A stretch of DNA of 64,000 nucleotides from a virus. The DNA lies in IMG/VR virus record IMGVR_UViG_3300043446_003259, positions 1-64,000 of that record, one strand, 5' to 3'. The translations under genes were made by a program, and so were the position numbers. Position 1 is the first letter of the stretch; every line of letters begins with the position of its first letter. Of the stretch, positions 1 to 64,000 are shown piece after piece. The notes beneath the pieces were generated by a model. That model saw only the letters and a list, made by a program, of their open reading frames with translations, searched no databases and was not told the DNA's origin.

Positions 1-350
1 GCGTATTGGTCGACCTCATGGTTAATGCTGTCATTATAGTCAGTGGTAATTAGTCGTACTTGATTAACATTTTTCCCCATTAATTGAATCATTTGCTGAA
101 TCATTGGTTCTGTAGCTGGATACTTAAACTCACATTTAATTATAGTTACTGGTTCGTTTTCTACATCAGGAAATCCATATGGATTCTTTTGAATAGGCGT
201 AGTTTTAGGATCCTCAATTTTTACTGGATCAAACTTTTTTAGGTTCATACGTAGTAGGTCTAAAAACTTACTATCTACGTCTCCTGCTATTTTTAGCGTG
301 TAACGATATGTACGCACACTTTCTACTAAGTATTGGCGAAAGGTTTTCAT
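1..350 (-). CDS. Conserved phage protein, partial; possible internal head protein
   Basis: The gene is cut by the left edge: reading from the ATG at 350 the frame stays open to base 1. It begins MKTFRQYLVESV, which closely resembles the T4 capsid-targeting leader (MKTYQEFIAEA) including an L-x-E site of the kind cut by the gp21 prohead protease. The rest has a mixed alpha/beta look with no motif I recognise. A GATAAATA late promoter lies 19 nt upstream (370-377), so late expression is likely. Assignment as an internal head protein is inference from the leader only; the body could equally be another structural protein. Confidence 0.7.
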   Translation of the reverse strand, partial: MKTFRQYLVESVRTYRYTLKIAGDVDSKFLDLLRMNLKKFDPVKIEDPKTTPIQKNPYGFPDVENEPVTIIKCEFKYPATEPMIQQMIQLMGKNVNQVRLITTDYNDSINHEVDQY

Positions 351-368
351 GGTTCAATTCCTATAGTA

Positions 369-863
369 TTATTTATCATTATTTCCGTTTTTGCTAGCAA
401 TTAAGGATTTGAGTAGTTCATTACGATCTAATAAAGTAGAGCCATTACCTTGGGGAATACTTTCAATTTCCTTAGTTTTTTCATTCAACTTTGCATCAAG
501 TGCAGCTTTCTTCAACTGCAATTCTATCATTTTTATCTTTTTGTTGACTTTAGCAGTTTTTGCAGTAATAGCATGTCCTAACATAGTTCCAGCTGTGCTA
601 AAAATTTCCGCTGCAAATCTACTATCTACTTGCATCCCTAATTCCATTAAATCTTCGTAACTATTTTTAGCTAGATTTGCCAATTCATCCATTTCAGTGT
701 CACTGGCTTCAAGACCACGGACCTGTGGTAATGCATTTTCTATTTTTTCAAGATTGCTATATGTTTGATTTGTTATTTCTTGTGGAACAGGAATTAGGTG
801 TTCTGCTTCTAATTCATCTGAATCCGTTGGAAGGTCGAATAGTTCGCTTAATTTTTTTGTCAT
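369..863 (-). CDS. 16: Candidate terminase small subunit (gp16-like)
   Basis: 164 codons, the same length as T4 gp16. An acidic N-terminus leads into a long helical middle (about residues 58-125) with the pattern ARF/EIF..AGTMLGHAI..K...NKKI, which matches the helical oligomerisation core of T4-type small terminases (in T4 the corresponding stretch reads PRHMEVFATLMGQM..TN). Family role: ring-shaped DNA-recognition subunit that works with gp17 in headful packaging. The gene follows gp4 in a late operon with its own AATAAATA box at 885-892. It sits far from the large subunit at 53.6 kb, unlike in T4 where 16 and 17 adjoin. The call rests on pattern and length, so it is moderate. Confidence 0.6.
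   Translation of the reverse strand: MTKKLSELFDLPTDSDELEAEHLIPVPQEITNQTYSNLEKIENALPQVRGLEASDTEMDELANLAKNSYEDLMELGMQVDSRFAAEIFSTAGTMLGHAITAKTAKVNKKIKMIELQLKKAALDAKLNEKTKEIESIPQGNGSTLLDRNELLKSLIASKNGNNDK
370..377 (-). promoter_or_regulatory. Late promoter octamer
   Basis: GATAAATA on the minus strand, 19 nt before the ATG at 350, inside the end of the gp16-like gene. Confidence 0.6.
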
Positions 864-884
864 ACTCTTATATTATAATGATAG

Positions 885-892
885 TATTTATT
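885..892 (-). promoter_or_regulatory. Late promoter octamer
   Basis: AATAAATA on the minus strand, 21 nt before the ATG at 863. Confidence 0.5.
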
Positions 893-1329
893 TACTTCTT
901 TTTACCATTATAAAATAGAGCATCCTCATTTATTACTCTAAAAGTCAAGCCCTGACTTTTACAATAAGCGTTAGCAGCAGCCCATTTAGCATGATTGATA
1001 GCCACTGTTGCCCTGTCTCTTGCGCTTGCTGTTCTGCTTTCTATAAGACTTTGCTTTTTAGGTTTTATCTCTACAACTTCAGCGTGTTTTTGTCCAAACT
1101 TATTTTCATACAATATGAAAAAGTCAGGTATATAAATTGTTTGTTTACCTGTTAATGGATTACGATATGGTATACGTAATGATTCGCTAGCCCATTTTAA
1201 TACGCTATTGTTATTATCACAAAACATCATAAAAGTAAGTTCCCAACCCGATCTATACTTTGGTTTGTGATTACCTATGTATTTGTCAGGATTTTTGACT
1301 TCATAAATGCCTTGTGCCCAATTAGCCAT
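892..1329 (-). CDS. 4: Head completion protein gp4, TnsA-like nuclease fold
   Basis: 145 residues (T4 gp4 is about 150). The start region KYRSGWELTFM and the later IPDF...AEVVEIKPKKQ carry the restriction-enzyme-like catalytic pattern: E30, D69, then E87-x-K89. In T4 gp4 (also called gp50/65) is needed to finish DNA-filled heads before tail joining. It lies in a late run between a conserved protein and the gp16-like gene, with only one or two bases to its upstream neighbour. Identification by motif order and length is good. Confidence 0.8.
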   Translation of the reverse strand: MANWAQGIYEVKNPDKYIGNHKPKYRSGWELTFMMFCDNNNSVLKWASESLRIPYRNPLTGKQTIYIPDFFILYENKFGQKHAEVVEIKPKKQSLIESRTASARDRATVAINHAKWAAANAYCKSQGLTFRVINEDALFYNGKKK

Positions 1330-1330
1330 T

Positions 1331-1687
1331 TTAAGTCACTATATTTCTTTGAATGTTTTGATTAGGTATTGGTAAGTTTGCAACACCGTATAATGTAGTT
1401 TTTGATTTTAAACTGTTTAGGTAATAAGCCATGGTAGCAGTTAATTGTAGTCCACGTTTGCCTTGTACATACTCAAGCAAGGTCATCACAGGTTCCCCAG
1501 TATAGGACGCCATTCTAAAAATTATTGCAGTAAAATTTTTAGCTGTATTTTCACTTTGGCAAACACTTTTGAAGTAACTATAAACAACATCAAAATCAGA
1601 TGCGGAAATGTTTACGTCTGTTGAGTAAAACCTATCGAAAACTTTAACAGTATTGTCAAGTTGACTTGTTAAATCATTAGTTGGCAT
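1331..1687 (-). CDS. Conserved structural-region protein of marine T4-like phages
   Basis: 118 residues, largely helical, with the segment NTAKNFTAIIFRMA and a C-terminus rich in YYLNSLKSKTTLYGV followed by PIPNQNIQRN. I recognise the general pattern from marine T4-like phages, where it sits next to tail and head-completion genes, but know of no assigned function. It lies between the second tail-tube-like protein and gp4, packed with 2-3 nt gaps. A role in tail or head completion is inferred from position only. Confidence 0.75.
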   Translation of the reverse strand: MPTNDLTSQLDNTVKVFDRFYSTDVNISASDFDVVYSYFKSVCQSENTAKNFTAIIFRMASYTGEPVMTLLEYVQGKRGLQLTATMAYYLNSLKSKTTLYGVANLPIPNQNIQRNIVT

Positions 1688-1689
1688 AA

Positions 1690-2862
1690 TTATCTATTAA
1701 ATGATGGGAAACTAAAAAGTGTATTTCTATTTGGTGTACCTGTGATAGAATTTATAGCTCCAGTTCTAAATTCGCCGCTTGCTAATTTTCCTAAATCAGC
1801 ACCCTTAAAAGTATTATAAGAACGCCCTGCTGTTAGTATTGCACCTAAATAATTACCATCACCTATATTACTTAAAACGCCGCCTGCGGCATCAACAAGG
1901 CCACCTTGACCTAATATTGTTTGATTAGCTCCGGGTCTTGCAATAGGACTCATTACAGTGTCATACAAGTGCATACCAAAATCACCAACTACTGGTTTAG
2001 CGTTTGGTGAAGTACCATTGGTCATGATAGCTCTGCCATCGATTGCACCCTCAAAATAGTTTACTGCTTCGTAAGCAATTGACATGGTGTGCTCCATTGT
2101 ACCATTGGTTGAAGAGTAATCATATGTATCATGTTTAAATGATGTAATCATTGGATTAACTAATCTATATTGAACAAAATTATGTTGATTAAATCCATAA
2201 ATGTTTATTGCTTTAAAGAATGGTGCCTTACTAACACCTAATGTGCTTGACAGGGCTGTTAATTGGTCTTTAGTACTTTGTCCAATATAACCCCATTCGT
2301 CATCTCCATATATAGAATTATCGTAAGTGTTTCTTCTGTTATAATCAAATACATTACTGCTTGTTGCAAATTGATTTACAAAATTAGGAGTTAATGTATT
2401 ATTAGGGGTAATACCCTGTGTTTGTGCAGCATTTTGTGTTGAATCTTTATAATAATAAGTAAAATATCCATACCAAAGATTACGAATTAAATTTGCATTA
2501 TCGTCATGAAATGTCAAATTTATATCATCATATTTTACTTTTGTTTGAACAATACGTTTTCTGTTATATTGATTCATTGTTGTAGTATCAATACTGTATG
2601 TAGGTAGTTGAACAGTTTTTACTGCTAAACCAAAATGTGTATTTGTACCCTCAGGAAAGAAAGCTTTTGTACCAACTAACTCTGTGTTAATGTCAAAAGT
2701 TACGTGAAATAAAAACTTAAATTTTGGGCTGTAGGCGTAACCGTCGCTGCGAAAAACCCTACTTGCATGTTGAAAATCTCGGAGATATTCTGTGCCGAAT
2801 AAACCGCCTAGAACACCTTGACCGAGATTTTCACCTAATAGATTATCAAAAAATCCTGCCAT
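1690..2862 (-). CDS. Second tail-tube-family protein, possible gp48/gp54-type tube initiator
   Basis: 390 residues. Residues about 45-140 show a tube-protein core: FLFHVTFDIN, then LAVKTVQLPTYSIDT and QTKVKYDDINLTFHDDN, the beta-strand pattern of phage tube proteins such as T4 gp19. It is twice the length of a normal tube subunit and ends in a Gly/Ala-rich tail of about 90 residues. It directly follows the tube gene (7 nt apart). T4 gp48 and gp54, which cap the baseplate and start the tube, are tube paralogues of similar length, so that is the most economical reading, but I cannot separate gp48, gp54 and an unrelated extended tube protein. Confidence 0.65.
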   Translation of the reverse strand: MAGFFDNLLGENLGQGVLGGLFGTEYLRDFQHASRVFRSDGYAYSPKFKFLFHVTFDINTELVGTKAFFPEGTNTHFGLAVKTVQLPTYSIDTTTMNQYNRKRIVQTKVKYDDINLTFHDDNANLIRNLWYGYFTYYYKDSTQNAAQTQGITPNNTLTPNFVNQFATSSNVFDYNRRNTYDNSIYGDDEWGYIGQSTKDQLTALSSTLGVSKAPFFKAINIYGFNQHNFVQYRLVNPMITSFKHDTYDYSSTNGTMEHTMSIAYEAVNYFEGAIDGRAIMTNGTSPNAKPVVGDFGMHLYDTVMSPIARPGANQTILGQGGLVDAAGGVLSNIGDGNYLGAILTAGRSYNTFKGADLGKLASGEFRTGAINSITGTPNRNTLFSFPSFNR

Positions 2863-2869
2863 TTAACTT

Positions 2870-3499
2870 TTATGTACCAATACCTGTTATAGTTGTGCCG
2901 CCTAATGCACGACCAACTGCAACACCAATACCAGAACCAAGTGGGCTTTGAATTGCGTTATCAAATCTTATTGATAATGAAATTGTAACAGGATTGTTTT
3001 CACCATAGTTTAATGTATTGTAGTTTACATTTTGAATAAAACATCCATACATTTCCCAAGTTTCTAATACAGTCGGTGTCGCTGTTCCGTTACCACCATC
3101 AAGTACTTCATAGTTGATTTGAAACTTATAATCCTGACCTGTAGCAGCACTTGCCTGTTCAACAAAGTCCATTTGCTTTTGGATTTGTTGCCCAACTAAT
3201 CTAGCCACGCTGCCAGTCGCATCGTCACGTAAATTAATTGTGGTCATTTGCCACTCATGCTTACCTGCCAAATATAGTTTTGAGTTATAGATGTCAATTG
3301 GTATTTCTGAAAAACTAACTTGAGGTCTTGCTACATCTATAACCTGTCTAGTTAACTCTTGAGTAGAACCGCCCACACCAAAGTTTAAAAATAAAACTCT
3401 AAATCTGTATTGTAATTTTGGCATCAACAGTGCTGCTGTGCTGGGCGTATTGTCTTGCCCTACAGACATATTGAACAATGATTGTGATGCTGTTGCCAT
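2870..3499 (-). CDS. 19: Tail tube protein gp19-like
   Basis: 209 residues. The block LMPKLQYRFRVLFLNFGVGG, then QVIDVARPQVSFSEIPID and LAGKHEWQMTTINLRDD, is the phage tube core: strand, loop, then the plane-defining TINLRDD segment. The C-terminal part holds LETWEMYGCFIQNV and NPVTISLSIRFDNA, also typical of tube proteins of marine T4-like phages. It stands just downstream of the sheath gene, the order of T4 18-19. A GATAAATA box at 3518-3525 lies 18 nt before the ATG, giving it a late promoter separate from that of the sheath. Confidence 0.8.
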   Translation of the reverse strand: MATASQSLFNMSVGQDNTPSTAALLMPKLQYRFRVLFLNFGVGGSTQELTRQVIDVARPQVSFSEIPIDIYNSKLYLAGKHEWQMTTINLRDDATGSVARLVGQQIQKQMDFVEQASAATGQDYKFQINYEVLDGGNGTATPTVLETWEMYGCFIQNVNYNTLNYGENNPVTISLSIRFDNAIQSPLGSGIGVAVGRALGGTTITGIGT

Positions 3500-3517
3500 T
3501 TGTGTATCTCCTTAATA

Positions 3518-3525
3518 TATTTATC
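3518..3525 (-). promoter_or_regulatory. Late promoter octamer of gene 19
   Basis: GATAAATA on the minus strand, 18 nt before the ATG at 3499. Confidence 0.7.
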
Positions 3526-3542
3526 TTAAAAAATTCTCAAGT

Positions 3543-6500
3543 TTAACCGAATATAGTTGAACCTCTTTCTGCTATTTCACCTGTATTCATAATTCTAACA
3601 GGTATGTAAATAAACTCAGCCGCCTTAACAGGTTCAATTGCAATATCTATCCATAGTTGATTCGCATCTATACGGGCAGGAGTGTTATTTGTCCCATCAC
3701 ACACAACCAAGTAATCGTAAATACCACGCTTAGCTACAAGATCCACAAATAATGTTTGTACAACACTAGTAATTTGACTTCTTGTTAGAGAATCGTTTGG
3801 TTCGAATACGAAAGGACGTGCTAATATAGTTAACTTCTCACGAATATAATTTACCAATCTAGCGACATTAATTCTATCTAATGCTGATTGAGTATTTTTA
3901 CTGTTCTTGTTGCCATAATTTAGTAATCCAATGCTTGTAAAGAAAGCTAACGGATTAATAAAATTACTGTAAAGTACGTCACGTATACCAACACGATTTT
4001 TTATAACTTGGAATTCACCTGTTTGGGCATTTACATAACCAATGCTTGAAGCATTATCGATAGTGCCTCTACGTGTACCTGCAGGTGCTAACCAAGGATA
4101 AGCAATAGTGTCGTTACGTAAGAATGTACGCAACATCATGTGACTTGGAGGAACTGCTACTGGTGTTCCAGTTAAATCAGTGCTTAGTCCACTTGGATAA
4201 AACAAGCCTAAATATTCATCACGTGTTACACAACCAACTTCACCTGTACTTGTTGCACCAGCACTATTCTTAGCCCATGCTTCAATATCGGTAGCCTGAT
4301 CGCTTAATCTCATTGGTGTGTCACCTAGAATGTAGGCAGTATTTCCACGCTCATTATTTAATGCGACCATTTGTGGCTGTAATTCAGGATAATTAGGACA
4401 TGCCATTAAATTAAAGAAATTATCTTCTTCACGAATTGTTTGATTTGTTGATATAGCTGCAGTAAGTGCTTGTACTACCATTGCACGTTGTGCTTTTCTT
4501 CCCATATAAGGGCTTCCATCTGATTGCAATCCACTTGTACTTACCCATGCGTTTTTAACTAGTGGTAAAGTTACATCTCCAAATGTTTGTGGATTAAAAT
4601 AATTTGATCTAAATTGTTTTACATTGTATCCTGATCTGCGAGTATTGAATAGTAACATTCCTTGTGGATATTGAGCGGGATTAGGAGCGTCTAAGTCAAG
4701 ATAGTTACTTGTTAATAAGCTTACTATAGTTGGAATAGGATCACTGATTGGATCTGTGGTACCATTTCCTGCCCAACGTGCATCTGCAAATAAAATACCA
4801 TCACCTGATGTTTGGTCTGTATTATCAATCAATATCCATTGATCAACACCATCAACCATTTGCCAACGACTTAACACAGGATAATTTTCTAGATCACTAC
4901 TATCTATCCATAAATCGCCGTATACTAATGCAGTGCCATCAGTTTGTGTGGTTGGAGCTGTAGCACTTATAATTGGTCCAGATGGGTCAGTTGCATTAAC
5001 TCCTGTGCTTATAGGGTTACCTGATGAATCATAATTTACATTTCTGTAACCTTTCCAAGCACCCCCTTGTTGAATCATTATGTCTACTTGATCAATGGAG
5101 CTATAGAACCAATTTGTATTATTTACGGGATTAGTAAATGGTGCTCCTTCATTTGCGATATAATCCATTTTACTCCAATTTGATAAAATATTGAAATAAA
5201 TAGGCGCTGCAGTGCCTGAAACATAGGCTACAGATGTCACCACACCTGAACTCACTGACATTACTCTTACTACTAAATTATTTGTGGGGGTTATTCCTCC
5301 TAATGCACTACCTTCTATTGTGATAAAATCCCCTACAGTATATGATGAACCTCCTGTTGCAATACCATATGGTATATAAGAATCACCACTTATAGTAAGA
5401 TTTATACTACATCCTGTGCCTGCTCCAGTTGTACTATATTGTGGTGCATTCAACACAGGTATTCCACTGTTTACAAATGGTTGAACTCTAGCATTAGTGC
5501 TGTAAGATAAACCCGCTAAATCCAATAAGTTTGAGTAACTTGAATTTGGAATTAAAACTAATTCTCCTCCAATTGATTGAGTAATTTGAATTGAGCCATC
5601 AGTTGTTACTGATGCAGTTGTATTAGGAATATTCGCATTTTGCCATGCAATCACAAATTCTTGTGAGCTAACTGTCCCTGCACCAGGTAAAGTTACGTTA
5701 TAAATTTGAGCAATATTTGAAGGTACGATTACAGAAAAAGTACCACTGTTGGGTAACACAGGATTTTTCACTGTGCCTGTTATTACAGTGCTGCCTGTGG
5801 CAAGTCTTTTGTAAAAATATAAGTTATTACATATATTTGTAGTTACATTACCTAATGAATTAAATACACCAATAACCGTTCCAGCTGGAATATTTTGTCC
5901 GCCAGCTGTCCCAGTAATTGAAAAAGTAGCTTGTGATAAATTAGGATAAATACCTACTGGTCTTTGAACAAATGCAGAAGAGGCAGTCACAAACTCTTGC
6001 ATAACAACATTCATGCCGTTTCCTGCTATTGAAGTTTTTAACCAAATACTACCAGTAGGGTGCGGAGTGGTCTGCCCTGATGTCCATAATGGCATTTGTG
6101 ATGATGCCCCTGCAATCATTTCAGGTGGATAAAATTTACTTGTATTTGAAATACCTATGTCGTTTAATACAGTGTTAGTTGAACTAAATGTAAGATATGA
6201 TGTATTTTGTTGAGGATATTCTATCTGAGGACTGTAGTAAATGTTTAATCTACCACTAGTAACATTTGCTGTAATATCTCCTAAATTTAATCCATTAATT
6301 ACTTCAGCAACACCAAACACGTTATTGTTAGGAGCTGCAGGCACACCAATTACTAAACTATAATTAACTTTAGCTCCGACCACTGAGATTGTAAAAGTAG
6401 AACCTGCTGCTAAAGTTGGATTAGAAACGGTGCCAGTAACTGCAGGAACAGTTCTAGACCACTCAGGAGTTCCTAATTGGACCCAATTATTAAATTGACT

Positions 6501-7118
6501 TTTATAAAAAAACATGCTTTGGGCATAAGGGTTAACAGTCGTTGGTTGTATGGCAACAACTGCATAACTTCCTATGTTTCCTATGCTTTGTAGTGGATAA
6601 CCACCAGCTAAATCAACTGAGTTTACGATAACGATTGGAGTTTGTTGTGTAAATTTACCAGTTGATTTGTTAAATTCATAAATGCCCCAACTTGATGTGG
6701 TTGTGTCTAACCAATATGTGCCATCTGCTGGATTACCCTTTGGACGACTTAATGTACCTACCAAACTTGCTAGATCAATATCTGCTCTTAACACCCAAAT
6801 GCCATTTGTCACACCAAGTGTAGAATATGCGGCTAAAAGCCCATATTCATTAAGTTCATATCCCTGAATAGGGGTACCATTTGTTGTTTTATAGAAGAAA
6901 GGGTTTCCATATAAAGAAACTAAATCACGCTGACTTGTTACTTTATAGACTTTATTTGCATTAGCTGCAATTGTTCCTGGTGCAACAGATGTGCCTGCAG
7001 CATTTGACTTGTTTTGTGCTGTTGCTACAAGCACAAACGGTACTGAAGTACTTTGGGCTGGTGCGTAGTTACTTTCATCAATGATTGTTACTTCTACGCC
7101 TGGTGATGTTAGAGCCAT
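3543..7118 (-). CDS. 18: Tail sheath protein gp18 with a very large insertion
   Basis: 1,191 residues against 659 in T4. The N-terminus (MALTSPGVEVTIIDES..., then YGLLAAYSTLGVTNGIWVLRA) and the C-terminal third (from about residue 745: ILFADARWAG to NDSLTRSQITSVVQ and AAEFIYIPVRIMNTGEI) are the conserved sheath parts that polymerise and contract. Between about residues 120 and 740 lies an insertion of beta-rich modules with repeated phrases such as DGTYWLDT, GSIWLKTS and GDLWIDSS, and two GTV.NP.L....TF.I.V copies, which would project outward from the sheath. Start chosen at the ATG with AAAGGA upstream; AATAAATA box at 7172-7179. Confidence 0.9.
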   Translation of the reverse strand: MALTSPGVEVTIIDESNYAPAQSTSVPFVLVATAQNKSNAAGTSVAPGTIAANANKVYKVTSQRDLVSLYGNPFFYKTTNGTPIQGYELNEYGLLAAYSTLGVTNGIWVLRADIDLASLVGTLSRPKGNPADGTYWLDTTTSSWGIYEFNKSTGKFTQQTPIVIVNSVDLAGGYPLQSIGNIGSYAVVAIQPTTVNPYAQSMFFYKSQFNNWVQLGTPEWSRTVPAVTGTVSNPTLAAGSTFTISVVGAKVNYSLVIGVPAAPNNNVFGVAEVINGLNLGDITANVTSGRLNIYYSPQIEYPQQNTSYLTFSSTNTVLNDIGISNTSKFYPPEMIAGASSQMPLWTSGQTTPHPTGSIWLKTSIAGNGMNVVMQEFVTASSAFVQRPVGIYPNLSQATFSITGTAGGQNIPAGTVIGVFNSLGNVTTNICNNLYFYKRLATGSTVITGTVKNPVLPNSGTFSVIVPSNIAQIYNVTLPGAGTVSSQEFVIAWQNANIPNTTASVTTDGSIQITQSIGGELVLIPNSSYSNLLDLAGLSYSTNARVQPFVNSGIPVLNAPQYSTTGAGTGCSINLTISGDSYIPYGIATGGSSYTVGDFITIEGSALGGITPTNNLVVRVMSVSSGVVTSVAYVSGTAAPIYFNILSNWSKMDYIANEGAPFTNPVNNTNWFYSSIDQVDIMIQQGGAWKGYRNVNYDSSGNPISTGVNATDPSGPIISATAPTTQTDGTALVYGDLWIDSSDLENYPVLSRWQMVDGVDQWILIDNTDQTSGDGILFADARWAGNGTTDPISDPIPTIVSLLTSNYLDLDAPNPAQYPQGMLLFNTRRSGYNVKQFRSNYFNPQTFGDVTLPLVKNAWVSTSGLQSDGSPYMGRKAQRAMVVQALTAAISTNQTIREEDNFFNLMACPNYPELQPQMVALNNERGNTAYILGDTPMRLSDQATDIEAWAKNSAGATSTGEVGCVTRDEYLGLFYPSGLSTDLTGTPVAVPPSHMMLRTFLRNDTIAYPWLAPAGTRRGTIDNASSIGYVNAQTGEFQVIKNRVGIRDVLYSNFINPLAFFTSIGLLNYGNKNSKNTQSALDRINVARLVNYIREKLTILARPFVFEPNDSLTRSQITSVVQTLFVDLVAKRGIYDYLVVCDGTNNTPARIDANQLWIDIAIEPVKAAEFIYIPVRIMNTGEIAERGSTIFG

Positions 7119-7171
7119 TTTATATTTCCTTTAATGTTATGATTTTGAGGGTTAACTCCCTAGTATAATTA

Positions 7172-7179
7172 TATTTATT
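7172..7179 (-). promoter_or_regulatory. Late promoter octamer of gene 18
   Basis: AATAAATA on the minus strand, 53 nt before the ATG at 7118. Confidence 0.55.
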
Positions 7180-7226
7180 AATTTTTAAAGATTTTATGGT
7201 TCTGTAAACTCTTCGGGAAGAGTTGC

Positions 7227-7234
7227 TATAAATA
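7227..7234 (+). promoter_or_regulatory. Late promoter octamer, leaderless geometry, HNH-like gene
   Basis: Perfect TATAAATA, 5 nt before the ATG at 7240. A perfect 7 bp hairpin (7207-7224) lies directly upstream. Confidence 0.65.
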
Positions 7235-7239
7235 AATGA

Positions 7240-7584
7240 ATGAAAAGACCCATTTGCAAAGTATGTAACAAGAATCCATGTGCTGCGAACTATTACCGAG
7301 ATGGGGTCAGACATTATCGCAGTAAATGTGAGGAATGCCGTAGAAAAAACAAAAAACTTATCCCCCAACAGCCTAAATGGAAACTTGCAGGATACAAGAA
7401 AAAACCCACATGTGATATATGTGGGTTTAAAAAATCATACGATAGTCAATTAGCTGTATTTCACATTGACGGGAATTTGAACAATGTTGATTTGTTCAAT
7501 CTTCGTACCGTATGTTTAAATTGTATTGAAATAGTTAAACGCAGAGAAACTATTTGGAAACGAGGAGACCTTGAGGTTGATTAG
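7240..7584 (+). CDS. HNH-like zinc-binding protein
   Basis: 114 residues on the plus strand. Cys pairs at 6/9, 30/33, 58/61 and 92/95 suggest two or more zinc sites. The C-terminal part, FHIDGN..NVDLFNLRTVC, matches the HNH nuclease beta-beta-alpha-metal signature (H75, D77, N79, N87), but the last histidine after the final CxxC is an isoleucine, so activity is uncertain. It may be a homing-type endonuclease remnant or a DNA-binding late regulator. A perfect TATAAATA box at 7227-7234 stands exactly 5 nt before this ATG, which favours this start over the out-of-frame ATG at 7236 and suggests a leaderless late transcript. It converges with the dNMP kinase gene (4 bp overlap). Confidence 0.75.
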   Translation: MKRPICKVCNKNPCAANYYRDGVRHYRSKCEECRRKNKKLIPQQPKWKLAGYKKKPTCDICGFKKSYDSQLAVFHIDGNLNNVDLFNLRTVCLNCIEIVKRRETIWKRGDLEVD

Positions 7585-8216
7585 CTTAAATTAAGCATGT
7601 GCTTTACACACTCAAACAGGTCATCAATTGTACTGTCATTATGAATTTCATGGTCAAACTCTAAACCAACACTGCTATACTCGCTAGGGTGTATTCCAAG
7701 CTTAGCAAGTCTGTCTTTACTTCGAGACCAACTCATATGTTTAGGGCCCTTGTTAACTGCAATAGCATCTTCGTACCAATCAGGTTTAGGACCACGATGA
7801 ACTCTAATTGTAATGCCACCAAGTCTTTTAATTGCGTTCAGTTCGTTTAGAAATCTTGTGTCTGTTATGACAATATCATCTTTACTTTGTCTAAGCTTAT
7901 TTTCTAAACTAGCTATCCAAATATCATTATGGAAGCTTTGACGACCTACTTCTGTGCCCCATTGCTGTAATACCCATCTTGGACTTAATTTAGGCAAGTT
8001 AAGACGTTCACTCCACCATGGGTCTATTTGCTCACGCCACTCTCTACTATATTTTGTTTTCCCTTCGAGTAGCTCACGATCCCAACCGAACACATGTGAT
8101 ACAGCGTCCTTGAGACTTCCGGCCCAACTTTCTTTTTTAAATCCATGTTCGGTAATAAGATAATCGGCAATAGTGTCTTTGCCTGATCCGATGAATCCAG
8201 TTACACTTACTAGCAT
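7581..8216 (-). CDS. 1: Deoxynucleoside monophosphate kinase (T4 gp1-like)
   Basis: 211 residues from the chosen ATG. A P-loop GFIGSGKDT occupies residues 7-15; VITDTRFLNE and a later RVHRGPKP match the lid and base regions of phage dNMP kinases. The enzyme phosphorylates dNMPs for DNA synthesis in the cytoplasm. A longer reading from 8234 is possible, but AAGGAG sits 6 nt before the ATG at 8216 and lies inside that longer reading, so 8216 is preferred. It pairs functionally with MazG at 9.1 kb and thymidylate synthase at 62.4 kb in nucleotide supply. Confidence 0.85.
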   Translation of the reverse strand: MLVSVTGFIGSGKDTIADYLITEHGFKKESWAGSLKDAVSHVFGWDRELLEGKTKYSREWREQIDPWWSERLNLPKLSPRWVLQQWGTEVGRQSFHNDIWIASLENKLRQSKDDIVITDTRFLNELNAIKRLGGITIRVHRGPKPDWYEDAIAVNKGPKHMSWSRSKDRLAKLGIHPSEYSSVGLEFDHEIHNDSTIDDLFECVKHMLNLS

Positions 8217-8272
8217 TTTATCTCCTTGTAACATATTATATTACAGTAAGAAATAAATTCATAAAGTAAAGG

Positions 8273-9037
8273 TTAACCTTGTATCCAAGTTAACGGTTGG
8301 CTGTAATCAACATATCTGCGTAAATCTTCAAGTAGTTGATCCTGTGATGCCTTGGCTTCTGCTTTAAGTGCTGTACCATTCAATGTAGTTCCACCAGCAG
8401 GTCCAGCAATACTTGCGAACTTTTCACGTGCTTCACCTAAAATACTCTTTAACTGTGCAAGTGTCCAATCGCTAATCCAAACCCCTGCACCTGGATCTTG
8501 TAATAATTCTAATTCAGGTCTTTGTATGTCTGCCCAAATTAGAACTTTCTCACCTGATCCTTTAGGATCACGAACAATACGTAATTCTTTAGTCACAGGA
8601 TTAAATGTAAAAATTACATAGCCACCAAACATACGTGCTGCCAGTTCAATATATCCTGCATAAAAATCATATGTTGCTAAACCACCTGCATAATTGTAGT
8701 TAAGCAAGTAAGTGTTTAAAATCGCACTACTAAATGGATCAAAACTGCTTGAAGATGGACCTGTCTCTAGACCAACTGTTCTCCTAAATAATTGTCTTAC
8801 ATTTATAAACTCATCTGGTAAAGTATAAACGTTAGTATTTTTATGAATTTCGAATAATGTATACGATTCTATTGTAGCATTTTGCGCACGTTGGCGATAC
8901 ACTTTGATTGCATATTGATAGGCTGCTTCATAGTGTTCAGGGTCTAGTTCTACATCTACTATTCCGTCACCTAGTCGATAACGTAAGTTTTTAAATAATT
9001 CGTCTTTTAATTGCTGTAAACTTTGTGATGTTGGCAT
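8273..9037 (-). CDS. 13: Neck protein gp13-like
   Basis: 254 residues. Typical marine T4-like gp13 features: LKDELFKNLRYRLGDGIVDV near the start, ELDPEHYEAAYQYAI, then YTLPDEFINVRQLFRRTVG, and a C-terminal ARE KFASIAGPAGGTTLNG segment. Gp13 joins gp14 in the collar that closes the filled head and connects it to the tail. The partner genes gp14 and gp15 lie at 11.1-14.3 kb on the opposite strand. A GATAAATA box at 9058-9065 is 20 nt upstream. It could be confused with gp14 by name only; the next entries make gp13 the better fit. Confidence 0.75.
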   Translation of the reverse strand: MPTSQSLQQLKDELFKNLRYRLGDGIVDVELDPEHYEAAYQYAIKVYRQRAQNATIESYTLFEIHKNTNVYTLPDEFINVRQLFRRTVGLETGPSSSSFDPFSSAILNTYLLNYNYAGGLATYDFYAGYIELAARMFGGYVIFTFNPVTKELRIVRDPKGSGEKVLIWADIQRPELELLQDPGAGVWISDWTLAQLKSILGEAREKFASIAGPAGGTTLNGTALKAEAKASQDQLLEDLRRYVDYSQPLTWIQG

Positions 9038-9057
9038 AAAAAATTCCCCAGATAGTG

Positions 9058-9065
9058 TATTTATC
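9058..9065 (-). promoter_or_regulatory. Late promoter octamer of the gp13-like gene
   Basis: GATAAATA on the minus strand, 20 nt before the ATG at 9037. Confidence 0.7.
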
Positions 9066-9081
9066 TGGAGAACCTATCATA

Positions 9082-9528
9082 TTACAGATCACCCTCTTTG
9101 CGATTTTCGCTGTAATATGGGTCAAAACTACCACCAGGATAGCGTGATTCTAGCTTCTTGACATTCTCAACAATCACATCGTTAGGATCAAGATTTAATG
9201 CTCTGCAAGCATTAATCCAATACCACATAATATCTCCAAGTTCCCGTTTCATATGAAACACTGCATCGTCAGTAAGTGCTTTACCCTGAAAGATAATCTT
9301 CTTAGGTATCTCAACAAACTCTCCTGACTCTGCCGCTAATCCCATACATGCGGTAATGAGTAATGGGATGTTTGCGTCAGGACCATGTTTCATTTGTCCG
9401 TCATTTAAATCTAACTCATAATTTGCATCTAGTCTGTCAAGTGTTGACATAAAGGTAGTTAAATCATTACTAGGTTGGCTAGTAACTTTTTCTACAAAGT
9501 GTTGGTATTTGTTTAAATCAATATTCAT
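9082..9528 (-). CDS. mazG: MazG-like nucleotide pyrophosphohydrolase
   Basis: 148 residues. The all-alpha MazG/NTP-PPase signature is present: EXXE at 67-70 (LAAESGEFVE) and EXXD at 96-99 (KRELGDIMWY), the magnesium-binding acidic residues. These enzymes split NTPs or dNTPs to NMP and pyrophosphate; phage copies are common in marine T4-like phages and have been linked to nucleotide recycling or altering host (p)ppGpp levels. The start overlaps the stop of the upstream gene by 4 bp (ATGA), so translation is coupled. Confidence 0.85.
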   Translation of the reverse strand: MNIDLNKYQHFVEKVTSQPSNDLTTFMSTLDRLDANYELDLNDGQMKHGPDANIPLLITACMGLAAESGEFVEIPKKIIFQGKALTDDAVFHMKRELGDIMWYWINACRALNLDPNDVIVENVKKLESRYPGGSFDPYYSENRKEGDL

Positions 9529-9809
9529 TCTTCAACTCCGAAATGTTTGTTAATCAAATCTACTGCCTGGCCCCGACTAATCATATCACGCAACATAGGA
9601 CTTAATGCTACACCACATTCCCGAACAGTTTCGATTATGCCATCAGACTTGCCTGCAATATAGCCTGCGCTGAAGTGTTTGGCTTCAAACTCTTTCTCCA
9701 GCAACTCGGCGAATTTTTTTGTATCAAAGTGCAGATGCCCGTCAATCAATGCACCGTCAACTCTGTGAGTCCAGCATTGCTTTTCTAATTCTTTAATTCG
9801 TTCGTTCAT
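9525..9809 (-). CDS. Small protein of unknown function
   Basis: 94 residues from the ATG at 9809, which overlaps the stop of the upstream gene (TAATG). Charged helical N-terminus (MNERIKELEKQCW), a middle with AGYIAGKSDGIIETVREC and a C-terminal helix. No known domain. It sits between a 400-residue unknown and MazG in one coupled run, so a role in nucleotide metabolism or host takeover is possible but unsupported. Confidence 0.65.
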   Translation of the reverse strand: MNERIKELEKQCWTHRVDGALIDGHLHFDTKKFAELLEKEFEAKHFSAGYIAGKSDGIIETVRECGVALSPMLRDMISRGQAVDLINKHFGVEE

Positions 9810-11011
9810 TAGAAGCACCTCAGTATGATCATGTTTTCATTAAAACGACCGTTTGGAACAGTCGCAGTTGCTTTGATTCCCTCAAAATATTTACGTGCTG
9901 CGGGCTTACTACCCATAACTTCTTTAAGTTGTTCACCTGGCTTACGCAGTGTTTTAATCTCACTCTTGCCTGTGTCAAAGCCAATAATAGTATTGCCTTT
10001 GACAGTGAAAGTCTGACTATACTGGTCAGCAATGTAGTGATGCAGTTTGCGCTTTGCAGTGTCATACGCCCAACATTCACTTGCACCATGTAATTTAGTA
10101 GGATGCACACTGACTAAATCAAGCTTGAGTGCAGGATCTTTAAACTCTTTAAGATACTTGAGTTTAGATACGATCTTCTCGACAGGAACTGGCTTGCGCT
10201 TGCGAGGTGTCTTGCTTGCTTTTTTGATACTGATATAACTATTGAGGTCATTGATAACTTGTTCAATAGCCTTAATCATGTTTTTCACTTGCACTTTGCC
10301 GAACTGACTATAGCCCTCAACAAGTTGTGGGTCTTTACCTTCTTGTACTTCATACCATTCATTAAGTTCTTTTTTCCAAACATCAAGTATGATAGGGATG
10401 TGTTGTGGAAGAATGTTATGCTTTGCAAGAATGTCGATGGGCTTGCCTGGCAGATTGCCCTTTAGTCCAGCTTGAATAAAATCATCAAACAACCCAATAA
10501 TTTCACCTGTTGCCTCACGTGCTTTTTCACGCATAATTTCTTGTACATTGGGTCGATTGGTAGATTCTTTTTCTACTTTTTCTTCTTCAACGTCTTGTGG
10601 GGCAAGATTTGATTTAAACACTGTTTCTGGCTTATGCACACAATCCATTAATCTTACAATTTCGTTCTGTAGTGACAATTCTTCATGTTCATTTAATTGC
10701 AAGCCACGCAATGTCATACGTGCTAGCCAACCATAGGTGCTAAGAATTTCACTTTCAGGAACTTTTGCCATTACTTTAGCATCGGACTTACGATCATTAA
10801 GTTCCAAATACTGTATAAGTAATTCTTTAGCCTCTTTGCGACTGTAAAATCTCACATACCAACTGAACGCCCTTGATAGTGCGCTGTTGCGAGAATCAGG
10901 ATCAGGTTGTATAGCAAAAAATGGTTCATCTCCTACATACTTTGTGTCCCCGTCCTTAGGGTTCAATGCTTTTATTAGTGCGTGATCTGAATTCTTTGAC
11001 TTACGGGACAT
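9809..11011 (-). CDS. Conserved protein of unknown function
   Basis: 400 residues, highly charged, with AGGAG 6 nt before the ATG. The N-terminal half is helical (WYVRFYSRKEAKELLIQYL is typical). A basic linker near residues 260-275 (KKASKTPRKRKPVPVEK) leads into a C-terminal part with beta character ending ENMIILRCF. The basic linker suggests nucleic-acid contact. I recognise it only as a protein that recurs in marine T4-like phages. It heads the coupled run with the 94-residue unknown and MazG; no late octamer is seen upstream, which suggests early or middle expression. Confidence 0.7.
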   Translation of the reverse strand: MSRKSKNSDHALIKALNPKDGDTKYVGDEPFFAIQPDPDSRNSALSRAFSWYVRFYSRKEAKELLIQYLELNDRKSDAKVMAKVPESEILSTYGWLARMTLRGLQLNEHEELSLQNEIVRLMDCVHKPETVFKSNLAPQDVEEEKVEKESTNRPNVQEIMREKAREATGEIIGLFDDFIQAGLKGNLPGKPIDILAKHNILPQHIPIILDVWKKELNEWYEVQEGKDPQLVEGYSQFGKVQVKNMIKAIEQVINDLNSYISIKKASKTPRKRKPVPVEKIVSKLKYLKEFKDPALKLDLVSVHPTKLHGASECWAYDTAKRKLHHYIADQYSQTFTVKGNTIIGFDTGKSEIKTLRKPGEQLKEVMGSKPAARKYFEGIKATATVPNGRFNENMIILRCF

Positions 11012-11104
11012 AACTTACTCCTATACTTAATGAAATGCTATTATAGCACACCCTGTATTTACTTGCAACCTTTTGGAAGTTGTCATATTAACAACGGATT
11101 TATG

Positions 11105-11112
11105 ACTAAATA
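11105..11112 (+). promoter_or_regulatory. Late-promoter-like octamer for the gp14 operon
   Basis: ACTAAATA, 20 nt before the gp14 ATG. It keeps the TAAATA core of T4 late promoters and has the same spacing as many minus-strand late boxes here. Confidence 0.5.
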
Positions 11113-11132
11113 CATTATAAACGGAATGACAA

Positions 11133-12896
11133 ATGCCTAGATTATCGCTTTATCGCCCAGAAAAGACCCAAGATTATAAGTTTTTAGATAGAACTATTAA
11201 TGAAATGTTCACTGTTGGCGGCACAGACCTTTACATCCATAAGTATCTTGGTCCAGCGGATCAGGGACCTAGCAAAGACTTTACTCAACCACAATACAAT
11301 AATTTGGATCCTTTAAACATACAGGATTTACTATTTTTAGAAAACCGAGATAGAATTTATGCACCTGATATTTACAGATTGCGCGGACATTACAATGTCC
11401 AAAATTTGGACTTTGATCTAAGCCAATTTGGGTTATTCTTAAACAATGATATTATATTCATAACTGTTCACTACAACACAATGATTGAAATAATAGGTCG
11501 CAAGTTAATGGTTGGGGATGTTTTTGAACTACCTCATTTGACTGACTATCATCCATTGAATGAAAAAATTCCAATTGGACTGCGTAGATACTACCAAATT
11601 ACGGATGCAAATTTTGCAAGTGAAGGATTCAGTCAAACATGGTACCCACATCTCTGGAGAATCAAGTGTGAACCACTTGTTGATAGCCAAGAATTTAGTA
11701 ACATACTAGAACAACCTATTAATAAAGAAAATTACTTGGGAGACTGGGATAAAACAAAAACATATGTTCCAGGCTATGTTGTGACTTACGGAGATACAAA
11801 CTGGACACCTGTTAAAGATATTCCTGCTGGAATACCTTGTCAGGGAGTTGCTTGGTCACAAACAAAAGAATATCCAATTGGTACTACAGTGACAAAGGAC
11901 GGCAAAACTTATGTTACCACACAACTAACTCCTGCGGGAACTCCTGTGACAAATACAGATTACTATGAATTATATTGGGAACGTGATGTTGCTGATAACT
12001 TAAAAGATATTATAAGTCGTTACAATAAAAACTTACAAATCAACGATGCAGCAATTGCTGAAGCAAAACGTATTGTACCTAAAACGGGATATGATAGATC
12101 ACAACTATATATATTACCTACTGAAGCGGATCAACCTGCAGCTCCAGTAAGTTTAATTATTAGAAACGGAGAACCTGAGTTAGCTTTAGGTTCATTAGAA
12201 ATTGTTCAACCAGCTGGATTTTCTCCTAGTCCTATTATTCGTATAAGTGCTGCAGCTTTAGCAACTATACAAGAGCAAGTAGGAGATGCTGATGCTATTA
12301 GAGCATTCATACAAATGAGTTTAGAGTTAGCCGAAATAGCACCTGAATTAACTGATACAGGATCTGGTGCTGTTGAACCAGACATTGTGTTAGCCGTTAA
12401 AGCATTTGGACCAGTGACCGTACCATTTGGTACCTCAGATAACACTTATGCCTTTGCTGATGCTGATCCAGAACAACCAGGATTCGATACAACACAACTA
12501 ACACCTGATATGGATTTTCGTGCAGACTGTGATCCAAGGTTTAGGTTTATTGTACGTTCAAGTCCAACTGGATTTGGATATTTAGATGGCTATTTAGTTG
12601 GCACAGGTGAGGCACCAAATGGAGAACCTGTTACATCTGCAATAGATTTTCCACCTAATCCAACTGTAGGACAGTATGTTCTACGAATAGATTATTTACC
12701 ACAACAATTATTTAGATATGATGGGGCTATATGGGTTAGAATCAGTGAGAATGTACGTACAGGTGTAGCCTTTGAAGAAGGTGATCAATCATTGCTGTCA
12801 TCATTCATTAATAACAGTAATGTTACTGCAACTACAAGCGGTAGTATACCTCAACAACAACCTCTTTCGAGTATATTAACAATTACACCAGATTAA
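11133..12896 (+). CDS. 14: Neck protein gp14-like with carbohydrate-binding-like repeats
   Basis: 587 residues, over twice T4 gp14. Residues 1-195 match the gp14 of marine T4-like phages: start LSLYRPEKTQDYKFLDR, then NIQDLLFLENRDR, DLSQFGLFLNND, and GDVFELPHLTDYHPLN. Residues 205-282 contain two repeats with the W...Y..G..V...G..Y pattern (W205, W241, W282) of the CBM5/12 chitin-binding fold. The remainder is Pro/Gly-rich with a FRYDGAIWVRI ending typical of these neck proteins. It begins a plus-strand island opposite to all other tail genes. Function: collar joining head and tail; the binding repeats may decorate the neck. Confidence 0.75.
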   Translation: MPRLSLYRPEKTQDYKFLDRTINEMFTVGGTDLYIHKYLGPADQGPSKDFTQPQYNNLDPLNIQDLLFLENRDRIYAPDIYRLRGHYNVQNLDFDLSQFGLFLNNDIIFITVHYNTMIEIIGRKLMVGDVFELPHLTDYHPLNEKIPIGLRRYYQITDANFASEGFSQTWYPHLWRIKCEPLVDSQEFSNILEQPINKENYLGDWDKTKTYVPGYVVTYGDTNWTPVKDIPAGIPCQGVAWSQTKEYPIGTTVTKDGKTYVTTQLTPAGTPVTNTDYYELYWERDVADNLKDIISRYNKNLQINDAAIAEAKRIVPKTGYDRSQLYILPTEADQPAAPVSLIIRNGEPELALGSLEIVQPAGFSPSPIIRISAAALATIQEQVGDADAIRAFIQMSLELAEIAPELTDTGSGAVEPDIVLAVKAFGPVTVPFGTSDNTYAFADADPEQPGFDTTQLTPDMDFRADCDPRFRFIVRSSPTGFGYLDGYLVGTGEAPNGEPVTSAIDFPPNPTVGQYVLRIDYLPQQLFRYDGAIWVRISENVRTGVAFEEGDQSLLSSFINNSNVTATTSGSIPQQQPLSSILTITPD

Positions 12897-12904
12897 GGAT
12901 ATAA

Positions 12905-14281
12905 ATGGCACAGTATTTTTATGATAATCAAATAAGAAGATTTCTAGTTCAATTTGCAAGAATTTTCAGCAATTGGTACGTTACTAAAGGAAAAGATCCA
13001 GCTGGTAATGAAATACTAATTCGTGTTCCCATTCAATATGGTGATCAAAGTAGACAAGCATCAACAGTAATTGCGAACAATAGTCCAAGTAGTTTACCAA
13101 GTGCTCCAATGATTACATACTACATTAGTGGTTTAGAATACGATCAAACCAGAACACAAAGTCCATACTTTGTTGATAAAACAAGCGTTCGAAGAAGAAC
13201 CTACAATGAAGAAACACAAACATTTGAAACAACACAAGGTGATGCATTTAGCGTAGAAAGAATTATGCCTGTGCCGTATACTCTACGTATAACAGTAGAT
13301 TTTTGGACTACTAATTATAACCAAAAATTAGAATTATTAGAGCAACTAGGTGTTTTATTTAATCCATCAATGGAAATACAAAGCACTGACAATTTTATTG
13401 ATTGGACAAGTTTAAGTGTTGTATATCAAGACAGATTGACATTTAGTAGCAGAACGATACCTGTTGGTTCAGGAAATCCAATAGACATAATGACATGGAC
13501 TTTTTACATGCCTATATGGATAAGTTCTAGTGCTAAAGTCAAAAAACTTGGTGTCATATACAAAATTATCGCAAGTATATTTCAAGGAAATGCACTTACT
13601 GATATGCAAGATGATGATTTATTACTTGGAACAAGACAAAAAATTACACCATATGGATATAAATTATTACTGTTAGGAAATAGTTTACAAATACTTCCTG
13701 ACGGTCAACCTTTTTATCCTAATAATGAAAGTTTAGACTTACCAACTAATCCTAATACAAATGTATATTGGAAAGCTTTCTTAAATGTGTATGGTACAGT
13801 ACGACCTGGCATTAGCCAAATATGGTTAGAAAATCCATATATGGATACAGAAATCGTTGGTACTATTGCATTTAATCCTACTGACGATAGATTGTTGATA
13901 TTCAATATTGATAGAGACACGCTTCCCCAAAATACATTAGGTGCTGTTGATAGTGTAATAAATCCACAAGTAAAATCACCAAGTAATGGACTACCTAATG
14001 CAGCAGGCGGTCAAAGATACCTAATTGTTGAAGATATAGGGAGTGAAATTCCCTTTAGCGCCACAGAAGGTTGGGGTAACTTAGTTGCTAAAGCCAATGA
14101 CATTATTGAATATGACGGTGTAATAGGCGAATGGTTTGTAAGTTTTGACAGCACTCTTTTAACAAATGTTCAATATGTCACTAATTTAACCACAGGTTTA
14201 CAATATAGATTTGTAAACAATTCTTGGATGAAATCATGGGAAGGTTGGTATGCCGCAGGAGATTTTAGTGTAGTAATTTAA
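12905..14281 (+). CDS. 15: Tail terminator / sheath stabiliser gp15-like
   Basis: 458 residues against 272 in T4. The N-terminal 230 residues match gp15 of marine T4-like phages: start MAQYFYDNQIRRFLVQFARIF, then RVPIQYGDQSRQA, MPVPYTLRITVDFWTTN, LLEQLGVLFNPSMEIQ and IDIMTWTFYMPIWIS. The extra C-terminal half is beta-rich, ending WMKSWEGWYAAGDFSVVI. Gp15 forms the hexameric ring at the top of tube and sheath. AAGGA stands 7 nt before the ATG and the gene follows gp14 after 8 nt, so both are one operon. Confidence 0.8.
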   Translation: MAQYFYDNQIRRFLVQFARIFSNWYVTKGKDPAGNEILIRVPIQYGDQSRQASTVIANNSPSSLPSAPMITYYISGLEYDQTRTQSPYFVDKTSVRRRTYNEETQTFETTQGDAFSVERIMPVPYTLRITVDFWTTNYNQKLELLEQLGVLFNPSMEIQSTDNFIDWTSLSVVYQDRLTFSSRTIPVGSGNPIDIMTWTFYMPIWISSSAKVKKLGVIYKIIASIFQGNALTDMQDDDLLLGTRQKITPYGYKLLLLGNSLQILPDGQPFYPNNESLDLPTNPNTNVYWKAFLNVYGTVRPGISQIWLENPYMDTEIVGTIAFNPTDDRLLIFNIDRDTLPQNTLGAVDSVINPQVKSPSNGLPNAAGGQRYLIVEDIGSEIPFSATEGWGNLVAKANDIIEYDGVIGEWFVSFDSTLLTNVQYVTNLTTGLQYRFVNNSWMKSWEGWYAAGDFSVVI

Positions 14282-14285
14282 ATCT

Positions 14286-14293
14286 GATAAATT
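14286..14293 (+). promoter_or_regulatory. Late-promoter-like octamer, leaderless geometry
   Basis: GATAAATT (7 of 8 to GATAAATA) exactly 5 nt before the Nudix ATG, so a T4-type late start would fall on the A of ATG. Confidence 0.45.
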
Positions 14294-14298
14294 ATTAC

Positions 14299-14718
14299 AT
14301 GAGCAAATCAAATACAAGCGCAGGAATTTTTTTCTATTCGTCTACAACAAACAGATTTTTATTTCTGTTGCGAAATGATAAAGATGCAACATTTTGGGGG
14401 ATACCAGGTGGAAAGTTAGAAAAGGATGAAACTATAATTCAAGGTCTAGAACGTGAGTGTCACGAAGAAATACAATATTTTCCAAATAACCCAAAACTAA
14501 TACCAATTCAAAAATTTGTAAATAACACTTTTACATATCATACCTTTTTTTGTCCTATTGAGGGGGAATTTATTCCTATACTTAATGAAGAACACATAGG
14601 ATATTGTTGGGTGAATGTTGATAATTATCCTAAACCCTTACATCCGGGGCTTTTTAACACCATCAACTTTGATGTAGTAAAAGATAAATTAGAGCAACTA
14701 ACGCAAGTTAAACAATAA
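14299..14718 (+). CDS. Nudix hydrolase
   Basis: 139 residues with a complete Nudix box: G38-x5-E44-x7-R52-E-x-x-E56-E57-I (GGKLEKDE...RECHEEI). Nudix enzymes hydrolyse nucleoside diphosphates linked to another group, such as dNTP damage products, NAD or capped RNA; the substrate cannot be told. It follows gp15 closely on the plus strand but has its own late-like box 5 nt before the ATG and no Shine-Dalgarno. Its last 21 bp overlap the convergent pirin gene. Confidence 0.85.
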   Translation: MSKSNTSAGIFFYSSTTNRFLFLLRNDKDATFWGIPGGKLEKDETIIQGLERECHEEIQYFPNNPKLIPIQKFVNNTFTYHTFFCPIEGEFIPILNEEHIGYCWVNVDNYPKPLHPGLFNTINFDVVKDKLEQLTQVKQ

Positions 14719-15381
14719 TATTTCAGGTTCTTCTTCGGGGTTCGTTATAATTAATTCTTTTTCATTTTCAAAACTAAATCCAGATCCTGTGTAAGCTTCT
14801 ATTCCGTTTATTGTGGCAGATCCTGTAATAATATATATGTAGTATTTGCGTGTATTATCCAATTGTTCTACATAGTCTGATGTGAATATACCAGCACTTA
14901 GTTTTGCATAACTTTGTATAACTACAGGTCCTTCGCTACTTGCAATAAGACAAAAATTATTTAATTTTTCTTCTCTATCAAATATCCATACATCATACTT
15001 AGGTGGGAAATTATGTCTTGCTGCTCTCATCCATAGTTGTAAATAATGTATAGGTTCGTCACTTAGATTACCTTCGCAATGCCAAATACCTGTACCACAA
15101 CTCATTCGTTGTACACCTCCAGTTGGCACTTCTACAGTATTCATTAAATTATCATTATGAAAGCAAGGACCTTTAACTACATAACCAATAATTTCCATAT
15201 CATTATGCTGATGAATAGGAGTAAAACTTTTTGGTTGTACCTTATCGTCATTAACAACTTCTAAATCACTATAGTTTGTATAATTTGGATCATTATAAGT
15301 GTTATTACTAAACGAACGGTAACTATCTATCCAACCAAAGTTGAAATGACCTCTTGTTTCTGGTAGTCTATGTGTAATCAT
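14698..15381 (-). CDS. Pirin-family cupin protein
   Basis: 227 residues from the ATG at 15381. The bicupin pirin signature is clear: GHFNFGWIDSYRSFSN, FTPIHQHNDMEIIGYV, VQRMSCGTGIWHCEGN and PIHYLQLWM. The four metal ligands are intact as H57, H59, H101 and E103. Cellular pirins act as redox-sensing regulators or quercetin dioxygenases; the phage role is unknown. A longer frame exists from a TTG at 15444, but it would run through the terminator hairpin at 15397-15418. ATTAAATA at 15387-15394 lies exactly 5 nt before this ATG, the leaderless spacing seen elsewhere. There is no Shine-Dalgarno. Confidence 0.8.
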   Translation of the reverse strand: MITHRLPETRGHFNFGWIDSYRSFSNNTYNDPNYTNYSDLEVVNDDKVQPKSFTPIHQHNDMEIIGYVVKGPCFHNDNLMNTVEVPTGGVQRMSCGTGIWHCEGNLSDEPIHYLQLWMRAARHNFPPKYDVWIFDREEKLNNFCLIASSEGPVVIQSYAKLSAGIFTSDYVEQLDNTRKYYIYIITGSATINGIEAYTGSGFSFENEKELIITNPEEEPEILLFNLR

Positions 15382-15386
15382 AGACA

Positions 15387-15394
15387 TATTTAAT
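15387..15394 (-). promoter_or_regulatory. Late-promoter-like octamer for pirin, leaderless geometry
   Basis: Minus-strand ATTAAATA, 5 nt before the ATG at 15381. Only the TAAATA core matches, so support comes mainly from the spacing. Confidence 0.4.
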
Positions 15395-15396
15395 GG

Positions 15397-15421
15397 AAAA
15401 GCGGCTTGCGCCGCTTTTTTT
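15397..15421. terminator. Bidirectional rho-independent terminator
   Basis: Arms AAAAGCGGC (15397-15405) and GCCGCTTTT (15410-15418) with a TTGC loop, followed by three more T on the plus strand. It can stop plus-strand transcripts of the gp14-gp15-Nudix operon after they pass antisense through pirin, and minus-strand transcripts of the 15438-16553 gene. Confidence 0.85.
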
Positions 15422-15437
15422 ATATTGAAAAATCTGT

Positions 15438-16553
15438 TTAACAAGCGTAATCAATATCAATTGTTTGAAGTTGAGTTGCTGGATCAGGAGTTGCAGTTTT
15501 TGCGTCAAATGATGCAATATACTTTGTACCTGAGTTTTGATCATTACCATTGTTCGTAAAATCAAGTGCAAAATGATCAGTTAAACTTTGACAATATGGA
15601 TCACCGCCTGAAGCTTTATCTAATGTAATAGTCATTTGATTTTTTACTAAATTACTACTACTGTCATTTGTAAGTGTGCAAATTGACATTGCCCAAGCTA
15701 CACCATTAGTGGTTACTGATGGATTTGCTTGTGTGCATGTAAATATTTTTCCGTTTGCTGCGTCTGAACCTGCACCAAATAATGACCAATCTGTATTACC
15801 TACAGATGTAATGTAATAAGCTTGACCAGCTGCTAAAAATTCATCTTGTAAGTTTTGTTGTCTTACAACAAGATATTTTCTCTTACCTTTTTGACGTAAA
15901 ATAAATCCACGATCAACTGTTGCGCTTGACCATGCACTGGCTGTAGCACTAGCAGTAGAGACTGCATTTAGCGTAAGTGTTTCGTATCCAGTAACAGCCA
16001 CTGAACCTGTATCATCTGCTAATTGAAATACTGAGGTTAGTGCAGGTGAATCACTAACACGAATTGTCGTTGAAGTAGGCTTATCATAAACATAGTAAAC
16101 GGTACCTGCCACTAAATTACCAATGCTTGATGCTAATTTTACTGCACCACCTATTACAAAGCCTGCTGACGCTGTAATTGTTAAACGATCATTACTTGCA
16201 GTAGTTGCTGTCACTGTGTCACTAGGCGCAGCATTGATACTTGCTACAGTACCTAATGCTGTGTCGTTGCCACTTGCATAAACTTGACTGCCAACTCCGA
16301 AGGTACCGCCGCCAAATTGTGTTTGATTTCCGCTAACTGTATCGTGTGCAGTTGATGCTGTAATAGTACCTTGTTCGATTTGTTCCACACACACATATGG
16401 ATAAGCAGCTACCGCTTCATACCCGCCTACTACACCAGGTGCGCTGGTAGTAAATCCATTGTCAGTTGTACCATCGTTTGGATAACCTTGATCAGTAATT
16501 CCATCTGGACTAACTGCTCCGTTCGTTTTTGCTATTTTTAAAGGGCGTCCCAT
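15438..16553 (-). CDS. Virion structural protein of marine T4-like type
   Basis: 371 residues. The start MGRPLKIAKTNGAV... and the beta-rich, Thr/Ala-rich body with AYYITSVGNTDWSLFGAG, GRxFTCTQ-like and GVAWAMSICTLTN segments resemble a structural protein found in marine T4-like phages, probably a capsid or fibre decoration. Start at 16553 because AAGGAG lies 9 nt upstream; an upstream frame to 16652 adds 33 residues with no support. It follows the giant fibre gene, with a late box at 16640-16647, and ends at the terminator at 15397-15421. Confidence 0.75.
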   Translation of the reverse strand: MGRPLKIAKTNGAVSPDGITDQGYPNDGTTDNGFTTSAPGVVGGYEAVAAYPYVCVEQIEQGTITASTAHDTVSGNQTQFGGGTFGVGSQVYASGNDTALGTVASINAAPSDTVTATTASNDRLTITASAGFVIGGAVKLASSIGNLVAGTVYYVYDKPTSTTIRVSDSPALTSVFQLADDTGSVAVTGYETLTLNAVSTASATASAWSSATVDRGFILRQKGKRKYLVVRQQNLQDEFLAAGQAYYITSVGNTDWSLFGAGSDAANGKIFTCTQANPSVTTNGVAWAMSICTLTNDSSSNLVKNQMTITLDKASGGDPYCQSLTDHFALDFTNNGNDQNSGTKYIASFDAKTATPDPATQLQTIDIDYAC

Positions 16554-16592
16554 TTTGTTTAATCTCCTTAATAGTGACGTTCTAGGTCCTAC

Positions 16593-16608
16593 GCAGTTGG
16601 GGAACTGC
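16593..16608 (-). promoter_or_regulatory. Leader hairpin between the giant fibre gene and the next virion gene
   Basis: GCAGTT / AACTGC arms of 6 bp with a GGGG loop (CCCC on the transcribed minus strand). No T run, so it is more likely a processing or stability element in the 5' leader of the 15438-16553 gene than a terminator. Confidence 0.4.
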
Positions 16609-16639
16609 ATAAGTCTCCCATATAGAGAGAGAACATATG

Positions 16640-16647
16640 TATTTATC
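16640..16647 (-). promoter_or_regulatory. Late promoter octamer
   Basis: GATAAATA on the minus strand, 86 nt before the ATG at 16553 and just downstream of the end of the giant gene; it allows separate late transcription of the structural gene. Confidence 0.65.
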
Positions 16648-16661
16648 CCCAACCGGTTGTT

Positions 16662-19600
16662 TTAGGTTATGCCCCAACCATTAATATACCAAGTATTTGC
16701 TGCTACTTTAACTAAGGTAGTATCTGCATAAGCTGCTAGTGTTCTTGTTCCTGTGGTTCCTTGATATCTAAGTGTTACCCCAACAGCAGGTAATACAGTA
16801 ACATTTTGGAAAGCATCACCATTTATAAGACGAATTTGTGTTCCAAAAGGAAGCACTGATGTTCCATCACTTTGAATATTTAAATTAGTACCTCCTGGTT
16901 GTCCTGCAAAATAAAGTAATGTATCTGAATCATCTACGGCTAAGGTGTAGCTTGAATTTTTTGTCTGAATAGGTGATATTCTATAACCAATTCGAGCATT
17001 TCCGCCTGCTGGTATTGCTACGTTGCTAAAAGCACCACTGATGTTTAAGTTACCAGGTACAAGAGTATCACCAACTGAATCAAGTAGGGTAAGAGTTCTG
17101 GTTAATGTACCGAACGGATTGCCACCACTGTTAGTATATTGTCTAACATAGATAGGTTCATTACCATTATCTGCAGTATCAATAGATATGAATCCAGAAT
17201 TAGCACCTGTACCGCCGACTTGTATTCTATAAAAGTCATCCGTTGCTATACCGCCATACAATGCATTAGCAGTGTTTGATCCCGATAGTGTTGGGGTTGT
17301 GATATTAGCAACTACCTGCGGTGCACTTACGGTACCTGATGCACTTACTAGACCACCAACACTCAAACTACCAGGAATTGAAGTGTTACCACCACTATCT
17401 AATAAAGTTAATGAACGTGCTACTGTACCGTATGGATTTCCACCCGACTCAGTATATTGTCTAACAAATATTGGTTCAGTGCCTTCATTTGCTGTATCAA
17501 ACGATACAAATCCTGCATTACTGCTTGACCCACCAACTTGAATTCTAAAATAATCATTGTCAGCGATTGTAGTGTTTAAAATATTTGCAGTGTTTGTACC
17601 CGACAGTGTAATTTGTAGATTACCAGTAAATGTATTAGCTGTAATGTTATTGGCAGTAGATATATTGCCTACAACTGACAAACTGCCTGGTAAATTTGTA
17701 TTTCCAGTACTATCTAAAAGAGTGAGTGTTCTTGGTGTTATTCCATTAAATTGTCTAAAGAAAATTGGTTCATTTCCATTATCACCAGTTTCAAATGATA
17801 CGAATCCATTATCCGTTGATGTTCCTCCAACAACGACTCTAAAGTAATCACTGTCTGCAATATTTGAAAGAATGATATTAGCGTTAGTTGTTCCTGTTAG
17901 ATTTGCTGTTGTTAATAAACCTCTTATATTGCCACCAATAAAGTTATTTGCTGTAAAATTATTTGCGGTTAAATCACCACTTAGTGTTACGTTACCAAAT
18001 AAATTATTTGCAGTGATATTACCAGTTAGAGACATATCACCTGAATATGTTAATGGACCTGTTCCTGCACGACCTAATCTAGCAGAATTGTTGCCATTAC
18101 CGAATACTACATAACCATTAGCGATATTACTTTGACCACTAATCATTAATGTTTCAGTTACACCAATATCACCTATCCAAGTTGTGGTACCAACTCTAAA
18201 GTTATTACCACTTCCAGTAGCACTTGATATGATTATATTACCAGTAACATTACCAGTCACACTTGAACTTGTGCCTGTTGCACTAGTAATCACAGCCGAA
18301 GTAGCAGTTAAGTTACCTACTAGATTTGCAGCAGTTACATTGCCTGTTACAGATACAGCATTTCCTGTAAAATTATTACTTGTTATATTTCCTGAAGGGT
18401 TAGAAATATTACCTACTACACATAAGTTCGCACTAGTCCTCATGTTTCCAAAAGATTCAATGAGACCTGTAGCTGAAATATTAGCTGGAGTTGTTATGTT
18501 ACCATTTGCACTTAGTGTACCTGAACTTAAAATAGAACCTGCAGTAATTCCAGAAACAACGCTTAAATTAGATGATCCAATTATATTACCTGTAGCTGAA
18601 ATAATTGCAGCAGCAACAATATTACCACTTACACTTAGATTTGGTACGCTTAGTGATCCGCCTGCACTTATTGCTCCTGTTACAGATATACCGCCGCCAA
18701 CTGAAACAGTTCCTGGGAATACAGTGTTACCTGAATTACTTAGAAGAATTACCTCACGATTAAGTGCTGCATATGGGTCAACTTGTGTAGAGATATATTG
18801 TCTAACAAATATAGGTTCATTGCCTTCATTGGCTGTATCAATAGACACATATCCTTGATCAGTACTACCCCCAATTTGAATTCTAAAATAATCACTTCCG
18901 GCTACTGTCGTGTTAATAACATTAGCAACTACACCACCTGCTACTGACATCGACAAATTACCAACAAAGTTATTTGCAATGACATTTGAAGTCGTTGTGA
19001 TATTAGCTGTAACTGATAGATTGTTCGGTAAAATAGTATTACCGTTAGGATCAAGTAGGGTTAATGTGCGAGTAGGTGCAGCTCCAGTAAATTGTCTAAA
19101 GAATATCTGCTCATTGCCGTTATCACCTACGTCAAATGCAGCAAATCCCGCATCAGCAGCAGTTCCACCTACAGTCAGTGCAAAGAAATCACTTGTAGCT
19201 ATATTGGCACGAATTAGTTCAGCATTACTTGTTCCTGTTAATGCATTTACTGTTAATCTACCTACAAAATTACCACCGAAGAAATTATTAGAACTAAAGC
19301 TATTTGCATTTACATCCGAGTTTGCAAAAGTAAAGTTACCTACAAAATTATTTGCTGTAATAGTTCCAGTAGCACTCATATTACCAGTGTAAGTGAGTGC
19401 TCCTACACCATTACGGCCAAGTTTAGCAGCATTGTTGCCATTACCAAATACAATAAATCCATTTGCAGGGTTAGCTATTCCAGTAATTCTAACAGTATCA
19501 GCGTCAGTAATATCTCCTAACCAAGCTGCATTGCCAACTCTGTAATTATTTCCTGTTCCTGTACCGTTTGAAATAAACAAGTTACCTGTAACATTTCCTG

Positions 19601-22600
19601 ATACGCTTGAAGTTGTACCTGTAACGTTACCTATGTTAGCATTATTAGCAGTTAAATCACCTACTAAGCTTGCAGCAGTTGCGGTGCCAGTGATACTTAC
19701 TGTATTGCCAATGAATCTGTTGCCAGTTAAATTTCCAGTTGCACTTATATTTCCACCAAGATTTATATTTCCACTTGCTGAAATATTAGCTGTCGTATTA
19801 ATGTTGTTATTTGTGGTTATAAAACCATTTGCGTATATGTAAACATTACCAGTAGTACCAACTCTTAATTCAGTATTTGCCTGTACATATGTAGCAGAAG
19901 TTACTGTATTCCCTCTAATGTCGTCACCAAAAATTAATCCATTATTAGCAAAAATATTTCCATTATTAATACGTAAAGCACTGCCTACACCAGTTATATT
20001 GATATTACTGGCTACATTTACATTCCCGCTTGCACTTATACCGCCTGTGGCTGTTATTACACCAGGGAAGAATGAATTACCATTTGCATCAAGTACAATA
20101 ACTTCTCTACTAATACCACCAAAAGGATCACTACCTACAATAGTGTATTGTCTTACATAGATAGGTTCATTTCCATTATCCGCTGTGGCAATCTCTAAAA
20201 AGCCTTGATCACTAGCTGTGCCACCAGCTTGAATACGGAAAGCATCTGTACCAGCCATTGTTCCCTGAACGATATTAGCTGAATTAGTACCACTAACCGA
20301 TGCAGTCAAAGTGCCAAATATTCTATTAGCTATGACGTTTCCTGCTGTGCTTAAATTACCACTTGATGTTAAATTAATATTACCTGGTACAGAAAGATTT
20401 TTATTAAGAATTGTGTTACCAGAACCATCAAGTAACGTCAAATTACTAGTTACAGTTGCGCCTGTGTATTGTCTAAAGTAGATTGGTTCAGTGCCTTCAT
20501 CACCAGTTGAAAATTCTACGAATCCTTGGTTAGTACCTGTTCCACCTACAGTTAATTCAAAATAATCGTTATCAGCAACATTACCTCGTATTAGCACTGC
20601 TGTATTAGAGCCTGTTAAATTATTAGAAATTAACCTACCTATAAAATTGTTTGAGGTAAAACTATTAGCTATTACGTCACCGTTGCTAAAGTTAAAGTTT
20701 CCAACAAAATTATTAGCTGTTACATTGCCACTTAGTGACATATTTCCTGTGTATGTAAGTGGACCTGTTCCAGCACGCCCTAAGCTTTGTGAGGAATTGC
20801 CGTTACCAAATACGATATAACCATTTGCTGCGTTAGCATTACCCGTTAATAATAATGTATCATTAATACCTATATCACCTAACCAAGCTTTGTTAGAAAT
20901 TCTAAAAATATTAGGAGTATTATTTTGTGCTGCAGTAACTATATTACCAACGGATGTTAAAGTATTTGTAATTACATTATTACCATTAATGTTACCTGAT
21001 ACAGAAACTACATTACCTAATAGGCTAGCACCAGTTATGTTACCTGATATAGAAACTACATTACCTAATAGACTAGCACCAGTTATATTACCTGATGCAG
21101 AAATGGTTGTACCTGTAACTAATCCAGTTGCAGTAATATTGCCAGTAGATAAAATTCGGGAAGCCTGTACATCTTGTGTAGTAATAATATCATTACTTGC
21201 TCTTATATTGCCTGTAGCAGAAATATTATTTGCAAAAATATTTGCATTTGAAGTAATAGTTGTAGCAGTTAATGATGGAGTAGTTATATTGCTTGTTGCG
21301 CTAACATTTCCAGTCGTAAATGTTCCTGCTACATTTATATTACCAGTTACGCTTAAACTTTTTGCTATACTTACATTTCCAGGAATTGATGTATCACCAC
21401 CTTGATCTAATAAAGTTAGGTTTGACTGAACAGTGGTAAATCCGTTTCCATAAAACTGCCTAAATTGTATTACTGCATTAGCATTACTTGAACCATCTCC
21501 AGTATCGAAAGACACAATACCTCGGTTCGTAGTATTAGCGATAGCACCTAATTGTATTCTAAATGAATCAGTGCCAGCCATTGTACCACTTACAATATCT
21601 ACGGCTGTTGTTGAAGTAGCAGGAGAACTAACTAAATTACCTCTAAAACTGTTTGATACAGCATCCTCAAATCTTGAAACACCATTTGCATCTAAAATAG
21701 TAACTTGGTGTTCAATATTTGACCCATTATACTGTCTGAAGTAAATTGGTTCATTGCCTTGATCGCCTGTGTCGAATGAAACAAAACCTTGATCACTGCC
21801 TGTTCCACCAACTATGACTCTAAAATAATCATTATCAGCAATATTGCTACGTATTAATTGGAAGGTACTATTTCCAGTAATTGTATTAGTTGTAAGTGTA
21901 CCAACTAAATTTCCACCAAAGAAATTATTAGATGTAAAGCTATTTGCATTAACATCAACGTTAGCAAATGTAAAATTGCCTATAAAATTGTTTGCTGTAA
22001 TAGTACCGTTCGCACTTATATTGCCAGTATATGTAAGTGGTCCAGTGCCAGCACGACCTAATGTCTGTGAATTATTACCAGTACCAAAAATTATATAACC
22101 ATTTGCAGGGTTATTTTGTCCTTTTATAATTATTGTATCAGCAATATTTGCATCACCTATGAATGCACGGTTACCAACAGCAAAATTGTTACCTGTGCCA
22201 GTGCTTGTAGAAATAAAGTTATTCGCTGTAATATTAGCTGTAAGACTTGCATTATTACCTGTGTAACTTATTACGTTTGCTAAACTTGCTGATAAATTAC
22301 CAGATAAGCTTGCACCTGAAACTGTACCAGTTACGCTGACTGTATTTCCTGAGATTACATTACCACCAATATTAGAAGCCGCATTACCTATAATAGGGGC
22401 CTGTATAAAGGAAGTCGCAAAAAGATTTACTAAATTTGCATTAGTTCCACTGAAATTACCTGTGATGTTACCTGCGTTTATGTTACCTGTCGTGCTAATA
22501 TTACCAACAAGACTTGTAGCCGTAACTGTTCCAGAAACACTAACACTTGTTCCTAAGAATCCTACAGCAGAAACTTGGTTAGGAAAAACAGCATTTCCTT

Positions 22601-25600
22601 GTGAATTTAAAAGTGTAACTCGTCTTAATTCTGTAGCAAAATTTGCACCTGTAAACTGTCTGAAAAACACTTCTTCAGAACCTTCATCACCAACATCAAA
22701 CGCAACATAACCATTATCAGATGTTGGACCTCCTAGTTGAACTCTAAAATAATCACTACCTGCCATTGTTGCATTTATAATATTAGCAGTTTGTGGCGCA
22801 GGTACAAATGCAGTTAAATTACCAATTAAGTTACTTGCTGCAACATTTCCAGTCGTAGTAATGTTACCAGGGAAAACTGTGTTGCCGCTTGCATCAAGTA
22901 ATGTAACCTGTCTTTGTATATTAGGTCCATTATATTGTCTAAAGAATATTGGTTCTGACCCATTGTCGCCGGTGTTAAAGGATACATATCCAGAATCTGC
23001 TCCGGTGCCCCCAACTTCTAGACTAAAATAATCTGCATTTGTAGGACCTGCAACGTTTGCTCTTATAAGTTCAAAAACATTATTACCTGTAACTGTTGTA
23101 ATTAATCTACCGCTAAAATTACCACCGTTAAATGTATTTGAAGTGAAGCTATTTGCACTCAAATCAGTATTTGCTACATTTATATTACCTACAAAATTAT
23201 TTGCTGTTATAGTACCACTGACAGATAAGTTACTATTCCAAGTTAGTGCTGCTGTACCACTTCTACCCAATCTAGCAGTTGAATCTGAACCGAATGTTAT
23301 ATAACCAACTGTGTCATTTTGTTGGCCTCTTACAGCTAATGTATCGACTACGTTACGATCTCCCAACCATACACTGTTTCCAACTCTAAAGTTATTACCT
23401 GTGCCTACATTATTAGAATGGATTACACCGTTAGCTGTAACATTGCTTGAGACACTTATGTTACCAATATTTAAAACAGGTGATGTAATACTTTGAGCAT
23501 TAACGTTTGTTACTTGAATAGTATTAACGTTGGTTATATTTGCATTTGAGTGGATTCCTAATAATCCACCTAATATTATACTACCATTACTTGAAATTGC
23601 AATTATATTTGCATTGGCGTTACCTGTTGTAATTGTATTAGCAAAAATACTTAAAGTGCTGTTTGATGTGTTTGCTGCATTGCTAGACAATGTGTTCGCA
23701 AATACTGCTGGAGTTGTAACATTACCTGTTATATTTGCAAATGGTGCTGTAACAGTATTGGTCGCAGTTATGTTACCATTATTTGCAATTATATTACCAT
23801 TTACTGTTACATTTGCATTATTAATAGTTTGAATTATAGACCCACCAGCACGTAAAACAATTTCCCCATTGCCAGTATCACCATTTGTAATTACGATGTT
23901 ACTTGTGCTACGACCAAAAATATTACCTGTAATTTGAGTAATATTGGCTGCAGGAGAATTAAATGAACCATTTATTGAAAGAGCTCCTGCTATTGTAGCA
24001 TTACCGCCTGAAAAAATATTACCACTTACACCCATACCACCTGTAACAACTAATGCTCCAGTTGTGGTTGATGTCGATACTGTACCTGAACGAACTCTAA
24101 ATCCTAAATTAGCTTCGCTTTCAATACTTACAGAAACTATATAATTTGTACCATCACTCCATACATCAAAAATTTGTCCTGTTGCATATGTTATGGTTAT
24201 AGTTCCTGTGCCAGTATATCCAGAACCTTCAAATGTCCCACTAGGTGACACTAAAGATACGAATTGTCCACCAGTTCTTAATCTAAAGACAAAACTAGCT
24301 CCTTGATTTCCTAAAGGATTTGGTAAAGTTATGTTATAATTGCTGCCAGTAATATTTACTAATGCGCCTGACCTTGATAAGGGCAGTGTTGTTGCTGAAC
24401 TTACACTAAGATATGAACCAATTAGTCCACTTGTGTTTATAATACCCGAAGCATTTATATTAGTTACATTGCCTAAATTACCTGTATAATTTGGTAAGAA
24501 ATTAGCTACATTTCCATCATTGTAAACATTTGTGTTTACACCTGTGAGGAAAGCGCCATTACCAAATAAGAAGGCACCCGTAATATTGCCTGCTGCACTT
24601 AATACATTTGCTGTTACACGATTTCCAGCAGTTATATTTTCAAATACACTAATATTGCCACCAAATCCAGAATCAATTGCTACGCTAAAGTTACCAGGTG
24701 AGATTGTAGCTACACTTGCACCACCAACCGTAACACTTATATTACCATTTGCTACAGGAATATTAATATTACTAACACCATTTGCAATACGTGCAACGTT
24801 AGCTGTTACGTTTGTAAGTAGTGCTCCATTACCTACAAATTGATTGCCTGTAATAGTACCTACAGCAGATATACTACCACTTGCTAAAATATTGTTACCT
24901 GACGCTATATTTCCAGCAGCACTTACAAGATTGGTAGCATATAAATTACCTACGTTGGCATTTGCAGATGCAGTTATGTTAGCACCATTTATGTTACCTG
25001 TTGTGCTAAGAGCGTTGCCAATAATATTATTTCCGTTAATATTTCCAGTAACTGATATATTACCAGATCCACTTAAAAGATTACCTAAATTAGCAGAGCC
25101 AATATTAAGTTGTCCTGTTATTGTTGTAGTACCAGTTACTGATAAATTTGCACTTGTTGAAATGTTTCCTGTTGCACTAATTGTACCAGCTGTCGTAATA
25201 TTTTGTCCAGTTACGGTACCTGCTGCGCTTAATGCACCTGCTAAATTAAGGTTTGAATTTGAAGAAATATTTCCTGTTACACTCAAATTACCATTTAAAT
25301 TAGCTAATTGAGGCGATATAACTAACACATTAGGTGTGCCACTTACACCAAAGTTAATATTACCTGCATTAATAGGAATTCTTACATTACTTGATCCATT
25401 TGCAATTGCTGTCCCTATTGACGGTGTAGTAAAACTTAAATTACCTGCTCCATCAGTAGTTATTACATCTCCTGCATTCCCTCCAAGTATGTTAAGACTA
25501 TCTATATTTGCTAGGTTTGCATTACCTGTAAGCGATAATTCACCTCCAACTCTAACACCTGTCGCTGTTACAGTAAAGACATTTGCAACACTTTGTACAC

Positions 25601-28600
25601 TGATTGTTACATTAGCATTAGGATTAACAACAACATTACTATTGCCACCTACTATTTGATTTGATGCTGGTAATGAACCAAATGTTAAGTTACCATTTGC
25701 GTCAACAACAGTTAGTACTTGATTTGCAATACCACCTGTTACTTTTAATCTAGCTATGTCAGTTAAAATATTACCGTTCGCAGTTAAACTACCACTTACA
25801 CTCACTCCAGTGTTACTAAATATAGCAGATGTAACACCGGTAGCTACTATGTTAACAGGACCATTAATATTTTGAATGTTTACATTACTTGTACCGTTAC
25901 TGATTTGTGATGTGGGTGGACTTGCTACCCATGTAAGATTACCTTGTCCATCAGTAGAAAGCAATTGATTAGCCGCGCCACCTGTAATAGTTACATTGCC
26001 TATAGGACCTAAGTTTGATCTACCTGAAACAGTGATTCCCGTATTTGCAACTACAAATACGTTCGCATTACCTGCCACACTTGTACGCACATTGCCACTT
26101 AGATCAATAGTTATATTACTTTGTCCATTTGATATTGATGGTGCGATTGGTGCGGGTGCGAATGATATATTTCCAGAACCATCAGTTATAATAATGTTGT
26201 TAGCATTTCCACCTTGAATTTTAACGTTACTAATATTTCCTAAATTAGCAAGGCCAGTATTTACTATACCCGTTGCACTTACTGTGCTTGTAATAATACC
26301 AGTGTTAGTAAACTGGGTAACATTAGGGGTACCAGCAACACTTACTCTTATATTTGTATTAGCACCAACTACTATATTACTACTACCATTGACGATACTT
26401 TGTGTTGCTGGTGCTGAAGCCCAACCAATTAAACCAGCGTTACCTGTTGTAGTTAATACCTGACCTGTTTGTCCACCTAAAATCCTTAAGTTAGCGATAG
26501 TGCCTAAGTTTACAGGAGCGAAAAAGTTTACTGCTTCATTAAATACTGCGTTTACATTACTAGCAAATGTCGATTGTTCTACTCTAATTCTATTAGCGAA
26601 GCCAGCAACTGTAAATTCTATATTAGCATTTTCTTCAATATTAATAGCACTAAGTCCATTAGCAACTCTATTTGCTGTAGGAGAAAGCCAAGATAAATTA
26701 CCTACCCCGTCTGTTGATAAAATTTGACCTTTAAGGCCTCCTAATATTCTAAGATTTGAAACCTGCCCTAATGCTACATTTGAAGTAAATTCAAAATTAA
26801 CGTTACCAGTAATATTACTTACAGTAAGATTGTTTAAGTTTCCTAAATCAGTGATATTATTTTGACTAGGTGACGTAAGAATTCCAGAAATAAAGTTTGC
26901 AGTTGCTAGATTCCCTAAGTTTGCATTACCTGTTCTAAGATTACCAACCACGCTTAATGACGTTAAATTACCCACTGCAGTAATATTTGCCTGTGATGCA
27001 AATGTAACAGTTGTTGCTACTAATGCATTAGGTACTTGTCCAGTTACATTAGCGCCAGGAATACCAAATAATCTTGAGGCATTTCCAGAAAACGTACCGC
27101 TTGTTACTCCATTACTCTTGTTAAAAGTAAGTGCTGATGAAGCTCCAAACACTCCATTGTCATTAAATTGAATACTTGTATTTGATCCAGCTGCTGGAAT
27201 AACTGCTGTTATGTTCGAGAATGACAAATTACCACTTCCATTTGTCACAAGAACCTCATTGTTGTTACCACCAAAAATTCTTAAGTTTGCTATGCTTCCT
27301 AAATTGGCTAAGTTACCTACTGTTAAATCATTTACAATCCCAGAAGAAATTATAGTATTTGCTGCATTAATAGTTAACTGATTTACGTTAGAGGTAAGTG
27401 ATGTTTGACCTATTGCCACACCGACGTTACTTACTGCTAAACTGCGATAACTATTAGCAGGAGTACCTAAATCGTAAGTATTTCCAATATTTGGAATAAG
27501 ATTAGATTGAACAAAATTTGCAACTGCTAAGTTATTAACAGTTGCATTAGAATTTATTGTCAGTGTATTAGCATTTAACGCATTGGATTGAATTGTACCA
27601 AATGCGCTAATATTTGAAGTAGATATTAAATTTGCTACATTCGCTAAATTACTAACAGTCAATCTATTAGCAATTGTTATATTATTACTTGAAATGTTTG
27701 CATTTACAGATAGATTGCCGGTTGAATTTAAATTTGCACCTGTAATGTTTCCGTTGGCAGTTACTAATCCGCCAGTTATAAGATTACCAACTGTAGCGTT
27801 TGCAACTATATTAGTAGTATTTGCATTAAGTATGTTAGACTGAATATTTGCGCTAGCAACAATTGAACCATTGGCACTGATATTGCTTAAAAAGGATGCA
27901 CCGTTTACAGTAAGCGTATTTGATATTGTTGTTAAAGGTAAGTTTGCATTTCCTGTAACACTTAGATTACCTGTTTGTATATTAGTGGTTAAAATATTAC
28001 CTGTAACATTAAAAGCTGAAGTAGTTAAAGAAGTTGCATTTAATGATGTTATATTTGCATTATTTGCATTTAAATTACTTACATTTGATGTATCAGCAGT
28101 CAGCAATCCAGTGATTGCAAAAGAGTTTTGACTTATTACTACTACATTTTGTGTATTGTTAACAGTAAAATTAATTGCATTTGTTGAAGGAATAATGAAA
28201 GTGTTTGTACCACTTGCCAAATTACCTCTTAAATTACCTAAAAAGAAATTAGCTACAACAGCATTTCCTAAACTTGCATTTGAACCTGATACTGTACCTG
28301 TTGTACTAATGGCTCCTGTTGCTGATAAACTTGCTACCTGTAAACTACCGCCTATCGTAGCATTACCTGATGCACTTAATCCTGTTGTATTTACATTTGC
28401 TGTTACACTTATATTTCCAGTGGAATTTACATTTGCTCCAACAACATTACCATTAGCAACAATTCCAGTAATACTCAACACACCGGATATATTTGCATTA
28501 CCCAAATTAGCATTATTCGCAACAAAGTTTCCTGCTGCTGTAATATTAGATGTTGATGATATGTTTCCAGTTACACTTAAATTGCCTGCAGCGGTTATAT

Positions 28601-31439
28601 TTAAACCTAGGATGTTACCTGATGCGCTTACAAAGCCTGTTGTCGAAACATTTGCTCCTGTCAAATTACCTGAGGCACTTACTACACCTGTAGTAAATAA
28701 ATTAGCTCCTGTTATATTACCGGTTACACTGTGTGTTCCAGTAACTTGAACTCCCTGAGGAGTAATTAACTCTACGTTAGATACGCCACCTACGCTTACA
28801 CCAACATTCCCGTTAGCCGCAACAGTAACATTACTATTACCATTTATAATTTGAGTGCCAGCACCAATAGTCAAATTAGTCAATAAACTTCCATCGCCTT
28901 GGAAGAAGTTTGCTCTTACTAAATTTCCTAAGTTAGCATTTTGACTAAGGATATTGCCATTTGCTGTTAATTGGCCTGCTATTGAAACACTCGCTGCAGA
29001 AACAGCACCCCCTACGCTTAGTGCTCCTGCTACCCCTAAAGGTCCAACATTAGCATTTCCTGTGACACTTAAATTTCCTGATGTTGCTAGATTAGTTCCT
29101 AAAACATTTCCATTTGCACTAAGTGCCCCAGAAGATAAACTACCTACACTTAGTGTGCCATTAGCAGTTATATTGCCAATTACAGTCAATCCTGTATTAT
29201 TAACTCTTACAACATTGGCAGTTCCTCCAGATCCAATTCGAATCTCTCCGTTAATGCTTGGTATAGAAACATTGCTTGTGCCGTTCGTTAGTTGATTAAG
29301 TGAACTTTGATTTCCTAAATTAATTCCTGTTAAAAATGCACCGTTACCTAAAATATAATTGTCTGATCTTATATTCCCTGTCGTACTAATTTCATTTGTG
29401 ACGATTAAATTATTTGTTGTCACATTGCCCGAAACAGAAATATTTCCTGAATTTACCTGTTGTCCAATTAAAGTGCCTACCGCACTCACATTTCCTGATG
29501 TGAGTAAATTTGCACCTATTACATTACCATTGGCACTAACTCGTCCCGCTGTAGTTATGTTTGCTCCTGATAAAGTACCATTTGCATTGATTGCGCTTGC
29601 TGCATTTAAGTTATTTGCTAAAACATTTCCTAATACACTTACGTTATTTGAATTTACGTTATTAGCAGAAATATTACCTGCTGTACTAATTTGAGTAGTG
29701 GCAATTAAATTTGCACCCTGTATATTTCCATTTGCAGTTACACTACCTGTACTTGATATAGTAGCTCCTCTAATATTAGAGTTAGAAACGATATTATTTG
29801 AAACATTTAAGTTTGCACTATTTAAATTTCCTGTTGCACTAATTGTTGTACTTTGAAGTATGTTAGTTAAAGGATTAAATGTTAAATTTGGACTTGCTGC
29901 CAAACCATCATTAATGTTATATTGAATTTGATTGGTTAATCCTGCAACAATGTCAGGTAACACAACTGGGCTCCAACTTAAATTACCAGTTCCATCTGTA
30001 ACCAAAGTATAATCAGGATACCCTCCGGTGATTCTGACGTTTGAAACATCACCTAAATTTGTAATACCGTTTACATCCAGTCCCGTCAATGTGCCAACCG
30101 TAGTTATATTAGGTTGTGATGAAGAATTTGCTATTAATTTTCCAGATAAAAAATTCGCATAAACAGCATTAGCAATATTTGCGTTTTCAGCAGTAATTGT
30201 GTTACTTGCGATGCCGTTTGCATCTGAAGAAATTGACGTATTACCTAAATAAATCGTATTGCCTGATAACCATAGTTCTTTCCAACGTTGTGTTGGGCTT
30301 CCTAAATTTTGTTGTAAATCATCTTGGGGTATAAGATTACCTTTTACTACACCAGTTAATGAAAGATTTCCTATATTTGCATTACCTAGTGTGTTTAATC
30401 CAGCTGATGTGACAACACCCCCTGCACTTATTTGTCCTGTAGTTCTTAAATTACCACCAGTAACATTACCTGTTGCACTAATACTTGAATTTGCATTTAC
30501 AGTTGTAAAATTAGCAGGCGCTGCGTTACCTGTTCCTAAACCAAGAGATCCTGTCAAGTTCGCTGAAGTAAGAAGCGTGGTTGTTATTCTTGTTATGTTT
30601 GCATTACCAGTTAATGATAAATTACTTGTATCTTTATTAAAGGTAAGATTTGCACTACCACCAAATAATCCAGCTGTATCTTGGAACTGAATTTGTGTGT
30701 TGGCACCACCTGGAGTCCCTGTGCCTGCTTGATAGAATGAACAAATAATATTACCTGTATTGGCAACTGCAGGGGTAAAACCTGTACTGTTGACTGCGTT
30801 AGCTAATCCTGGATCGCTATATATCGAAAAAGTTTTATTTGTTAATTTGACGCCATAATATTTGTTTGTATTGTTTTCACCAGACACCGCAATTTCAGGC
30901 ATACCTGCTACACCAATAATAGTTAGTGGAATACCAGTGACAATAGTATTATCATTAATTGTAGTTACAACTGCTGGATTGGCTTTTGTAATGCCTTGTA
31001 TTCTAAATGTGCCAACACCAGTACCTTCCCAGCTCAAGTTACCAGTACCATCTGTGGTTAACACATAACCGTTTAATCCACCTCTTAGTACAACATTGTT
31101 AGCAGTTCCTAAATCTATTTTAATATTGCTTGTGCCACCAGCGTTAACCCATGTATTTGCATTAGCTACTAACACTTGACCTGTGTTGACAGGACTGTTT
31201 AGAGATATTTGTGTGTTAGCAGTACCGCCTATTTTAGACCAGTTGAGTACAGAAACTTCTGTTAAAATCTCTGTTTGAGTGGTTAGTGCATTGCCTGAAG
31301 GGGGAAATAGATTAGGATCATTCCCAATGTATAATCTGCGTTCGTCAGTTGCAAACCCTAATTCGCCCTCAGCTAGTTGGGGCAAGTCAACGTTAGCCCC
31401 TGTGCGGTGTTGAATCTTAGAAATCTGTATAATAGCCAT
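16662..31439 (-). CDS. Giant repetitive tail-fibre-like protein (4,925 residues)
   Basis: One uninterrupted frame of 14.8 kb. The N-terminus (residues 1-45: QHRTGANVDLPQLAEGELGF then RRLYIGND) matches the N-terminal domain of phage receptor-binding and fibre proteins of the Mtd type. From there to about 24.5 kb the protein is made of short Gly/Asn/Ser/Thr-rich beta repeats of roughly 16-17 residues (S.TGN..G.NL..TG.IS). A distinct domain at about 24.1-24.45 kb (ITLPNPLGNQGASFVFRL...) separates these from five ~1.3 kb modules toward the C-terminus, each with a (W/F)(L/I)GD...GYI.FG....LGR.G...LT block followed by DYF...GG...G(F/Y)VS(F/I)DT blocks. The C-terminus is a small unique domain ending YINGWGIT. 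Role: most likely a very long adhesin or fibre on the virion; late box at 31470-31477. Confidence 0.85.
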   Translation of the reverse strand: MAIIQISKIQHRTGANVDLPQLAEGELGFATDERRLYIGNDPNLFPPSGNALTTQTEILTEVSVLNWSKIGGTANTQISLNSPVNTGQVLVANANTWVNAGGTSNIKIDLGTANNVVLRGGLNGYVLTTDGTGNLSWEGTGVGTFRIQGITKANPAVVTTINDNTIVTGIPLTIIGVAGMPEIAVSGENNTNKYYGVKLTNKTFSIYSDPGLANAVNSTGFTPAVANTGNIICSFYQAGTGTPGGANTQIQFQDTAGLFGGSANLTFNKDTSNLSLTGNANITRITTTLLTSANLTGSLGLGTGNAAPANFTTVNANSSISATGNVTGGNLRTTGQISAGGVVTSAGLNTLGNANIGNLSLTGVVKGNLIPQDDLQQNLGSPTQRWKELWLSGNTIYLGNTSISSDANGIASNTITAENANIANAVYANFLSGKLIANSSSQPNITTVGTLTGLDVNGITNLGDVSNVRITGGYPDYTLVTDGTGNLSWSPVVLPDIVAGLTNQIQYNINDGLAASPNLTFNPLTNILQSTTISATGNLNSANLNVSNNIVSNSNIRGATISSTGSVTANGNIQGANLIATTQISTAGNISANNVNSNNVSVLGNVLANNLNAASAINANGTLSGANITTAGRVSANGNVIGANLLTSGNVSAVGTLIGQQVNSGNISVSGNVTTNNLIVTNEISTTGNIRSDNYILGNGAFLTGINLGNQSSLNQLTNGTSNVSIPSINGEIRIGSGGTANVVRVNNTGLTVIGNITANGTLSVGSLSSGALSANGNVLGTNLATSGNLSVTGNANVGPLGVAGALSVGGAVSAASVSIAGQLTANGNILSQNANLGNLVRANFFQGDGSLLTNLTIGAGTQIINGNSNVTVAANGNVGVSVGGVSNVELITPQGVQVTGTHSVTGNITGANLFTTGVVSASGNLTGANVSTTGFVSASGNILGLNITAAGNLSVTGNISSTSNITAAGNFVANNANLGNANISGVLSITGIVANGNVVGANVNSTGNISVTANVNTTGLSASGNATIGGSLQVASLSATGAISTTGTVSGSNASLGNAVVANFFLGNLRGNLASGTNTFIIPSTNAINFTVNNTQNVVVISQNSFAITGLLTADTSNVSNLNANNANITSLNATSLTTSAFNVTGNILTTNIQTGNLSVTGNANLPLTTISNTLTVNGASFLSNISANGSIVASANIQSNILNANTTNIVANATVGNLITGGLVTANGNITGANLNSTGNLSVNANISSNNITIANRLTVSNLANVANLISTSNISAFGTIQSNALNANTLTINSNATVNNLAVANFVQSNLIPNIGNTYDLGTPANSYRSLAVSNVGVAIGQTSLTSNVNQLTINAANTIISSGIVNDLTVGNLANLGSIANLRIFGGNNNEVLVTNGSGNLSFSNITAVIPAAGSNTSIQFNDNGVFGASSALTFNKSNGVTSGTFSGNASRLFGIPGANVTGQVPNALVATTVTFASQANITAVGNLTSLSVVGNLRTGNANLGNLATANFISGILTSPSQNNITDLGNLNNLTVSNITGNVNFEFTSNVALGQVSNLRILGGLKGQILSTDGVGNLSWLSPTANRVANGLSAINIEENANIEFTVAGFANRIRVEQSTFASNVNAVFNEAVNFFAPVNLGTIANLRILGGQTGQVLTTTGNAGLIGWASAPATQSIVNGSSNIVVGANTNIRVSVAGTPNVTQFTNTGIITSTVSATGIVNTGLANLGNISNVKIQGGNANNIIITDGSGNISFAPAPIAPSISNGQSNITIDLSGNVRTSVAGNANVFVVANTGITVSGRSNLGPIGNVTITGGAANQLLSTDGQGNLTWVASPPTSQISNGTSNVNIQNINGPVNIVATGVTSAIFSNTGVSVSGSLTANGNILTDIARLKVTGGIANQVLTVVDANGNLTFGSLPASNQIVGGNSNVVVNPNANVTISVQSVANVFTVTATGVRVGGELSLTGNANLANIDSLNILGGNAGDVITTDGAGNLSFTTPSIGTAIANGSSNVRIPINAGNINFGVSGTPNVLVISPQLANLNGNLSVTGNISSNSNLNLAGALSAAGTVTGQNITTAGTISATGNISTSANLSVTGTTTITGQLNIGSANLGNLLSGSGNISVTGNINGNNIIGNALSTTGNINGANITASANANVGNLYATNLVSAAGNIASGNNILASGSISAVGTITGNQFVGNGALLTNVTANVARIANGVSNINIPVANGNISVTVGGASVATISPGNFSVAIDSGFGGNISVFENITAGNRVTANVLSAAGNITGAFLFGNGAFLTGVNTNVYNDGNVANFLPNYTGNLGNVTNINASGIINTSGLIGSYLSVSSATTLPLSRSGALVNITGSNYNITLPNPLGNQGASFVFRLRTGGQFVSLVSPSGTFEGSGYTGTGTITITYATGQIFDVWSDGTNYIVSVSIESEANLGFRVRSGTVSTSTTTGALVVTGGMGVSGNIFSGGNATIAGALSINGSFNSPAANITQITGNIFGRSTSNIVITNGDTGNGEIVLRAGGSIIQTINNANVTVNGNIIANNGNITATNTVTAPFANITGNVTTPAVFANTLSSNAANTSNSTLSIFANTITTGNANANIIAISSNGSIILGGLLGIHSNANITNVNTIQVTNVNAQSITSPVLNIGNISVSSNVTANGVIHSNNVGTGNNFRVGNSVWLGDRNVVDTLAVRGQQNDTVGYITFGSDSTARLGRSGTAALTWNSNLSVSGTITANNFVGNINVANTDLSANSFTSNTFNGGNFSGRLITTVTGNNVFELIRANVAGPTNADYFSLEVGGTGADSGYVSFNTGDNGSEPIFFRQYNGPNIQRQVTLLDASGNTVFPGNITTTGNVAASNLIGNLTAFVPAPQTANIINATMAGSDYFRVQLGGPTSDNGYVAFDVGDEGSEEVFFRQFTGANFATELRRVTLLNSQGNAVFPNQVSAVGFLGTSVSVSGTVTATSLVGNISTTGNINAGNITGNFSGTNANLVNLFATSFIQAPIIGNAASNIGGNVISGNTVSVTGTVSGASLSGNLSASLANVISYTGNNASLTANITANNFISTSTGTGNNFAVGNRAFIGDANIADTIIIKGQNNPANGYIIFGTGNNSQTLGRAGTGPLTYTGNISANGTITANNFIGNFTFANVDVNANSFTSNNFFGGNLVGTLTTNTITGNSTFQLIRSNIADNDYFRVIVGGTGSDQGFVSFDTGDQGNEPIYFRQYNGSNIEHQVTILDANGVSRFEDAVSNSFRGNLVSSPATSTTAVDIVSGTMAGTDSFRIQLGAIANTTNRGIVSFDTGDGSSNANAVIQFRQFYGNGFTTVQSNLTLLDQGGDTSIPGNVSIAKSLSVTGNINVAGTFTTGNVSATSNITTPSLTATTITSNANIFANNISATGNIRASNDIITTQDVQASRILSTGNITATGLVTGTTISASGNITGASLLGNVVSISGNITGASLLGNVVSVSGNINGNNVITNTLTSVGNIVTAAQNNTPNIFRISNKAWLGDIGINDTLLLTGNANAANGYIVFGNGNSSQSLGRAGTGPLTYTGNMSLSGNVTANNFVGNFNFSNGDVIANSFTSNNFIGRLISNNLTGSNTAVLIRGNVADNDYFELTVGGTGTNQGFVEFSTGDEGTEPIYFRQYTGATVTSNLTLLDGSGNTILNKNLSVPGNINLTSSGNLSTAGNVIANRIFGTLTASVSGTNSANIVQGTMAGTDAFRIQAGGTASDQGFLEIATADNGNEPIYVRQYTIVGSDPFGGISREVIVLDANGNSFFPGVITATGGISASGNVNVASNINITGVGSALRINNGNIFANNGLIFGDDIRGNTVTSATYVQANTELRVGTTGNVYIYANGFITTNNNINTTANISASGNINLGGNISATGNLTGNRFIGNTVSITGTATAASLVGDLTANNANIGNVTGTTSSVSGNVTGNLFISNGTGTGNNYRVGNAAWLGDITDADTVRITGIANPANGFIVFGNGNNAAKLGRNGVGALTYTGNMSATGTITANNFVGNFTFANSDVNANSFSSNNFFGGNFVGRLTVNALTGTSNAELIRANIATSDFFALTVGGTAADAGFAAFDVGDNGNEQIFFRQFTGAAPTRTLTLLDPNGNTILPNNLSVTANITTTSNVIANNFVGNLSMSVAGGVVANVINTTVAGSDYFRIQIGGSTDQGYVSIDTANEGNEPIFVRQYISTQVDPYAALNREVILLSNSGNTVFPGTVSVGGGISVTGAISAGGSLSVPNLSVSGNIVAAAIISATGNIIGSSNLSVVSGITAGSILSSGTLSANGNITTPANISATGLIESFGNMRTSANLCVVGNISNPSGNITSNNFTGNAVSVTGNVTAANLVGNLTATSAVITSATGTSSSVTGNVTGNIIISSATGSGNNFRVGTTTWIGDIGVTETLMISGQSNIANGYVVFGNGNNSARLGRAGTGPLTYSGDMSLTGNITANNLFGNVTLSGDLTANNFTANNFIGGNIRGLLTTANLTGTTNANIILSNIADSDYFRVVVGGTSTDNGFVSFETGDNGNEPIFFRQFNGITPRTLTLLDSTGNTNLPGSLSVVGNISTANNITANTFTGNLQITLSGTNTANILNTTIADNDYFRIQVGGSSSNAGFVSFDTANEGTEPIFVRQYTESGGNPYGTVARSLTLLDSGGNTSIPGSLSVGGLVSASGTVSAPQVVANITTPTLSGSNTANALYGGIATDDFYRIQVGGTGANSGFISIDTADNGNEPIYVRQYTNSGGNPFGTLTRTLTLLDSVGDTLVPGNLNISGAFSNVAIPAGGNARIGYRISPIQTKNSSYTLAVDDSDTLLYFAGQPGGTNLNIQSDGTSVLPFGTQIRLINGDAFQNVTVLPAVGVTLRYQGTTGTRTLAAYADTTLVKVAANTWYINGWGIT
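17100..23400 (-). repeat. Five-module higher-order repeat inside the giant fibre gene
   Basis: The conserved (L/I)GD codons of the five module heads lie near 23,362, 22,154, 20,876, 19,514 and 18,170, so the period is about 1.21-1.36 kb (about 400-450 residues). Each head reads roughly NNFRVGN..WLGD....DT...GQ.N..NGYIVFG.....LGR.GTG.LT. Each module then carries two sub-blocks with (E)PI(F/Y)(F/V)RQ(Y/F), and the last carries three, giving 11 copies in all. Copies differ at many residues, so the expansion is old enough to have diverged. Confidence 0.85.
20992..21087 (-). repeat. Near-perfect 48 bp tandem duplication in the giant fibre gene
   Basis: Units 20992-21039 and 21040-21087 agree at 45 of 48 bases and encode two copies of the 16-residue phrase SGNITGASLLGNVVS(I/V). 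This is much closer than other repeats in the gene and marks a recent in-frame expansion. Confidence 0.85.
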
Positions 31440-31469
31440 AGTATAATTCTTAAGAAAAGATGATTATAC

Positions 31470-31477
31470 TATTTATC
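31470..31477 (-). promoter_or_regulatory. Late promoter octamer of the giant fibre gene
   Basis: GATAAATA on the minus strand, 30 nt before the ATG at 31439, after the replication-type genes to its right. Confidence 0.7.
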
Positions 31478-31497
31478 AATCTATTTTAGATTGGAAA

Positions 31498-32184
31498 CTA
31501 TAGGAATTTACTGTAATATTCGTCTAGTTTGCGAAACCAAAGGTCAGAATATTTGTCAAATTCTAATCCTTCAACTACAAATTCTAAGTATTCATTATCG
31601 GCGGTACACATAAAAATAACTCCTTTTCTTATGTTTGTACCATGAACTTCATTATGTGCATTTGCATAGGCTGCTGATTGAATAAAATAATCTTCAATCC
31701 ATTCACGCTTTTTAACTTTATTACTTTGTTTGTGATCCATGATTGCCTCAGCACCGTCATGTATGCCACATAAATCGGTAGTACCAGCGTAAATTTTAGG
31801 AAAATAAAGAGGAACTTCAACTCCCCATGCTTCATTTACTTTTGAAAGGCCTTTTGTAATAATACTCTGTGCCATTTTATGACTTTGAATGCTATATGGA
31901 TTGCTTCCTGGCTCTTTAAGAATTCCTTCTTTTATATAATCCTCTATGAACTTATGCATTCTTGTACCACGACCTGCTGCTTCTGTTGTGATTTCTTGCG
32001 CACGTTTGTGACCTACACGATTGCGCCACTCCATTAATGCTTTTTTGCTTTCTTCTGATTTGGTCGCATCTAATATTGTAGTAACACTTGGAAGTTTTTC
32101 TCCATCCGGCGTAGCATACTTTCTTGAACCGTCAATTGTTTCTTTGCTAAACTTAACGTAATTAAATTTGTTTGGATTATACAT
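31498..32184 (-). CDS. PD-(D/E)XK exonuclease (RecB/Cas4/MGME1-like)
   Basis: 228 residues. The motifs of the RecB-like nuclease family appear in order: GRGTRMH near residue 76, then E123, GTTDLCG with D137, and IMDHKQ with D150-x-K152, followed by a QSAAYA helix. Such enzymes degrade or trim DNA ends during replication, recombination or host DNA breakdown. The start is the ATG at 32184 (a TTG precedes it). TACAAT lies exactly 6 nt before this ATG and no Shine-Dalgarno is visible, so the message may be leaderless and early. Confidence 0.8.
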   Translation of the reverse strand: MYNPNKFNYVKFSKETIDGSRKYATPDGEKLPSVTTILDATKSEESKKALMEWRNRVGHKRAQEITTEAAGRGTRMHKFIEDYIKEGILKEPGSNPYSIQSHKMAQSIITKGLSKVNEAWGVEVPLYFPKIYAGTTDLCGIHDGAEAIMDHKQSNKVKKREWIEDYFIQSAAYANAHNEVHGTNIRKGVIFMCTADNEYLEFVVEGLEFDKYSDLWFRKLDEYYSKFL

Positions 32185-32190
32185 CAAGTC

Positions 32191-32196
32191 ATTGTA
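32191..32196 (-). promoter_or_regulatory. Sigma-70-type -10 box, leaderless geometry
   Basis: Minus-strand TACAAT, exactly 6 nt before the nuclease ATG at 32184. If it is a -10 element the transcript would start at the ATG. Confidence 0.4.
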
Positions 32197-32220
32197 TTAC
32201 AGATTTACTAATAATACAAC

Positions 32221-32547
32221 TTAAATGGTGAAGCTTTCCCCACAACCACAGCGCGCCTTTTCTTTCGGATTTATAAAGTTAAAGCCTTCATTTAATCCCT
32301 CACGCTTCCATTCCATTGTAAGCCCATCTACATAAGGTAAATCTTTATTGTTAACAACTACAATTAAATCAGCTATGTTGTAACTCATGTAACTGCCTTG
32401 TGTAGGAAGGTTATCAACATATTCAAGTTTATATGCTAAACCACTGCATCCAGTAGTTTGGACTCCTATCATTATGCCTAATCCTTTACCACGCTTTTGA
32501 ATTTGTTGTTTGACTTTGTTTGCTGCTTTTTCTGTAAGAGTAATCAT
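32221..32547 (-). CDS. A-type iron-sulfur carrier protein (IscA/ErpA/HesB family)
   Basis: 108 residues with the three conserved cysteines of the family: C34 in TTGCSGLAY and C100/C102 in RCGCGESF. These proteins carry Fe-S clusters or iron to target enzymes. The N-terminus (MITLTEKAANKVKQQI) is also family-typical. It starts 4 bp inside the end of the upstream gene (ATGA), so its synthesis is coupled to a head-region protein, which is odd for a metabolic gene. Likely an auxiliary metabolic gene that supports a host or phage Fe-S enzyme. Confidence 0.88.
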   Translation of the reverse strand: MITLTEKAANKVKQQIQKRGKGLGIMIGVQTTGCSGLAYKLEYVDNLPTQGSYMSYNIADLIVVVNNKDLPYVDGLTMEWKREGLNEGFNFINPKEKARCGCGESFTI

Positions 32548-32873
32548 CGTTTATCGCTTGCACGTTGAGCCATTTTTGCTACAGTTTTTTCTGCATCATC
32601 TACGCTCATTGGTTTTTTACCGTCAACCTTTTGACCCTTAAAAATTATTTCATCACCCTTTATATCGTCAATGATGTTGACTAAAGGTTCTTTAGTAATC
32701 ATGTCACGCAAATCGCTTATATCGACACTTATATCATTTGAATTCATAAGTTGAATAAATGCATCTACTGACATCGGTTTATTTGCATGTAGGTATTTGC
32801 CTTTAAGTTGGTCGGCAATAGCGACCAACTTAACACGTAAAGGATCATCACCTACAAATTCAAATAAACGCAT
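32544..32873 (-). CDS. Conserved small protein, possible head-associated
   Basis: 109 residues starting MRLFEFVGDDPL, similar to the short M(K/R)xxEF leaders of several other genes here. A repeated phrase KPMSVD(A/D) occurs at about residues 32-38 and 86-92. The body is helical and charged. I recognise it from marine T4-like phages but without a function. It is coupled to the Fe-S carrier downstream and follows a 241-residue head candidate by 2 nt. Confidence 0.7.
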   Translation of the reverse strand: MRLFEFVGDDPLRVKLVAIADQLKGKYLHANKPMSVDAFIQLMNSNDISVDISDLRDMITKEPLVNIIDDIKGDEIIFKGQKVDGKKPMSVDDAEKTVAKMAQRASDKR

Positions 32874-32875
32874 TA

Positions 32876-33601
32876 TTATCTTTTACCGCGACCTAATTTT
32901 GGAGAAGGAATTTCTTCACTATCCATTTCATCTTCAGGTTGTGTTGATAATTCTTCTGCATCTTGAGCCATTGCGTCTACTTCTTCACCAGGCATTCCAC
33001 CTGCCATATCTGCACCAGGCATTCCCATACCAGGCATGCCAGCTGCAAATCCAGAACCTTGGCCAGTTACGACATTTAACGCACTCTGTAATCCTGACTT
33101 TGCTTGCGTTAAAGCAGCTTGCAATCCGGTCAATGCTTCAGTAGCCATTGAGTTAAACTGCTCACCTTGATCGCCGCCCATTTCACCGCTTACGCTATCT
33201 ACTACGGCTGGAAGTTCTTTAACTAGCATGTCAGAAACATCTTCTATCATTTTCTGAACACTATCCATCATATCTTTGGCTGCAAGAACAACTTGCGCTT
33301 GTTCAATTTCTTCATTTTCTACAACAATTCGACTATTATATTTTGGTTGTGCTTTTAATTCAGAATAGTAGTCTGAAAGGGCTTGCTCCATAAATACAAG
33401 TTTTAGGTATTGAGGATTGTTTTCGCTTGAGTAAACCTTGTCAGTTTCTTTTACTTCGCTAAGTAGATTTTTTACTTTCCCAAGCATATCCCTAGTTTGC
33501 GTAAGACTCAGCTTTTCAACTGGAAGATCCGTGTTAAAGTTCTCTCTTAGAGCCTTTTTGGCCATTGCGTAAGGTTTTTGATTAAATTCTGTAAGTTTCA
33601 T
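32876..33601 (-). CDS. Conserved structural candidate (possible prohead core/internal protein)
   Basis: 241 residues from the ATG at 33601 (a TTG four codons upstream lacks support). Leader MKLTEFNQKPY, a long helical N-terminal two-thirds with QYLKLVFMEQALSDYY and AAKDMMDSVQKMIEDVSDMLVKE, then a low-complexity tail of Gly/Met/Pro (GMPGMGMPGADMAGGMPG) and acidic residues ending GRGKR. Helical, acidic, low-complexity composition suits a prohead core or internal head protein. GATAAATA at 33624-33631, 22 nt upstream, makes it late. Confidence 0.7.
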   Translation of the reverse strand: MKLTEFNQKPYAMAKKALRENFNTDLPVEKLSLTQTRDMLGKVKNLLSEVKETDKVYSSENNPQYLKLVFMEQALSDYYSELKAQPKYNSRIVVENEEIEQAQVVLAAKDMMDSVQKMIEDVSDMLVKELPAVVDSVSGEMGGDQGEQFNSMATEALTGLQAALTQAKSGLQSALNVVTGQGSGFAAGMPGMGMPGADMAGGMPGEEVDAMAQDAEELSTQPEDEMDSEEIPSPKLGRGKR

Positions 33602-33623
33602 AGTAATTCCCAAAGATGTATAG

Positions 33624-33631
33624 TATTTATC
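33624..33631 (-). promoter_or_regulatory. Late promoter octamer
   Basis: GATAAATA on the minus strand, 22 nt before the ATG at 33601; likely drives the 33601-32221 run. Confidence 0.7.
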
Positions 33632-33641
33632 AAGATTCCAA

Positions 33642-34118
33642 TTATTTATAGGAACTTTGATTCAACCAATTTAGTTGATAATTTTTAGCTTTTTGTCCTA
33701 AAACTGATAGTTCTGATATCACTGAGGTTTGTTTCAATTTATTCTCAATTATTTTATTTAGATATATAAACTTTTTGTCTTTTTCTTTAGACTTTTTCAG
33801 ATATCTTTCACATAAATTTATAGAAATGTCTAATCCGTTCAATTGATTATCTAGGAACTTAACACGGTCTGCTTCAACAATTTTATTTTTGTTGTCTAAC
33901 GTACACCAAGTCAAAGCGTACTTTAGGGTACAAAAAGCATTTATTTGGTCATTGTACAATTGTATTACTTGATACCCTTTTACCGTTTTCTTAATAATAT
34001 ATTTCTCAAAAACTCTATATCCGTCTTTTTCTTGGATTATAACAAATTTTTTGATATTATTTACTGTAGCAGGATCTATTATTTTTTGAATAGATTTTAA
34101 AAATTCTTTATCAGTCAT
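33642..34118 (-). CDS. Unknown protein, lysine-rich
   Basis: 158 residues from the ATG at 34118, which overlaps the end of the upstream gene (ATGACTGA), so translation is coupled. A TTG 15 nt upstream could extend it. Segments: FVIIQEKDGYRVFEKYIIKKTVKGYQV, a beta pattern, followed by a lysine-rich helical half (ERYLKKSKEKDKKF). It pairs with the next upstream gene in other marine T4-like phages as I recall, without known function. Confidence 0.65.
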   Translation of the reverse strand: MTDKEFLKSIQKIIDPATVNNIKKFVIIQEKDGYRVFEKYIIKKTVKGYQVIQLYNDQINAFCTLKYALTWCTLDNKNKIVEADRVKFLDNQLNGLDISINLCERYLKKSKEKDKKFIYLNKIIENKLKQTSVISELSVLGQKAKNYQLNWLNQSSYK

Positions 34119-34560
34119 AGGATAAAATTTCAAAATATATATTACGTAGTTCGGGACTAATATCTAAACTTGTAGGTATATTATGGGGACTTTTCCCAGT
34201 TTTGATCATAGGTACGTCCTCACAGTCATTGTATAGAGCACCTAAATCATCTTTTCCGTCTGAGAATACGCTAGCATAATTGACTATAAAATCAAAATAC
34301 CAATAATTTTGAGTTTCAGTAAAATCATATAAAAATCCAAATTTATCAATATTCTTGTCATCACTGTTTAGAAAAGGTTCTGTGACGTTTTCAGGCTGAG
34401 CCCTTAATGAAATAACTTGTATTATTGTGTCTAAATTACACTGTGTGCTTCTTTTATTTTGCCACTCTAAAGCTTCCTCAACTGAAGCGTCTAGTAACTT
34501 TTTCTTATTTGTTACATTAGTTTTTGTAATATCAAACAAGCTATAACATCTTATTCTCAT
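34111..34560 (-). CDS. Conserved protein of unknown function
   Basis: 149 residues. Start MRIRCYSLFDITKTNV; the middle holds EWQNKRSTQCNLDTIIQVIS and the end THIPTSLD-like plus SPELRNIYFEILSYD. The pattern recurs in marine T4-like phages. TATAAATA at 34566-34573, a perfect late octamer, ends exactly 5 nt before the ATG and there is no Shine-Dalgarno, so the mRNA is predicted to be leaderless. A strong terminator lies just upstream. Confidence 0.75.
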   Translation of the reverse strand: MRIRCYSLFDITKTNVTNKKKLLDASVEEALEWQNKRSTQCNLDTIIQVISLRAQPENVTEPFLNSDDKNIDKFGFLYDFTETQNYWYFDFIVNYASVFSDGKDDLGALYNDCEDVPMIKTGKSPHNIPTSLDISPELRNIYFEILSYD

Positions 34561-34565
34561 AAAGT

Positions 34566-34573
34566 TATTTATA
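34566..34573 (-). promoter_or_regulatory. Late promoter octamer, leaderless geometry
   Basis: Perfect TATAAATA on the minus strand, 5 nt before the ATG at 34560. Confidence 0.7.
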
Positions 34574-34577
34574 GAGG

Positions 34578-34607
34578 TAAAAAAACCCGAGAAATTCTCG
34601 GGTTTTT
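34578..34607 (-). terminator. Rho-independent terminator
   Basis: Arms AAAAACCCGAGA / TCTCGGGTTTTT (34581-34592 and 34596-34607) with a T run on the minus strand. It ends transcripts of the 34623-34994 virion gene and insulates the leaderless promoter just beyond it. Confidence 0.9.
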
Positions 34608-34622
34608 AAAACTAAAATTTAT

Positions 34623-34994
34623 TTAGTTTGTGAATGTTGCTGATGAAGCTACAGACACGTTTGCGCTTGACCAAGCATTTGACAATTCATTGTCAAGTGT
34701 TGTGGTTGTCCATGCGCTAACTGGATAAACAGCGATTGCTAATGTATCGTCGGTTGCGTTTGTATATTCATACATATGAATAGTTGCCAATTGCTGTACT
34801 GTTTGAAAAACAGTTGCAATGTTGTCTAGAACTTGTGATCCGTTACCTGTGATGGTAAAGAACTCAAGCTTTGGACCTTGTGGTTGTACTGTTACTGCTG
34901 AAGTGATTGCGTTCAATGAACCTACAGCATAGTTAGCTGCATCATAATTCATTACTGGTTGAAAATCACCGTGTACTTTTGTAAATTGTGCCAT
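34623..34994 (-). CDS. Small virion structural protein
   Basis: 123 residues. Start MAQFTKVHGDFQPVMNYD, middle VQPQGPKLEFFTITGNGSQ and QLATIHMYEY, C-terminus rich in Ser, Thr, Ala. The composition and pattern match a small abundant virion protein of marine T4-like phages. It is a single-gene late unit: AATAAATA box at 35038-35045 and its own terminator. That arrangement is typical of a highly expressed structural gene. Confidence 0.7.
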   Translation of the reverse strand: MAQFTKVHGDFQPVMNYDAANYAVGSLNAITSAVTVQPQGPKLEFFTITGNGSQVLDNIATVFQTVQQLATIHMYEYTNATDDTLAIAVYPVSAWTTTTLDNELSNAWSSANVSVASSATFTN

Positions 34995-35037
34995 GATATC
35001 TATTCCTTATAAAATGTGAGCGCAAAGGCTCTACTTT

Positions 35038-35045
35038 TATTTATT
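35038..35045 (-). promoter_or_regulatory. Late promoter octamer
   Basis: AATAAATA on the minus strand, 43 nt before the ATG at 34994. Confidence 0.55.
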
Positions 35046-35068
35046 CCATATATTAGAAAATGGATACC

Positions 35069-35833
35069 TTATACTTGTTTTGGTGAGAGTTTTTGAAGAT
35101 AAGCTAATGCTTCCTTCTTTTCTTCTTGGTCCAATTGTTGAAATTTAGCAATTATATTGTTAACTTCGTCACTGATTGGTTCGGGTTCTGCAGCAGGTGG
35201 TTGAGATTTTGCTTTTTGTGCTGCTGCTAGATCGTACAGCATATCTCCTAACTTTCTAAGGGCAGGTACTCCAGCATTTTGCTTGTATGTCATTTCGACC
35301 ATTTTAGCAAGATCCGTGATTTGTTTCATATTACTGGATATATCAACTCCTTGCATATATTGTTGTACTACTTTCACAATATAATCTGCCATAGTAAGTT
35401 TTTTGACTTGGGGAGGCTGTGGAGGAGGGGCAGGAGCTTCACTTAAAATTTCAGCTAGCATTCTATCAAAGTGCCTAGACTCGCTTTGGATAGCTCCTGG
35501 TAAGGGCGTTTGGGCTGCTACTCTTTCAGCTTCTTTAGCTGCAGGATTCGCACCAAATTGAAAATTCTTATTTTTAGCTTGCATTTGTTGTTGAATATAT
35601 TCCGCGTCACGTTGTAGTTCGTTTTGACGTTGTTCAACTTCTGGCCACAATCCCTGTAAAACTCCGATCATTTTTCGAACAAAGATATTTCTAAAATTTG
35701 TTTTTGCTAACACATTTTGCGAATATCTTCTACTACTTTGACTTCCCATATTAGACATGGAGGGTTGGACTTCGCCCTTAACCAAATCTGTGACTGCTTC
35801 ACTTAGTGTGTTGTCTACTTCGAGTAATTTCAT
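35069..35833 (-). CDS. Unknown helical protein, possible internal head/core protein
   Basis: 254 residues. Leader MKLLEVDNTLSEAV contains an L-S-E site like those cut in T4 internal head proteins. The body is Gln/Ala-rich and helical (QRQNELQRDAEYIQQQMQAK) with a proline run APAPPPQPPQ near residue 133 and a C-terminal EEKKEALAYLQKLSPKQ. It overlaps the upstream 77-residue gene by 4 bp. Composition and late promoter suit a head core protein; this is inference. Confidence 0.65.
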   Translation of the reverse strand: MKLLEVDNTLSEAVTDLVKGEVQPSMSNMGSQSSRRYSQNVLAKTNFRNIFVRKMIGVLQGLWPEVEQRQNELQRDAEYIQQQMQAKNKNFQFGANPAAKEAERVAAQTPLPGAIQSESRHFDRMLAEILSEAPAPPPQPPQVKKLTMADYIVKVVQQYMQGVDISSNMKQITDLAKMVEMTYKQNAGVPALRKLGDMLYDLAAAQKAKSQPPAAEPEPISDEVNNIIAKFQQLDQEEKKEALAYLQKLSPKQV

Positions 35834-36063
35834 TTTCTAATAGATTTTGTGAACCGTTCAGAATCTTTGTTCTTAATCGCTGTAAGCAATTTTTTCTCTA
35901 AAATCGCTGCTTTTTCAGAATCGTAATGTTTATTAATTAGTTCAACTAGATTAATGGCACTAGTAATGATATTATGGGCACGACTCTCAATAATGTGTTT
36001 AGTATCACGATTATTTCCCAATGCTTCTAATTCTTCTAATAAACTGCGGGTTTTGCGTTCCAT
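35830..36063 (-). CDS. Conserved small helical protein
   Basis: 77 residues: MERKTRSLLEELEALG, then HIIESRAHNIITSAINLVELI and a basic end. This pattern recurs in marine T4-like phages, function unknown. A GATAAATA box at 36083-36090, 19 nt upstream, overlaps the stop of the helicase gene and marks a switch from replication to late genes. It is translationally coupled to the 254-residue gene downstream. Confidence 0.72.
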   Translation of the reverse strand: MERKTRSLLEELEALGNNRDTKHIIESRAHNIITSAINLVELINKHYDSEKAAILEKKLLTAIKNKDSERFTKSIRK

Positions 36064-36082
36064 AATAGTAAGTTCCTAAATA

Positions 36083-36090
36083 TATTTATC
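36083..36090 (-). promoter_or_regulatory. Late promoter octamer inside the end of gene 41
   Basis: GATAAATA on the minus strand, 19 nt before the ATG at 36063. Confidence 0.7.
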
Positions 36091-37513
36091 ACTTTTTGAG
36101 GCTGTTAAGCATAGCTTTTAATTTAGCACTCTGTATATCTGCGTTTATTTTAGGAATATCTTGCACAGAATCCTGTAATTCGCTGTTATGCGTTGGGGAC
36201 ACATTGCTTGAGGGTTTTAGTCTGGACATGATGTCATTAGGACTAGGTTGTGGATTGTTAAACTTTGTACCAGCAGACTGTCCATCTTCTCCCGAATCTG
36301 TGATTCTTAATGTTTCCACATTGAACTCTAAATCTATCTTAGTGCCTACCCCTGAACTGCTACGTGTTTTCATAAGTTGAATTTGATACTGCCCGCGTTC
36401 ACGCATACTGCGGCTTGTAAAAATACCAAACACATTATCTGCTGTATTAATCTTACTGATGCCGCCTGAAATGTGACTATGATCAAACTCAATTTCTTCT
36501 ACCGCACTGCGATTTAATTGACTAGCTGTAACTAGCAGCACATTCAATTCTTTAGACAAATTACGCAATTCTTCCGACACATACTTGTCCTTAATGAACA
36601 AGTCTGATGGGCTGACCTTTGCGCTGACAGGCATAAGAAGATCAAGATAGTCGATGCAAAGAAAATCAATCTTTGCTCCAGTCTTAATCTCATATTCCTT
36701 ACAATATGCCCGTAAGTCATTTACTGTACTCTGTGCTGGCAAATACTTAATTTGTAATTTACCAGCTTTCTTTGCCAACATCTTGACTTTCATTTCAATG
36801 TCATCAATGCTTTTAAAAATATCACGGCTGCTAGTTTCTGTCATCATACTGTCTATACGCATTGAACATAAGCCTTCGCTAAGTTCCAATGATACATAGA
36901 TACCAGTTAATCCTGCTTGACTCCAGTTCACTGCAAGATTTTGCATAAACAAACTCTTACCTGAACCTGAACCCCCTGCAAAGATTTGTAATTCACCTCG
37001 ATTAAACCCACCATATAGTTTGCTATCGACTGTAGCCCAACCTGTACTAATTTGTCCGTTATTGTTTTTTAATGCCATTAATCTTGAACGTGGATCAGCG
37101 AAATAATCAGTACCCATATCTTTTGTTATGCTGATTTGAACCGCATCCTTTATTAATTTTTCTACAGGATCATATTGACCTTTTTCTAATAAATCTGCTG
37201 ATTTAAGTATTGCTCTTTCTAATTCTTGTCTACGTGTGAATTTTTCAAACTCGTCCAGAAACCATTCAAAGTGGCCTTGACTCAATTCGGGTATTGCTTG
37301 AATTTCAATTCCGCAAATAGCTAATACTTGGTCTTGTTCAGGTAATACATTATATTTTTCAGAATGCTCTTGAAAAAATTTAGCGACTGGTCTCAATGAT
37401 TTATCAAAGTTTTCTGCATTCATGATGTTAGATACTCTAGTATATAATTCACCATTCGTAATCATCATGCGCAAAAAAAGTTTTTGTACATCTATATTAT
37501 AATCAGTTACCAA
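36089..37513 (-). CDS. 41: Replicative DNA helicase gp41 (DnaB-like)
   Basis: 474 residues. N-terminal primase-interaction domain, then a RecA-like domain with Walker A GGSGSGKS at residues 180-187, IYVSLELSEGL, IDFLCIDYLDLL (Walker B) and VLLVTASQLNRSA. It unwinds the lagging-strand template as a hexamer with primase gp61. The reading begins at a TTG that overlaps the primase end by 11 bp; the first in-frame ATG is at residue 16, so a TTG start is the best reading. The C-terminal 70 residues are hydrophilic and probably flexible. Confidence 0.9.
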   Translation of the reverse strand: MVTDYNIDVQKLFLRMMITNGELYTRVSNIMNAENFDKSLRPVAKFFQEHSEKYNVLPEQDQVLAICGIEIQAIPELSQGHFEWFLDEFEKFTRRQELERAILKSADLLEKGQYDPVEKLIKDAVQISITKDMGTDYFADPRSRLMALKNNNGQISTGWATVDSKLYGGFNRGELQIFAGGSGSGKSLFMQNLAVNWSQAGLTGIYVSLELSEGLCSMRIDSMMTETSSRDIFKSIDDIEMKVKMLAKKAGKLQIKYLPAQSTVNDLRAYCKEYEIKTGAKIDFLCIDYLDLLMPVSAKVSPSDLFIKDKYVSEELRNLSKELNVLLVTASQLNRSAVEEIEFDHSHISGGISKINTADNVFGIFTSRSMRERGQYQIQLMKTRSSSGVGTKIDLEFNVETLRITDSGEDGQSAGTKFNNPQPSPNDIMSRLKPSSNVSPTHNSELQDSVQDIPKINADIQSAKLKAMLNSLKK

Positions 37514-38468
37514 TTCTCTTCCTCATCATTTCTATTTTTATTTTACTTGTTGTTGCACTTTGTATTATACTTAACAGTGTAGCTAATTTGCCATATTTTA
37601 TTACTGCGTCATTAACATCTTTTACGTCCGGGTCCCAATCGGGCAGACTCACTTTAAAGCCTACTTCCAATGCTCTGTCACATGTTTCAAGTCCGGTTTT
37701 ATCTCTATCTGGAACAAATATTATTTCTCTGTTTAGTTGTTTTAAAAAACGAACTTGGTCATCATTAATTGTATTATGTGTCAGTGCTAGCCCATTTATA
37801 CTTAATGCGTCAAAAATGCCTTCCATTAATAATGCTACTTGCCAGTTTGGTTTTTGTTCGTCGTATCCAAAAACATAACCTGGCTGTTGATCATTAATAT
37901 ACTTAGGGGCTCTGTCATCTAAAAATCTACTTGTATGTCCCACTATTTCATTATTGTACAGATATGGAATTATAATCCTGTTAGCGTTTCTTCCTTCATC
38001 ATTTGGCGCTACATAAAAGTTATAATGCTTATGATTCACTTTTCTTGTTTGTAAATAATCAATATATTTTTTATGAATTGGATCCGTGTCATCTAAAAGT
38101 ACGCAGTCAGGAAGTTTTTTTTGTTTGAAAATTAATGGTTTTTCTTTAACAAACTTTTTACTAAAATCTAAAATATCCTTATTCTGCAGACTTTCAATAT
38201 TCCAACGTTGTATTTGAGTTTCATCAATTCCGCACCAACTTAATAATTCTCTAGTTCGTTTTGTGATACTTCTGCCTAACTCATAATGGCAACTGAATGA
38301 ACAATTAAAACAATTATATGTCCAATTATTACCGTCAAATTTGATTCCGCCTCTATGTCGCTTATCGGGCTTATGCCCACGTTTGTCGCAGCATACCGCA
38401 TTAAAACTATACCAGCCGCTTTGGGTTAATTTTTTTTTGTTTGGAATAACAGTTAGGATATCAAACAT
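37503..38468 (-). CDS. 61: DNA primase gp61
   Basis: 321 residues. A zinc-binding domain (C26/C27, H32, C53, C56) is followed by a TOPRIM domain with E216 in VALLMEGIFDAL and D254/D256 in FVPDRDKTG. It makes RNA primers for gp41-driven lagging-strand synthesis. There is no Shine-Dalgarno; TATAAT sits exactly 6 nt before the ATG, so the primase-helicase operon may start with a leaderless message. Confidence 0.9.
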   Translation of the reverse strand: MFDILTVIPNKKKLTQSGWYSFNAVCCDKRGHKPDKRHRGGIKFDGNNWTYNCFNCSFSCHYELGRSITKRTRELLSWCGIDETQIQRWNIESLQNKDILDFSKKFVKEKPLIFKQKKLPDCVLLDDTDPIHKKYIDYLQTRKVNHKHYNFYVAPNDEGRNANRIIIPYLYNNEIVGHTSRFLDDRAPKYINDQQPGYVFGYDEQKPNWQVALLMEGIFDALSINGLALTHNTINDDQVRFLKQLNREIIFVPDRDKTGLETCDRALEVGFKVSLPDWDPDVKDVNDAVIKYGKLATLLSIIQSATTSKIKIEMMRKRIGN

Positions 38469-38474
38469 ACTAAG

Positions 38475-38480
38475 ATTATA
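38475..38480 (-). promoter_or_regulatory. Sigma-70-type -10 box, leaderless geometry, gp61-gp41 operon
   Basis: Minus-strand TATAAT exactly 6 nt before the ATG at 38468. No convincing -35 box at 17 nt. Confidence 0.5.
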
Positions 38481-38516
38481 GTATATTATGCATCAAAAAT
38501 ATATATAATTGGTATA

Positions 38517-39263
38517 TTATCTTGCCAAAATATGTGCAACAGTTCCGCCAGTTGATGTGAATTGAAGTTGGATATATGGATGAAATCCTGTTACTGTCGT
38601 TCCTAACGTGTTAGTTTCAGCCACAAAATTTCCCAATGATTCAATTGTGTACCAATCTGCATCAACTGTAGTTGATCCTAGTATATTGATATTACCAGAA
38701 TAATTACTTAAAGATGTTTGTAGAGTAATTTTACTCGCACCATTTAATCCTAATACGCTGCTGTAGTATGTAGTTCCTGAATTAGATATTTCCCCATGGC
38801 TTGGTATAGTAACACGTGTGCTAGGCACATGTTTAGGAAGAATGCCGTCCATTATTTGACACACACCCCTTGCATCTGCTTCGCTATTAGTAAAGATGGG
38901 TAAAGTTAAATTACCATCTACTATATCTAAACTGAAGCTTCCTATTTGGGCATCAATTTCCATTAACTCAGCCTGCGTCACTGTTAAGTTTGCAAGACCC
39001 TTAAGGGGTAACGTTGGATTAACTGTTTTTTGTATATCAACACTAGTTCCATCTGAGTTTATAAATCTAAATGTAATTTGTTTTCCTGTCAAATCGATTG
39101 ATTTTTGCTCCTGATTTAGGAATTGAAATTGTATTTTATTATCTACCCCTTTATTTAGGGTCAAGTTTTTTGAGTACACGATTTGATATCTCCTAGGTGA
39201 ATCACCCTCAAATAGGACGACTTGATATTTTGGTGTATATTGATAAACGTTTGTTGAGTACAC
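38517..39263 (-). CDS. Virion structural protein, BppU-like N-terminus
   Basis: 248 residues. Residues 25-110 (SKNLTLNKGVDNKIQFQFLN, then IDLTGKQITFRFINSDG) have the pattern of the beta-sandwich N-terminal domain of baseplate/fibre adaptor proteins (BppU type). The C-terminal half is beta-rich with ADWYTIESLGNF and a receptor-facing look. AAAGGA precedes the ATG and AATAAATA lies at 39281-39288, so it is a late single-gene unit set between replication genes. Function as an adaptor or decoration protein is inferred. Confidence 0.7.
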   Translation of the reverse strand: MYSTNVYQYTPKYQVVLFEGDSPRRYQIVYSKNLTLNKGVDNKIQFQFLNQEQKSIDLTGKQITFRFINSDGTSVDIQKTVNPTLPLKGLANLTVTQAELMEIDAQIGSFSLDIVDGNLTLPIFTNSEADARGVCQIMDGILPKHVPSTRVTIPSHGEISNSGTTYYSSVLGLNGASKITLQTSLSNYSGNINILGSTTVDADWYTIESLGNFVAETNTLGTTVTGFHPYIQLQFTSTGGTVAHILAR

Positions 39264-39280
39264 TTTTCAGTCCTTTTGTT

Positions 39281-39288
39281 TATTTATT
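39281..39288 (-). promoter_or_regulatory. Late promoter octamer
   Basis: AATAAATA on the minus strand, 17 nt before the ATG at 39263. Confidence 0.6.
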
Positions 39289-39335
39289 CAACTAAATATG
39301 CTATACGTTTAATAAATATTTTGGTCATAATAAAC

Positions 39336-39343
39336 GATAAATA
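39336..39343 (+). promoter_or_regulatory. Late promoter octamer, plus strand
   Basis: GATAAATA, 18 nt before the ATG at 39362; together with 39281-39288 it makes a divergent late promoter pair. Confidence 0.65.
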
Positions 39344-39361
39344 ATCCAAGATTGTAAGAAA

Positions 39362-39739
39362 ATGCACAACGACTTTTTTAAAAAATTATCAGAAAATCAT
39401 CCTTTTATAACAGTTTGTTCCTATTCAGGTCAAGACTACGTAGGTATAATACAAAACCGTGATGATATTGTTACAACTATATATGATTACGGTTCCATAG
39501 TACAAAATGAAATGCGTGAGCGTTTTTTAGAACTTGGGGAAATTTGGTGGTGGGAAAGTAACCGACTTATACCAATCAATATGTTTCTTAGAGAAGAATG
39601 GGCACCATTTAAAGCTTTTTTAAGGACATTTAATAATAAAAGTTTAGATATTATTCATGGCCCAGTTTGTAGTATGAGTGATTTACATAAGAAAAAAAGC
39701 AAACGTAGGAGCATCACTTTAGTCCAACGTATGCCTTAA
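39362..39739 (+). CDS. Conserved protein of marine T4-like phages, unknown function
   Basis: 125 residues. Characteristic phrases: HPFITVCSYSGQDYVGIIQN, GEIWWWESNRLIPINMFL and a basic C-terminus KKKSKRRSITLVQR. I recognise the pattern from cyanophage-like genomes, without assigned function. It is a lone plus-strand gene, with its own late promoter, that converges on the Pol III alpha-like gene (21 bp overlap). Confidence 0.78.
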   Translation: MHNDFFKKLSENHPFITVCSYSGQDYVGIIQNRDDIVTTIYDYGSIVQNEMRERFLELGEIWWWESNRLIPINMFLREEWAPFKAFLRTFNNKSLDIIHGPVCSMSDLHKKKSKRRSITLVQRMP

Positions 39740-40297
39740 ACGTTCAAGATAGTTCATATGTACAACCACTAAATGTGCATATGCAACACTATGACTTTTC
39801 TTAAAGCTATATCCATCTTCAGTTTTATCCCATACCGTCTTTGATACTTCACTCCAAGGTTTTCCTAATAAATGTTTTTTTGCTGGACGTATACATGCTA
39901 AAAACATCGCTAGTCTAGGAATACTATCTACAGGTTCTGGCATTTTTTGTAAATTATTATAATGGTTTCCTAAATGAACTAACTGTTCGACAAATTCCTT
40001 ATCTTTTAATAAATCCCAATTAGGAATGTTCATTAAGTTTAATAACTCTTGTTCGGTTTTGATTTCATTATATACGTGAACATTTAGTAAATCTAGTTTT
40101 AGATATCCTCTTTCCTCAGCCTCAACGTAGTCAATATTAGCCATATCATGAAGTGCATCATATGGTATTTCTGTCACGTATACTCCCGTATTGTGTTTAC
40201 GCATTGGACTTACATTTCTCATAGCTGCAGGAATGTGTTTAATATGTTGAAGTATCAAATCACGATTACCAAAGTCTATGTCAATATCAAAGTTCAT
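39719..40297 (-). CDS. Miniature DNA polymerase III alpha-like protein
   Basis: 192 residues that carry, in the right order, the signature pieces of bacterial DnaE: FDIDIDF (D6, D8, as the paired catalytic aspartates), RKHNTG (33-38, as the KHAGG loop), GYLKLDLLN (D69, as the third catalytic aspartate in VKFDFLG), IPRLAMFLACIRPAKKHL (126-143, as ALFRPGP) and DGYSFKKSHSVAYA (161-174, as GYGFNKSHS.AYA). The PHP, most of the fingers and the C-terminal domains of DnaE (over 1,000 residues) are missing. Its ATG overlaps the stop of a DnaQ-type exonuclease gene. Function unknown: a relic, an inhibitor of host Pol III, or an active mini-enzyme. Confidence 0.8.
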   Translation of the reverse strand: MNFDIDIDFGNRDLILQHIKHIPAAMRNVSPMRKHNTGVYVTEIPYDALHDMANIDYVEAEERGYLKLDLLNVHVYNEIKTEQELLNLMNIPNWDLLKDKEFVEQLVHLGNHYNNLQKMPEPVDSIPRLAMFLACIRPAKKHLLGKPWSEVSKTVWDKTEDGYSFKKSHSVAYAHLVVVHMNYLERLRHTLD

Positions 40298-40860
40298 TTA
40301 AGTGCAAAACCCTTGTCCATTAATTTTTTATATGCATCTTGTACAACCATTGCTTGGTGTGCTGCATCTTCTACCGCTTTGTGTGTAGTCTTTGTACTAT
40401 ATTTTTTATCTTTCAAACTAACACCAGCAATTTCAAATAATGTTCTTGTGTCACGCACTGTATAAAAAGGCCAAGGAATGGGATTAGGTCTTTCAGTCAA
40501 TGTTTGACGCATAGCCGTTTCCATTACTACTACATCAAATGGTGCACCATGACTCCATACTGCTTGTCGATTCCAACAAAATTTATAAAGTTTCTCCATA
40601 CAATCTTTCAATGGCTCTCTATCATTGTCACCCATAGCCTCTTCTAGTGCTGCAGGATTTTGTGTACTCCACCAACGGATGGTATCATCATTGATAACAC
40701 GATTGTAAATTTCTGTTTGATCTTCAAGAGTAGGTCTTAGTTCTAATTTTTCAACAATACCATCGCCTCTTGGATCAAATCTTACTGCACCAATTGTAAG
40801 TATAACACAGTAAGGGCTTGTGTCAAGGCTTTCAATATCAATCATGATATGATTAGCCAT
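40294..40860 (-). CDS. dexA: DexA-like 3'-5' exonuclease (DnaQ family)
   Basis: 188 residues. The DEDDh catalytic set is complete: D8 and E10 in MIDIESLDT, D109 in HGAPFDVVVMETA, H160 and D165 in HKAVEDA. T4 DexA degrades DNA from 3' ends; the same fold is Pol III epsilon, the proofreading partner of Pol III alpha. It is translationally coupled (ATGA) to the Pol III alpha-like gene downstream and overlaps the 94-residue gene upstream. Confidence 0.88.
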   Translation of the reverse strand: MANHIMIDIESLDTSPYCVILTIGAVRFDPRGDGIVEKLELRPTLEDQTEIYNRVINDDTIRWWSTQNPAALEEAMGDNDREPLKDCMEKLYKFCWNRQAVWSHGAPFDVVVMETAMRQTLTERPNPIPWPFYTVRDTRTLFEIAGVSLKDKKYSTKTTHKAVEDAAHQAMVVQDAYKKLMDKGFALK

Positions 40861-41137
40861 AAAAATCTTTCTTCAATATATTAACAACATCTGCATATTC
40901 TGAATCTTTCTTTTGTTTTTGCCAACGATGCAACCAAGGCGTGTTATCACATTCAATGATATGTTTAATTACTTCAGTGCGGCTACTAGATTCAATTGCT
41001 TCATGCAATGAAAAACACATTACAGGATTACCCCAATGATATACTACAATAGCCATTGGGTCGGTTGGATGCATGTTCCAAAGAAATTCTTGATTATGAT
41101 GATCGTCTAATTTCGATAAATCTTTTAAATAACTCAT
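40853..41137 (-). CDS. Small protein of unknown function
   Basis: 94 residues: MSYLKDLSKLDDHHNQEFLW, MHPTDPMAIVVYHWGNPVMCF and a charged C-terminus. No recognised domain. It overlaps both neighbours in a coupled chain that runs from 43.9 kb to the exonuclease, so it belongs to the early/middle replication run. Confidence 0.65.
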   Translation of the reverse strand: MSYLKDLSKLDDHHNQEFLWNMHPTDPMAIVVYHWGNPVMCFSLHEAIESSSRTEVIKHIIECDNTPWLHRWQKQKKDSEYADVVNILKKDFYG

Positions 41138-41322
41138 TTATTTGCAGGTTTCGTTTTGATAAGACAAAGTACAGTATGATCTTTTTGCTTTAACCATTCT
41201 TCTCTTGCTTTCATACATTCTTCAAGTGTTGGATATTCTTTATTGTAAACAAATTGAATTTTGGGTGGCGGGTCTGCCCATAATTGAACACTTAAAATCC
41301 AAGTTACGATAATTTCATTCAT
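41134..41322 (-). CDS. Small protein with hydrophobic N-terminus, unknown
   Basis: 62 residues. Hydrophobic start (MNEIIVTWILSVQLW) then DPPPKI.FVYNKEYPTLEECMKAREEW. It resembles its upstream neighbour in layout: short hydrophobic segment, DPPK, Y.(T/t)..EC, then a Cys near the end. Possibly an exported or membrane-tethered pair produced by duplication. Coupled by 4 bp overlaps on both sides. Confidence 0.6.
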   Translation of the reverse strand: MNEIIVTWILSVQLWADPPPKIQFVYNKEYPTLEECMKAREEWLKQKDHTVLCLIKTKPANK

Positions 41323-41480
41323 TGCATCACCTTATATCTAGTGCATTTTGGGGCGAAAGGATATTCTCTATAAAAATCTGCCCAACGTTGACACTCACTC
41401 ATTGTATCGTATTCTTGTTTATGATACAACTTGGGAGGGTCACTAGAAAGAAGCATTACTGTTAAAACATATATATACAT
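41319..41480 (-). CDS. Small protein with hydrophobic N-terminus, unknown (paralogue-like)
   Basis: 53 residues from the ATG at 41480; a longer frame to 41576 lies inside the next gene. Layout MYIYVLTVMLLSSDPPKLY, then EYDTMSECQRW and a Cys near the end, like the 62-residue neighbour. The start lies 2 nt after the stop of the upstream gene with GGGGATGAT as a weak ribosome site. Confidence 0.5.
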   Translation of the reverse strand: MYIYVLTVMLLSSDPPKLYHKQEYDTMSECQRWADFYREYPFAPKCTRYKVMQ

Positions 41481-41481
41481 A

Positions 41482-41760
41482 TCATCCCCATACCAAAAGA
41501 AAAGCAGTAATTTCTTTTCTATCTTTAAATTTAAACATATCAAATGATATTCTTTTTCCGCATTTAGCCATTTCACACCATTCCTGCACAGGAAGTAAAT
41601 CTTCTTCTCTTAATCCAGTTGGTGTAATAGCTCCATGTGCATATACGAGGTTGGCTCGTAACACTAGACCCTTAACTTTATCCTCTTCCCAAACTAATTT
41701 TTTAGTACGCAGCATCTCTGTCAACTTTTCAATTAATTCATTAGTATCGTCTTGTTTCAT
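41482..41760 (-). CDS. Small protein of the C-terminal Trp family, unknown
   Basis: 92 residues from the ATG at 41760, which overlaps the upstream stop. Helical N-terminus (DDTNELIEKLTEML), middle GAITPTGLREEDLLPVQEW, and end ITAFLLVWG. It shares a final (F/L)xLxW(G/A/S) with the next two genes. No known domain. Confidence 0.6.
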   Translation of the reverse strand: MKQDDTNELIEKLTEMLRTKKLVWEEDKVKGLVLRANLVYAHGAITPTGLREEDLLPVQEWCEMAKCGKRISFDMFKFKDRKEITAFLLVWG

Positions 41761-41981
41761 GCCCACTTTAATGTAAACCAAGTTGCATGTGCTTCCTCAT
41801 AAAATATAAACACAGTATGTTCAGGTGCGACATAATCACCACTCCAATCTTGATATTTGGCTTGGTTATATTGAAAATCAAAATCCTTATGTTGAATCAT
41901 TCCAGCCTCACGCATTTCTTTGACTATATCAATAATCTCAGAGGGTTTTTTAAATTTGAGAACAATCTCTATCAACTCCAC
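41757..41981 (-). CDS. Small protein of the C-terminal Trp family, unknown
   Basis: 74 residues: MELIEIVLKFKKPSEIIDIV at the start, VFIFYEEAHATWFTLKWA at the end. The end matches its neighbours. Overlaps both by 4-10 bp. Confidence 0.65.
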   Translation of the reverse strand: MELIEIVLKFKKPSEIIDIVKEMREAGMIQHKDFDFQYNQAKYQDWSGDYVAPEHTVFIFYEEAHATWFTLKWA

Positions 41982-42181
41982 CTCAGCGTAAACAAAATCA
42001 ATTCTTCTTCACTTGTAAACTCAATCACTGCTCCTTTAAAAGCAAATTCACCTTTAGATAAATGTTTTGTGCACCAATCTTTTAAGTCATTTTCGTAATG
42101 CATCCAGTACAAAAAATCTGTTAGGATAATATAGCCGCTTCCATCTTTAAGTGCACCTTTACTTACAATATATGTTTCCAT
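41972..42181 (-). CDS. Small protein of the C-terminal Trp family, unknown
   Basis: 69 residues: METYIVSKGALKDGSGYIIL at the start, EFTSEEELILFTLRWS at the end. One base separates it from the upstream zinc-finger gene. The three adjacent genes look like diverged tandem duplicates. Confidence 0.65.
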   Translation of the reverse strand: METYIVSKGALKDGSGYIILTDFLYWMHYENDLKDWCTKHLSKGEFAFKGAVIEFTSEEELILFTLRWS

Positions 42182-42874
42182 TTACCATTTTAATTCTTGT
42201 AACAAGGTTTTTACCTCTGTTACTTCGTTTTCTAGTTTTGAAAATTTAATCGCCCACTGTACAGGATTGATATAGTCGTATATCATTTTAATTAAATCTT
42301 CGGATAACTCATCTAAGAACTTTTTTCCACTTTCACTTTGATACAGCACCCATGGACTAATTTTCCCGCTAGTTATTGCATAACATATTTTACTTTTGCT
42401 GCCATAGCGCAAATAATCGTTTGGTTGTATATTTTCAACTTGTGCCAAATCTAAGCACGTTTCAATACTACGATGAACTGCGTCTAGTGGATTTTCTGTT
42501 TTGCAATAGTCAATTAGGTATTCTGTGTATTGTCTATCACTTGTCCAGTTGTCAATTTTTACGTTTTCTCTAAGGTAGTAATCCACTAATCTTGATACGT
42601 TAAGTGCATTTATGTCTACGCAATAGTTTCCAAACTTTACAAATGCTGTATAGTATGCTGATTTTATAAATTCTTCATATTTTTTTTCTTTTTTTGCCGT
42701 GCTGTGTTTTTTATAAAACTGCACGAAACTTTGATATCCAATTTGATTACCTCTTCTGTCACGTTCTAACCAACGATGTTTGTATTCGCAGATGTGTTTT
42801 AACATCGTACTTTCTCTTACAAAAGTACGTTTACAAAATTCACATCCATAATTAATATCCAAGATTTTTTTCAT
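42182..42874 (-). CDS. C2H2 zinc-finger protein, conserved in marine T4-like phages
   Basis: 230 residues. A zinc finger at the N-terminus has C11-x2-C14-x12-H27-x5-H33 (CEFCKRTFVRESTMLKH...). The rest is helical and charged with WTSDRQYTEYLIDYC and ends in a coiled-coil-like KLENEVTEVKTLLQELKW. A DNA- or RNA-binding regulator is plausible. It overlaps the next upstream gene by 23 bp, so the two are coupled. Confidence 0.72.
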   Translation of the reverse strand: MKKILDINYGCEFCKRTFVRESTMLKHICEYKHRWLERDRRGNQIGYQSFVQFYKKHSTAKKEKKYEEFIKSAYYTAFVKFGNYCVDINALNVSRLVDYYLRENVKIDNWTSDRQYTEYLIDYCKTENPLDAVHRSIETCLDLAQVENIQPNDYLRYGSKSKICYAITSGKISPWVLYQSESGKKFLDELSEDLIKMIYDYINPVQWAIKFSKLENEVTEVKTLLQELKW

Positions 42875-43439
42875 ATTCGCTTATTTGTGCATCGGATATA
42901 ATTTCATTCAATGTTTCAATGTCAGAAATTTTCAAATCAGGAAAAAGTTTTGCCAATTTATATTTTCTGTTTTGTATTCTAACAAACTCGCTGCTTATTT
43001 CAGTCAACAAATCGGATTCTGTTTTAGGATATATTTTAGTAAAGTAATCCTGAATTTCTTTTTGTTTTGCCTGTTCAAGTAGCAAAGTATAGTTTCGTTT
43101 AATGTGAGGTATCCATTTATGATATTGCTTACCCATATTTGGACTTACAGTGCATAACATTAACCATTGTAATTTGTTATGTTTAATTATATTCTCGTTA
43201 AACATATGTCTATTGGCAGAGTAATCTGTGTTTTGCAAATAGTATCTTTGTAAATCTGCAACACCTGATACAGTGCTTAACCAATTTAATAACATGAAGG
43301 GGCTAAATCCTTTTTGTTGTTCTACAGTAAGTCTATCAAAAAACCCATAGTCTTTTTTGTCTAATGCAGCTAATGCATCAAACAAAGGAAAGTCTATATT
43401 TGTAAACTTTTCGTCGGTTGCTAGTTTTTGTTTGGTCAT
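42852..43439 (-). CDS. Conserved helical protein, possible clamp-loader small subunit (gp62-like)
   Basis: 195 residues, all helical: FPLFDALAALDKKDYGFFDRL, GFSPFMLLNWLSTVSG, then KLQWLMLCTVSP..GKQYHKWIPHIKR. The GKQYHKW phrase resembles RGKRYGKW of T4 gp62, and length (T4 187) and neighbourhood (UvsW, replication genes) are compatible. There is no gp44 or gp45 in the window to confirm it. If wrong, it is simply a conserved protein of unknown function. Confidence 0.6.
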   Translation of the reverse strand: MTKQKLATDEKFTNIDFPLFDALAALDKKDYGFFDRLTVEQQKGFSPFMLLNWLSTVSGVADLQRYYLQNTDYSANRHMFNENIIKHNKLQWLMLCTVSPNMGKQYHKWIPHIKRNYTLLLEQAKQKEIQDYFTKIYPKTESDLLTEISSEFVRIQNRKYKLAKLFPDLKISDIETLNEIISDAQISEYEKNLGY

Positions 43440-43939
43440 TAAAATGCTTGTTTGTAGTCAACAATTTCACAATTTCTGCTTACTTCTTTTACAAAATATA
43501 CACATCTAGGTTTTTCATTATCCTCAATAGGCACACATAAGAATTGACCATTTTTTAATCTAGGTGCATACCAAACTACATCATGATATATATCCATTAC
43601 TTCTATGTCACAGAATGTGGGTTTAAAACTACTCAATGGATTAAATTCAAATGCCTTAAATCCTCTATCATTTATACTTGTAAGAGGTAACGTTTCTAAA
43701 TCACCAAGTTCAGGTTCTCCTATTAGGATTTGCCATTCTACAGGCATCTTTATAATTTTATTGTCAATTCGTAAAACAAGTGCTGGACTATTAAAGCTTT
43801 CTAAAAAAATTAAAGGTATATAGTGATAATCAACATTTGCAGGATTACTGTTGTCCAATATTGCAAAACGTAAATCATCAATTTCATCTGGTAATGTTTC
43901 TAAATTATATACTAAATTGTCTAAGGTTAATATTTTCAT
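43439..43939 (-). CDS. Conserved beta-rich protein of unknown function
   Basis: 166 residues: NLETLPDEIDDLRFAILDNS, YHYIPLIFLESFNSPALVL, FKAFEFNPLSSFKPTF, then DVVWYAPRLKNGQF and CVYFVKEVS. Recurrent in marine T4-like phages, no function assigned. TATAAT ends exactly 6 nt before the ATG and is preceded by TGA (extended -10), and there is no Shine-Dalgarno, so it probably starts the operon down to 39.7 kb with a leaderless message. TAATG coupling to the next gene. Confidence 0.72.
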   Translation of the reverse strand: MKILTLDNLVYNLETLPDEIDDLRFAILDNSNPANVDYHYIPLIFLESFNSPALVLRIDNKIIKMPVEWQILIGEPELGDLETLPLTSINDRGFKAFEFNPLSSFKPTFCDIEVMDIYHDVVWYAPRLKNGQFLCVPIEDNEKPRCVYFVKEVSRNCEIVDYKQAF

Positions 43940-43945
43940 GTTGTT

Positions 43946-43951
43946 ATTATA
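43946..43951 (-). promoter_or_regulatory. Extended -10 box, leaderless geometry
   Basis: Minus-strand TGATATAAT, with TATAAT exactly 6 nt before the ATG at 43939; it lies between that gene and the end of uvsW. Confidence 0.55.
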
Positions 43952-45409
43952 TCACTTATAGTCTAACTTTTCTATACTAAACGGATAGTTAGCCTCACGA
44001 TAAAATTCTTTACGTTTAGTTAGATGCCTTTTCGCAAATTTACAGGAACTTGTTATGTCCCATATTTGGACGAAATCTTTATCTTCAGCCTTTCTGATAC
44101 CTCTACCAATCGATTGTATAACCCGAACGAAGCTTTTTCCAGGTTCAACAAGAACAAGGTTAAAGATACGGGGTATATTAATACCCACAGCAGCAACACC
44201 GTAAGTCGCAACAGCGACCTTATCATCACTCGTTGCAAAGTCATCATATTCTTCCTTCCTTTCTGTAAGTTTTGTTTCACCTGAGACAAATACACTACCG
44301 GGTAGTCTTTCGACTAATTCTTTTCCTGCATTCACTCTATCAACAAGTACAAGTGTATTACCAGTTTCTTTTACATTTAGTACTAGTTGAGCAATAGTAT
44401 CTAGTCTTTTTTTATCCTCAAGTAAATGCTTTAACTCACTTTGATAATTACTAAATTCTACATGATCCTGTAGTTGAACAATGTTAACGTGACAATTAGC
44501 AAGTACTCCACGATCTTGTAACTCGCTAGCAGCAAGTTTATTAATAACAGGACCAATGCTTACAAACAATGATTGACTGCTAAACAATTCTTTTGGTATA
44601 GTACCTGTAAGTCCCCAACGTATTGGAACATTGGCAAACAAACCTGTAAGCATTGTTTTGAGTACATCTGCTTTAGCTTGATGCACTTCATCAATGATTA
44701 CACAAATTAAATCTTCCATAAATGTTTGTAATTTTTCTACATTGTTTATGTCATCTTTGTTTTTAATTAGGTAGTTTAGGCTTTGCCAAGTACAGATTGT
44801 ATGTGTACGTCCTAATTCTTTTCTATCTCCAAAGTATACGCCCACATCTAACCCAAGATTAATATAATCTGTTTCTGTTTGTACAACAAGACTTTTATTT
44901 GGTACAATAACTATGCTTCTACCATACTGTTCTACACTGTGGCTAAGTGCGGCGGTCATTATTGTTTTACCTGCACCAGTTGCTACTTCTTGTAAGCATT
45001 GCGGGTTCGATAGGAAACTGTTAATTATTTCAATTTGATAGTCACGCAACAATATTGGTTGACCCTCCATTATATGACCTTTAGGCCATACTTTATTAGA
45101 AAAGGTATCTTCGGACACTTGCGCAAAGTTAAATGAATATGATATTGTACGCAAATCATTTAATTCAATGTCATATCCCATTTTATCAACATAGGGTATG
45201 ATTTGATCAAGTAAATTTATAAAAGTGCTACCACCTAAACTAAAGTAACTTACTTTCCCGTTCCAACGGCCTAATCTAACCGCTGGAAGATATCTAGCTC
45301 CAGGTACCTCATACTCAAACATCTTCATTAGTGACTTACGTTCTACCAACTCAAGTCCTTCTAATTTGCAGTTTACCTCATCTTTTATAATTATTTTACA
45401 TGGTTTCAT
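43952..45409 (-). CDS. uvsW: UvsW ATP-dependent DNA/RNA helicase
   Basis: 485 residues. Superfamily 2 motifs: LLRDYQIEII (Q-like), Walker A VATGAGKT at 142-149, IIDEVH with DEVH at 240-243, RWGLTGTIP (motif III-like), and the motif VI segment QSIGRGIRKAED. The N-terminal 110 residues hold the small UvsW DNA-binding domain. UvsW drives branch migration, R-loop removal and the switch from origin-dependent to recombination-dependent replication. It overlaps the upstream gene by 4 bp. Confidence 0.92.
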   Translation of the reverse strand: MKPCKIIIKDEVNCKLEGLELVERKSLMKMFEYEVPGARYLPAVRLGRWNGKVSYFSLGGSTFINLLDQIIPYVDKMGYDIELNDLRTISYSFNFAQVSEDTFSNKVWPKGHIMEGQPILLRDYQIEIINSFLSNPQCLQEVATGAGKTIMTAALSHSVEQYGRSIVIVPNKSLVVQTETDYINLGLDVGVYFGDRKELGRTHTICTWQSLNYLIKNKDDINNVEKLQTFMEDLICVIIDEVHQAKADVLKTMLTGLFANVPIRWGLTGTIPKELFSSQSLFVSIGPVINKLAASELQDRGVLANCHVNIVQLQDHVEFSNYQSELKHLLEDKKRLDTIAQLVLNVKETGNTLVLVDRVNAGKELVERLPGSVFVSGETKLTERKEEYDDFATSDDKVAVATYGVAAVGINIPRIFNLVLVEPGKSFVRVIQSIGRGIRKAEDKDFVQIWDITSSCKFAKRHLTKRKEFYREANYPFSIEKLDYK

Positions 45410-46443
45410 TTTAATTCTATAGGGTTAGAGTTTACTAAATTTATAATTTTAGCAGCATGATAACTTGCTGGGCCTGCAAAAGTATATGATGACATTGACT
45501 TTATAAGCACAGGCATTTTATATTTTTTATTTGTCATAGAAATTCTGTGTTTATTCGTTGTTTCAATGGGAAAATTTACAAATTCAGAAAGAATTTTATC
45601 GTATTGGTAATTATCTTTTGTTGCGTACATAGTAGATGAATGAAGTGCGTAGTCACAATTTATTCGATTCAATTTTGATGCTAGTCCCTCTACATCAGTA
45701 ACCTCATGTAACGAATCCCGATAGATAGCAAAGTTTAAATCTTCCAAGGAATACACTTTTAATAATTCGTGTTTTAAACTTTCACTTACACTAATACCAA
45801 ATGAACATATCAAAGCCAGTGTACTTAATTCTGTATTTAATTCTATGTCTTGAATTGCTTTTTCTAATTGTTCATTTAAATTAAAAATGTAAAGCCTGCC
45901 ATTGCAACTTGTTAAAGTTGGTTCCCAGCATTTGTTTTCATCAAATGAATAAATTTGCGTAATTATGTCATGCACGGCAGGACAAAATTGAATATCATTG
46001 TAGTGTTTTATAACACATTGAAATGCTATTTTAAGTTTATATAAACCAAATTCTGTATTGTAGTACCTTTCATCTCTATTCCAAACCATTATAGAATGAT
46101 CTCTAAATTCTTGAACAAATGCTTGTTTAAACGGACACCGTAGTATTAATTGATCGCCCTCTATACTAAAGTGTGCGTGAGTAAATTCAGGACTTGTAGG
46201 TATAACTTTAAGTGTCCAAGGCAATTCGGCAAGTTGATTTGCGTCAAGTTTATGCAGTGCTAATTGTTTGTTATATTTCTTAACTACTTTTGTGAATAGT
46301 GCAGCCTGATTACTTGTAATTGGCTTTCTTGTTAAAACATTAAGCAGTTGTAAATTGTAAAAAAACTTTTGGTCATAGCGAGATAGACTACAATGATTTA
46401 ACATTAAGTCCAAAACTTCTTCCGCATTCAATAGTTTATACAT
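45406..46443 (-). CDS. Conserved protein of unknown function upstream of uvsW
   Basis: 345 residues from the ATG at 46443. The frame opens at 46500, but that part crosses a hairpin (46490-46512) and lacks a start signal; TATAAT lies exactly 6 nt before the chosen ATG. The protein is globular, with LRCPFKQAFVQEFRD, SIMVWNRDERYYNTEFGLYK, and a C-terminal YTFAGPASYHAAKIINLV. The segment VWNRDERYY resembles the wing of some helicase-associated domains, but I would not assign a function. Coupled by 4 bp to uvsW. Confidence 0.68.
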   Translation of the reverse strand: MYKLLNAEEVLDLMLNHCSLSRYDQKFFYNLQLLNVLTRKPITSNQAALFTKVVKKYNKQLALHKLDANQLAELPWTLKVIPTSPEFTHAHFSIEGDQLILRCPFKQAFVQEFRDHSIMVWNRDERYYNTEFGLYKLKIAFQCVIKHYNDIQFCPAVHDIITQIYSFDENKCWEPTLTSCNGRLYIFNLNEQLEKAIQDIELNTELSTLALICSFGISVSESLKHELLKVYSLEDLNFAIYRDSLHEVTDVEGLASKLNRINCDYALHSSTMYATKDNYQYDKILSEFVNFPIETTNKHRISMTNKKYKMPVLIKSMSSYTFAGPASYHAAKIINLVNSNPIELK

Positions 46444-46449
46444 ACCAAT

Positions 46450-46455
46450 ATTATA
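46450..46455 (-). promoter_or_regulatory. Sigma-70-type -10 box, leaderless geometry, uvsW operon
   Basis: Minus-strand TATAAT exactly 6 nt before the ATG at 46443. Confidence 0.5.
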
Positions 46456-46489
46456 ACTTAAAGCAAAACTTAATACAATTAAAATGGCT

Positions 46490-46512
46490 AATGGGAGCAA
46501 AATGCTCCCATT
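46490..46512 (-). terminator. Hairpin after the AAA+ ATPase gene
   Basis: Arms AATGGGAGC / GCTCCCATT (9 bp) with an AAAAT loop. The T run is weak, so it may be a weak terminator or 3'-end stabiliser. It separates the ATPase transcript from the uvsW promoter. Confidence 0.6.
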
Positions 46513-46528
46513 GCCTAGTTGAAAAATC

Positions 46529-47560
46529 TTAACTACGTTTCATACATGTAGTGCTTGCAAGTGTTTTCCAGTTCGGGCTGATCTTTACCAAATCAGCAAT
46601 TTTCAAGCACATACGCAGACTAAGTTCATGTAACTTGTTTTTGTTGTCTTGCATAAAACTAAAAATTTCTTCTGCAATACCCTCTTCAAAATTGTAATCA
46701 CGAAACAGACCACCATCACTATCACGGTGCACCTGCTTGATACGCAACATCTTATCACGCTCAGTGTCAATAGTCAAATCAAGAAAGTGACAGCGACTTT
46801 GCAATGCCTCGAGGTGATCTTGCAATTTTTTAGACTTCACATTCTCAAATTTCAAGTTTGTGATGAAGATAGCAGAACCCTCAAAGTTAAACTGATCAGG
46901 GATGCCCTCACGGCGCAGCATAGAACTATCACTGTTCCAACAGATACGGCGACGTTTGCCCGAATCAAGTGCTGCCTTAAGAATGTTTAGTGAGAGTTCA
47001 TCTTGAAATACACTATCGCAGTCATCGAACACCAATACATTTTTCTTGTCAGAGTATTTGTACAATTGTGCGTACAAGCCCAGTGCAGTCATTGCACCTT
47101 TTACAACTTCATAACGAACACGCTTGCCAGCAAGTTTGTCAAACATACTAGCCTTTTCCAGTTGAGTTTCAACTCCGAAACTCTTACCTACACCTGGAGG
47201 ACCTGATACAATCATAGCCCGAATATCACTATTAATTGCAGCCTTTGTCATTTCATCAAGAACTGCAAAACGGGTAGCAATGCGATCCATTGCTTCTTCA
47301 TCAGTTTCAGTTTGTTTAACTTCTTTTGCTTTAAATGCTACAGAATTTGTCACGTTAGGTTCTCCATCAATAAATGTAATATCGTTAATAGAATTAATTT
47401 TTACTTTGACAACATCAATTGCAATGTCAAATTGACCATCATTTTTTACAGTAATATAGTTACCTTTTTTACCTGTCTGAAAATCTTTGACAAGTGTAAA
47501 TTCTTGATTGATCACAGGCTTGTTGCGATATTCGCCGAATTTGACAAGTACTGTAGTCAT
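46529..47560 (-). CDS. AAA+ ATPase (MoxR-like), marine T4-like type
   Basis: 343 residues. A beta-rich N-terminal domain of about 80 residues precedes an AAA+ module with Walker A SGPPGVGKS (120-127) and Walker B VLVFDDCD (175-182), then AIFITNLKFEN (sensor 1). It is not a clamp loader gp44 by its motifs and extra N-terminal domain. Such phage ATPases are widespread but unassigned; a remodelling role is likely. AGGAG precedes the ATG. It is the only gene on its transcript between a hairpin and the next small gene. Confidence 0.8.
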   Translation of the reverse strand: MTTVLVKFGEYRNKPVINQEFTLVKDFQTGKKGNYITVKNDGQFDIAIDVVKVKINSINDITFIDGEPNVTNSVAFKAKEVKQTETDEEAMDRIATRFAVLDEMTKAAINSDIRAMIVSGPPGVGKSFGVETQLEKASMFDKLAGKRVRYEVVKGAMTALGLYAQLYKYSDKKNVLVFDDCDSVFQDELSLNILKAALDSGKRRRICWNSDSSMLRREGIPDQFNFEGSAIFITNLKFENVKSKKLQDHLEALQSRCHFLDLTIDTERDKMLRIKQVHRDSDGGLFRDYNFEEGIAEEIFSFMQDNKNKLHELSLRMCLKIADLVKISPNWKTLASTTCMKRS

Positions 47561-47608
47561 ATAAGCTCCTAATTATCAATTTATGTGATGATTATACAGA
47601 ATAACAGA

Positions 47609-47905
47609 TTATTTGTCAAGTGTTGCAATTGCTCTAATGTAAGTATTTCCACCTGAACGGTGATAAAAATTTGTTTCGCTTGTTGTCAATTTAACAGGAC
47701 TATCATATCCTAAATCTTGATAGATTTGTTTAAGTGTTGCTAAAATTGCAACAGCTTTTAAATCGGATATCATAAATGAAACACTACGACGATTCTTGTC
47801 AAATTTAGAAGTCTTGTCAGTCCAGCAACCTGAATATCTTGCATTATTGACATCTAGTGCAATTTTGATAAGTTTTCTTGCTGTTTTTGTATTGGGGGTA
47901 TTCAT
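47609..47905 (-). CDS. Small protein of unknown function
   Basis: 98 residues from the ATG at 47905, supported by AAGGAG 7 nt upstream; the frame extends to 47935 without support. Basic N-terminal helix (TKTARKLIKIALDVNNARY), then FDKNRRSVSFMISDLKAVAI and a beta-like end. No recognised domain. Confidence 0.65.
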   Translation of the reverse strand: MNTPNTKTARKLIKIALDVNNARYSGCWTDKTSKFDKNRRSVSFMISDLKAVAILATLKQIYQDLGYDSPVKLTTSETNFYHRSGGNTYIRAIATLDK

Positions 47906-47960
47906 ATGTAGCTCCTTGTTATTCACTATAACCATAGTATATACCCAAAAACATTTATTG

Positions 47961-48623
47961 TCAATGTTTCAAAAATAGCAATCTAGGGTTGCAAATTTTA
48001 CAATAATTTAAATCATCTTTTGTTACACTGAGAAATTTACCACTTAGTGTAACAGTACCAAATTCACAAATAGAATTGAACAACTCCAATAAATCGTTTT
48101 CTTTATAAATTTGGATGTTGTATAAGTTTCTGTTTTCATCATGAAACCAAAAAGTATATGAGGCTGTTGACTTTGCACTTCTATACAGTTTAGTTAAGAA
48201 GTTTAATTTTTTAACTCCAATACTTGTTTCGACTTTTTCATTATTGGAATCTAGCCGCAGTTTGTCTATTTCCAAATCATAGAAATAAAACTCAGGCAAT
48301 TTATAAATCATACCCATATAATTTTCTGGATAGGTGTCTGTGTAGCCTTTGCTTATATAATCTGACAAATCCTGCCTAAACTTACTTAATGGTTTTCCCT
48401 TTAATGATCTTACCATTAATTTTTTACTGTAATACTCACGAATAAGATTAGCCAAATCATAGTCTGCTTGGATAACAGCAGATCCAGTACCGAACTCTCT
48501 AGCTTTATAGTTGGAACAACTGATAGCAAGGCTATCTACAGGATCCCTACGCATGGTATTTTTTTCATTAAACTCAATTTCTTTAAAAATATCGTCTAAA
48601 GATGATATAGTGTATCCACTCAT
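47961..48623 (-). CDS. Conserved protein of unknown function
   Basis: 220 residues. Start MSGYTISSLDDIFKEIEF; middle KFRQDLSDYISKGYTDTYPE and LPEFYFYDLEIDKL; end KICNPRLLFLKH with two cysteines (C-x2-C) nearby. It is coupled by 4 bp to the UvsY-like gene upstream and is probably expressed with the recombination genes. Confidence 0.68.
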   Translation of the reverse strand: MSGYTISSLDDIFKEIEFNEKNTMRRDPVDSLAISCSNYKAREFGTGSAVIQADYDLANLIREYYSKKLMVRSLKGKPLSKFRQDLSDYISKGYTDTYPENYMGMIYKLPEFYFYDLEIDKLRLDSNNEKVETSIGVKKLNFLTKLYRSAKSTASYTFWFHDENRNLYNIQIYKENDLLELFNSICEFGTVTLSGKFLSVTKDDLNYCKICNPRLLFLKH

Positions 48624-49075
48624 AATGATATATCTTCCATTCCAGCAGTGCGTAGTTTAACAACATGTCCCATTTGCCATTGTTTAGCATCAAGACCCTT
48701 TAATATTCCTAACCAGCGGTTGCGCAGTAATGCAACTTCATTTATGATTGTTTCAAAATCAATTACTTCTTCTTCTCCATCAACATACTTTTCAGCATCG
48801 CGGCTTGTTAGTACTCTATTGTATGATTCTAAATATTTTTGAAAATGTTTACGACGAATTTTGCGTAATTGGATATTTAAATAATTTAACACAGCCTCAA
48901 TCTCTTGAAGCTGGTTAAATCGTTGCTCAGTAATACCAGGCAATGCTGCAATGTTTTTTTCTAAGTTACCAAAAATTCTAACATCATTTTTAGCCTTAAG
49001 TAATTCATCTTCATAATGCAATATAAAGTCTGGTATTACAGATAAATCAGTTGAAATTTTGGTATACCAAGTCAT
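48620..49075 (-). CDS. uvsY: UvsY-like recombination mediator
   Basis: 151 residues, all helical. The C-terminal half, from LTSRDAEKYVDGEEEVID through LRNRWLGILKGLDAKQWQ and VVKLRTAGMED, lines up with the T4 UvsY pattern LSADKDVLKVD...YWGILLDFCSGALDAI..RGFAIKHI.DMRAFEAG. UvsY loads UvsX on gp32-coated single strands as a hexamer. It lies between UvsX (one small gene away) and other recombination genes, which supports the call. Similarity is by eye and low. Confidence 0.6.
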   Translation of the reverse strand: MTWYTKISTDLSVIPDFILHYEDELLKAKNDVRIFGNLEKNIAALPGITEQRFNQLQEIEAVLNYLNIQLRKIRRKHFQKYLESYNRVLTSRDAEKYVDGEEEVIDFETIINEVALLRNRWLGILKGLDAKQWQMGHVVKLRTAGMEDISL

Positions 49076-49086
49076 AATGTTCCTAT

Positions 49087-49344
49087 TTAATAACGTTCGT
49101 AATCGTCATCGTAATCATCATACTCATCCTCATCATCGTCATGCAGTGTTTGATCATCGTAAAATAAAAGTGCTTTAGCAATATCTTTATCGCCTCTAAA
49201 CTCTGTTTTAATATCTGTTGCCTCGTAATTATTTTCCATTAAATAGTTTACAAGTGTTTCGGCTGCTTCTTTACGTTCGTTTAAATCTATATGCAATCGT
49301 AATGCTTCCCAAACTTCTGCAATGGTATCTAATTGACTTGTCAT
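49087..49344 (-). CDS. Conserved small acidic protein
   Basis: 85 residues: MTSQLDTIAEVWEALRLHID, then EFRGDKDIAKAL and an Asp/Tyr-rich C-terminus (HDDDEDEYDDYDDDYERY). The acidic tail could mimic DNA. Strong Shine-Dalgarno (GAGGAGG). It overlaps UvsX by 4 bp and recurs beside recombinase genes of marine T4-like phages. Confidence 0.75.
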   Translation of the reverse strand: MTSQLDTIAEVWEALRLHIDLNERKEAAETLVNYLMENNYEATDIKTEFRGDKDIAKALLFYDDQTLHDDDEDEYDDYDDDYERY

Positions 49345-50408
49345 GTTGCTTCCTCCTCAATATCAGCAACAGTACTTAGCTTATTTGTTTGTTTTTTGCT
49401 AAACTCTACCATTACTTTATCGAGGCATCCGTTTTCATTCGTTTCCCAACCTTTACGGAAAAACTTTAATACTTCGCCATCATTTGTTGTATAAGCAAGA
49501 CGATTACCTTCTTTATTAAGTAATCCTACCTTTTCAAACAAATCAAGTAATCCACTGTATGGATTCATACCTGTTGAATATGGAATCTTTACTTGTACGC
49601 TTTCAAATGGTTTTGCATAGCGAGTTTTCATTACCTTACATGCGCTGCGGATACCTAATACATCAGTGACCTTATTACCATCTTCATCTTCTTTTAATTT
49701 CAATTTACGCATTGCAACAACAATCGAGCTTGCATAGATAAAGCCTTGACCACCTGAAATTTTATCATCTGGATCGAACATATCCTGACTTGCATATGTA
49801 TGATTAGTTGCAACTAAACCAACATTATGACTACCGAACATGTTTACACAATTTCTTACTAAAGCAGTCAGTGCTTTAGGCTTACGTCCCATATCGCCTT
49901 TCATGTCGCCTGCATCAAACTGATTTACATCAGTAGGGGTTAACAACATACCAAGACTGTCTATAACAAACATCACCTTTGGTCTATCTTCCATTGGTTG
50001 TGTTTTATAATCAGCCATAAATTTACTGATAGTTTTTGCCACATCATCAATCATGGCCATATTTAATTTTAACAATTTATCTTCGCTTGTGTCAACACCT
50101 AAGGCTCTTAACCAATCTTCGTCGAGAGCATTTTCCGAATCAACAAGTACCACAAAGATACCTTGTTGCTGAGCATGGCGTACCAAGTTGCCAGAACAGA
50201 TGTAACTCTTTCCGGAACCAGATTCGCCAGCAAATACAGTGACTTTGCCAAGAGGAACGCCTTTGCTAAAATCACCGCTAATAAGATAATTGAGTGCATA
50301 ATTTCCTGTACTAACCCAGTCAGTTGGGTCATTAAATCCTATACTAAGCCCATCAATAGACTTAGTAATTTCTTTTCTAAATTTACTTACATCAAATGGT
50401 TTAACCAA
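49341..50408 (-). CDS. uvsX: UvsX RecA-like recombinase
   Basis: 355 residues. Walker A GESGSGKS at 61-68 (VTVFAGESGSGKSYICSG), Walker B VMFVIDSLGML, and a DNA-binding loop DKISGGQGFIYASSIVVAM. It performs strand exchange in recombination-dependent replication. The start appears to be TTG, with AGGAG 6 nt upstream; the next in-frame ATG is well inside the conserved domain. Confidence 0.93.
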   Translation of the reverse strand: MVKPFDVSKFRKEITKSIDGLSIGFNDPTDWVSTGNYALNYLISGDFSKGVPLGKVTVFAGESGSGKSYICSGNLVRHAQQQGIFVVLVDSENALDEDWLRALGVDTSEDKLLKLNMAMIDDVAKTISKFMADYKTQPMEDRPKVMFVIDSLGMLLTPTDVNQFDAGDMKGDMGRKPKALTALVRNCVNMFGSHNVGLVATNHTYASQDMFDPDDKISGGQGFIYASSIVVAMRKLKLKEDEDGNKVTDVLGIRSACKVMKTRYAKPFESVQVKIPYSTGMNPYSGLLDLFEKVGLLNKEGNRLAYTTNDGEVLKFFRKGWETNENGCLDKVMVEFSKKQTNKLSTVADIEEEAT

Positions 50409-50420
50409 AATAGTCTCCTA

Positions 50421-50645
50421 TCATTTTGTCATACGATACACGCCATTAGTCTTTTTGTCAATAATTTCAGGGCAACGTTCAGCCATTAAATCAATATCCC
50501 AATCATTAGGAAAATGTCTTAATGCTGCTCTTGCTCTATCTCTAACAATGCTAGGAACTCTGGGCGTTTTACCAGGATCACAAAGTTCCTCAAGCAATTT
50601 TTTTCCTTGCTTCATGGCTAGGTATCTTTCATCAGGTAGTGTCAT
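50421..50645 (-). CDS. BPSL0761-like small protein
   Basis: 74 residues from the ATG at 50645 with AAGGAG 6 nt upstream. MTLPDERYLAMKQGKKLLEE followed by LCDPGKTPRVPSIVRDRARA and LRHFPNDWDIDLMA is the pattern of the BPSL0761 family, short proteins found in bacteria and phages without a firm function. It follows gp32 after a hairpin. The frame extends to 50687 but that part crosses the hairpin. Confidence 0.72.
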   Translation of the reverse strand: MTLPDERYLAMKQGKKLLEELCDPGKTPRVPSIVRDRARAALRHFPNDWDIDLMAERCPEIIDKKTNGVYRMTK

Positions 50646-50659
50646 AATTATTCTCCTTA

Positions 50660-50685
50660 GGTAGGGAACGGTAGTGTTCCCTACC
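50660..50685 (-). terminator. Hairpin downstream of gene 32
   Basis: 10 bp arms GGTAGGGAAC / GTTCCCTACC with a GGTAGT loop, just after the gp32 stop (50697). No T run, so it may attenuate or protect gp32 mRNA rather than end it. Confidence 0.6.
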
Positions 50686-50696
50686 AATACCTTTAT

Positions 50697-51689
50697 TTAG
50701 GCAGTTTTACTTTGCCTTGCACGAATCATTGCTAGAATGTCCTGTGCTTTGTCGCTTGTTGGTGCTGTTGGAACTTTGACAGGTTGTGAAGCTGTTTCTG
50801 GCTCGTCATCCCAAGGTGCTGATTCTGCTATGGGTGCGGTTGTGGCAGCAGTAGCTTGAACTGCTGTTCCCTGTTCTTCCACCTTTGCACCTGCTGGTAT
50901 ATCAACTCCGTAAGGGCGATAATATGCACCCCAACGATCTGGATCATATGGACGACCATCTACACTTGCTTCAAACATTTCTTTAATGATGCGTAATTCT
51001 GCTTCGCTAGGTTTCTTAGGAAGAAAATCTGCAAGATTAAAAAGACCATGTGCTTCAATGGCTGCTTGTTCTTGTTCGGTTAGTGCTGATTCTCTGCGAC
51101 TCCATGTGCTTGTGCTATAATCAGCATACCCACCTTTACTTGTTTTAGTAACACGGAAATCTAAACCACGTACATAGTCTGTAGGTAGTTCTAAAATTTC
51201 TGGATCCATCAAACTTGATTTGATAATCGTAAAAATTTGTGGGCTGATAATAAATCTGCGAATTGGGTTAGCAGGAGTTTTATCGTCACCTATTGGATTT
51301 TGACGTACAAAACCTTGAAAGATGTAACTGCGTTTCTTCCAATATTTGTTAGCCATTTCTTTTAAACTTTCATCTTTGTACCAAGGACGAACCTCTGCTA
51401 GTACAGGACAACTGTCTCCATACATTTCTACACATGGAACTTGTACTTGTACTTGTTTAACAGCACTGTCACCCTTAACACCATTAAATGGAAGTTTAAT
51501 AATTTGACGTTCTACCCAAAAAAATGTATTAGATGAATTACCGTCTGGTAAAAAGCGCAATGTTGCACTCGTACCTTCATCCATATTCCAGTGGGGATAG
51601 ATTGCGTTATCTGATTGAGTATTTGAAGTACTACTTGATTTGTTTTCTTGCGCAGCGATACGTGCGCGGATTTCTGCTAGACTTGCCAT
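50697..51689 (-). CDS. 32: Single-stranded DNA-binding protein gp32
   Basis: 330 residues. Start MASLAEIRARIAAQENK; the core contains IYPHWNMDEGTSATLRFLPD, TFFWVERQIIKLPF, QVPCVEMYGDSCPVLAEVRPW and KRSYIFQGFVRQNP, the DNA-binding OB-fold and zinc-related region of T4 gp32. The C-terminal tail is Ala/Pro-rich with an acidic patch, as in gp32, and recruits partner proteins. AAAGGA precedes the ATG. The long leader (51.7-51.8 kb) carries two hairpins that may serve autoregulation. Confidence 0.93.
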   Translation of the reverse strand: MASLAEIRARIAAQENKSSSTSNTQSDNAIYPHWNMDEGTSATLRFLPDGNSSNTFFWVERQIIKLPFNGVKGDSAVKQVQVQVPCVEMYGDSCPVLAEVRPWYKDESLKEMANKYWKKRSYIFQGFVRQNPIGDDKTPANPIRRFIISPQIFTIIKSSLMDPEILELPTDYVRGLDFRVTKTSKGGYADYSTSTWSRRESALTEQEQAAIEAHGLFNLADFLPKKPSEAELRIIKEMFEASVDGRPYDPDRWGAYYRPYGVDIPAGAKVEEQGTAVQATAATTAPIAESAPWDDEPETASQPVKVPTAPTSDKAQDILAMIRARQSKTA

Positions 51690-51733
51690 AATGTTTTCCT
51701 TTGCCTTAAGATGGTCTTTATTTGAGTATTCGC

Positions 51734-51800
51734 CACTCCCTATGAGTGACTGATAACATGATTATACATTAATATAATCATGTTAACAATAGTATTTATC
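51734..51800 (-). promoter_or_regulatory. Structured leader and late box upstream of gene 32
   Basis: A GATAAATA box at 51793-51800 is followed on the minus strand by a 12 bp inverted repeat (51754-51765 with 51774-51785, 8 nt loop) and a smaller hairpin with CACTC/GAGTG arms (51734-51738, 51744-51748). T4 gp32 regulates its own translation by binding the leader; this arrangement could serve the same role. The 134 bp gap between genes has no other content. Confidence 0.55.
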
Positions 51801-51822
51801 CCAGTTACGGGAAAATAATTTT

Positions 51823-53535
51823 TTAATTTATTCCAGAAAGTTTCTTAATTCTAGCTAGCAATGGATCTACACTTTCAAATCCAACTGCGTAACCCTTAAA
51901 GGGATGTTGTTTTGGTTCTTTACCAAGTACTGGGCTGATGCCTTTTGCCTTTTTCGTTGGTCCTAATTGTTTTGCTTTTGTTTGTTGTTTGTTTAATGAT
52001 TCATCAACATTTTGGTCTATACCAGCTTCGATTTCCTCTAAGTAGGCGTCAAGTATTTGTTGAACATCTTGCAAATCTATATTAACCGCTTTTGCAATTT
52101 CAGGATCACGATATCCTTTAATTGCAAGTTCAACTATTTTACCAATTAATTCTTCATCTAATTCTCTATCATTTTCCATTACAGGGGCTGCAGGTTGTTG
52201 AGGCATTTGTGGCGCAGGTTGAGGAGCAGGCGCTGGCGGGACTTGGGCTGCCGGTGATGGTACCTGTATATCACCTTTCATAATACTTTTAATTTCATTG
52301 GCTAAATCATGCAAGTCATGGTCGTCTGTGCGTTGCGCCCAACTTAAAATAACCTCACGTGCATCTGCATCCACATCAGTTGATGCTAATTCATCTAGTT
52401 CACCAAATAAATCTTCATTTTCTAGGTTATATTTTGATAAAATATTTTTTGCATTTATTGCATCGTCACCAACTGGTATTTCTTCCGTAAACTGTGCTGC
52501 TAAATCTTTTATTTGTAAATTATTATGTGGCTTAAGTTTTTCATTAATTATATTGTTCGTCCATTCTTCTAATTCGGTAACCTCATCAATTTTACCTGAC
52601 ACTTTATGAATGCGTACTAATACCGGCATCGCTCTTTCAATACGTGGATCTATACTAGAACTCATAAACATTTCTGCAAGATCAGGTTGACCGATTCCCA
52701 TATCTTCATTAAGTGTAGGAGTCCAATTTTCAAAGTAGGTATTATACCCACGTTTACCTGCTAATTTTTGTAATGACTCACGCAACTTAAGATAATGTTC
52801 TACCCCTTCATTTACTAATACTTGCGTACTTTCGTTAAACTGTCCGTTACGTGTGGCGCGTACAAATCCTGCCATACTAGTATATTCTTCAACTAAATTG
52901 TGAATATGATTCCAACGGTCATCATTTACTTTTCCACCTTCTGCAATATGTCTTGCATAGATTCTTGCTATTCCTGGTTTTTTAGTATCTAACAGAAATC
53001 TTTCTCCGTTAACGTTTTCTAAATAAATTTTTTCAACGTTTCTAAAACGCTGCATTCCCTCTTCCATATTCTTACTGTGTTGAATTTTTATCTTTACGTT
53101 TGGTACACTATCATTTAAACTTATTCGTCTTCCTAATGGATGATATCCTTCACTGATATTTTTACTATCTTCTCTCTTAGCCATTTCATCCTCTAAATTT
53201 CCAATATCATCACGCTCATATCCAAGTTGGTGATCATGTGCCCAATTTTTAATATAATTTGAAACTTCATTGAAAGACATTCCATCTTTATCTTTGCTAT
53301 GATTAGGGCTATTCAATACCTCATCCTCAGGCCAAACCACTACGTTTTTGCCTATAACTGCGGTATACACTTGTCCATAGTCTACGTCATCCATTTTGAA
53401 ATCAAACTTAAAAACATCAGTCATCTTACTTAAAGGAACTGGTTTACCTGCGGAGTTTAATCTAATTGGCCTAAATCCTTGGGTTTTTAAAAAGTTATAA
53501 AGTTGATCTTGTAATGATTCTTCTTTAATTGGCAT
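51823..53535 (-). CDS. Large conserved protein of marine T4-like phages
   Basis: 570 residues. Early part DVDYGQVYTAVIGKNVVVW, then RRISLNDSVPNVKIKIQHS, NMEEGMQRFRNVEKIYLEN and IARIYARHIAEGG, then FVRATRNGQFNES. A Pro/Gln/Ala-rich linker near residue 430 (APQPAPQMPQQPAAPV) leads to a helix-turn-helix-like segment (IVELAIKGYRDPEIAKAVN). The N-terminal blocks recur in cyanophage-like genomes without a known function. A late box (53559-53566) lies 23 nt upstream, so it may be a virion protein. Confidence 0.75.
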   Translation of the reverse strand: MPIKEESLQDQLYNFLKTQGFRPIRLNSAGKPVPLSKMTDVFKFDFKMDDVDYGQVYTAVIGKNVVVWPEDEVLNSPNHSKDKDGMSFNEVSNYIKNWAHDHQLGYERDDIGNLEDEMAKREDSKNISEGYHPLGRRISLNDSVPNVKIKIQHSKNMEEGMQRFRNVEKIYLENVNGERFLLDTKKPGIARIYARHIAEGGKVNDDRWNHIHNLVEEYTSMAGFVRATRNGQFNESTQVLVNEGVEHYLKLRESLQKLAGKRGYNTYFENWTPTLNEDMGIGQPDLAEMFMSSSIDPRIERAMPVLVRIHKVSGKIDEVTELEEWTNNIINEKLKPHNNLQIKDLAAQFTEEIPVGDDAINAKNILSKYNLENEDLFGELDELASTDVDADAREVILSWAQRTDDHDLHDLANEIKSIMKGDIQVPSPAAQVPPAPAPQPAPQMPQQPAAPVMENDRELDEELIGKIVELAIKGYRDPEIAKAVNIDLQDVQQILDAYLEEIEAGIDQNVDESLNKQQTKAKQLGPTKKAKGISPVLGKEPKQHPFKGYAVGFESVDPLLARIKKLSGIN

Positions 53536-53558
53536 GTTGGAATTCTCTCAATAAACAG

Positions 53559-53566
53559 TATTTATC
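53559..53566 (-). promoter_or_regulatory. Late promoter octamer
   Basis: GATAAATA on the minus strand, 23 nt before the ATG at 53535, overlapping the last codon of the terminase gene. Confidence 0.65.
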
Positions 53567-55112
53567 AGCCAAGCACCGCATAGAAGGGCAATGGGGCCAA
53601 AAATTCATCATAATCACGAATTTGAGACTCAAGTTCACTAACATAATTACCAAGGTCCTGTAACATTCTGGTTACTAATAATGTAGCCATAACTAAATCA
53701 TCGGTTTCTCCTACTTTTGCTTTGTACGACCCTGAGTTTGCAACAAAATTCTTCATCTCTGTCACCAAAGATTTACTATGTATTTTCATGCGTTTTGATT
53801 CTACAAGATGCTTAAATTTTGCACATGCCGCCAATTTAGATTTTTGTGTTGTATTGTAACCCTTACGTTTTTTTACTCCTGACTCAGTTAAAAAAGTACC
53901 AGGAATATTATGTTCTCCGTATTCTTGTAAAGACATTAGTGCAGCTTCACCAATAGAATTATTTTCAATACTATAGTAAATATTATTTGGTTCTTTGGTT
54001 AGATCAACTATATAATCTGTTATCTGTTTCATTAAACGTATTTGTTCAGGTATTACAGTTTGATTATGTTTCCATTCACCAACTTGAGTTGTTGTGTTTG
54101 CCTCAAATATTTGTATTGCTGCTGGGTCGCTACCTGTACCTAAACTAGGATCAAGAGCTAGGACGTAAATATTACCGGAAGTTGGTTTTTTATACCAACG
54201 TACCTGACCTTGTTTATATATAGGTTCTATACCTTCTAGTTCAAATAAAGCACTTGGACTAATTAATGTTTCATCAGCAATAATAAATTCACAATCCATC
54301 TCACGACGGAATCTATCAGAACCTAATTGAGCTTTCATTTCTATTGCCCATCGTTCATCTCGTTCAGGATGCTCATGCCAATAAGCACGATAGGCTTTAA
54401 ACCCATTTACTCCCACTTCAGTTTGATTTCCGAACTCATCTTCAGTTTTGTTAGCCATCTTCCAAATAAGTGCGAACTGATCTTCGTCACTGTTTGGTGT
54501 ACTTGTGATAATTGCTTTACCACCAGTTGATAGTGTTGGTGTAATAGAAGTCCAAAACTCTTGTGCTATGGTAGGTCTTACGAAAGCAAATTCGTCAAGA
54601 TATAATAATGAAATAGAAAGACCACGACCTGTATTTTCAGTGGTTGTTGCACTAATTATACGACTACCGTTATCAAAGTCTAATGATCCTTTGTTGTATG
54701 TTACAACACCTGCTTTAATATGTAATGGACAATTTTCATATGCATATCGAATACGTTGCATAATCTCTTGTGCACCTGCATACTTGTGTGCGGCAATTAA
54801 TATTGTACTGTCAGGTACAAACATAGCATACCAAAGTAAATAACCAGCTGCACTTGTTGATTTACCAGTTTGTCGTGGCATTAGTGAAATTGAAAAACGA
54901 TACTTATGATATGTTTCGATTAATCGTTCTTGATAGTCCCACGGATGATACTGCATTGCTCCCTTAGTTGGATGCTGAATCATAAAGAAGTTATCCATAA
55001 AGTAAAGATAACCAGTTGCAGGATCACTACATTTGATAAAATCTTCTAGTTGTTTATCATCCGCAAATACTGTTTTTGCGTAAGGGGTTTTAATTAAGGT
55101 AGGAATACTCAT
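53565..55112 (-). CDS. 17: Terminase large subunit gp17
   Basis: 515 residues. ATPase: Walker A PRQTGKST at 79-86, Walker B LLYLDEF at 169-175, and TSTPN coupling motif near 203-207. Nuclease: D321 in LALDPSLGTG, the acidic residues after it, and DDLVMATLL near the end. It drives DNA into the prohead and cuts at headful. An ACTAAATA octamer ends exactly 5 nt before the ATG and there is no Shine-Dalgarno. Unlike in T4, gene 18 and 19 are not beside it. Confidence 0.93.
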   Translation of the reverse strand: MSIPTLIKTPYAKTVFADDKQLEDFIKCSDPATGYLYFMDNFFMIQHPTKGAMQYHPWDYQERLIETYHKYRFSISLMPRQTGKSTSAAGYLLWYAMFVPDSTILIAAHKYAGAQEIMQRIRYAYENCPLHIKAGVVTYNKGSLDFDNGSRIISATTTENTGRGLSISLLYLDEFAFVRPTIAQEFWTSITPTLSTGGKAIITSTPNSDEDQFALIWKMANKTEDEFGNQTEVGVNGFKAYRAYWHEHPERDERWAIEMKAQLGSDRFRREMDCEFIIADETLISPSALFELEGIEPIYKQGQVRWYKKPTSGNIYVLALDPSLGTGSDPAAIQIFEANTTTQVGEWKHNQTVIPEQIRLMKQITDYIVDLTKEPNNIYYSIENNSIGEAALMSLQEYGEHNIPGTFLTESGVKKRKGYNTTQKSKLAACAKFKHLVESKRMKIHSKSLVTEMKNFVANSGSYKAKVGETDDLVMATLLVTRMLQDLGNYVSELESQIRDYDEFLAPLPFYAVLG

Positions 55113-55117
55113 GCCAG

Positions 55118-55125
55118 TATTTAGT
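55118..55125 (-). promoter_or_regulatory. Late octamer, leaderless geometry, gene 17
   Basis: Minus-strand ACTAAATA, 5 nt before the ATG at 55112. Confidence 0.5.
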
Positions 55126-55130
55126 AACTA

Positions 55131-56486
55131 TTATGTTACTTCTTCCCAATTTACTGCACCGTATACGTTAACGTTGTTACCATTAGTTGTCAAACATATT
55201 GTTAGCTCCATGGGAGTACTAGTAAATGTGTTTCTTTCTAATTGATATGCGAAAGGATCAGCAACGTCAGCAACACCTGCAAATTGATTACTACCAATAA
55301 TTTGTTTCCATTCGGCTATTCTACCACCAGTAATACTAGTTGCAGTTAAATTATATTCTACTGAACTACTTGTACCTGCGTCTACCCAAGTGCCACCTGC
55401 TGTTGTTCCACCTATTATAATCATAAATCTAAAATTATTATTACCGGTTAGCCCAACACTATAATTTTTAGGTAATACAATAGCACCCATTCTAGTAGAT
55501 TTTAATCTCATACTAAAGATTGGGTATACAGTATTTGGATTTGACAGTACATAAGGGGCATTTAATCCATGACCAATACTCAACGGTCTGCCTGTTAATG
55601 CGTATCCACCTTCAGAAATAACTGTGCTACAAATTTGTTTATATGTGCTACTGCTTGTAGTTATTCCGGTGTTTTCTATTTCCATTCGCACTGGTAAACA
55701 TGCGGTAGTCATATATGTTGATGAAATAATATTTGCATGTTGGAACACATGTGCCAATATAAATTGACCGTTGATTACAAATCCACATCTAACACTACCT
55801 ACTCCTAACCACTCTATATCAAAAAATAAAATTTGTGCTTTAGTCATATCAAGCACGACACCTGATTCACCTGTTCCGTCTAATGGATCTACATTCCAAT
55901 CAGCTTGATTTGCAGTTTCATATACTATTGATCCGGTAACATACGAACGAATTCTAAATTTTAACGCAGTTCCATCTTGCTCTAAAAATACCCCATTGTT
56001 GGTATCAAAATATCCTATTCGTTGGCGAAGATTTGTCTTTGCGGGCGACATAACAAATGTAGTTAATATTTGTAAACTTTTTCCAGGCTGATATGCAAAT
56101 ACACGATTACTTTCTCTATACACTGCATCACCGCTTGCAGTGCCAACCGTGCAATTAATTAATCCTGCGTTATCATCGAACGTTGCGGTAGCATCTCCAT
56201 TGGTGTAAGTGCTAATTTTACCGTTATCATTATAACGATGAAAACTATCAAATAAAGTTAATGGATTGCTTACACGTAATCTACCGAATGCATCGTTCGA
56301 TGCAGGGCTTGCACCACTTGTTGTACGAATAACAGGCTGGCCCTGTGTATTATATTCCATCGCCTTAGCGAGATTTAATAAATTCGTTTCCTGTGGATGA
56401 ATGTAATTTGTAGAATTTAATCTTTTGTCTAGAACACCGTCATGGTGAGCCGGGGTGTATAGTTGACCTGTATCTTCTCCTGCCAT
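55131..56486 (-). CDS. Virion structural protein
   Basis: 451 residues. Hallmarks: AFGRLRVSNPLTLFDSFHRY, then RQRIGYFDTNNGVFLEQDG and ILFFDIEWLGVGSVRCGFVI, a jelly-roll-like beta sequence that recurs in structural proteins of diverse marine phages. AAAGGA precedes the ATG. It stands between terminase and the ubiquitin-like protein, so it may be head- or tail-associated. Confidence 0.75.
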   Translation of the reverse strand: MAGEDTGQLYTPAHHDGVLDKRLNSTNYIHPQETNLLNLAKAMEYNTQGQPVIRTTSGASPASNDAFGRLRVSNPLTLFDSFHRYNDNGKISTYTNGDATATFDDNAGLINCTVGTASGDAVYRESNRVFAYQPGKSLQILTTFVMSPAKTNLRQRIGYFDTNNGVFLEQDGTALKFRIRSYVTGSIVYETANQADWNVDPLDGTGESGVVLDMTKAQILFFDIEWLGVGSVRCGFVINGQFILAHVFQHANIISSTYMTTACLPVRMEIENTGITTSSSTYKQICSTVISEGGYALTGRPLSIGHGLNAPYVLSNPNTVYPIFSMRLKSTRMGAIVLPKNYSVGLTGNNNFRFMIIIGGTTAGGTWVDAGTSSSVEYNLTATSITGGRIAEWKQIIGSNQFAGVADVADPFAYQLERNTFTSTPMELTICLTTNGNNVNVYGAVNWEEVT

Positions 56487-56496
56487 TTTTTATCCT

Positions 56497-56934
56497 TTAT
56501 GGCCCTGGTGGTGTGTCTACCCATGGTCGGCCTTCAATAAGTCCGTCTGGATTGGGATTATCAACTACTGTATTTCCGCTATAATATGTAGGTAATTCAG
56601 AAATGTCATAGTATGGTCTAGTATTACCCAATTCTAATCTTTCTAAATTTGATAAATCTAATTTGGCGACTTGCCTATCTTCAAGTGTCGTAAGCCTAGC
56701 TATCTTATTTGCTGTTCTCAAAACAGACCCTTCTGTTATAGAATAAAATGCTAACGTTTTTGTTACATCTAATTCTGTGCTGTTAAACACAAGGCTGAAC
56801 CAGTTAACATTGCAACTTGTTGCAGTTTCTATTGTTGTTTTGAACGTACCTACCGTAGTTAAATCCGCAACAGTATATGGATCAAATTGTGCTGCGTTGA
56901 GTAAACTTTGTACAGTTATATTGATTGTCGCCAT
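56497..56934 (-). CDS. Virion-region protein with ubiquitin-like N-terminal domain
   Basis: 145 residues. Residues 1-78 follow the ubiquitin beta-grasp pattern: INITVQSL (strand 1), TVGTFKTTIETATS (helix), FSLVFNSTELD (strands 3-4, as QRLIFAGKQLE), TLAFYSITEGSVL (as TLSDYNIQKESTL) and a last strand to KIARL. No Gly-Gly end follows; instead a 65-residue tail with TLEDRQVAKLDLSNLERL and a Pro/Asp-rich end WVDTPPGP. AAGGA precedes the ATG. Its place between virion genes suggests a structural role. The fold call is a pattern match by eye. Confidence 0.7.
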   Translation of the reverse strand: MATINITVQSLLNAAQFDPYTVADLTTVGTFKTTIETATSCNVNWFSLVFNSTELDVTKTLAFYSITEGSVLRTANKIARLTTLEDRQVAKLDLSNLERLELGNTRPYYDISELPTYYSGNTVVDNPNPDGLIEGRPWVDTPPGP

Positions 56935-56936
56935 TA

Positions 56937-57224
56937 TTATTCCTTAAACTGTAGTCCAGGATATAACGGAAATGTGGCTGTTTTTAAATCTGCTGGATGC
57001 TTTGGTCCGTTCACTCCGCCGGCGATATCTTTAATAAGATAATCTACAGACGTAACCACTGTATCAGGACTGTTTGCTAAGTTATTTTGGCAGTTAGGGC
57101 AATCACAACCATCTCCGCACCCACAGTCATCAGATTCATTTTCAAAATCTAATTGACCATCTTCTTTACCGTCTAGATTATCAATTAAATCTAACAGGTC
57201 TCTAATAAATTCAGTAGCTCTCAT
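56937..57224 (-). CDS. Cysteine-rich small protein, possible internal head protein
   Basis: 95 residues. Leader MRATEFIRDLLDLIDNL, an acidic part, then a Cys-rich centre (CGCGDGCDCPNC, residues 34-45) that could hold zinc or another metal, then a C-terminal part ending PLYPGLQFKE. GATAAATA lies exactly 5 nt before the ATG and no Shine-Dalgarno is present. Function unknown; the leader resembles capsid-targeting sequences. Confidence 0.65.
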   Translation of the reverse strand: MRATEFIRDLLDLIDNLDGKEDGQLDFENESDDCGCGDGCDCPNCQNNLANSPDTVVTSVDYLIKDIAGGVNGPKHPADLKTATFPLYPGLQFKE

Positions 57225-57229
57225 GATAA

Positions 57230-57237
57230 TATTTATC
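57230..57237 (-). promoter_or_regulatory. Late promoter octamer, leaderless geometry
   Basis: GATAAATA on the minus strand, 5 nt before the ATG at 57224. Confidence 0.65.
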
Positions 57238-57572
57238 TACCCAATTGTGCCTAAGTCGGGTTCAGTATCCCAAGGGTCTGTTTGTCCAGGAACAAATTTG
57301 GGCTTTTGTAGCTTCTCAGGGTCTAACGGCACTGCGTTCGGATCATCTTTTGATGGATCATATGACTTTGGTTTATTTGGTAGTTTACCAAATGTTTTTA
57401 TATATCTTTTATAATCATCCCATGTGTCTCCAATTTCTTCTGGATCACCTTGAAGTTCTTCTGGCGTTCTGCCGTAGAAGTTTTGTCTTTGTTGATGTTT
57501 TTCCCATGCCTTTTGTATTTGTTGAAATCTAGGATCACTTTCGCTTTCAGTTAATATTTCATGTATTCTCAT
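57237..57572 (-). CDS. Small hydrophilic protein, possible internal head protein
   Basis: 111 residues. Leader MRIHEILTESESD carries an L-T-E site as in T4 internal proteins. The rest is highly charged and Pro-rich (FVPGQTDPWDTEPDLG) and looks disordered. Coupled by ATGA to the next upstream gene. Function unknown. Confidence 0.65.
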   Translation of the reverse strand: MRIHEILTESESDPRFQQIQKAWEKHQQRQNFYGRTPEELQGDPEEIGDTWDDYKRYIKTFGKLPNKPKSYDPSKDDPNAVPLDPEKLQKPKFVPGQTDPWDTEPDLGTIG

Positions 57573-57841
57573 AATGGTTTCTCTCCTGTCATATATGGGA
57601 GACTAAACCATAATTTAAACCACTCAGGTGTTCCGGGCTGTATATTATGTTTCTTCATTAGTTCACCCTTTTCTGTTCCTGTCACACTCATATTAATACC
57701 AGACAGTGGACTCATGTTAGGCAACCCTGCAAGTTTTTTTAGTTCTTGCAGGGTCATATCTTTAGTTTCAGGAATGTTTACTTGTTGTAACTTAGAATAA
57801 CCATTCATTAACTTTGCTTGTTTCCATACATCAAAAGTCAT
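57569..57841 (-). CDS. Small protein of unknown function
   Basis: 90 residues: MTFDVWKQAKLMNGYSKLQQ, MTLQELKKLAGL and GTPEWFKLWFSLPYM. GCTAAATA ends exactly 5 nt before the ATG with no Shine-Dalgarno. The gene contains a 9 bp inverted repeat at 57725-57753, probably a coding coincidence. TLQELKKLAGL-like phrases occur in small proteins of related phages, without known role. Confidence 0.62.
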   Translation of the reverse strand: MTFDVWKQAKLMNGYSKLQQVNIPETKDMTLQELKKLAGLPNMSPLSGINMSVTGTEKGELMKKHNIQPGTPEWFKLWFSLPYMTGEKPL

Positions 57842-57846
57842 GTATG

Positions 57847-57854
57847 TATTTAGC
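57847..57854 (-). promoter_or_regulatory. Late octamer, leaderless geometry
   Basis: Minus-strand GCTAAATA, 5 nt before the ATG at 57841; it heads the 57841-57237 pair. Confidence 0.5.
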
Positions 57855-57857
57855 GTG

Positions 57858-58550
57858 TTACTTAACGTCTAATGGTCTACGTTTGTGTGCTAAAATAGCG
57901 TAGTATTTTTCTCTAGCTTTAATTGGCTCGCCGTCCTCGTCTGTTCCCACTGTTAAGTCAAATTCTATATTATTGAATTTTTCAATATCAAATCCAGTAC
58001 GTACTAATAACGCTGCCAGTTGGCTTGAACCTAATATACTATAGTGATTAGGATTAGTTTCATGTTTTCGATCACAGTCAGGGGCAGGCACTTCAATGTA
58101 AATGCTTGCATTTTGTTTTAGTAGACGATTATATTCCATTAAACTAAAAATAGGATATGGGCTATGCTCTAATGCATGGCGTAAAAATATAAAATCAACA
58201 CTTTCATCAATATATCCATCTTTTTGTGGTATAAAGCTAAGATCATATCCTTTAATTGTATGTCCTTTGCTTTGACAAAGTTTAATATCTTCGGGGCTTA
58301 GTGTTACCCCAACGACATTTGTGAAACCACGTGTTTTCATTTCATCAAGAAAATATCCAGGACCACAGCCCAAATCTAAAATAACTGCATCCTTTGCTAG
58401 TTCCAATGGATCGACATATGCTTCTACTACCTGAGTGGTTAAAGATTTATGAAATCCGCTTTCACCCTCCGCATAGATATGCGAGGCATATAGCCATTCA
58501 TTATAAAATTTGAGTTTAATTAAGTCGAGGGTATTGTTAATATCAATCAT
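57858..58550 (-). CDS. SAM-dependent methyltransferase (class I)
   Basis: 230 residues. The SAM motif VILDLGCGPGYFLDEM lies near residues 56-71, followed by VVGVTLSPEDIKLCQ and DESVDFIFLRHALEHSPYP, the type 11 methyltransferase pattern. Substrate unknown; small-molecule, sugar or protein modification are all possible. AGGA precedes the ATG. It sits among late virion genes. Confidence 0.82.
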   Translation of the reverse strand: MIDINNTLDLIKLKFYNEWLYASHIYAEGESGFHKSLTTQVVEAYVDPLELAKDAVILDLGCGPGYFLDEMKTRGFTNVVGVTLSPEDIKLCQSKGHTIKGYDLSFIPQKDGYIDESVDFIFLRHALEHSPYPIFSLMEYNRLLKQNASIYIEVPAPDCDRKHETNPNHYSILGSSQLAALLVRTGFDIEKFNNIEFDLTVGTDEDGEPIKAREKYYAILAHKRRPLDVK

Positions 58551-58600
58551 AAAAATCCTAAAAAGTATAAACTTACTTATTCAAGATTTAGTTTGTTACA

Positions 58601-58978
58601 TTATTTTCCGAATCCTTTAAAAGATTGGATAGGACTACTTTTATAAATATCCGGTAATTCTTGACTTCTGAGATCGCCTTTTGTTACATCATGCAACTTA
58701 GAACCTATTGCTTTTGCAGCCTGCTTCATCATATCCTGTTCTAGCTTTGTATATGGTTGAGCAGAATTATCTTTACCAATCCAACTTTCAGAATTAATAT
58801 TTATTGGAATGCCTGTGCCATCTGCACATGCTACTGCCATCATCATTCTATTTAATTCATAAGTTCTATCATAGCCCTCAGGGTCACGAAATACATCAAT
58901 CCCGACACTTGCATAGCCTTGTCTTTTCGTAATTTTACCTCGTTTTTTAGATTCAAAAATAAATTCTTTAGCTCTCAT
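58601..58978 (-). CDS. Conserved protein, possible internal head protein
   Basis: 125 residues. Leader MRAKEFIFESKKRG with I-F-E site, then GYASVGIDVFRDPEGYDRTY, YELNRMMMAVACADG and a C-terminus SSPIQSFKGFGK. I recognise the pattern in many marine T4-like phages, function unknown. Its ATG overlaps the stop of the fibre gene upstream (TAATG). Confidence 0.72.
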   Translation of the reverse strand: MRAKEFIFESKKRGKITKRQGYASVGIDVFRDPEGYDRTYELNRMMMAVACADGTGIPININSESWIGKDNSAQPYTKLEQDMMKQAAKAIGSKLHDVTKGDLRSQELPDIYKSSPIQSFKGFGK

Positions 58979-59751
58979 TATATATCAATCTTAAAAGAAA
59001 TATTATGAGTAATTGTAGAACTTACAAAAGGAGTTACAATAACTCTTACATTACTAGCAGATACATCCATATCATATGTAGTTACTGCATTACCTGTTAT
59101 TAAGGTATTAAAAGCAGTAAAAGATACATTAGACCCATCATTGCTCAAAGAAGCTACTAACGTCACTGTTTGGCTATTATTACTATTTGCTTCTCTGCTA
59201 GTAACGTCAAATTTACCAGCACTAAATTGGCTTGTAGGGACTGCATAAATTGCTATAGGCGACGTTGTATTTGTAATAAATGTATGGGTATCTATAGTTG
59301 TATTGGGACTTGCACCATAATTAATACCACCTACAACAATATCTGCTTTAAGTGAAGGAAATACTGCGACATTAAAATTCATTATATTTGCATCTTCAGT
59401 AATATTAATATTACCTATGTTCAATGCGTTAGGACTGAGATACAAATTTCCAACTTGTCTTACTGGATCTCCAATTGTCATAGCATCATCTACAAGTGGC
59501 ATAATATTAGCCCCTATGTAGAAATTACCTTCATCAGGATTAAAATTAAGATTTGTACTTGAGGAAAATGAATTTGTGATTATGTTCCCATTTACAGAAA
59601 CCAATTTAAACTGCACTGCACCGTTGGATCCTGAGGGCGTAAGATTACTAGCCTCTGCAAAATTATTGTTAATTTTAATGTATGCAACACGTAGGGGGTC
59701 GCCTGAACCGTCGTTGGGAAGAGAACCTACATTAATTACTTCATATGCCAT
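58978..59751 (-). CDS. Short tail-fibre-like protein
   Basis: 257 residues. Start MAYEVINVGSLPNDGSGDPL followed by RVAYIKINNNFAEA, the usual N-terminal anchor of marine phage fibres. A later block (IGDPVRQVGNLYLSPNALNI) matches the NLG.P..RW..L.LS..T phrase of the giant fibre gene, so the two are related. C-terminus beta-rich. Late box 59773-59780 is 21 nt upstream. Confidence 0.75.
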   Translation of the reverse strand: MAYEVINVGSLPNDGSGDPLRVAYIKINNNFAEASNLTPSGSNGAVQFKLVSVNGNIITNSFSSSTNLNFNPDEGNFYIGANIMPLVDDAMTIGDPVRQVGNLYLSPNALNIGNINITEDANIMNFNVAVFPSLKADIVVGGINYGASPNTTIDTHTFITNTTSPIAIYAVPTSQFSAGKFDVTSREANSNNSQTVTLVASLSNDGSNVSFTAFNTLITGNAVTTYDMDVSASNVRVIVTPFVSSTITHNISFKIDI

Positions 59752-59772
59752 TTGTTAGTCCTGTTTATATAG

Positions 59773-59793
59773 TATTTATCGCTAAGATAAATA
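59773..59793. promoter_or_regulatory. Back-to-back divergent late promoters
   Basis: TATTTATC (59773-59780; GATAAATA on the minus strand, for the fibre gene) and GATAAATA (59786-59793; for the nuclease gene) form an inverted repeat with a 5 nt spacer. The plus-strand box is 7 nt before the nuclease ATG, giving a leader of about two bases. Confidence 0.75.
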
Positions 59794-59800
59794 TTAAACT

Positions 59801-60238
59801 ATGAAAAAATTACTAACTATTTTACTTTTAGCTTATTCTGTTAATTTATCAGCAGCTAAAGCTCCTCAAGGTGTCACATATGATGCTCAAATACTACGTA
59901 TCAGTGACGGAGATACTATCGTTATTTCTGCCCCTTTCCTTCCTGCACCCTTAAAACCAGAGTTAGCGGTCAGAATTTATGGAGTTGATACTCCTGAAAA
60001 AGGTTTCCGTGCGAAATGCCCGCAGGAGGATGAGCGAGGAAAGCTTGCTACGAAATTTACAACAAATGCAGTTGCCAAATCATCTAAACGTCAGGTGGTT
60101 CTATATGACTGGGACAAGTTCGGTGGTCGTGTACTGGGAGATATCGTTTTAGATGGACAAAGCCTACGTGCTATGTTGATTCAGAACGGATTTGCACGTG
60201 AATATTACGGAGAAGCAAAACAATCTTGGTGTGATTAA
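59801..60238 (+). CDS. Secreted thermonuclease-like protein (SNase family)
   Basis: 145 residues. A signal peptide (MKKLLTILLLAYSVNLSAA) precedes an SNase fold with DGDT and the catalytic set R58 (AVRIYGVDTPE), E66 and R110 (DKFGGRVLGDI). It would degrade DNA or RNA in the periplasm or outside. A Cys pair (C73, C144) may form a disulfide. It is a lone plus-strand gene that ends next to the spanin pair. Late expression is expected. Confidence 0.85.
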   Translation: MKKLLTILLLAYSVNLSAAKAPQGVTYDAQILRISDGDTIVISAPFLPAPLKPELAVRIYGVDTPEKGFRAKCPQEDERGKLATKFTTNAVAKSSKRQVVLYDWDKFGGRVLGDIVLDGQSLRAMLIQNGFAREYYGEAKQSWCD

Positions 60239-60505
60239 CTACTTACCATTCTTTTCGTAAATGTGCTTTTGAATTTGATACCAGTCTTTCCAACTATCAA
60301 CTAAAACTGCACATTCATAATAGGATGTGTAGTTGTCACTTATTGTTGTAGCAATTTCACTTAATTTTGCATCATCCTTAACCTGTTTAAGAGGTGCGCA
60401 TTTGCCCATCAACATTTCGGGAGCGTCTGGAAATTTAGCTTTTACGGGCACTACAGTAGAACAACCTGTCAATAACAAAATAGCTATAATACTTAATTTC
60501 TTCAT
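60239..60505 (-). CDS. Outer-membrane spanin lipoprotein (o-spanin, Rz1-like)
   Basis: 88 residues. Signal with lipobox: MKKLSIIAILLLTGCS, cysteine 15 being the lipidated residue. The rest is short with three further Cys and a helical end. A lipoprotein coupled by 4 bp after a membrane-anchored coiled-coil gene is the signature of an Rz/Rz1 spanin pair that fuses inner and outer membranes at lysis. This requires a Gram-negative host. Confidence 0.7.
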   Translation of the reverse strand: MKKLSIIAILLLTGCSTVVPVKAKFPDAPEMLMGKCAPLKQVKDDAKLSEIATTISDNYTSYYECAVLVDSWKDWYQIQKHIYEKNGK

Positions 60506-60951
60506 TTTTTAGGTTCCTCTGCAGCACTATTGATTGCTTTTATGAATTCTTTTGGAATTTCACATTGTCCCCCCGGAGCAAATTTAGTATCGTATTTTAC
60601 GATTTCACGGTCAATGTATTTTACTACATCACGACCACGTGTCTTAATATATTCACGTTTGGTGACAGTTTTTTCTACAATCTTAACATTTTCTTTTTGA
60701 GATTTGGCTTCAGCTTCGGCAAGCTGCTTTTCAACTTCTGCTACCTTTAATTTCCAACTTTGTTCGTTAAGAATAGCACCTTCCATAAATATCCCAAATG
60801 TCAATAAGACAATTGAAATTATCTGTATGACAAGCTTGTATCTGCTAATTAAAGGAATGAAGGCGAATAGAAATCCAGCTATAATTCCTACTATTCCTGC
60901 CAATGAAATTGCATGAAAAACCCAATCGGGTGTAAATGATAGTATCCACAT
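60502..60951 (-). CDS. Inner-membrane spanin candidate (i-spanin, Rz-like)
   Basis: 150 residues from the ATG at 60951. Two hydrophobic segments (about 10-34 and 39-60) then a periplasmic coiled coil (66-95: KLKVAEVEKQLAEAEAKS) and a charged C-terminus. Usual i-spanins have one membrane segment, so the extra one is odd. TATAAATA ends exactly 5 nt before this ATG; a longer frame to 61053 would overlap the upstream membrane gene. Coupled to the lipoprotein. Confidence 0.65.
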   Translation of the reverse strand: MWILSFTPDWVFHAISLAGIVGIIAGFLFAFIPLISRYKLVIQIISIVLLTFGIFMEGAILNEQSWKLKVAEVEKQLAEAEAKSQKENVKIVEKTVTKREYIKTRGRDVVKYIDREIVKYDTKFAPGGQCEIPKEFIKAINSAAEEPKK

Positions 60952-60956
60952 GCATT

Positions 60957-60964
60957 TATTTATA
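60957..60964 (-). promoter_or_regulatory. Late promoter octamer, leaderless geometry, spanin pair
   Basis: Perfect TATAAATA on the minus strand, 5 nt before the ATG at 60951. Confidence 0.7.
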
Positions 60965-60965
60965 C

Positions 60966-61202
60966 CTATAAACCCGAAAGATATAAGACGCACATAATTA
61001 TGTTCAGGATCCACATGCTTGGTTGTTTCCAAAGAAAACCCAACCAACCCCATAGAACAGCAGTTATTAAACCAAAATATTTGTTAATTGGCACAAAATC
61101 ATGGCTTGTCAAATAAACAGTTATCAAAGCCAAAAACGTAGCAGACCATTTTACATAAAAATCTAATGGTTTATTAAAAAGTATTGGTTTACCATTATAC
61201 AT
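60966..61202 (-). CDS. Small membrane protein, holin candidate
   Basis: 78 residues with three hydrophobic stretches (about 19-33, 41-58, 61-78). Size, topology and place just upstream of the spanin pair fit a class I holin, but no charged C-terminal tail is present. It overlaps the epimerase gene by 8 bp. Could also be an unrelated small membrane protein. Confidence 0.55.
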   Translation of the reverse strand: MYNGKPILFNKPLDFYVKWSATFLALITVYLTSHDFVPINKYFGLITAVLWGWLGFLWKQPSMWILNIIMCVLYLSGL

Positions 61203-62157
61203 TAAAAATAGTGGAATTGTTTAACCAATTGTAATATTTTAAAAAACCATCCTCTACATTTACTTTTGGTTCGTATCCAAAGTCTCTGACTGCTTTTTCA
61301 ATACTTAATCTACCACGTTTTGGAAAGCTTAAATCTCTAGGCCCTACAATTAATTCACCCTTGCCTGCAATTTTTATTGCTAACTCTGCTGCTTGTTTTA
61401 ATGTCCACAACTGATCTGCACTACGGGTGATATTATAAATTTCATTTATTGTATTAGGACTTAAACTCGCTTGTACGATACCTTCTGCTGCATCGTCTAC
61501 ATATGTAAAATCTAGAATCTCGTCAGGTCCGTTTACTTTTAGTGTTTGTCCACGTATAGCTCCTAAAACAAATTTGCTAACCACCCTATCTTCCACATCA
61601 AGTTCACCGTATACAGCACTAGGGCGAATAATGACATGTTCAATACTAGTCCTGCGAGTATAATCTTGTACAAGTTTTTCTCCCATAAGTTTAAAGATAC
61701 CATACTGACCTATAGGATTGCATGTACTATCTTCTGTTACATCATGTTCAAAGTCTCCATAAACCATACTCGAACTGATATACACAAATCGTTTTACATT
61801 ATTCTTTATTGAGGCTTCTAATAGATTAGTAAGTCCTTCACACATTACTTTTGCACCCATTGCAGGGTCAGCTTCAACTGCTTTTTGTCGAGGATAACTA
61901 GCACAGTGAATAACTAAATCAGGTTTAATATTTTTAAAAATTATTTGTAAATTATGAAAATCAACTATGTCGATAATATAATTTTTGTAGTTGTTAATTT
62001 TTTTTCTGCGTTGATTGATTAAGGAATCAATTTGCTGCTGAGGTATAAAACCATAATTAGTATGATTATCAACAATAACAATTTCGTGATCATGTTCTAG
62101 TTTACTTACAATGTTATGTCCTATTAGACCCATCCCACCTGTGACTAATATTTTCAT
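61195..62157 (-). CDS. NAD-dependent sugar-nucleotide epimerase/dehydratase
   Basis: 320 residues, extended SDR: TGGMGLIG (6-13) cofactor loop, serines 128-130 in YISSSMVYG, and Y152-x3-K156. Closest in pattern to UDP-glucose 4-epimerase type enzymes; product unknown. Likely modifies host surface sugars or supplies a sugar for phage use. It lies downstream of a thymidylate synthase run with 4 bp overlap. Confidence 0.85.
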   Translation of the reverse strand: MKILVTGGMGLIGHNIVSKLEHDHEIVIVDNHTNYGFIPQQQIDSLINQRRKKINNYKNYIIDIVDFHNLQIIFKNIKPDLVIHCASYPRQKAVEADPAMGAKVMCEGLTNLLEASIKNNVKRFVYISSSMVYGDFEHDVTEDSTCNPIGQYGIFKLMGEKLVQDYTRRTSIEHVIIRPSAVYGELDVEDRVVSKFVLGAIRGQTLKVNGPDEILDFTYVDDAAEGIVQASLSPNTINEIYNITRSADQLWTLKQAAELAIKIAGKGELIVGPRDLSFPKRGRLSIEKAVRDFGYEPKVNVEDGFLKYYNWLNNSTIFNV

Positions 62158-62384
62158 TCGTATTTTAGATTATAATAGATAAGTTGTTGTTCGGTCATTT
62201 TGGTTGTAATAGTATATTGCCAACCATATTCATAAAAATTTCTATTCCATGTAGGTTCTATGGTATTATTCATTACCCATTGACCCTTTTCAGTTCGTTC
62301 AAATTCTACTAAACTTTGTGCAGCCCATAAATCAGGATCTTCAACATCACTCATATTAAATTTATGAACAACTACAGTTTTCAT
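62154..62384 (-). CDS. Conserved small protein next to thymidylate synthase
   Basis: 76 residues from the ATG at 62384, which overlaps the thyA stop (ATGA). MKTVVVHKFNMSDVEDPDLW, then WEF-like FERTEKGQWVMNN and YGWQYTITTKMTEQQLI. The pattern recurs in marine T4-like phages, without function. Coupled to the epimerase. Confidence 0.7.
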   Translation of the reverse strand: MKTVVVHKFNMSDVEDPDLWAAQSLVEFERTEKGQWVMNNTIEPTWNRNFYEYGWQYTITTKMTEQQLIYYNLKYE

Positions 62385-63238
62385 ACTGCCATTGGGGCTT
62401 TCAATGGTCCGTGACATTGATAATCTTCAAGATGAATATCTTCCATGGTAAATTTATCAATATCTTTAATATCAAAATTTAAGAACAATCTAGGTAGTGG
62501 AAATTCTTCTCTACTTAATTGTTCTTTGACTTGTTCTACATGGTCTTTGTAAATGTGTGTGTCTCCCATGCTGATAACAAGTTCACCTACTTTATTCCCA
62601 GTAACCTGTGCAATCATATGTGTTAGCAATGCATAACTTGCTATATTAAAAGGTAATCCTAAAAATACATCAACACTACGTTGATACATGTGGCATGACA
62701 ATTCTTTATTTTTGTTTACATAAAATTGACACATAATATGGCAAGGTGGCAATGCCATATCTTCTAATTCAGCAGGATTCCATGCAGTTAAAATATGACG
62801 CCTGCTGTGTGGATCGTTTTTAATTTGTGTGATCAATGTTTGTAATTGATCAATAGAAACTCTAACAGGAGGTTTGTCTGTTTTTACCCAATCACGCCAT
62901 TGTACTCCGTATATCCTACCTAAGTCACCTTCAAACTTTGCTTTGTGTTTCCAATAAGGAGCTAATGCATTTGGTGTCCATATAGTAGTAACACCTTCAC
63001 GTGTGCCATGTGTTAATTCTGCAAGCCTACGTTCATCACTTGATCCTTCTATGAACCAAAGAAGTTCTGCTACGCAACTTTTCCAAGCCAGCTTTTTAGT
63101 TGTGATGGCTGGAAAGCCCCTACGCAAATCAAAGCGAATATTACGTCCAAACACACTATAAGTGCCAACGCCAGTTCTATCATCTATAATTTCTCCGTTG
63201 CTAAGAATATCTTCTAAAAGATCATGATATTGTTTCAT
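62381..63238 (-). CDS. td: Thymidylate synthase ThyA (T4 td-like)
   Basis: 285 residues. Catalytic C166 in LPPCHIM, DRTGVGTYSVFG near the start, RRHILTAWNP, and SVDVFLGLPFNIASYA folate/dUMP motifs, and GDTHIY. It makes dTMP from dUMP. Many marine T4-like phages use the unrelated ThyX; this one has the folate-type enzyme. Coupled to genes on both sides by 4 bp. Confidence 0.95.
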   Translation of the reverse strand: MKQYHDLLEDILSNGEIIDDRTGVGTYSVFGRNIRFDLRRGFPAITTKKLAWKSCVAELLWFIEGSSDERRLAELTHGTREGVTTIWTPNALAPYWKHKAKFEGDLGRIYGVQWRDWVKTDKPPVRVSIDQLQTLITQIKNDPHSRRHILTAWNPAELEDMALPPCHIMCQFYVNKNKELSCHMYQRSVDVFLGLPFNIASYALLTHMIAQVTGNKVGELVISMGDTHIYKDHVEQVKEQLSREEFPLPRLFLNFDIKDIDKFTMEDIHLEDYQCHGPLKAPMAV

Positions 63239-63531
63239 AGTTTGCTTAAAAGTTTATCAGTAAATGGTTGTACCGTGTCTGCAATATTTTCTACGTTAAG
63301 TATAAATTCAAGGTTGTTAATTTCTTCATCCAGCTCGTACAATTTTTTATTTACAATTTCTTCAATTTGATCGGAATCCAATCCTTGCTTCATCAAAGTT
63401 GATATGTTAATTGTATGCTGACGTTTACCTTTTAATTTTATAACTATTTTTTTTAAAAATTCTATTGGAATTTTACTTTTCTCAACATCTTCGAGTATAT
63501 GTTCCCATTTATCAAAAAAGTTAGGCGACAT
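63235..63531 (-). CDS. Conserved small protein
   Basis: 98 residues: FDKWEHILEDVEKSKIPIEF, KKIVIKLKGKRQHTINISTL, and an acidic end with FILNVENIADTVQPFTDKLL. I recognise it from marine T4-like phages upstream of thymidylate synthase; no known function. It overlaps the next gene by 11 bp. Confidence 0.7.
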   Translation of the reverse strand: MSPNFFDKWEHILEDVEKSKIPIEFLKKIVIKLKGKRQHTINISTLMKQGLDSDQIEEIVNKKLYELDEEINNLEFILNVENIADTVQPFTDKLLSKL

Positions 63532-64000
63532 TCTTCTCTTTTTTATTTTTAACAGGTTTAGATTTTACTGCAGGAGTAAGTGATGCTGCTTCATCTTTAA
63601 GCCTTTTGGCTTCTGCTAATAAGCCTTTAGCTTCACGTTCCATTTTTTCAGCTTGTTCTAATCGTTGTTGAGCGAGGGTAGAATCATCCAATGCCCCTTG
63701 TGTTGCAGCGTTTGTTGTGTTATTTTTGCGCATTCTTCTGGCAACGTCTGCTGGATCTTGTAGTCCAGAACTAGCATCTAGTTCTGCAAGGCGTTTTACT
63801 GCTGCCTCTCCCATAGCCATTTCATCAAGAATTTTGTTTAATTCTTCAAGTTTGATTTTTGTATTTGGCTGAGGTGTCATTACAACTTGGGAAGTTTGCA
63901 TTTTTTTAAGCAAGCCTTCACTATGTAATACTTGAAGAATTACCTTACCATCGACAGTGTAACTTCTGTTAAGCGCATCTGCTAAATTTTCACTATTTTG
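63521..64000 (-). CDS. Coiled-coil protein, partial at the right edge
   Basis: The frame stays open to base 64,000, so the start is outside. The visible part has DALNRSYTVDGKVILQVLHS at its N-side, helices with MAMGEAAVKRLAELDAS, then a coiled coil (LAQQRLEQAEKMEREAKGLL) and a basic lysine-rich end. Function unknown. An internal TTG at 63913 could be taken for a start but is not needed. Confidence 0.65.
   Translation of the reverse strand, partial: QNSENLADALNRSYTVDGKVILQVLHSEGLLKKMQTSQVVMTPQPNTKIKLEELNKILDEMAMGEAAVKRLAELDASSGLQDPADVARRMRKNNTTNAATQGALDDSTLAQQRLEQAEKMEREAKGLLAEAKRLKDEAASLTPAVKSKPVKNKKEKNVA

Follow-up and report, generated by a model that had tools for sequence, protein, structure and literature searches.

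A probable C-terminal half of a split, minimal C-family DNA polymerase in an uncultured T4-like phage

A 192-residue protein encoded by an uncultured T4-like phage appears, from its sequence, to supply the C-terminal part of an obligate heterodimer in which a minimal C-family active site of the DNA polymerase III (Pol III) alpha or DnaE type is reconstituted, and the pair probably carries out short DNA synthesis beside a family B polymerase (Pol B). The gene lies in the window, by which we mean the whole stretch of DNA that was analyzed (64,000 nucleotides; positions 1 to 64,000 of the IMG/VR virus record IMGVR_UViG_3300043446_003259). A phage-specific minimal Pol III alpha consisting of two proteins encoded by distant genes, accompanied by a family B polymerase, has been described in the group 2.2 jumbo phages, where it was proposed that the enzyme may help to synthesize one strand or serve in repair (Iyer et al. 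2021, PMC7824862); no functional test of the split polymerase was found in the literature searched. New here are a member from an uncultured phage, the precise position of the split and the borders of the deletions, the invariance of the catalytic residues in 118 homologues, the occurrence in an Alishewanella phage, and a lineage-specific exonuclease.

The C-terminal half and its relation to DnaE

The open reading frame that encodes the C-terminal half (C-half) lies on the minus strand, and the motifs quoted for it in an earlier note, made from the sequence alone, are all present. That note had read the protein as a miniature Pol III alpha coupled to a DnaQ-type exonuclease. The features of the gene are as follows.

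39719..40297 (-), putative C-terminal half of a split minimal C-family (DnaE-like) polymerase, 192 aa, ATG start
40262..40288 (-), first metal-binding motif, codons 4 to 12 (DIDIDFGNR), equivalent to E. coli D401/D403/D405, with the split point just before it
40079..40099 (-), codons 67 to 73 (KLDLLNV), in which K67 and D69 are equivalent to E. coli K553 and D555

The protein matched PHROG 11778, a family annotated as "DNA polymerase," over its full length (1.4e-53; residues 3 to 186 of 192), and matches to the full-length phage Pol III alpha families were weaker. Pfam returned no match, and neither single-sequence nor profile searches of the PDB sequences returned a match to Pol III. In a comparison of profiles, an alignment of 28 family members, the most distant of them about 34% identical to the window protein, matched a DnaE-core profile built from nine sequences (E. 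coli and eight phage enzymes) with 97.3% probability (E=2.2e-11) over 107 columns, whereas 100 column-shuffled versions of the alignment peaked at 1.3% and the reversed alignment gave 0.7%. The match to the lone E. coli DnaE sequence was weak (14%), a weakness that the nine-sequence DnaE profile resolved. The phage family likewise showed no variation at 10 of the 12 invariant DnaE-core positions that aligned to the C-half (hypergeometric p=4e-10). By these comparisons, which exclude chance, the C-half is a true homologue of Pol III alpha, and the homology proposed in the earlier note stands.

Seven residues (D4, D6, D8, H35, G38, K67, and D69) were invariant across 118 distinct C-half homologues and correspond by alignment to D401, D403, D405, H511, G514, K553, and D555, respectively, of the E. 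coli enzyme. The metal ligands are D401, D403, and D555; every DnaE group keeps D405, and PolC has Asn in its place (PMC3919608). The earlier note had stated that all of the catalytic aspartates are kept and had named conservation across homologues as a check; D4, D6, D8, and D69 never change among the 118 sequences. Its assignment of the first two ligands to D6 and D8 was shifted by one, the correct set being D4, D6, and D69 with D8 equivalent to D405, a shift that leaves the argument for Pol III alpha homology unaffected. The ratio of nonsynonymous to synonymous substitution (dN/dS, 0.05 to 0.19) indicates strong purifying selection on the C-half.

Two intervals of the DnaE core are greatly shortened in the phage family. 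The spacing between D405 and H511 is 95 to 124 aa in DnaE versus 25 to 29 in the phage proteins, and that between the RP motif and FN(KSH) is 106 to 123 versus 27 to 36; the segments between the two shortened gaps are similar in length to those of DnaE. From the DnaE domain order and the E. coli structure, we take the first gap to be the thumb and the second to be the distal fingers, to which the YQE and LRRAMGKK blocks belong. What remains of the fingers in the C-half is short and helical and carries the motifs IRP and FKKSHSVAYA. The YQE block and LRRAMGKK, near universal among DnaE fingers residues, are missing from the phage family, so the handling of both the deoxynucleoside triphosphate and the template would have to differ from that in DnaE.

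The partner half and the point of the split

The start of the C-half coincides exactly with the DnaE motif PDFDIDF, and the GRGS triphosphate-binding loop, which belongs to the part of the palm just before this motif, is absent from the chain. The suggestion of a self-contained mini-alpha therefore fails, because the protein begins at DIDID and the triphosphate-binding half is encoded by a separate gene. The Pfam model of Pol III alpha picked out that second protein, of ~170 residues, in each of the eight complete relatives tested and in two metagenomic contigs, and a profile search with this N-terminal half (N-half) was positive in two further genomes and in 19 of 22 long contigs. The N-half corresponds to PHROG 11127 and the C-half to PHROG 11778. 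The N-half profile matched DnaE with 97.7% probability, and GRGS was invariant in 31 aligned N-halves.

The C-termini of the N-halves read ...EFL[KR] followed by 0 to 3 extra residues in all 78 pattern matches. This end is equivalent to the DnaE motif ERFLN, which directly precedes the point at which the C-half starts (M...DIDID), and the concatenated N-half and C-half gave a single alignment to DnaE that was collinear through the junction (99.4%, E=1.4e-21). Since the end of one protein abuts the start of the other and the joined halves are collinear with DnaE, the C-half is best understood as one half of a split enzyme. The sequences point to one ancient split, made at one place. Absent from the joined halves are the PHP domain, the thumb, the distal fingers, the beta-binding and OB domains, and all of the C-terminal domains.

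Searches with the concatenated query found no fused or adjacent halves in the phage records, where no place covered 80% of it, or in IMG/VR. Apparent upstream extensions toward a fusion were rejected because they pass through stop codons or nonhomologous sequence. The family phrog_21652 (476 aa) has the appearance of a possible fused form. The gp30/gp32 pair of Thomasclavelia TR-TP2 resembles a DnaE interrupted by an HNH gene and was set aside as lying outside the split-polymerase family. A split of a different kind is seen in Gordonia phage Madi, in which the annotation divides a full-size DnaE-like polymerase between two neighboring genes, gp64 and gp65, of 318 and 811 residues (L208, 1671-5062).

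Structure predictions are consistent with a palm that cannot form until the two halves meet, although they are no proof of it. In an AlphaFold model of the C-half alone, residues 1 to 70 (the palm part) were unfolded (pLDDT 33 to 46) and residues 81 to 150 (the helical part) were mostly folded (pLDDT 77 to 95). An unfolded palm part would be expected if the palm needs its partner, and the poor model was not counted against homology because the modeled chain is without the strands of the N-half. A Foldseek search of the PDB with this model gave no match, a result that is uninformative at such confidence. The model of the N-half had a pLDDT of 84, and its top seven PDB matches were all to Pol III alpha, each with E>0.1.

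Carriers and genomic setting

Both halves were present in all 10 whole cultured phage genomes tested (one of these, Vibrio phage 2.275.O, is titled as partial) and in 15 long metagenomic contigs from IMG/VR. In 14 of the 15 contigs, the N-half lies about 35 to 65 kb downstream of the C-half on the same strand; in a rearranged group (G014, G016, and G017), the order is reversed, with the C-half about 95 kb downstream of the N-half. Contigs with a single half end before the expected place of the other, once the rearranged order is allowed for. No N-half was found in the 68-kb record from which the window is taken; transcription of the C-half runs toward position 1, and about 40 kb of the record lies downstream of it, presumably not enough to reach the place where the N-half would be expected.

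The gene is carried by at least about 575 metagenomic contigs and 90 phage records, including phages isolated against E. coli, Klebsiella, and P. aeruginosa, and the split polymerase also occurs in a 141-kb Alishewanella phage. Four contigs from genome collections carry the gene. All are contigs of metagenome-assembled genomes (MAGs), at least one (L219) has the same phage gene order, and the four are taken as phage sequence. The MAGs of L218, L219, and L220 are labeled Natrialbaceae archaeon, Rickettsiales bacterium, and Pacearchaeota archaeon, respectively, and these contigs are probably binned phage. In Atu_ph07 (RefSeq NC_042013 gp074; L043, 4986-5561), the annotated coding sequence starts 27 codons late (at 5067), so the deposited protein is without the DIDID motif even though the motif is present in the longer open reading frame. 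The C-half is labeled "putative membrane protein" in JN882285 (GAP32), KU574722 (CBB), MT708547 (Muenster), and other jumbo phage records, a label that seems to be a misannotation passed from record to record.

Around the C-half, the window contains the following genes.

36089..37513 (-), DnaB-like replicative helicase (gp41-like), PHROG 19, 1.4e-68
37503..38468 (-), DNA primase (gp61-like), PHROG 47, 3.6e-36
39362..39739 (+), small convergent gene, PHROG 11637; its 3' end overlaps the polymerase half, an arrangement found in nearly all relatives
42182..42874 (-), conserved neighbor, PHROG 11058; where relatives have no exonuclease, it immediately precedes the polymerase half
42852..43439 (-), conserved neighbor, PHROG 11758, a possible clamp loader small subunit (weak clamp-loader family match, E 0.02)
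43952..45409 (-), UvsW-like helicase at the start of the conserved replication cassette; homologues are annotated as UvsW/DEAD helicase

The order of this cassette in relatives is UvsW, PHROG 11279, PHROG 11758, PHROG 11058, the C-half, the convergent PHROG 11637, a further gene, the primase, and the DnaB-like helicase. In L138 and PBECO4, a clamp loader ATPase is encoded by the fourth gene after the N-half, and a family B polymerase was found in all eight of the related complete genomes tested. The cassette, the clamp loader near the N-half, and the family B polymerase of the eight relatives together indicate that both halves belong to the replication and recombination machinery. The earlier note had called a C-family fragment beside a family B polymerase unexpected; the surprise was reasonable and the coexistence holds in eight of eight complete relatives, but the arrangement had been published in 2021. 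No family B polymerase was found in the partial 68-kb record of the window phage.

Three further observations concern the surroundings. Relatives both cultured and uncultured retain the convergent PHROG 11637 gene, at identities of 34% or more. Upstream of the UvsW gene, at 46529-47560 (-), the window encodes a conserved AAA+ ATPase-like protein (PHROG 1250, 8.6e-88) with weak similarity to clamp loaders and helicase loaders. A single open reading frame of 4925 residues at 16662-31439 (-), composed of repeated "GNITG...NLSVTGN..." units, probably encodes a giant tail fibre or surface protein.

Proposed activity and comparison with known systems

In the mechanism that we propose, the N-terminal subunit would contribute the GRGSS loop, which in DnaE binds the incoming triphosphate, together with the beginning of the palm, and the C-terminal subunit would contribute the metal-binding aspartates D4, D6, and D69, the lysine K67, and the shortened helical part of the fingers. 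A complex without PHP, thumb, distal fingers, beta-binding, and OB parts would be expected to be a distributive enzyme that makes short stretches of DNA. Alongside the family B replicase of the phage, such synthesis could serve to fill gaps, repair DNA, or extend primers, possibly with the help of the phage clamp loader, helicase-primase, and single-stranded DNA-binding protein (SSB). Physical assembly of the two halves is probable, and nucleotidyl transfer by the pair is only slightly less so. Polymerization of DNA by the pair is a somewhat less secure prediction that we nevertheless consider likely on balance, and a role in gap filling or repair is proposed tentatively.

A first alternative is that the reconstituted dimer is a nucleotidyltransferase rather than a template-directed DNA polymerase; such an enzyme, with the pol-beta fold and without the thumb and the distal fingers that it once had, would attach nucleotides to the ends of DNA, to RNA, or to protein. 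The retention of every catalytic residue alongside the loss of the thumb and most of the template-handling fingers would suit such an enzyme, as would the presence of a full family B polymerase in these phages. We nevertheless regard it as unlikely, since the fingers motifs that remain (IRP and FKKSHxxxYA) are strictly kept and both half genes sit among replication genes, which together favor DNA synthesis.

A second alternative, put forward in the earlier note, concerns the gene immediately upstream of the C-half.

40294..40860 (-), DEDDh 3'-5' exonuclease, Rv2179c-like/DexA-like, overlapping the polymerase half by ATGA

The overlap of the two open reading frames (40297-40294, minus strand) is real, and the exonuclease looks as complete as had been claimed, with D-x-E (8-10), H-x4-D (160-165), and the central D all present. 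Its assignment to the DnaQ/epsilon type did not hold up: the protein matched PF16473 (Rv2179c-like) at 3.8e-35 (121.6 bits against a cutoff of 27) versus 0.028 for the epsilon model. A weak PDB match (0.004) was to 8kel, a 227-aa exodeoxyribonuclease that we take, from its length and name, to be T4 DexA. Among 129 loci, the exonuclease gene was directly adjacent to the C-half in 71, with the ATGA overlap in 68, and lay elsewhere upstream within 1.3 kb (or overlapped slightly) in 29; it was not found in the remainder, 8 of which had too little upstream sequence to judge. No relative below about 58% identity that could be judged had it beside the C-half, and it went undetected anywhere in the eight whole genomes. 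The coupling of exonuclease and polymerase half is thus real but limited to the lineage of the window phage.

The frequent adjacency and overlap of the two genes would be expected if the exonuclease and the C-half formed a reduced alpha-epsilon pair of polymerase and proofreader. This reading is improbable, because the exonuclease is related to DexA rather than to epsilon and is absent near the gene in distant relatives and from the eight whole genomes, whereas the N-half is always present. The alpha-epsilon pair is accordingly not the defining unit, and the exonuclease is at most a lineage-specific addition to the split polymerase.

A third alternative is that the C-half has no catalytic activity and binds the host Pol III holoenzyme as a decoy or inhibitor. 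This would suit a fragment of a host replisome protein, and phage-made inhibitors of the host replisome exist, but it is very improbable, being hard to square with the absolute conservation of D4, D6, D69, and K67 in 118 sequences, the strict pairing with an N-half whose GRGSS loop is intact, and the lack of all of the domains through which alpha contacts the beta clamp, tau, and epsilon.

Returning to the split polymerase, a fuller picture can be offered with less confidence than its parts. Within a very large group of T4-like phages, a thumbless two-subunit derivative of the bacterial replicase, with an active site only where the products of distant genes meet, may have become a dedicated second polymerase (or a new nucleotidyltransferase) beside the family B replicase, and a DexA-like proofreading exonuclease may have been recruited in the lineage of the window phage. 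Should the two halves prove active together, their complex would rank with the smallest C-family polymerase cores and would reveal which parts of the bacterial replicase the chemistry can do without. Synthesis in phages would then be shared between two polymerases from unrelated families. With the split point and the deletion borders defined exactly, constructs are easy to design.

The closest known system is the split minimal Pol III alpha of the jumbo phages (PHROG 11778 plus PHROG 11127), in which the window protein is a member of the C-half family. The authors of the CBB genome noted a truncated alpha of 172 residues (PMC5259590), and those of the Atu_ph07 genome listed alpha and epsilon subunits (PMC6102473). 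The window phage differs from the cultured members in being uncultured, with a sequence identity to them of about 28 to 48%, and its lineage adds the adjacent, often ATGA-overlapping DexA-like exonuclease; T4-like replication genes (UvsW, primase, and DnaB helicase) surround the window gene as well. With bacterial DnaE, the phage enzyme shares collinear core motifs, including the equivalents of D401/D403/D555, D405, K553, and H511 and the RP and FNKSH-type motifs, but it is without the PHP, thumb, distal fingers, HhH/beta-binding, OB, and C-terminal domains and is divided into two proteins by a cut before PDFDIDF. The C-family palm is shared with PolC also; unlike PolC, which has Asn at the position of D8, the phage protein has Asp as in the DnaE groups (PMC3919608), and it has no built-in exonuclease. 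The full-length DnaE enzymes of smaller phages (such as Streptomyces phage Toma, Bacillus phage Finn, and Pseudomonas phage 14-1) are likewise phage-borne C-family polymerases but, unlike the split polymerase, keep the thumb and the full fingers in one chain. The T4 DexA and Rv2179c-like exonucleases (PF16473) have the DEDDh residues in common with the window exonuclease, and in the lineage of the window phage, the gene for such an enzyme adjoins a polymerase half.
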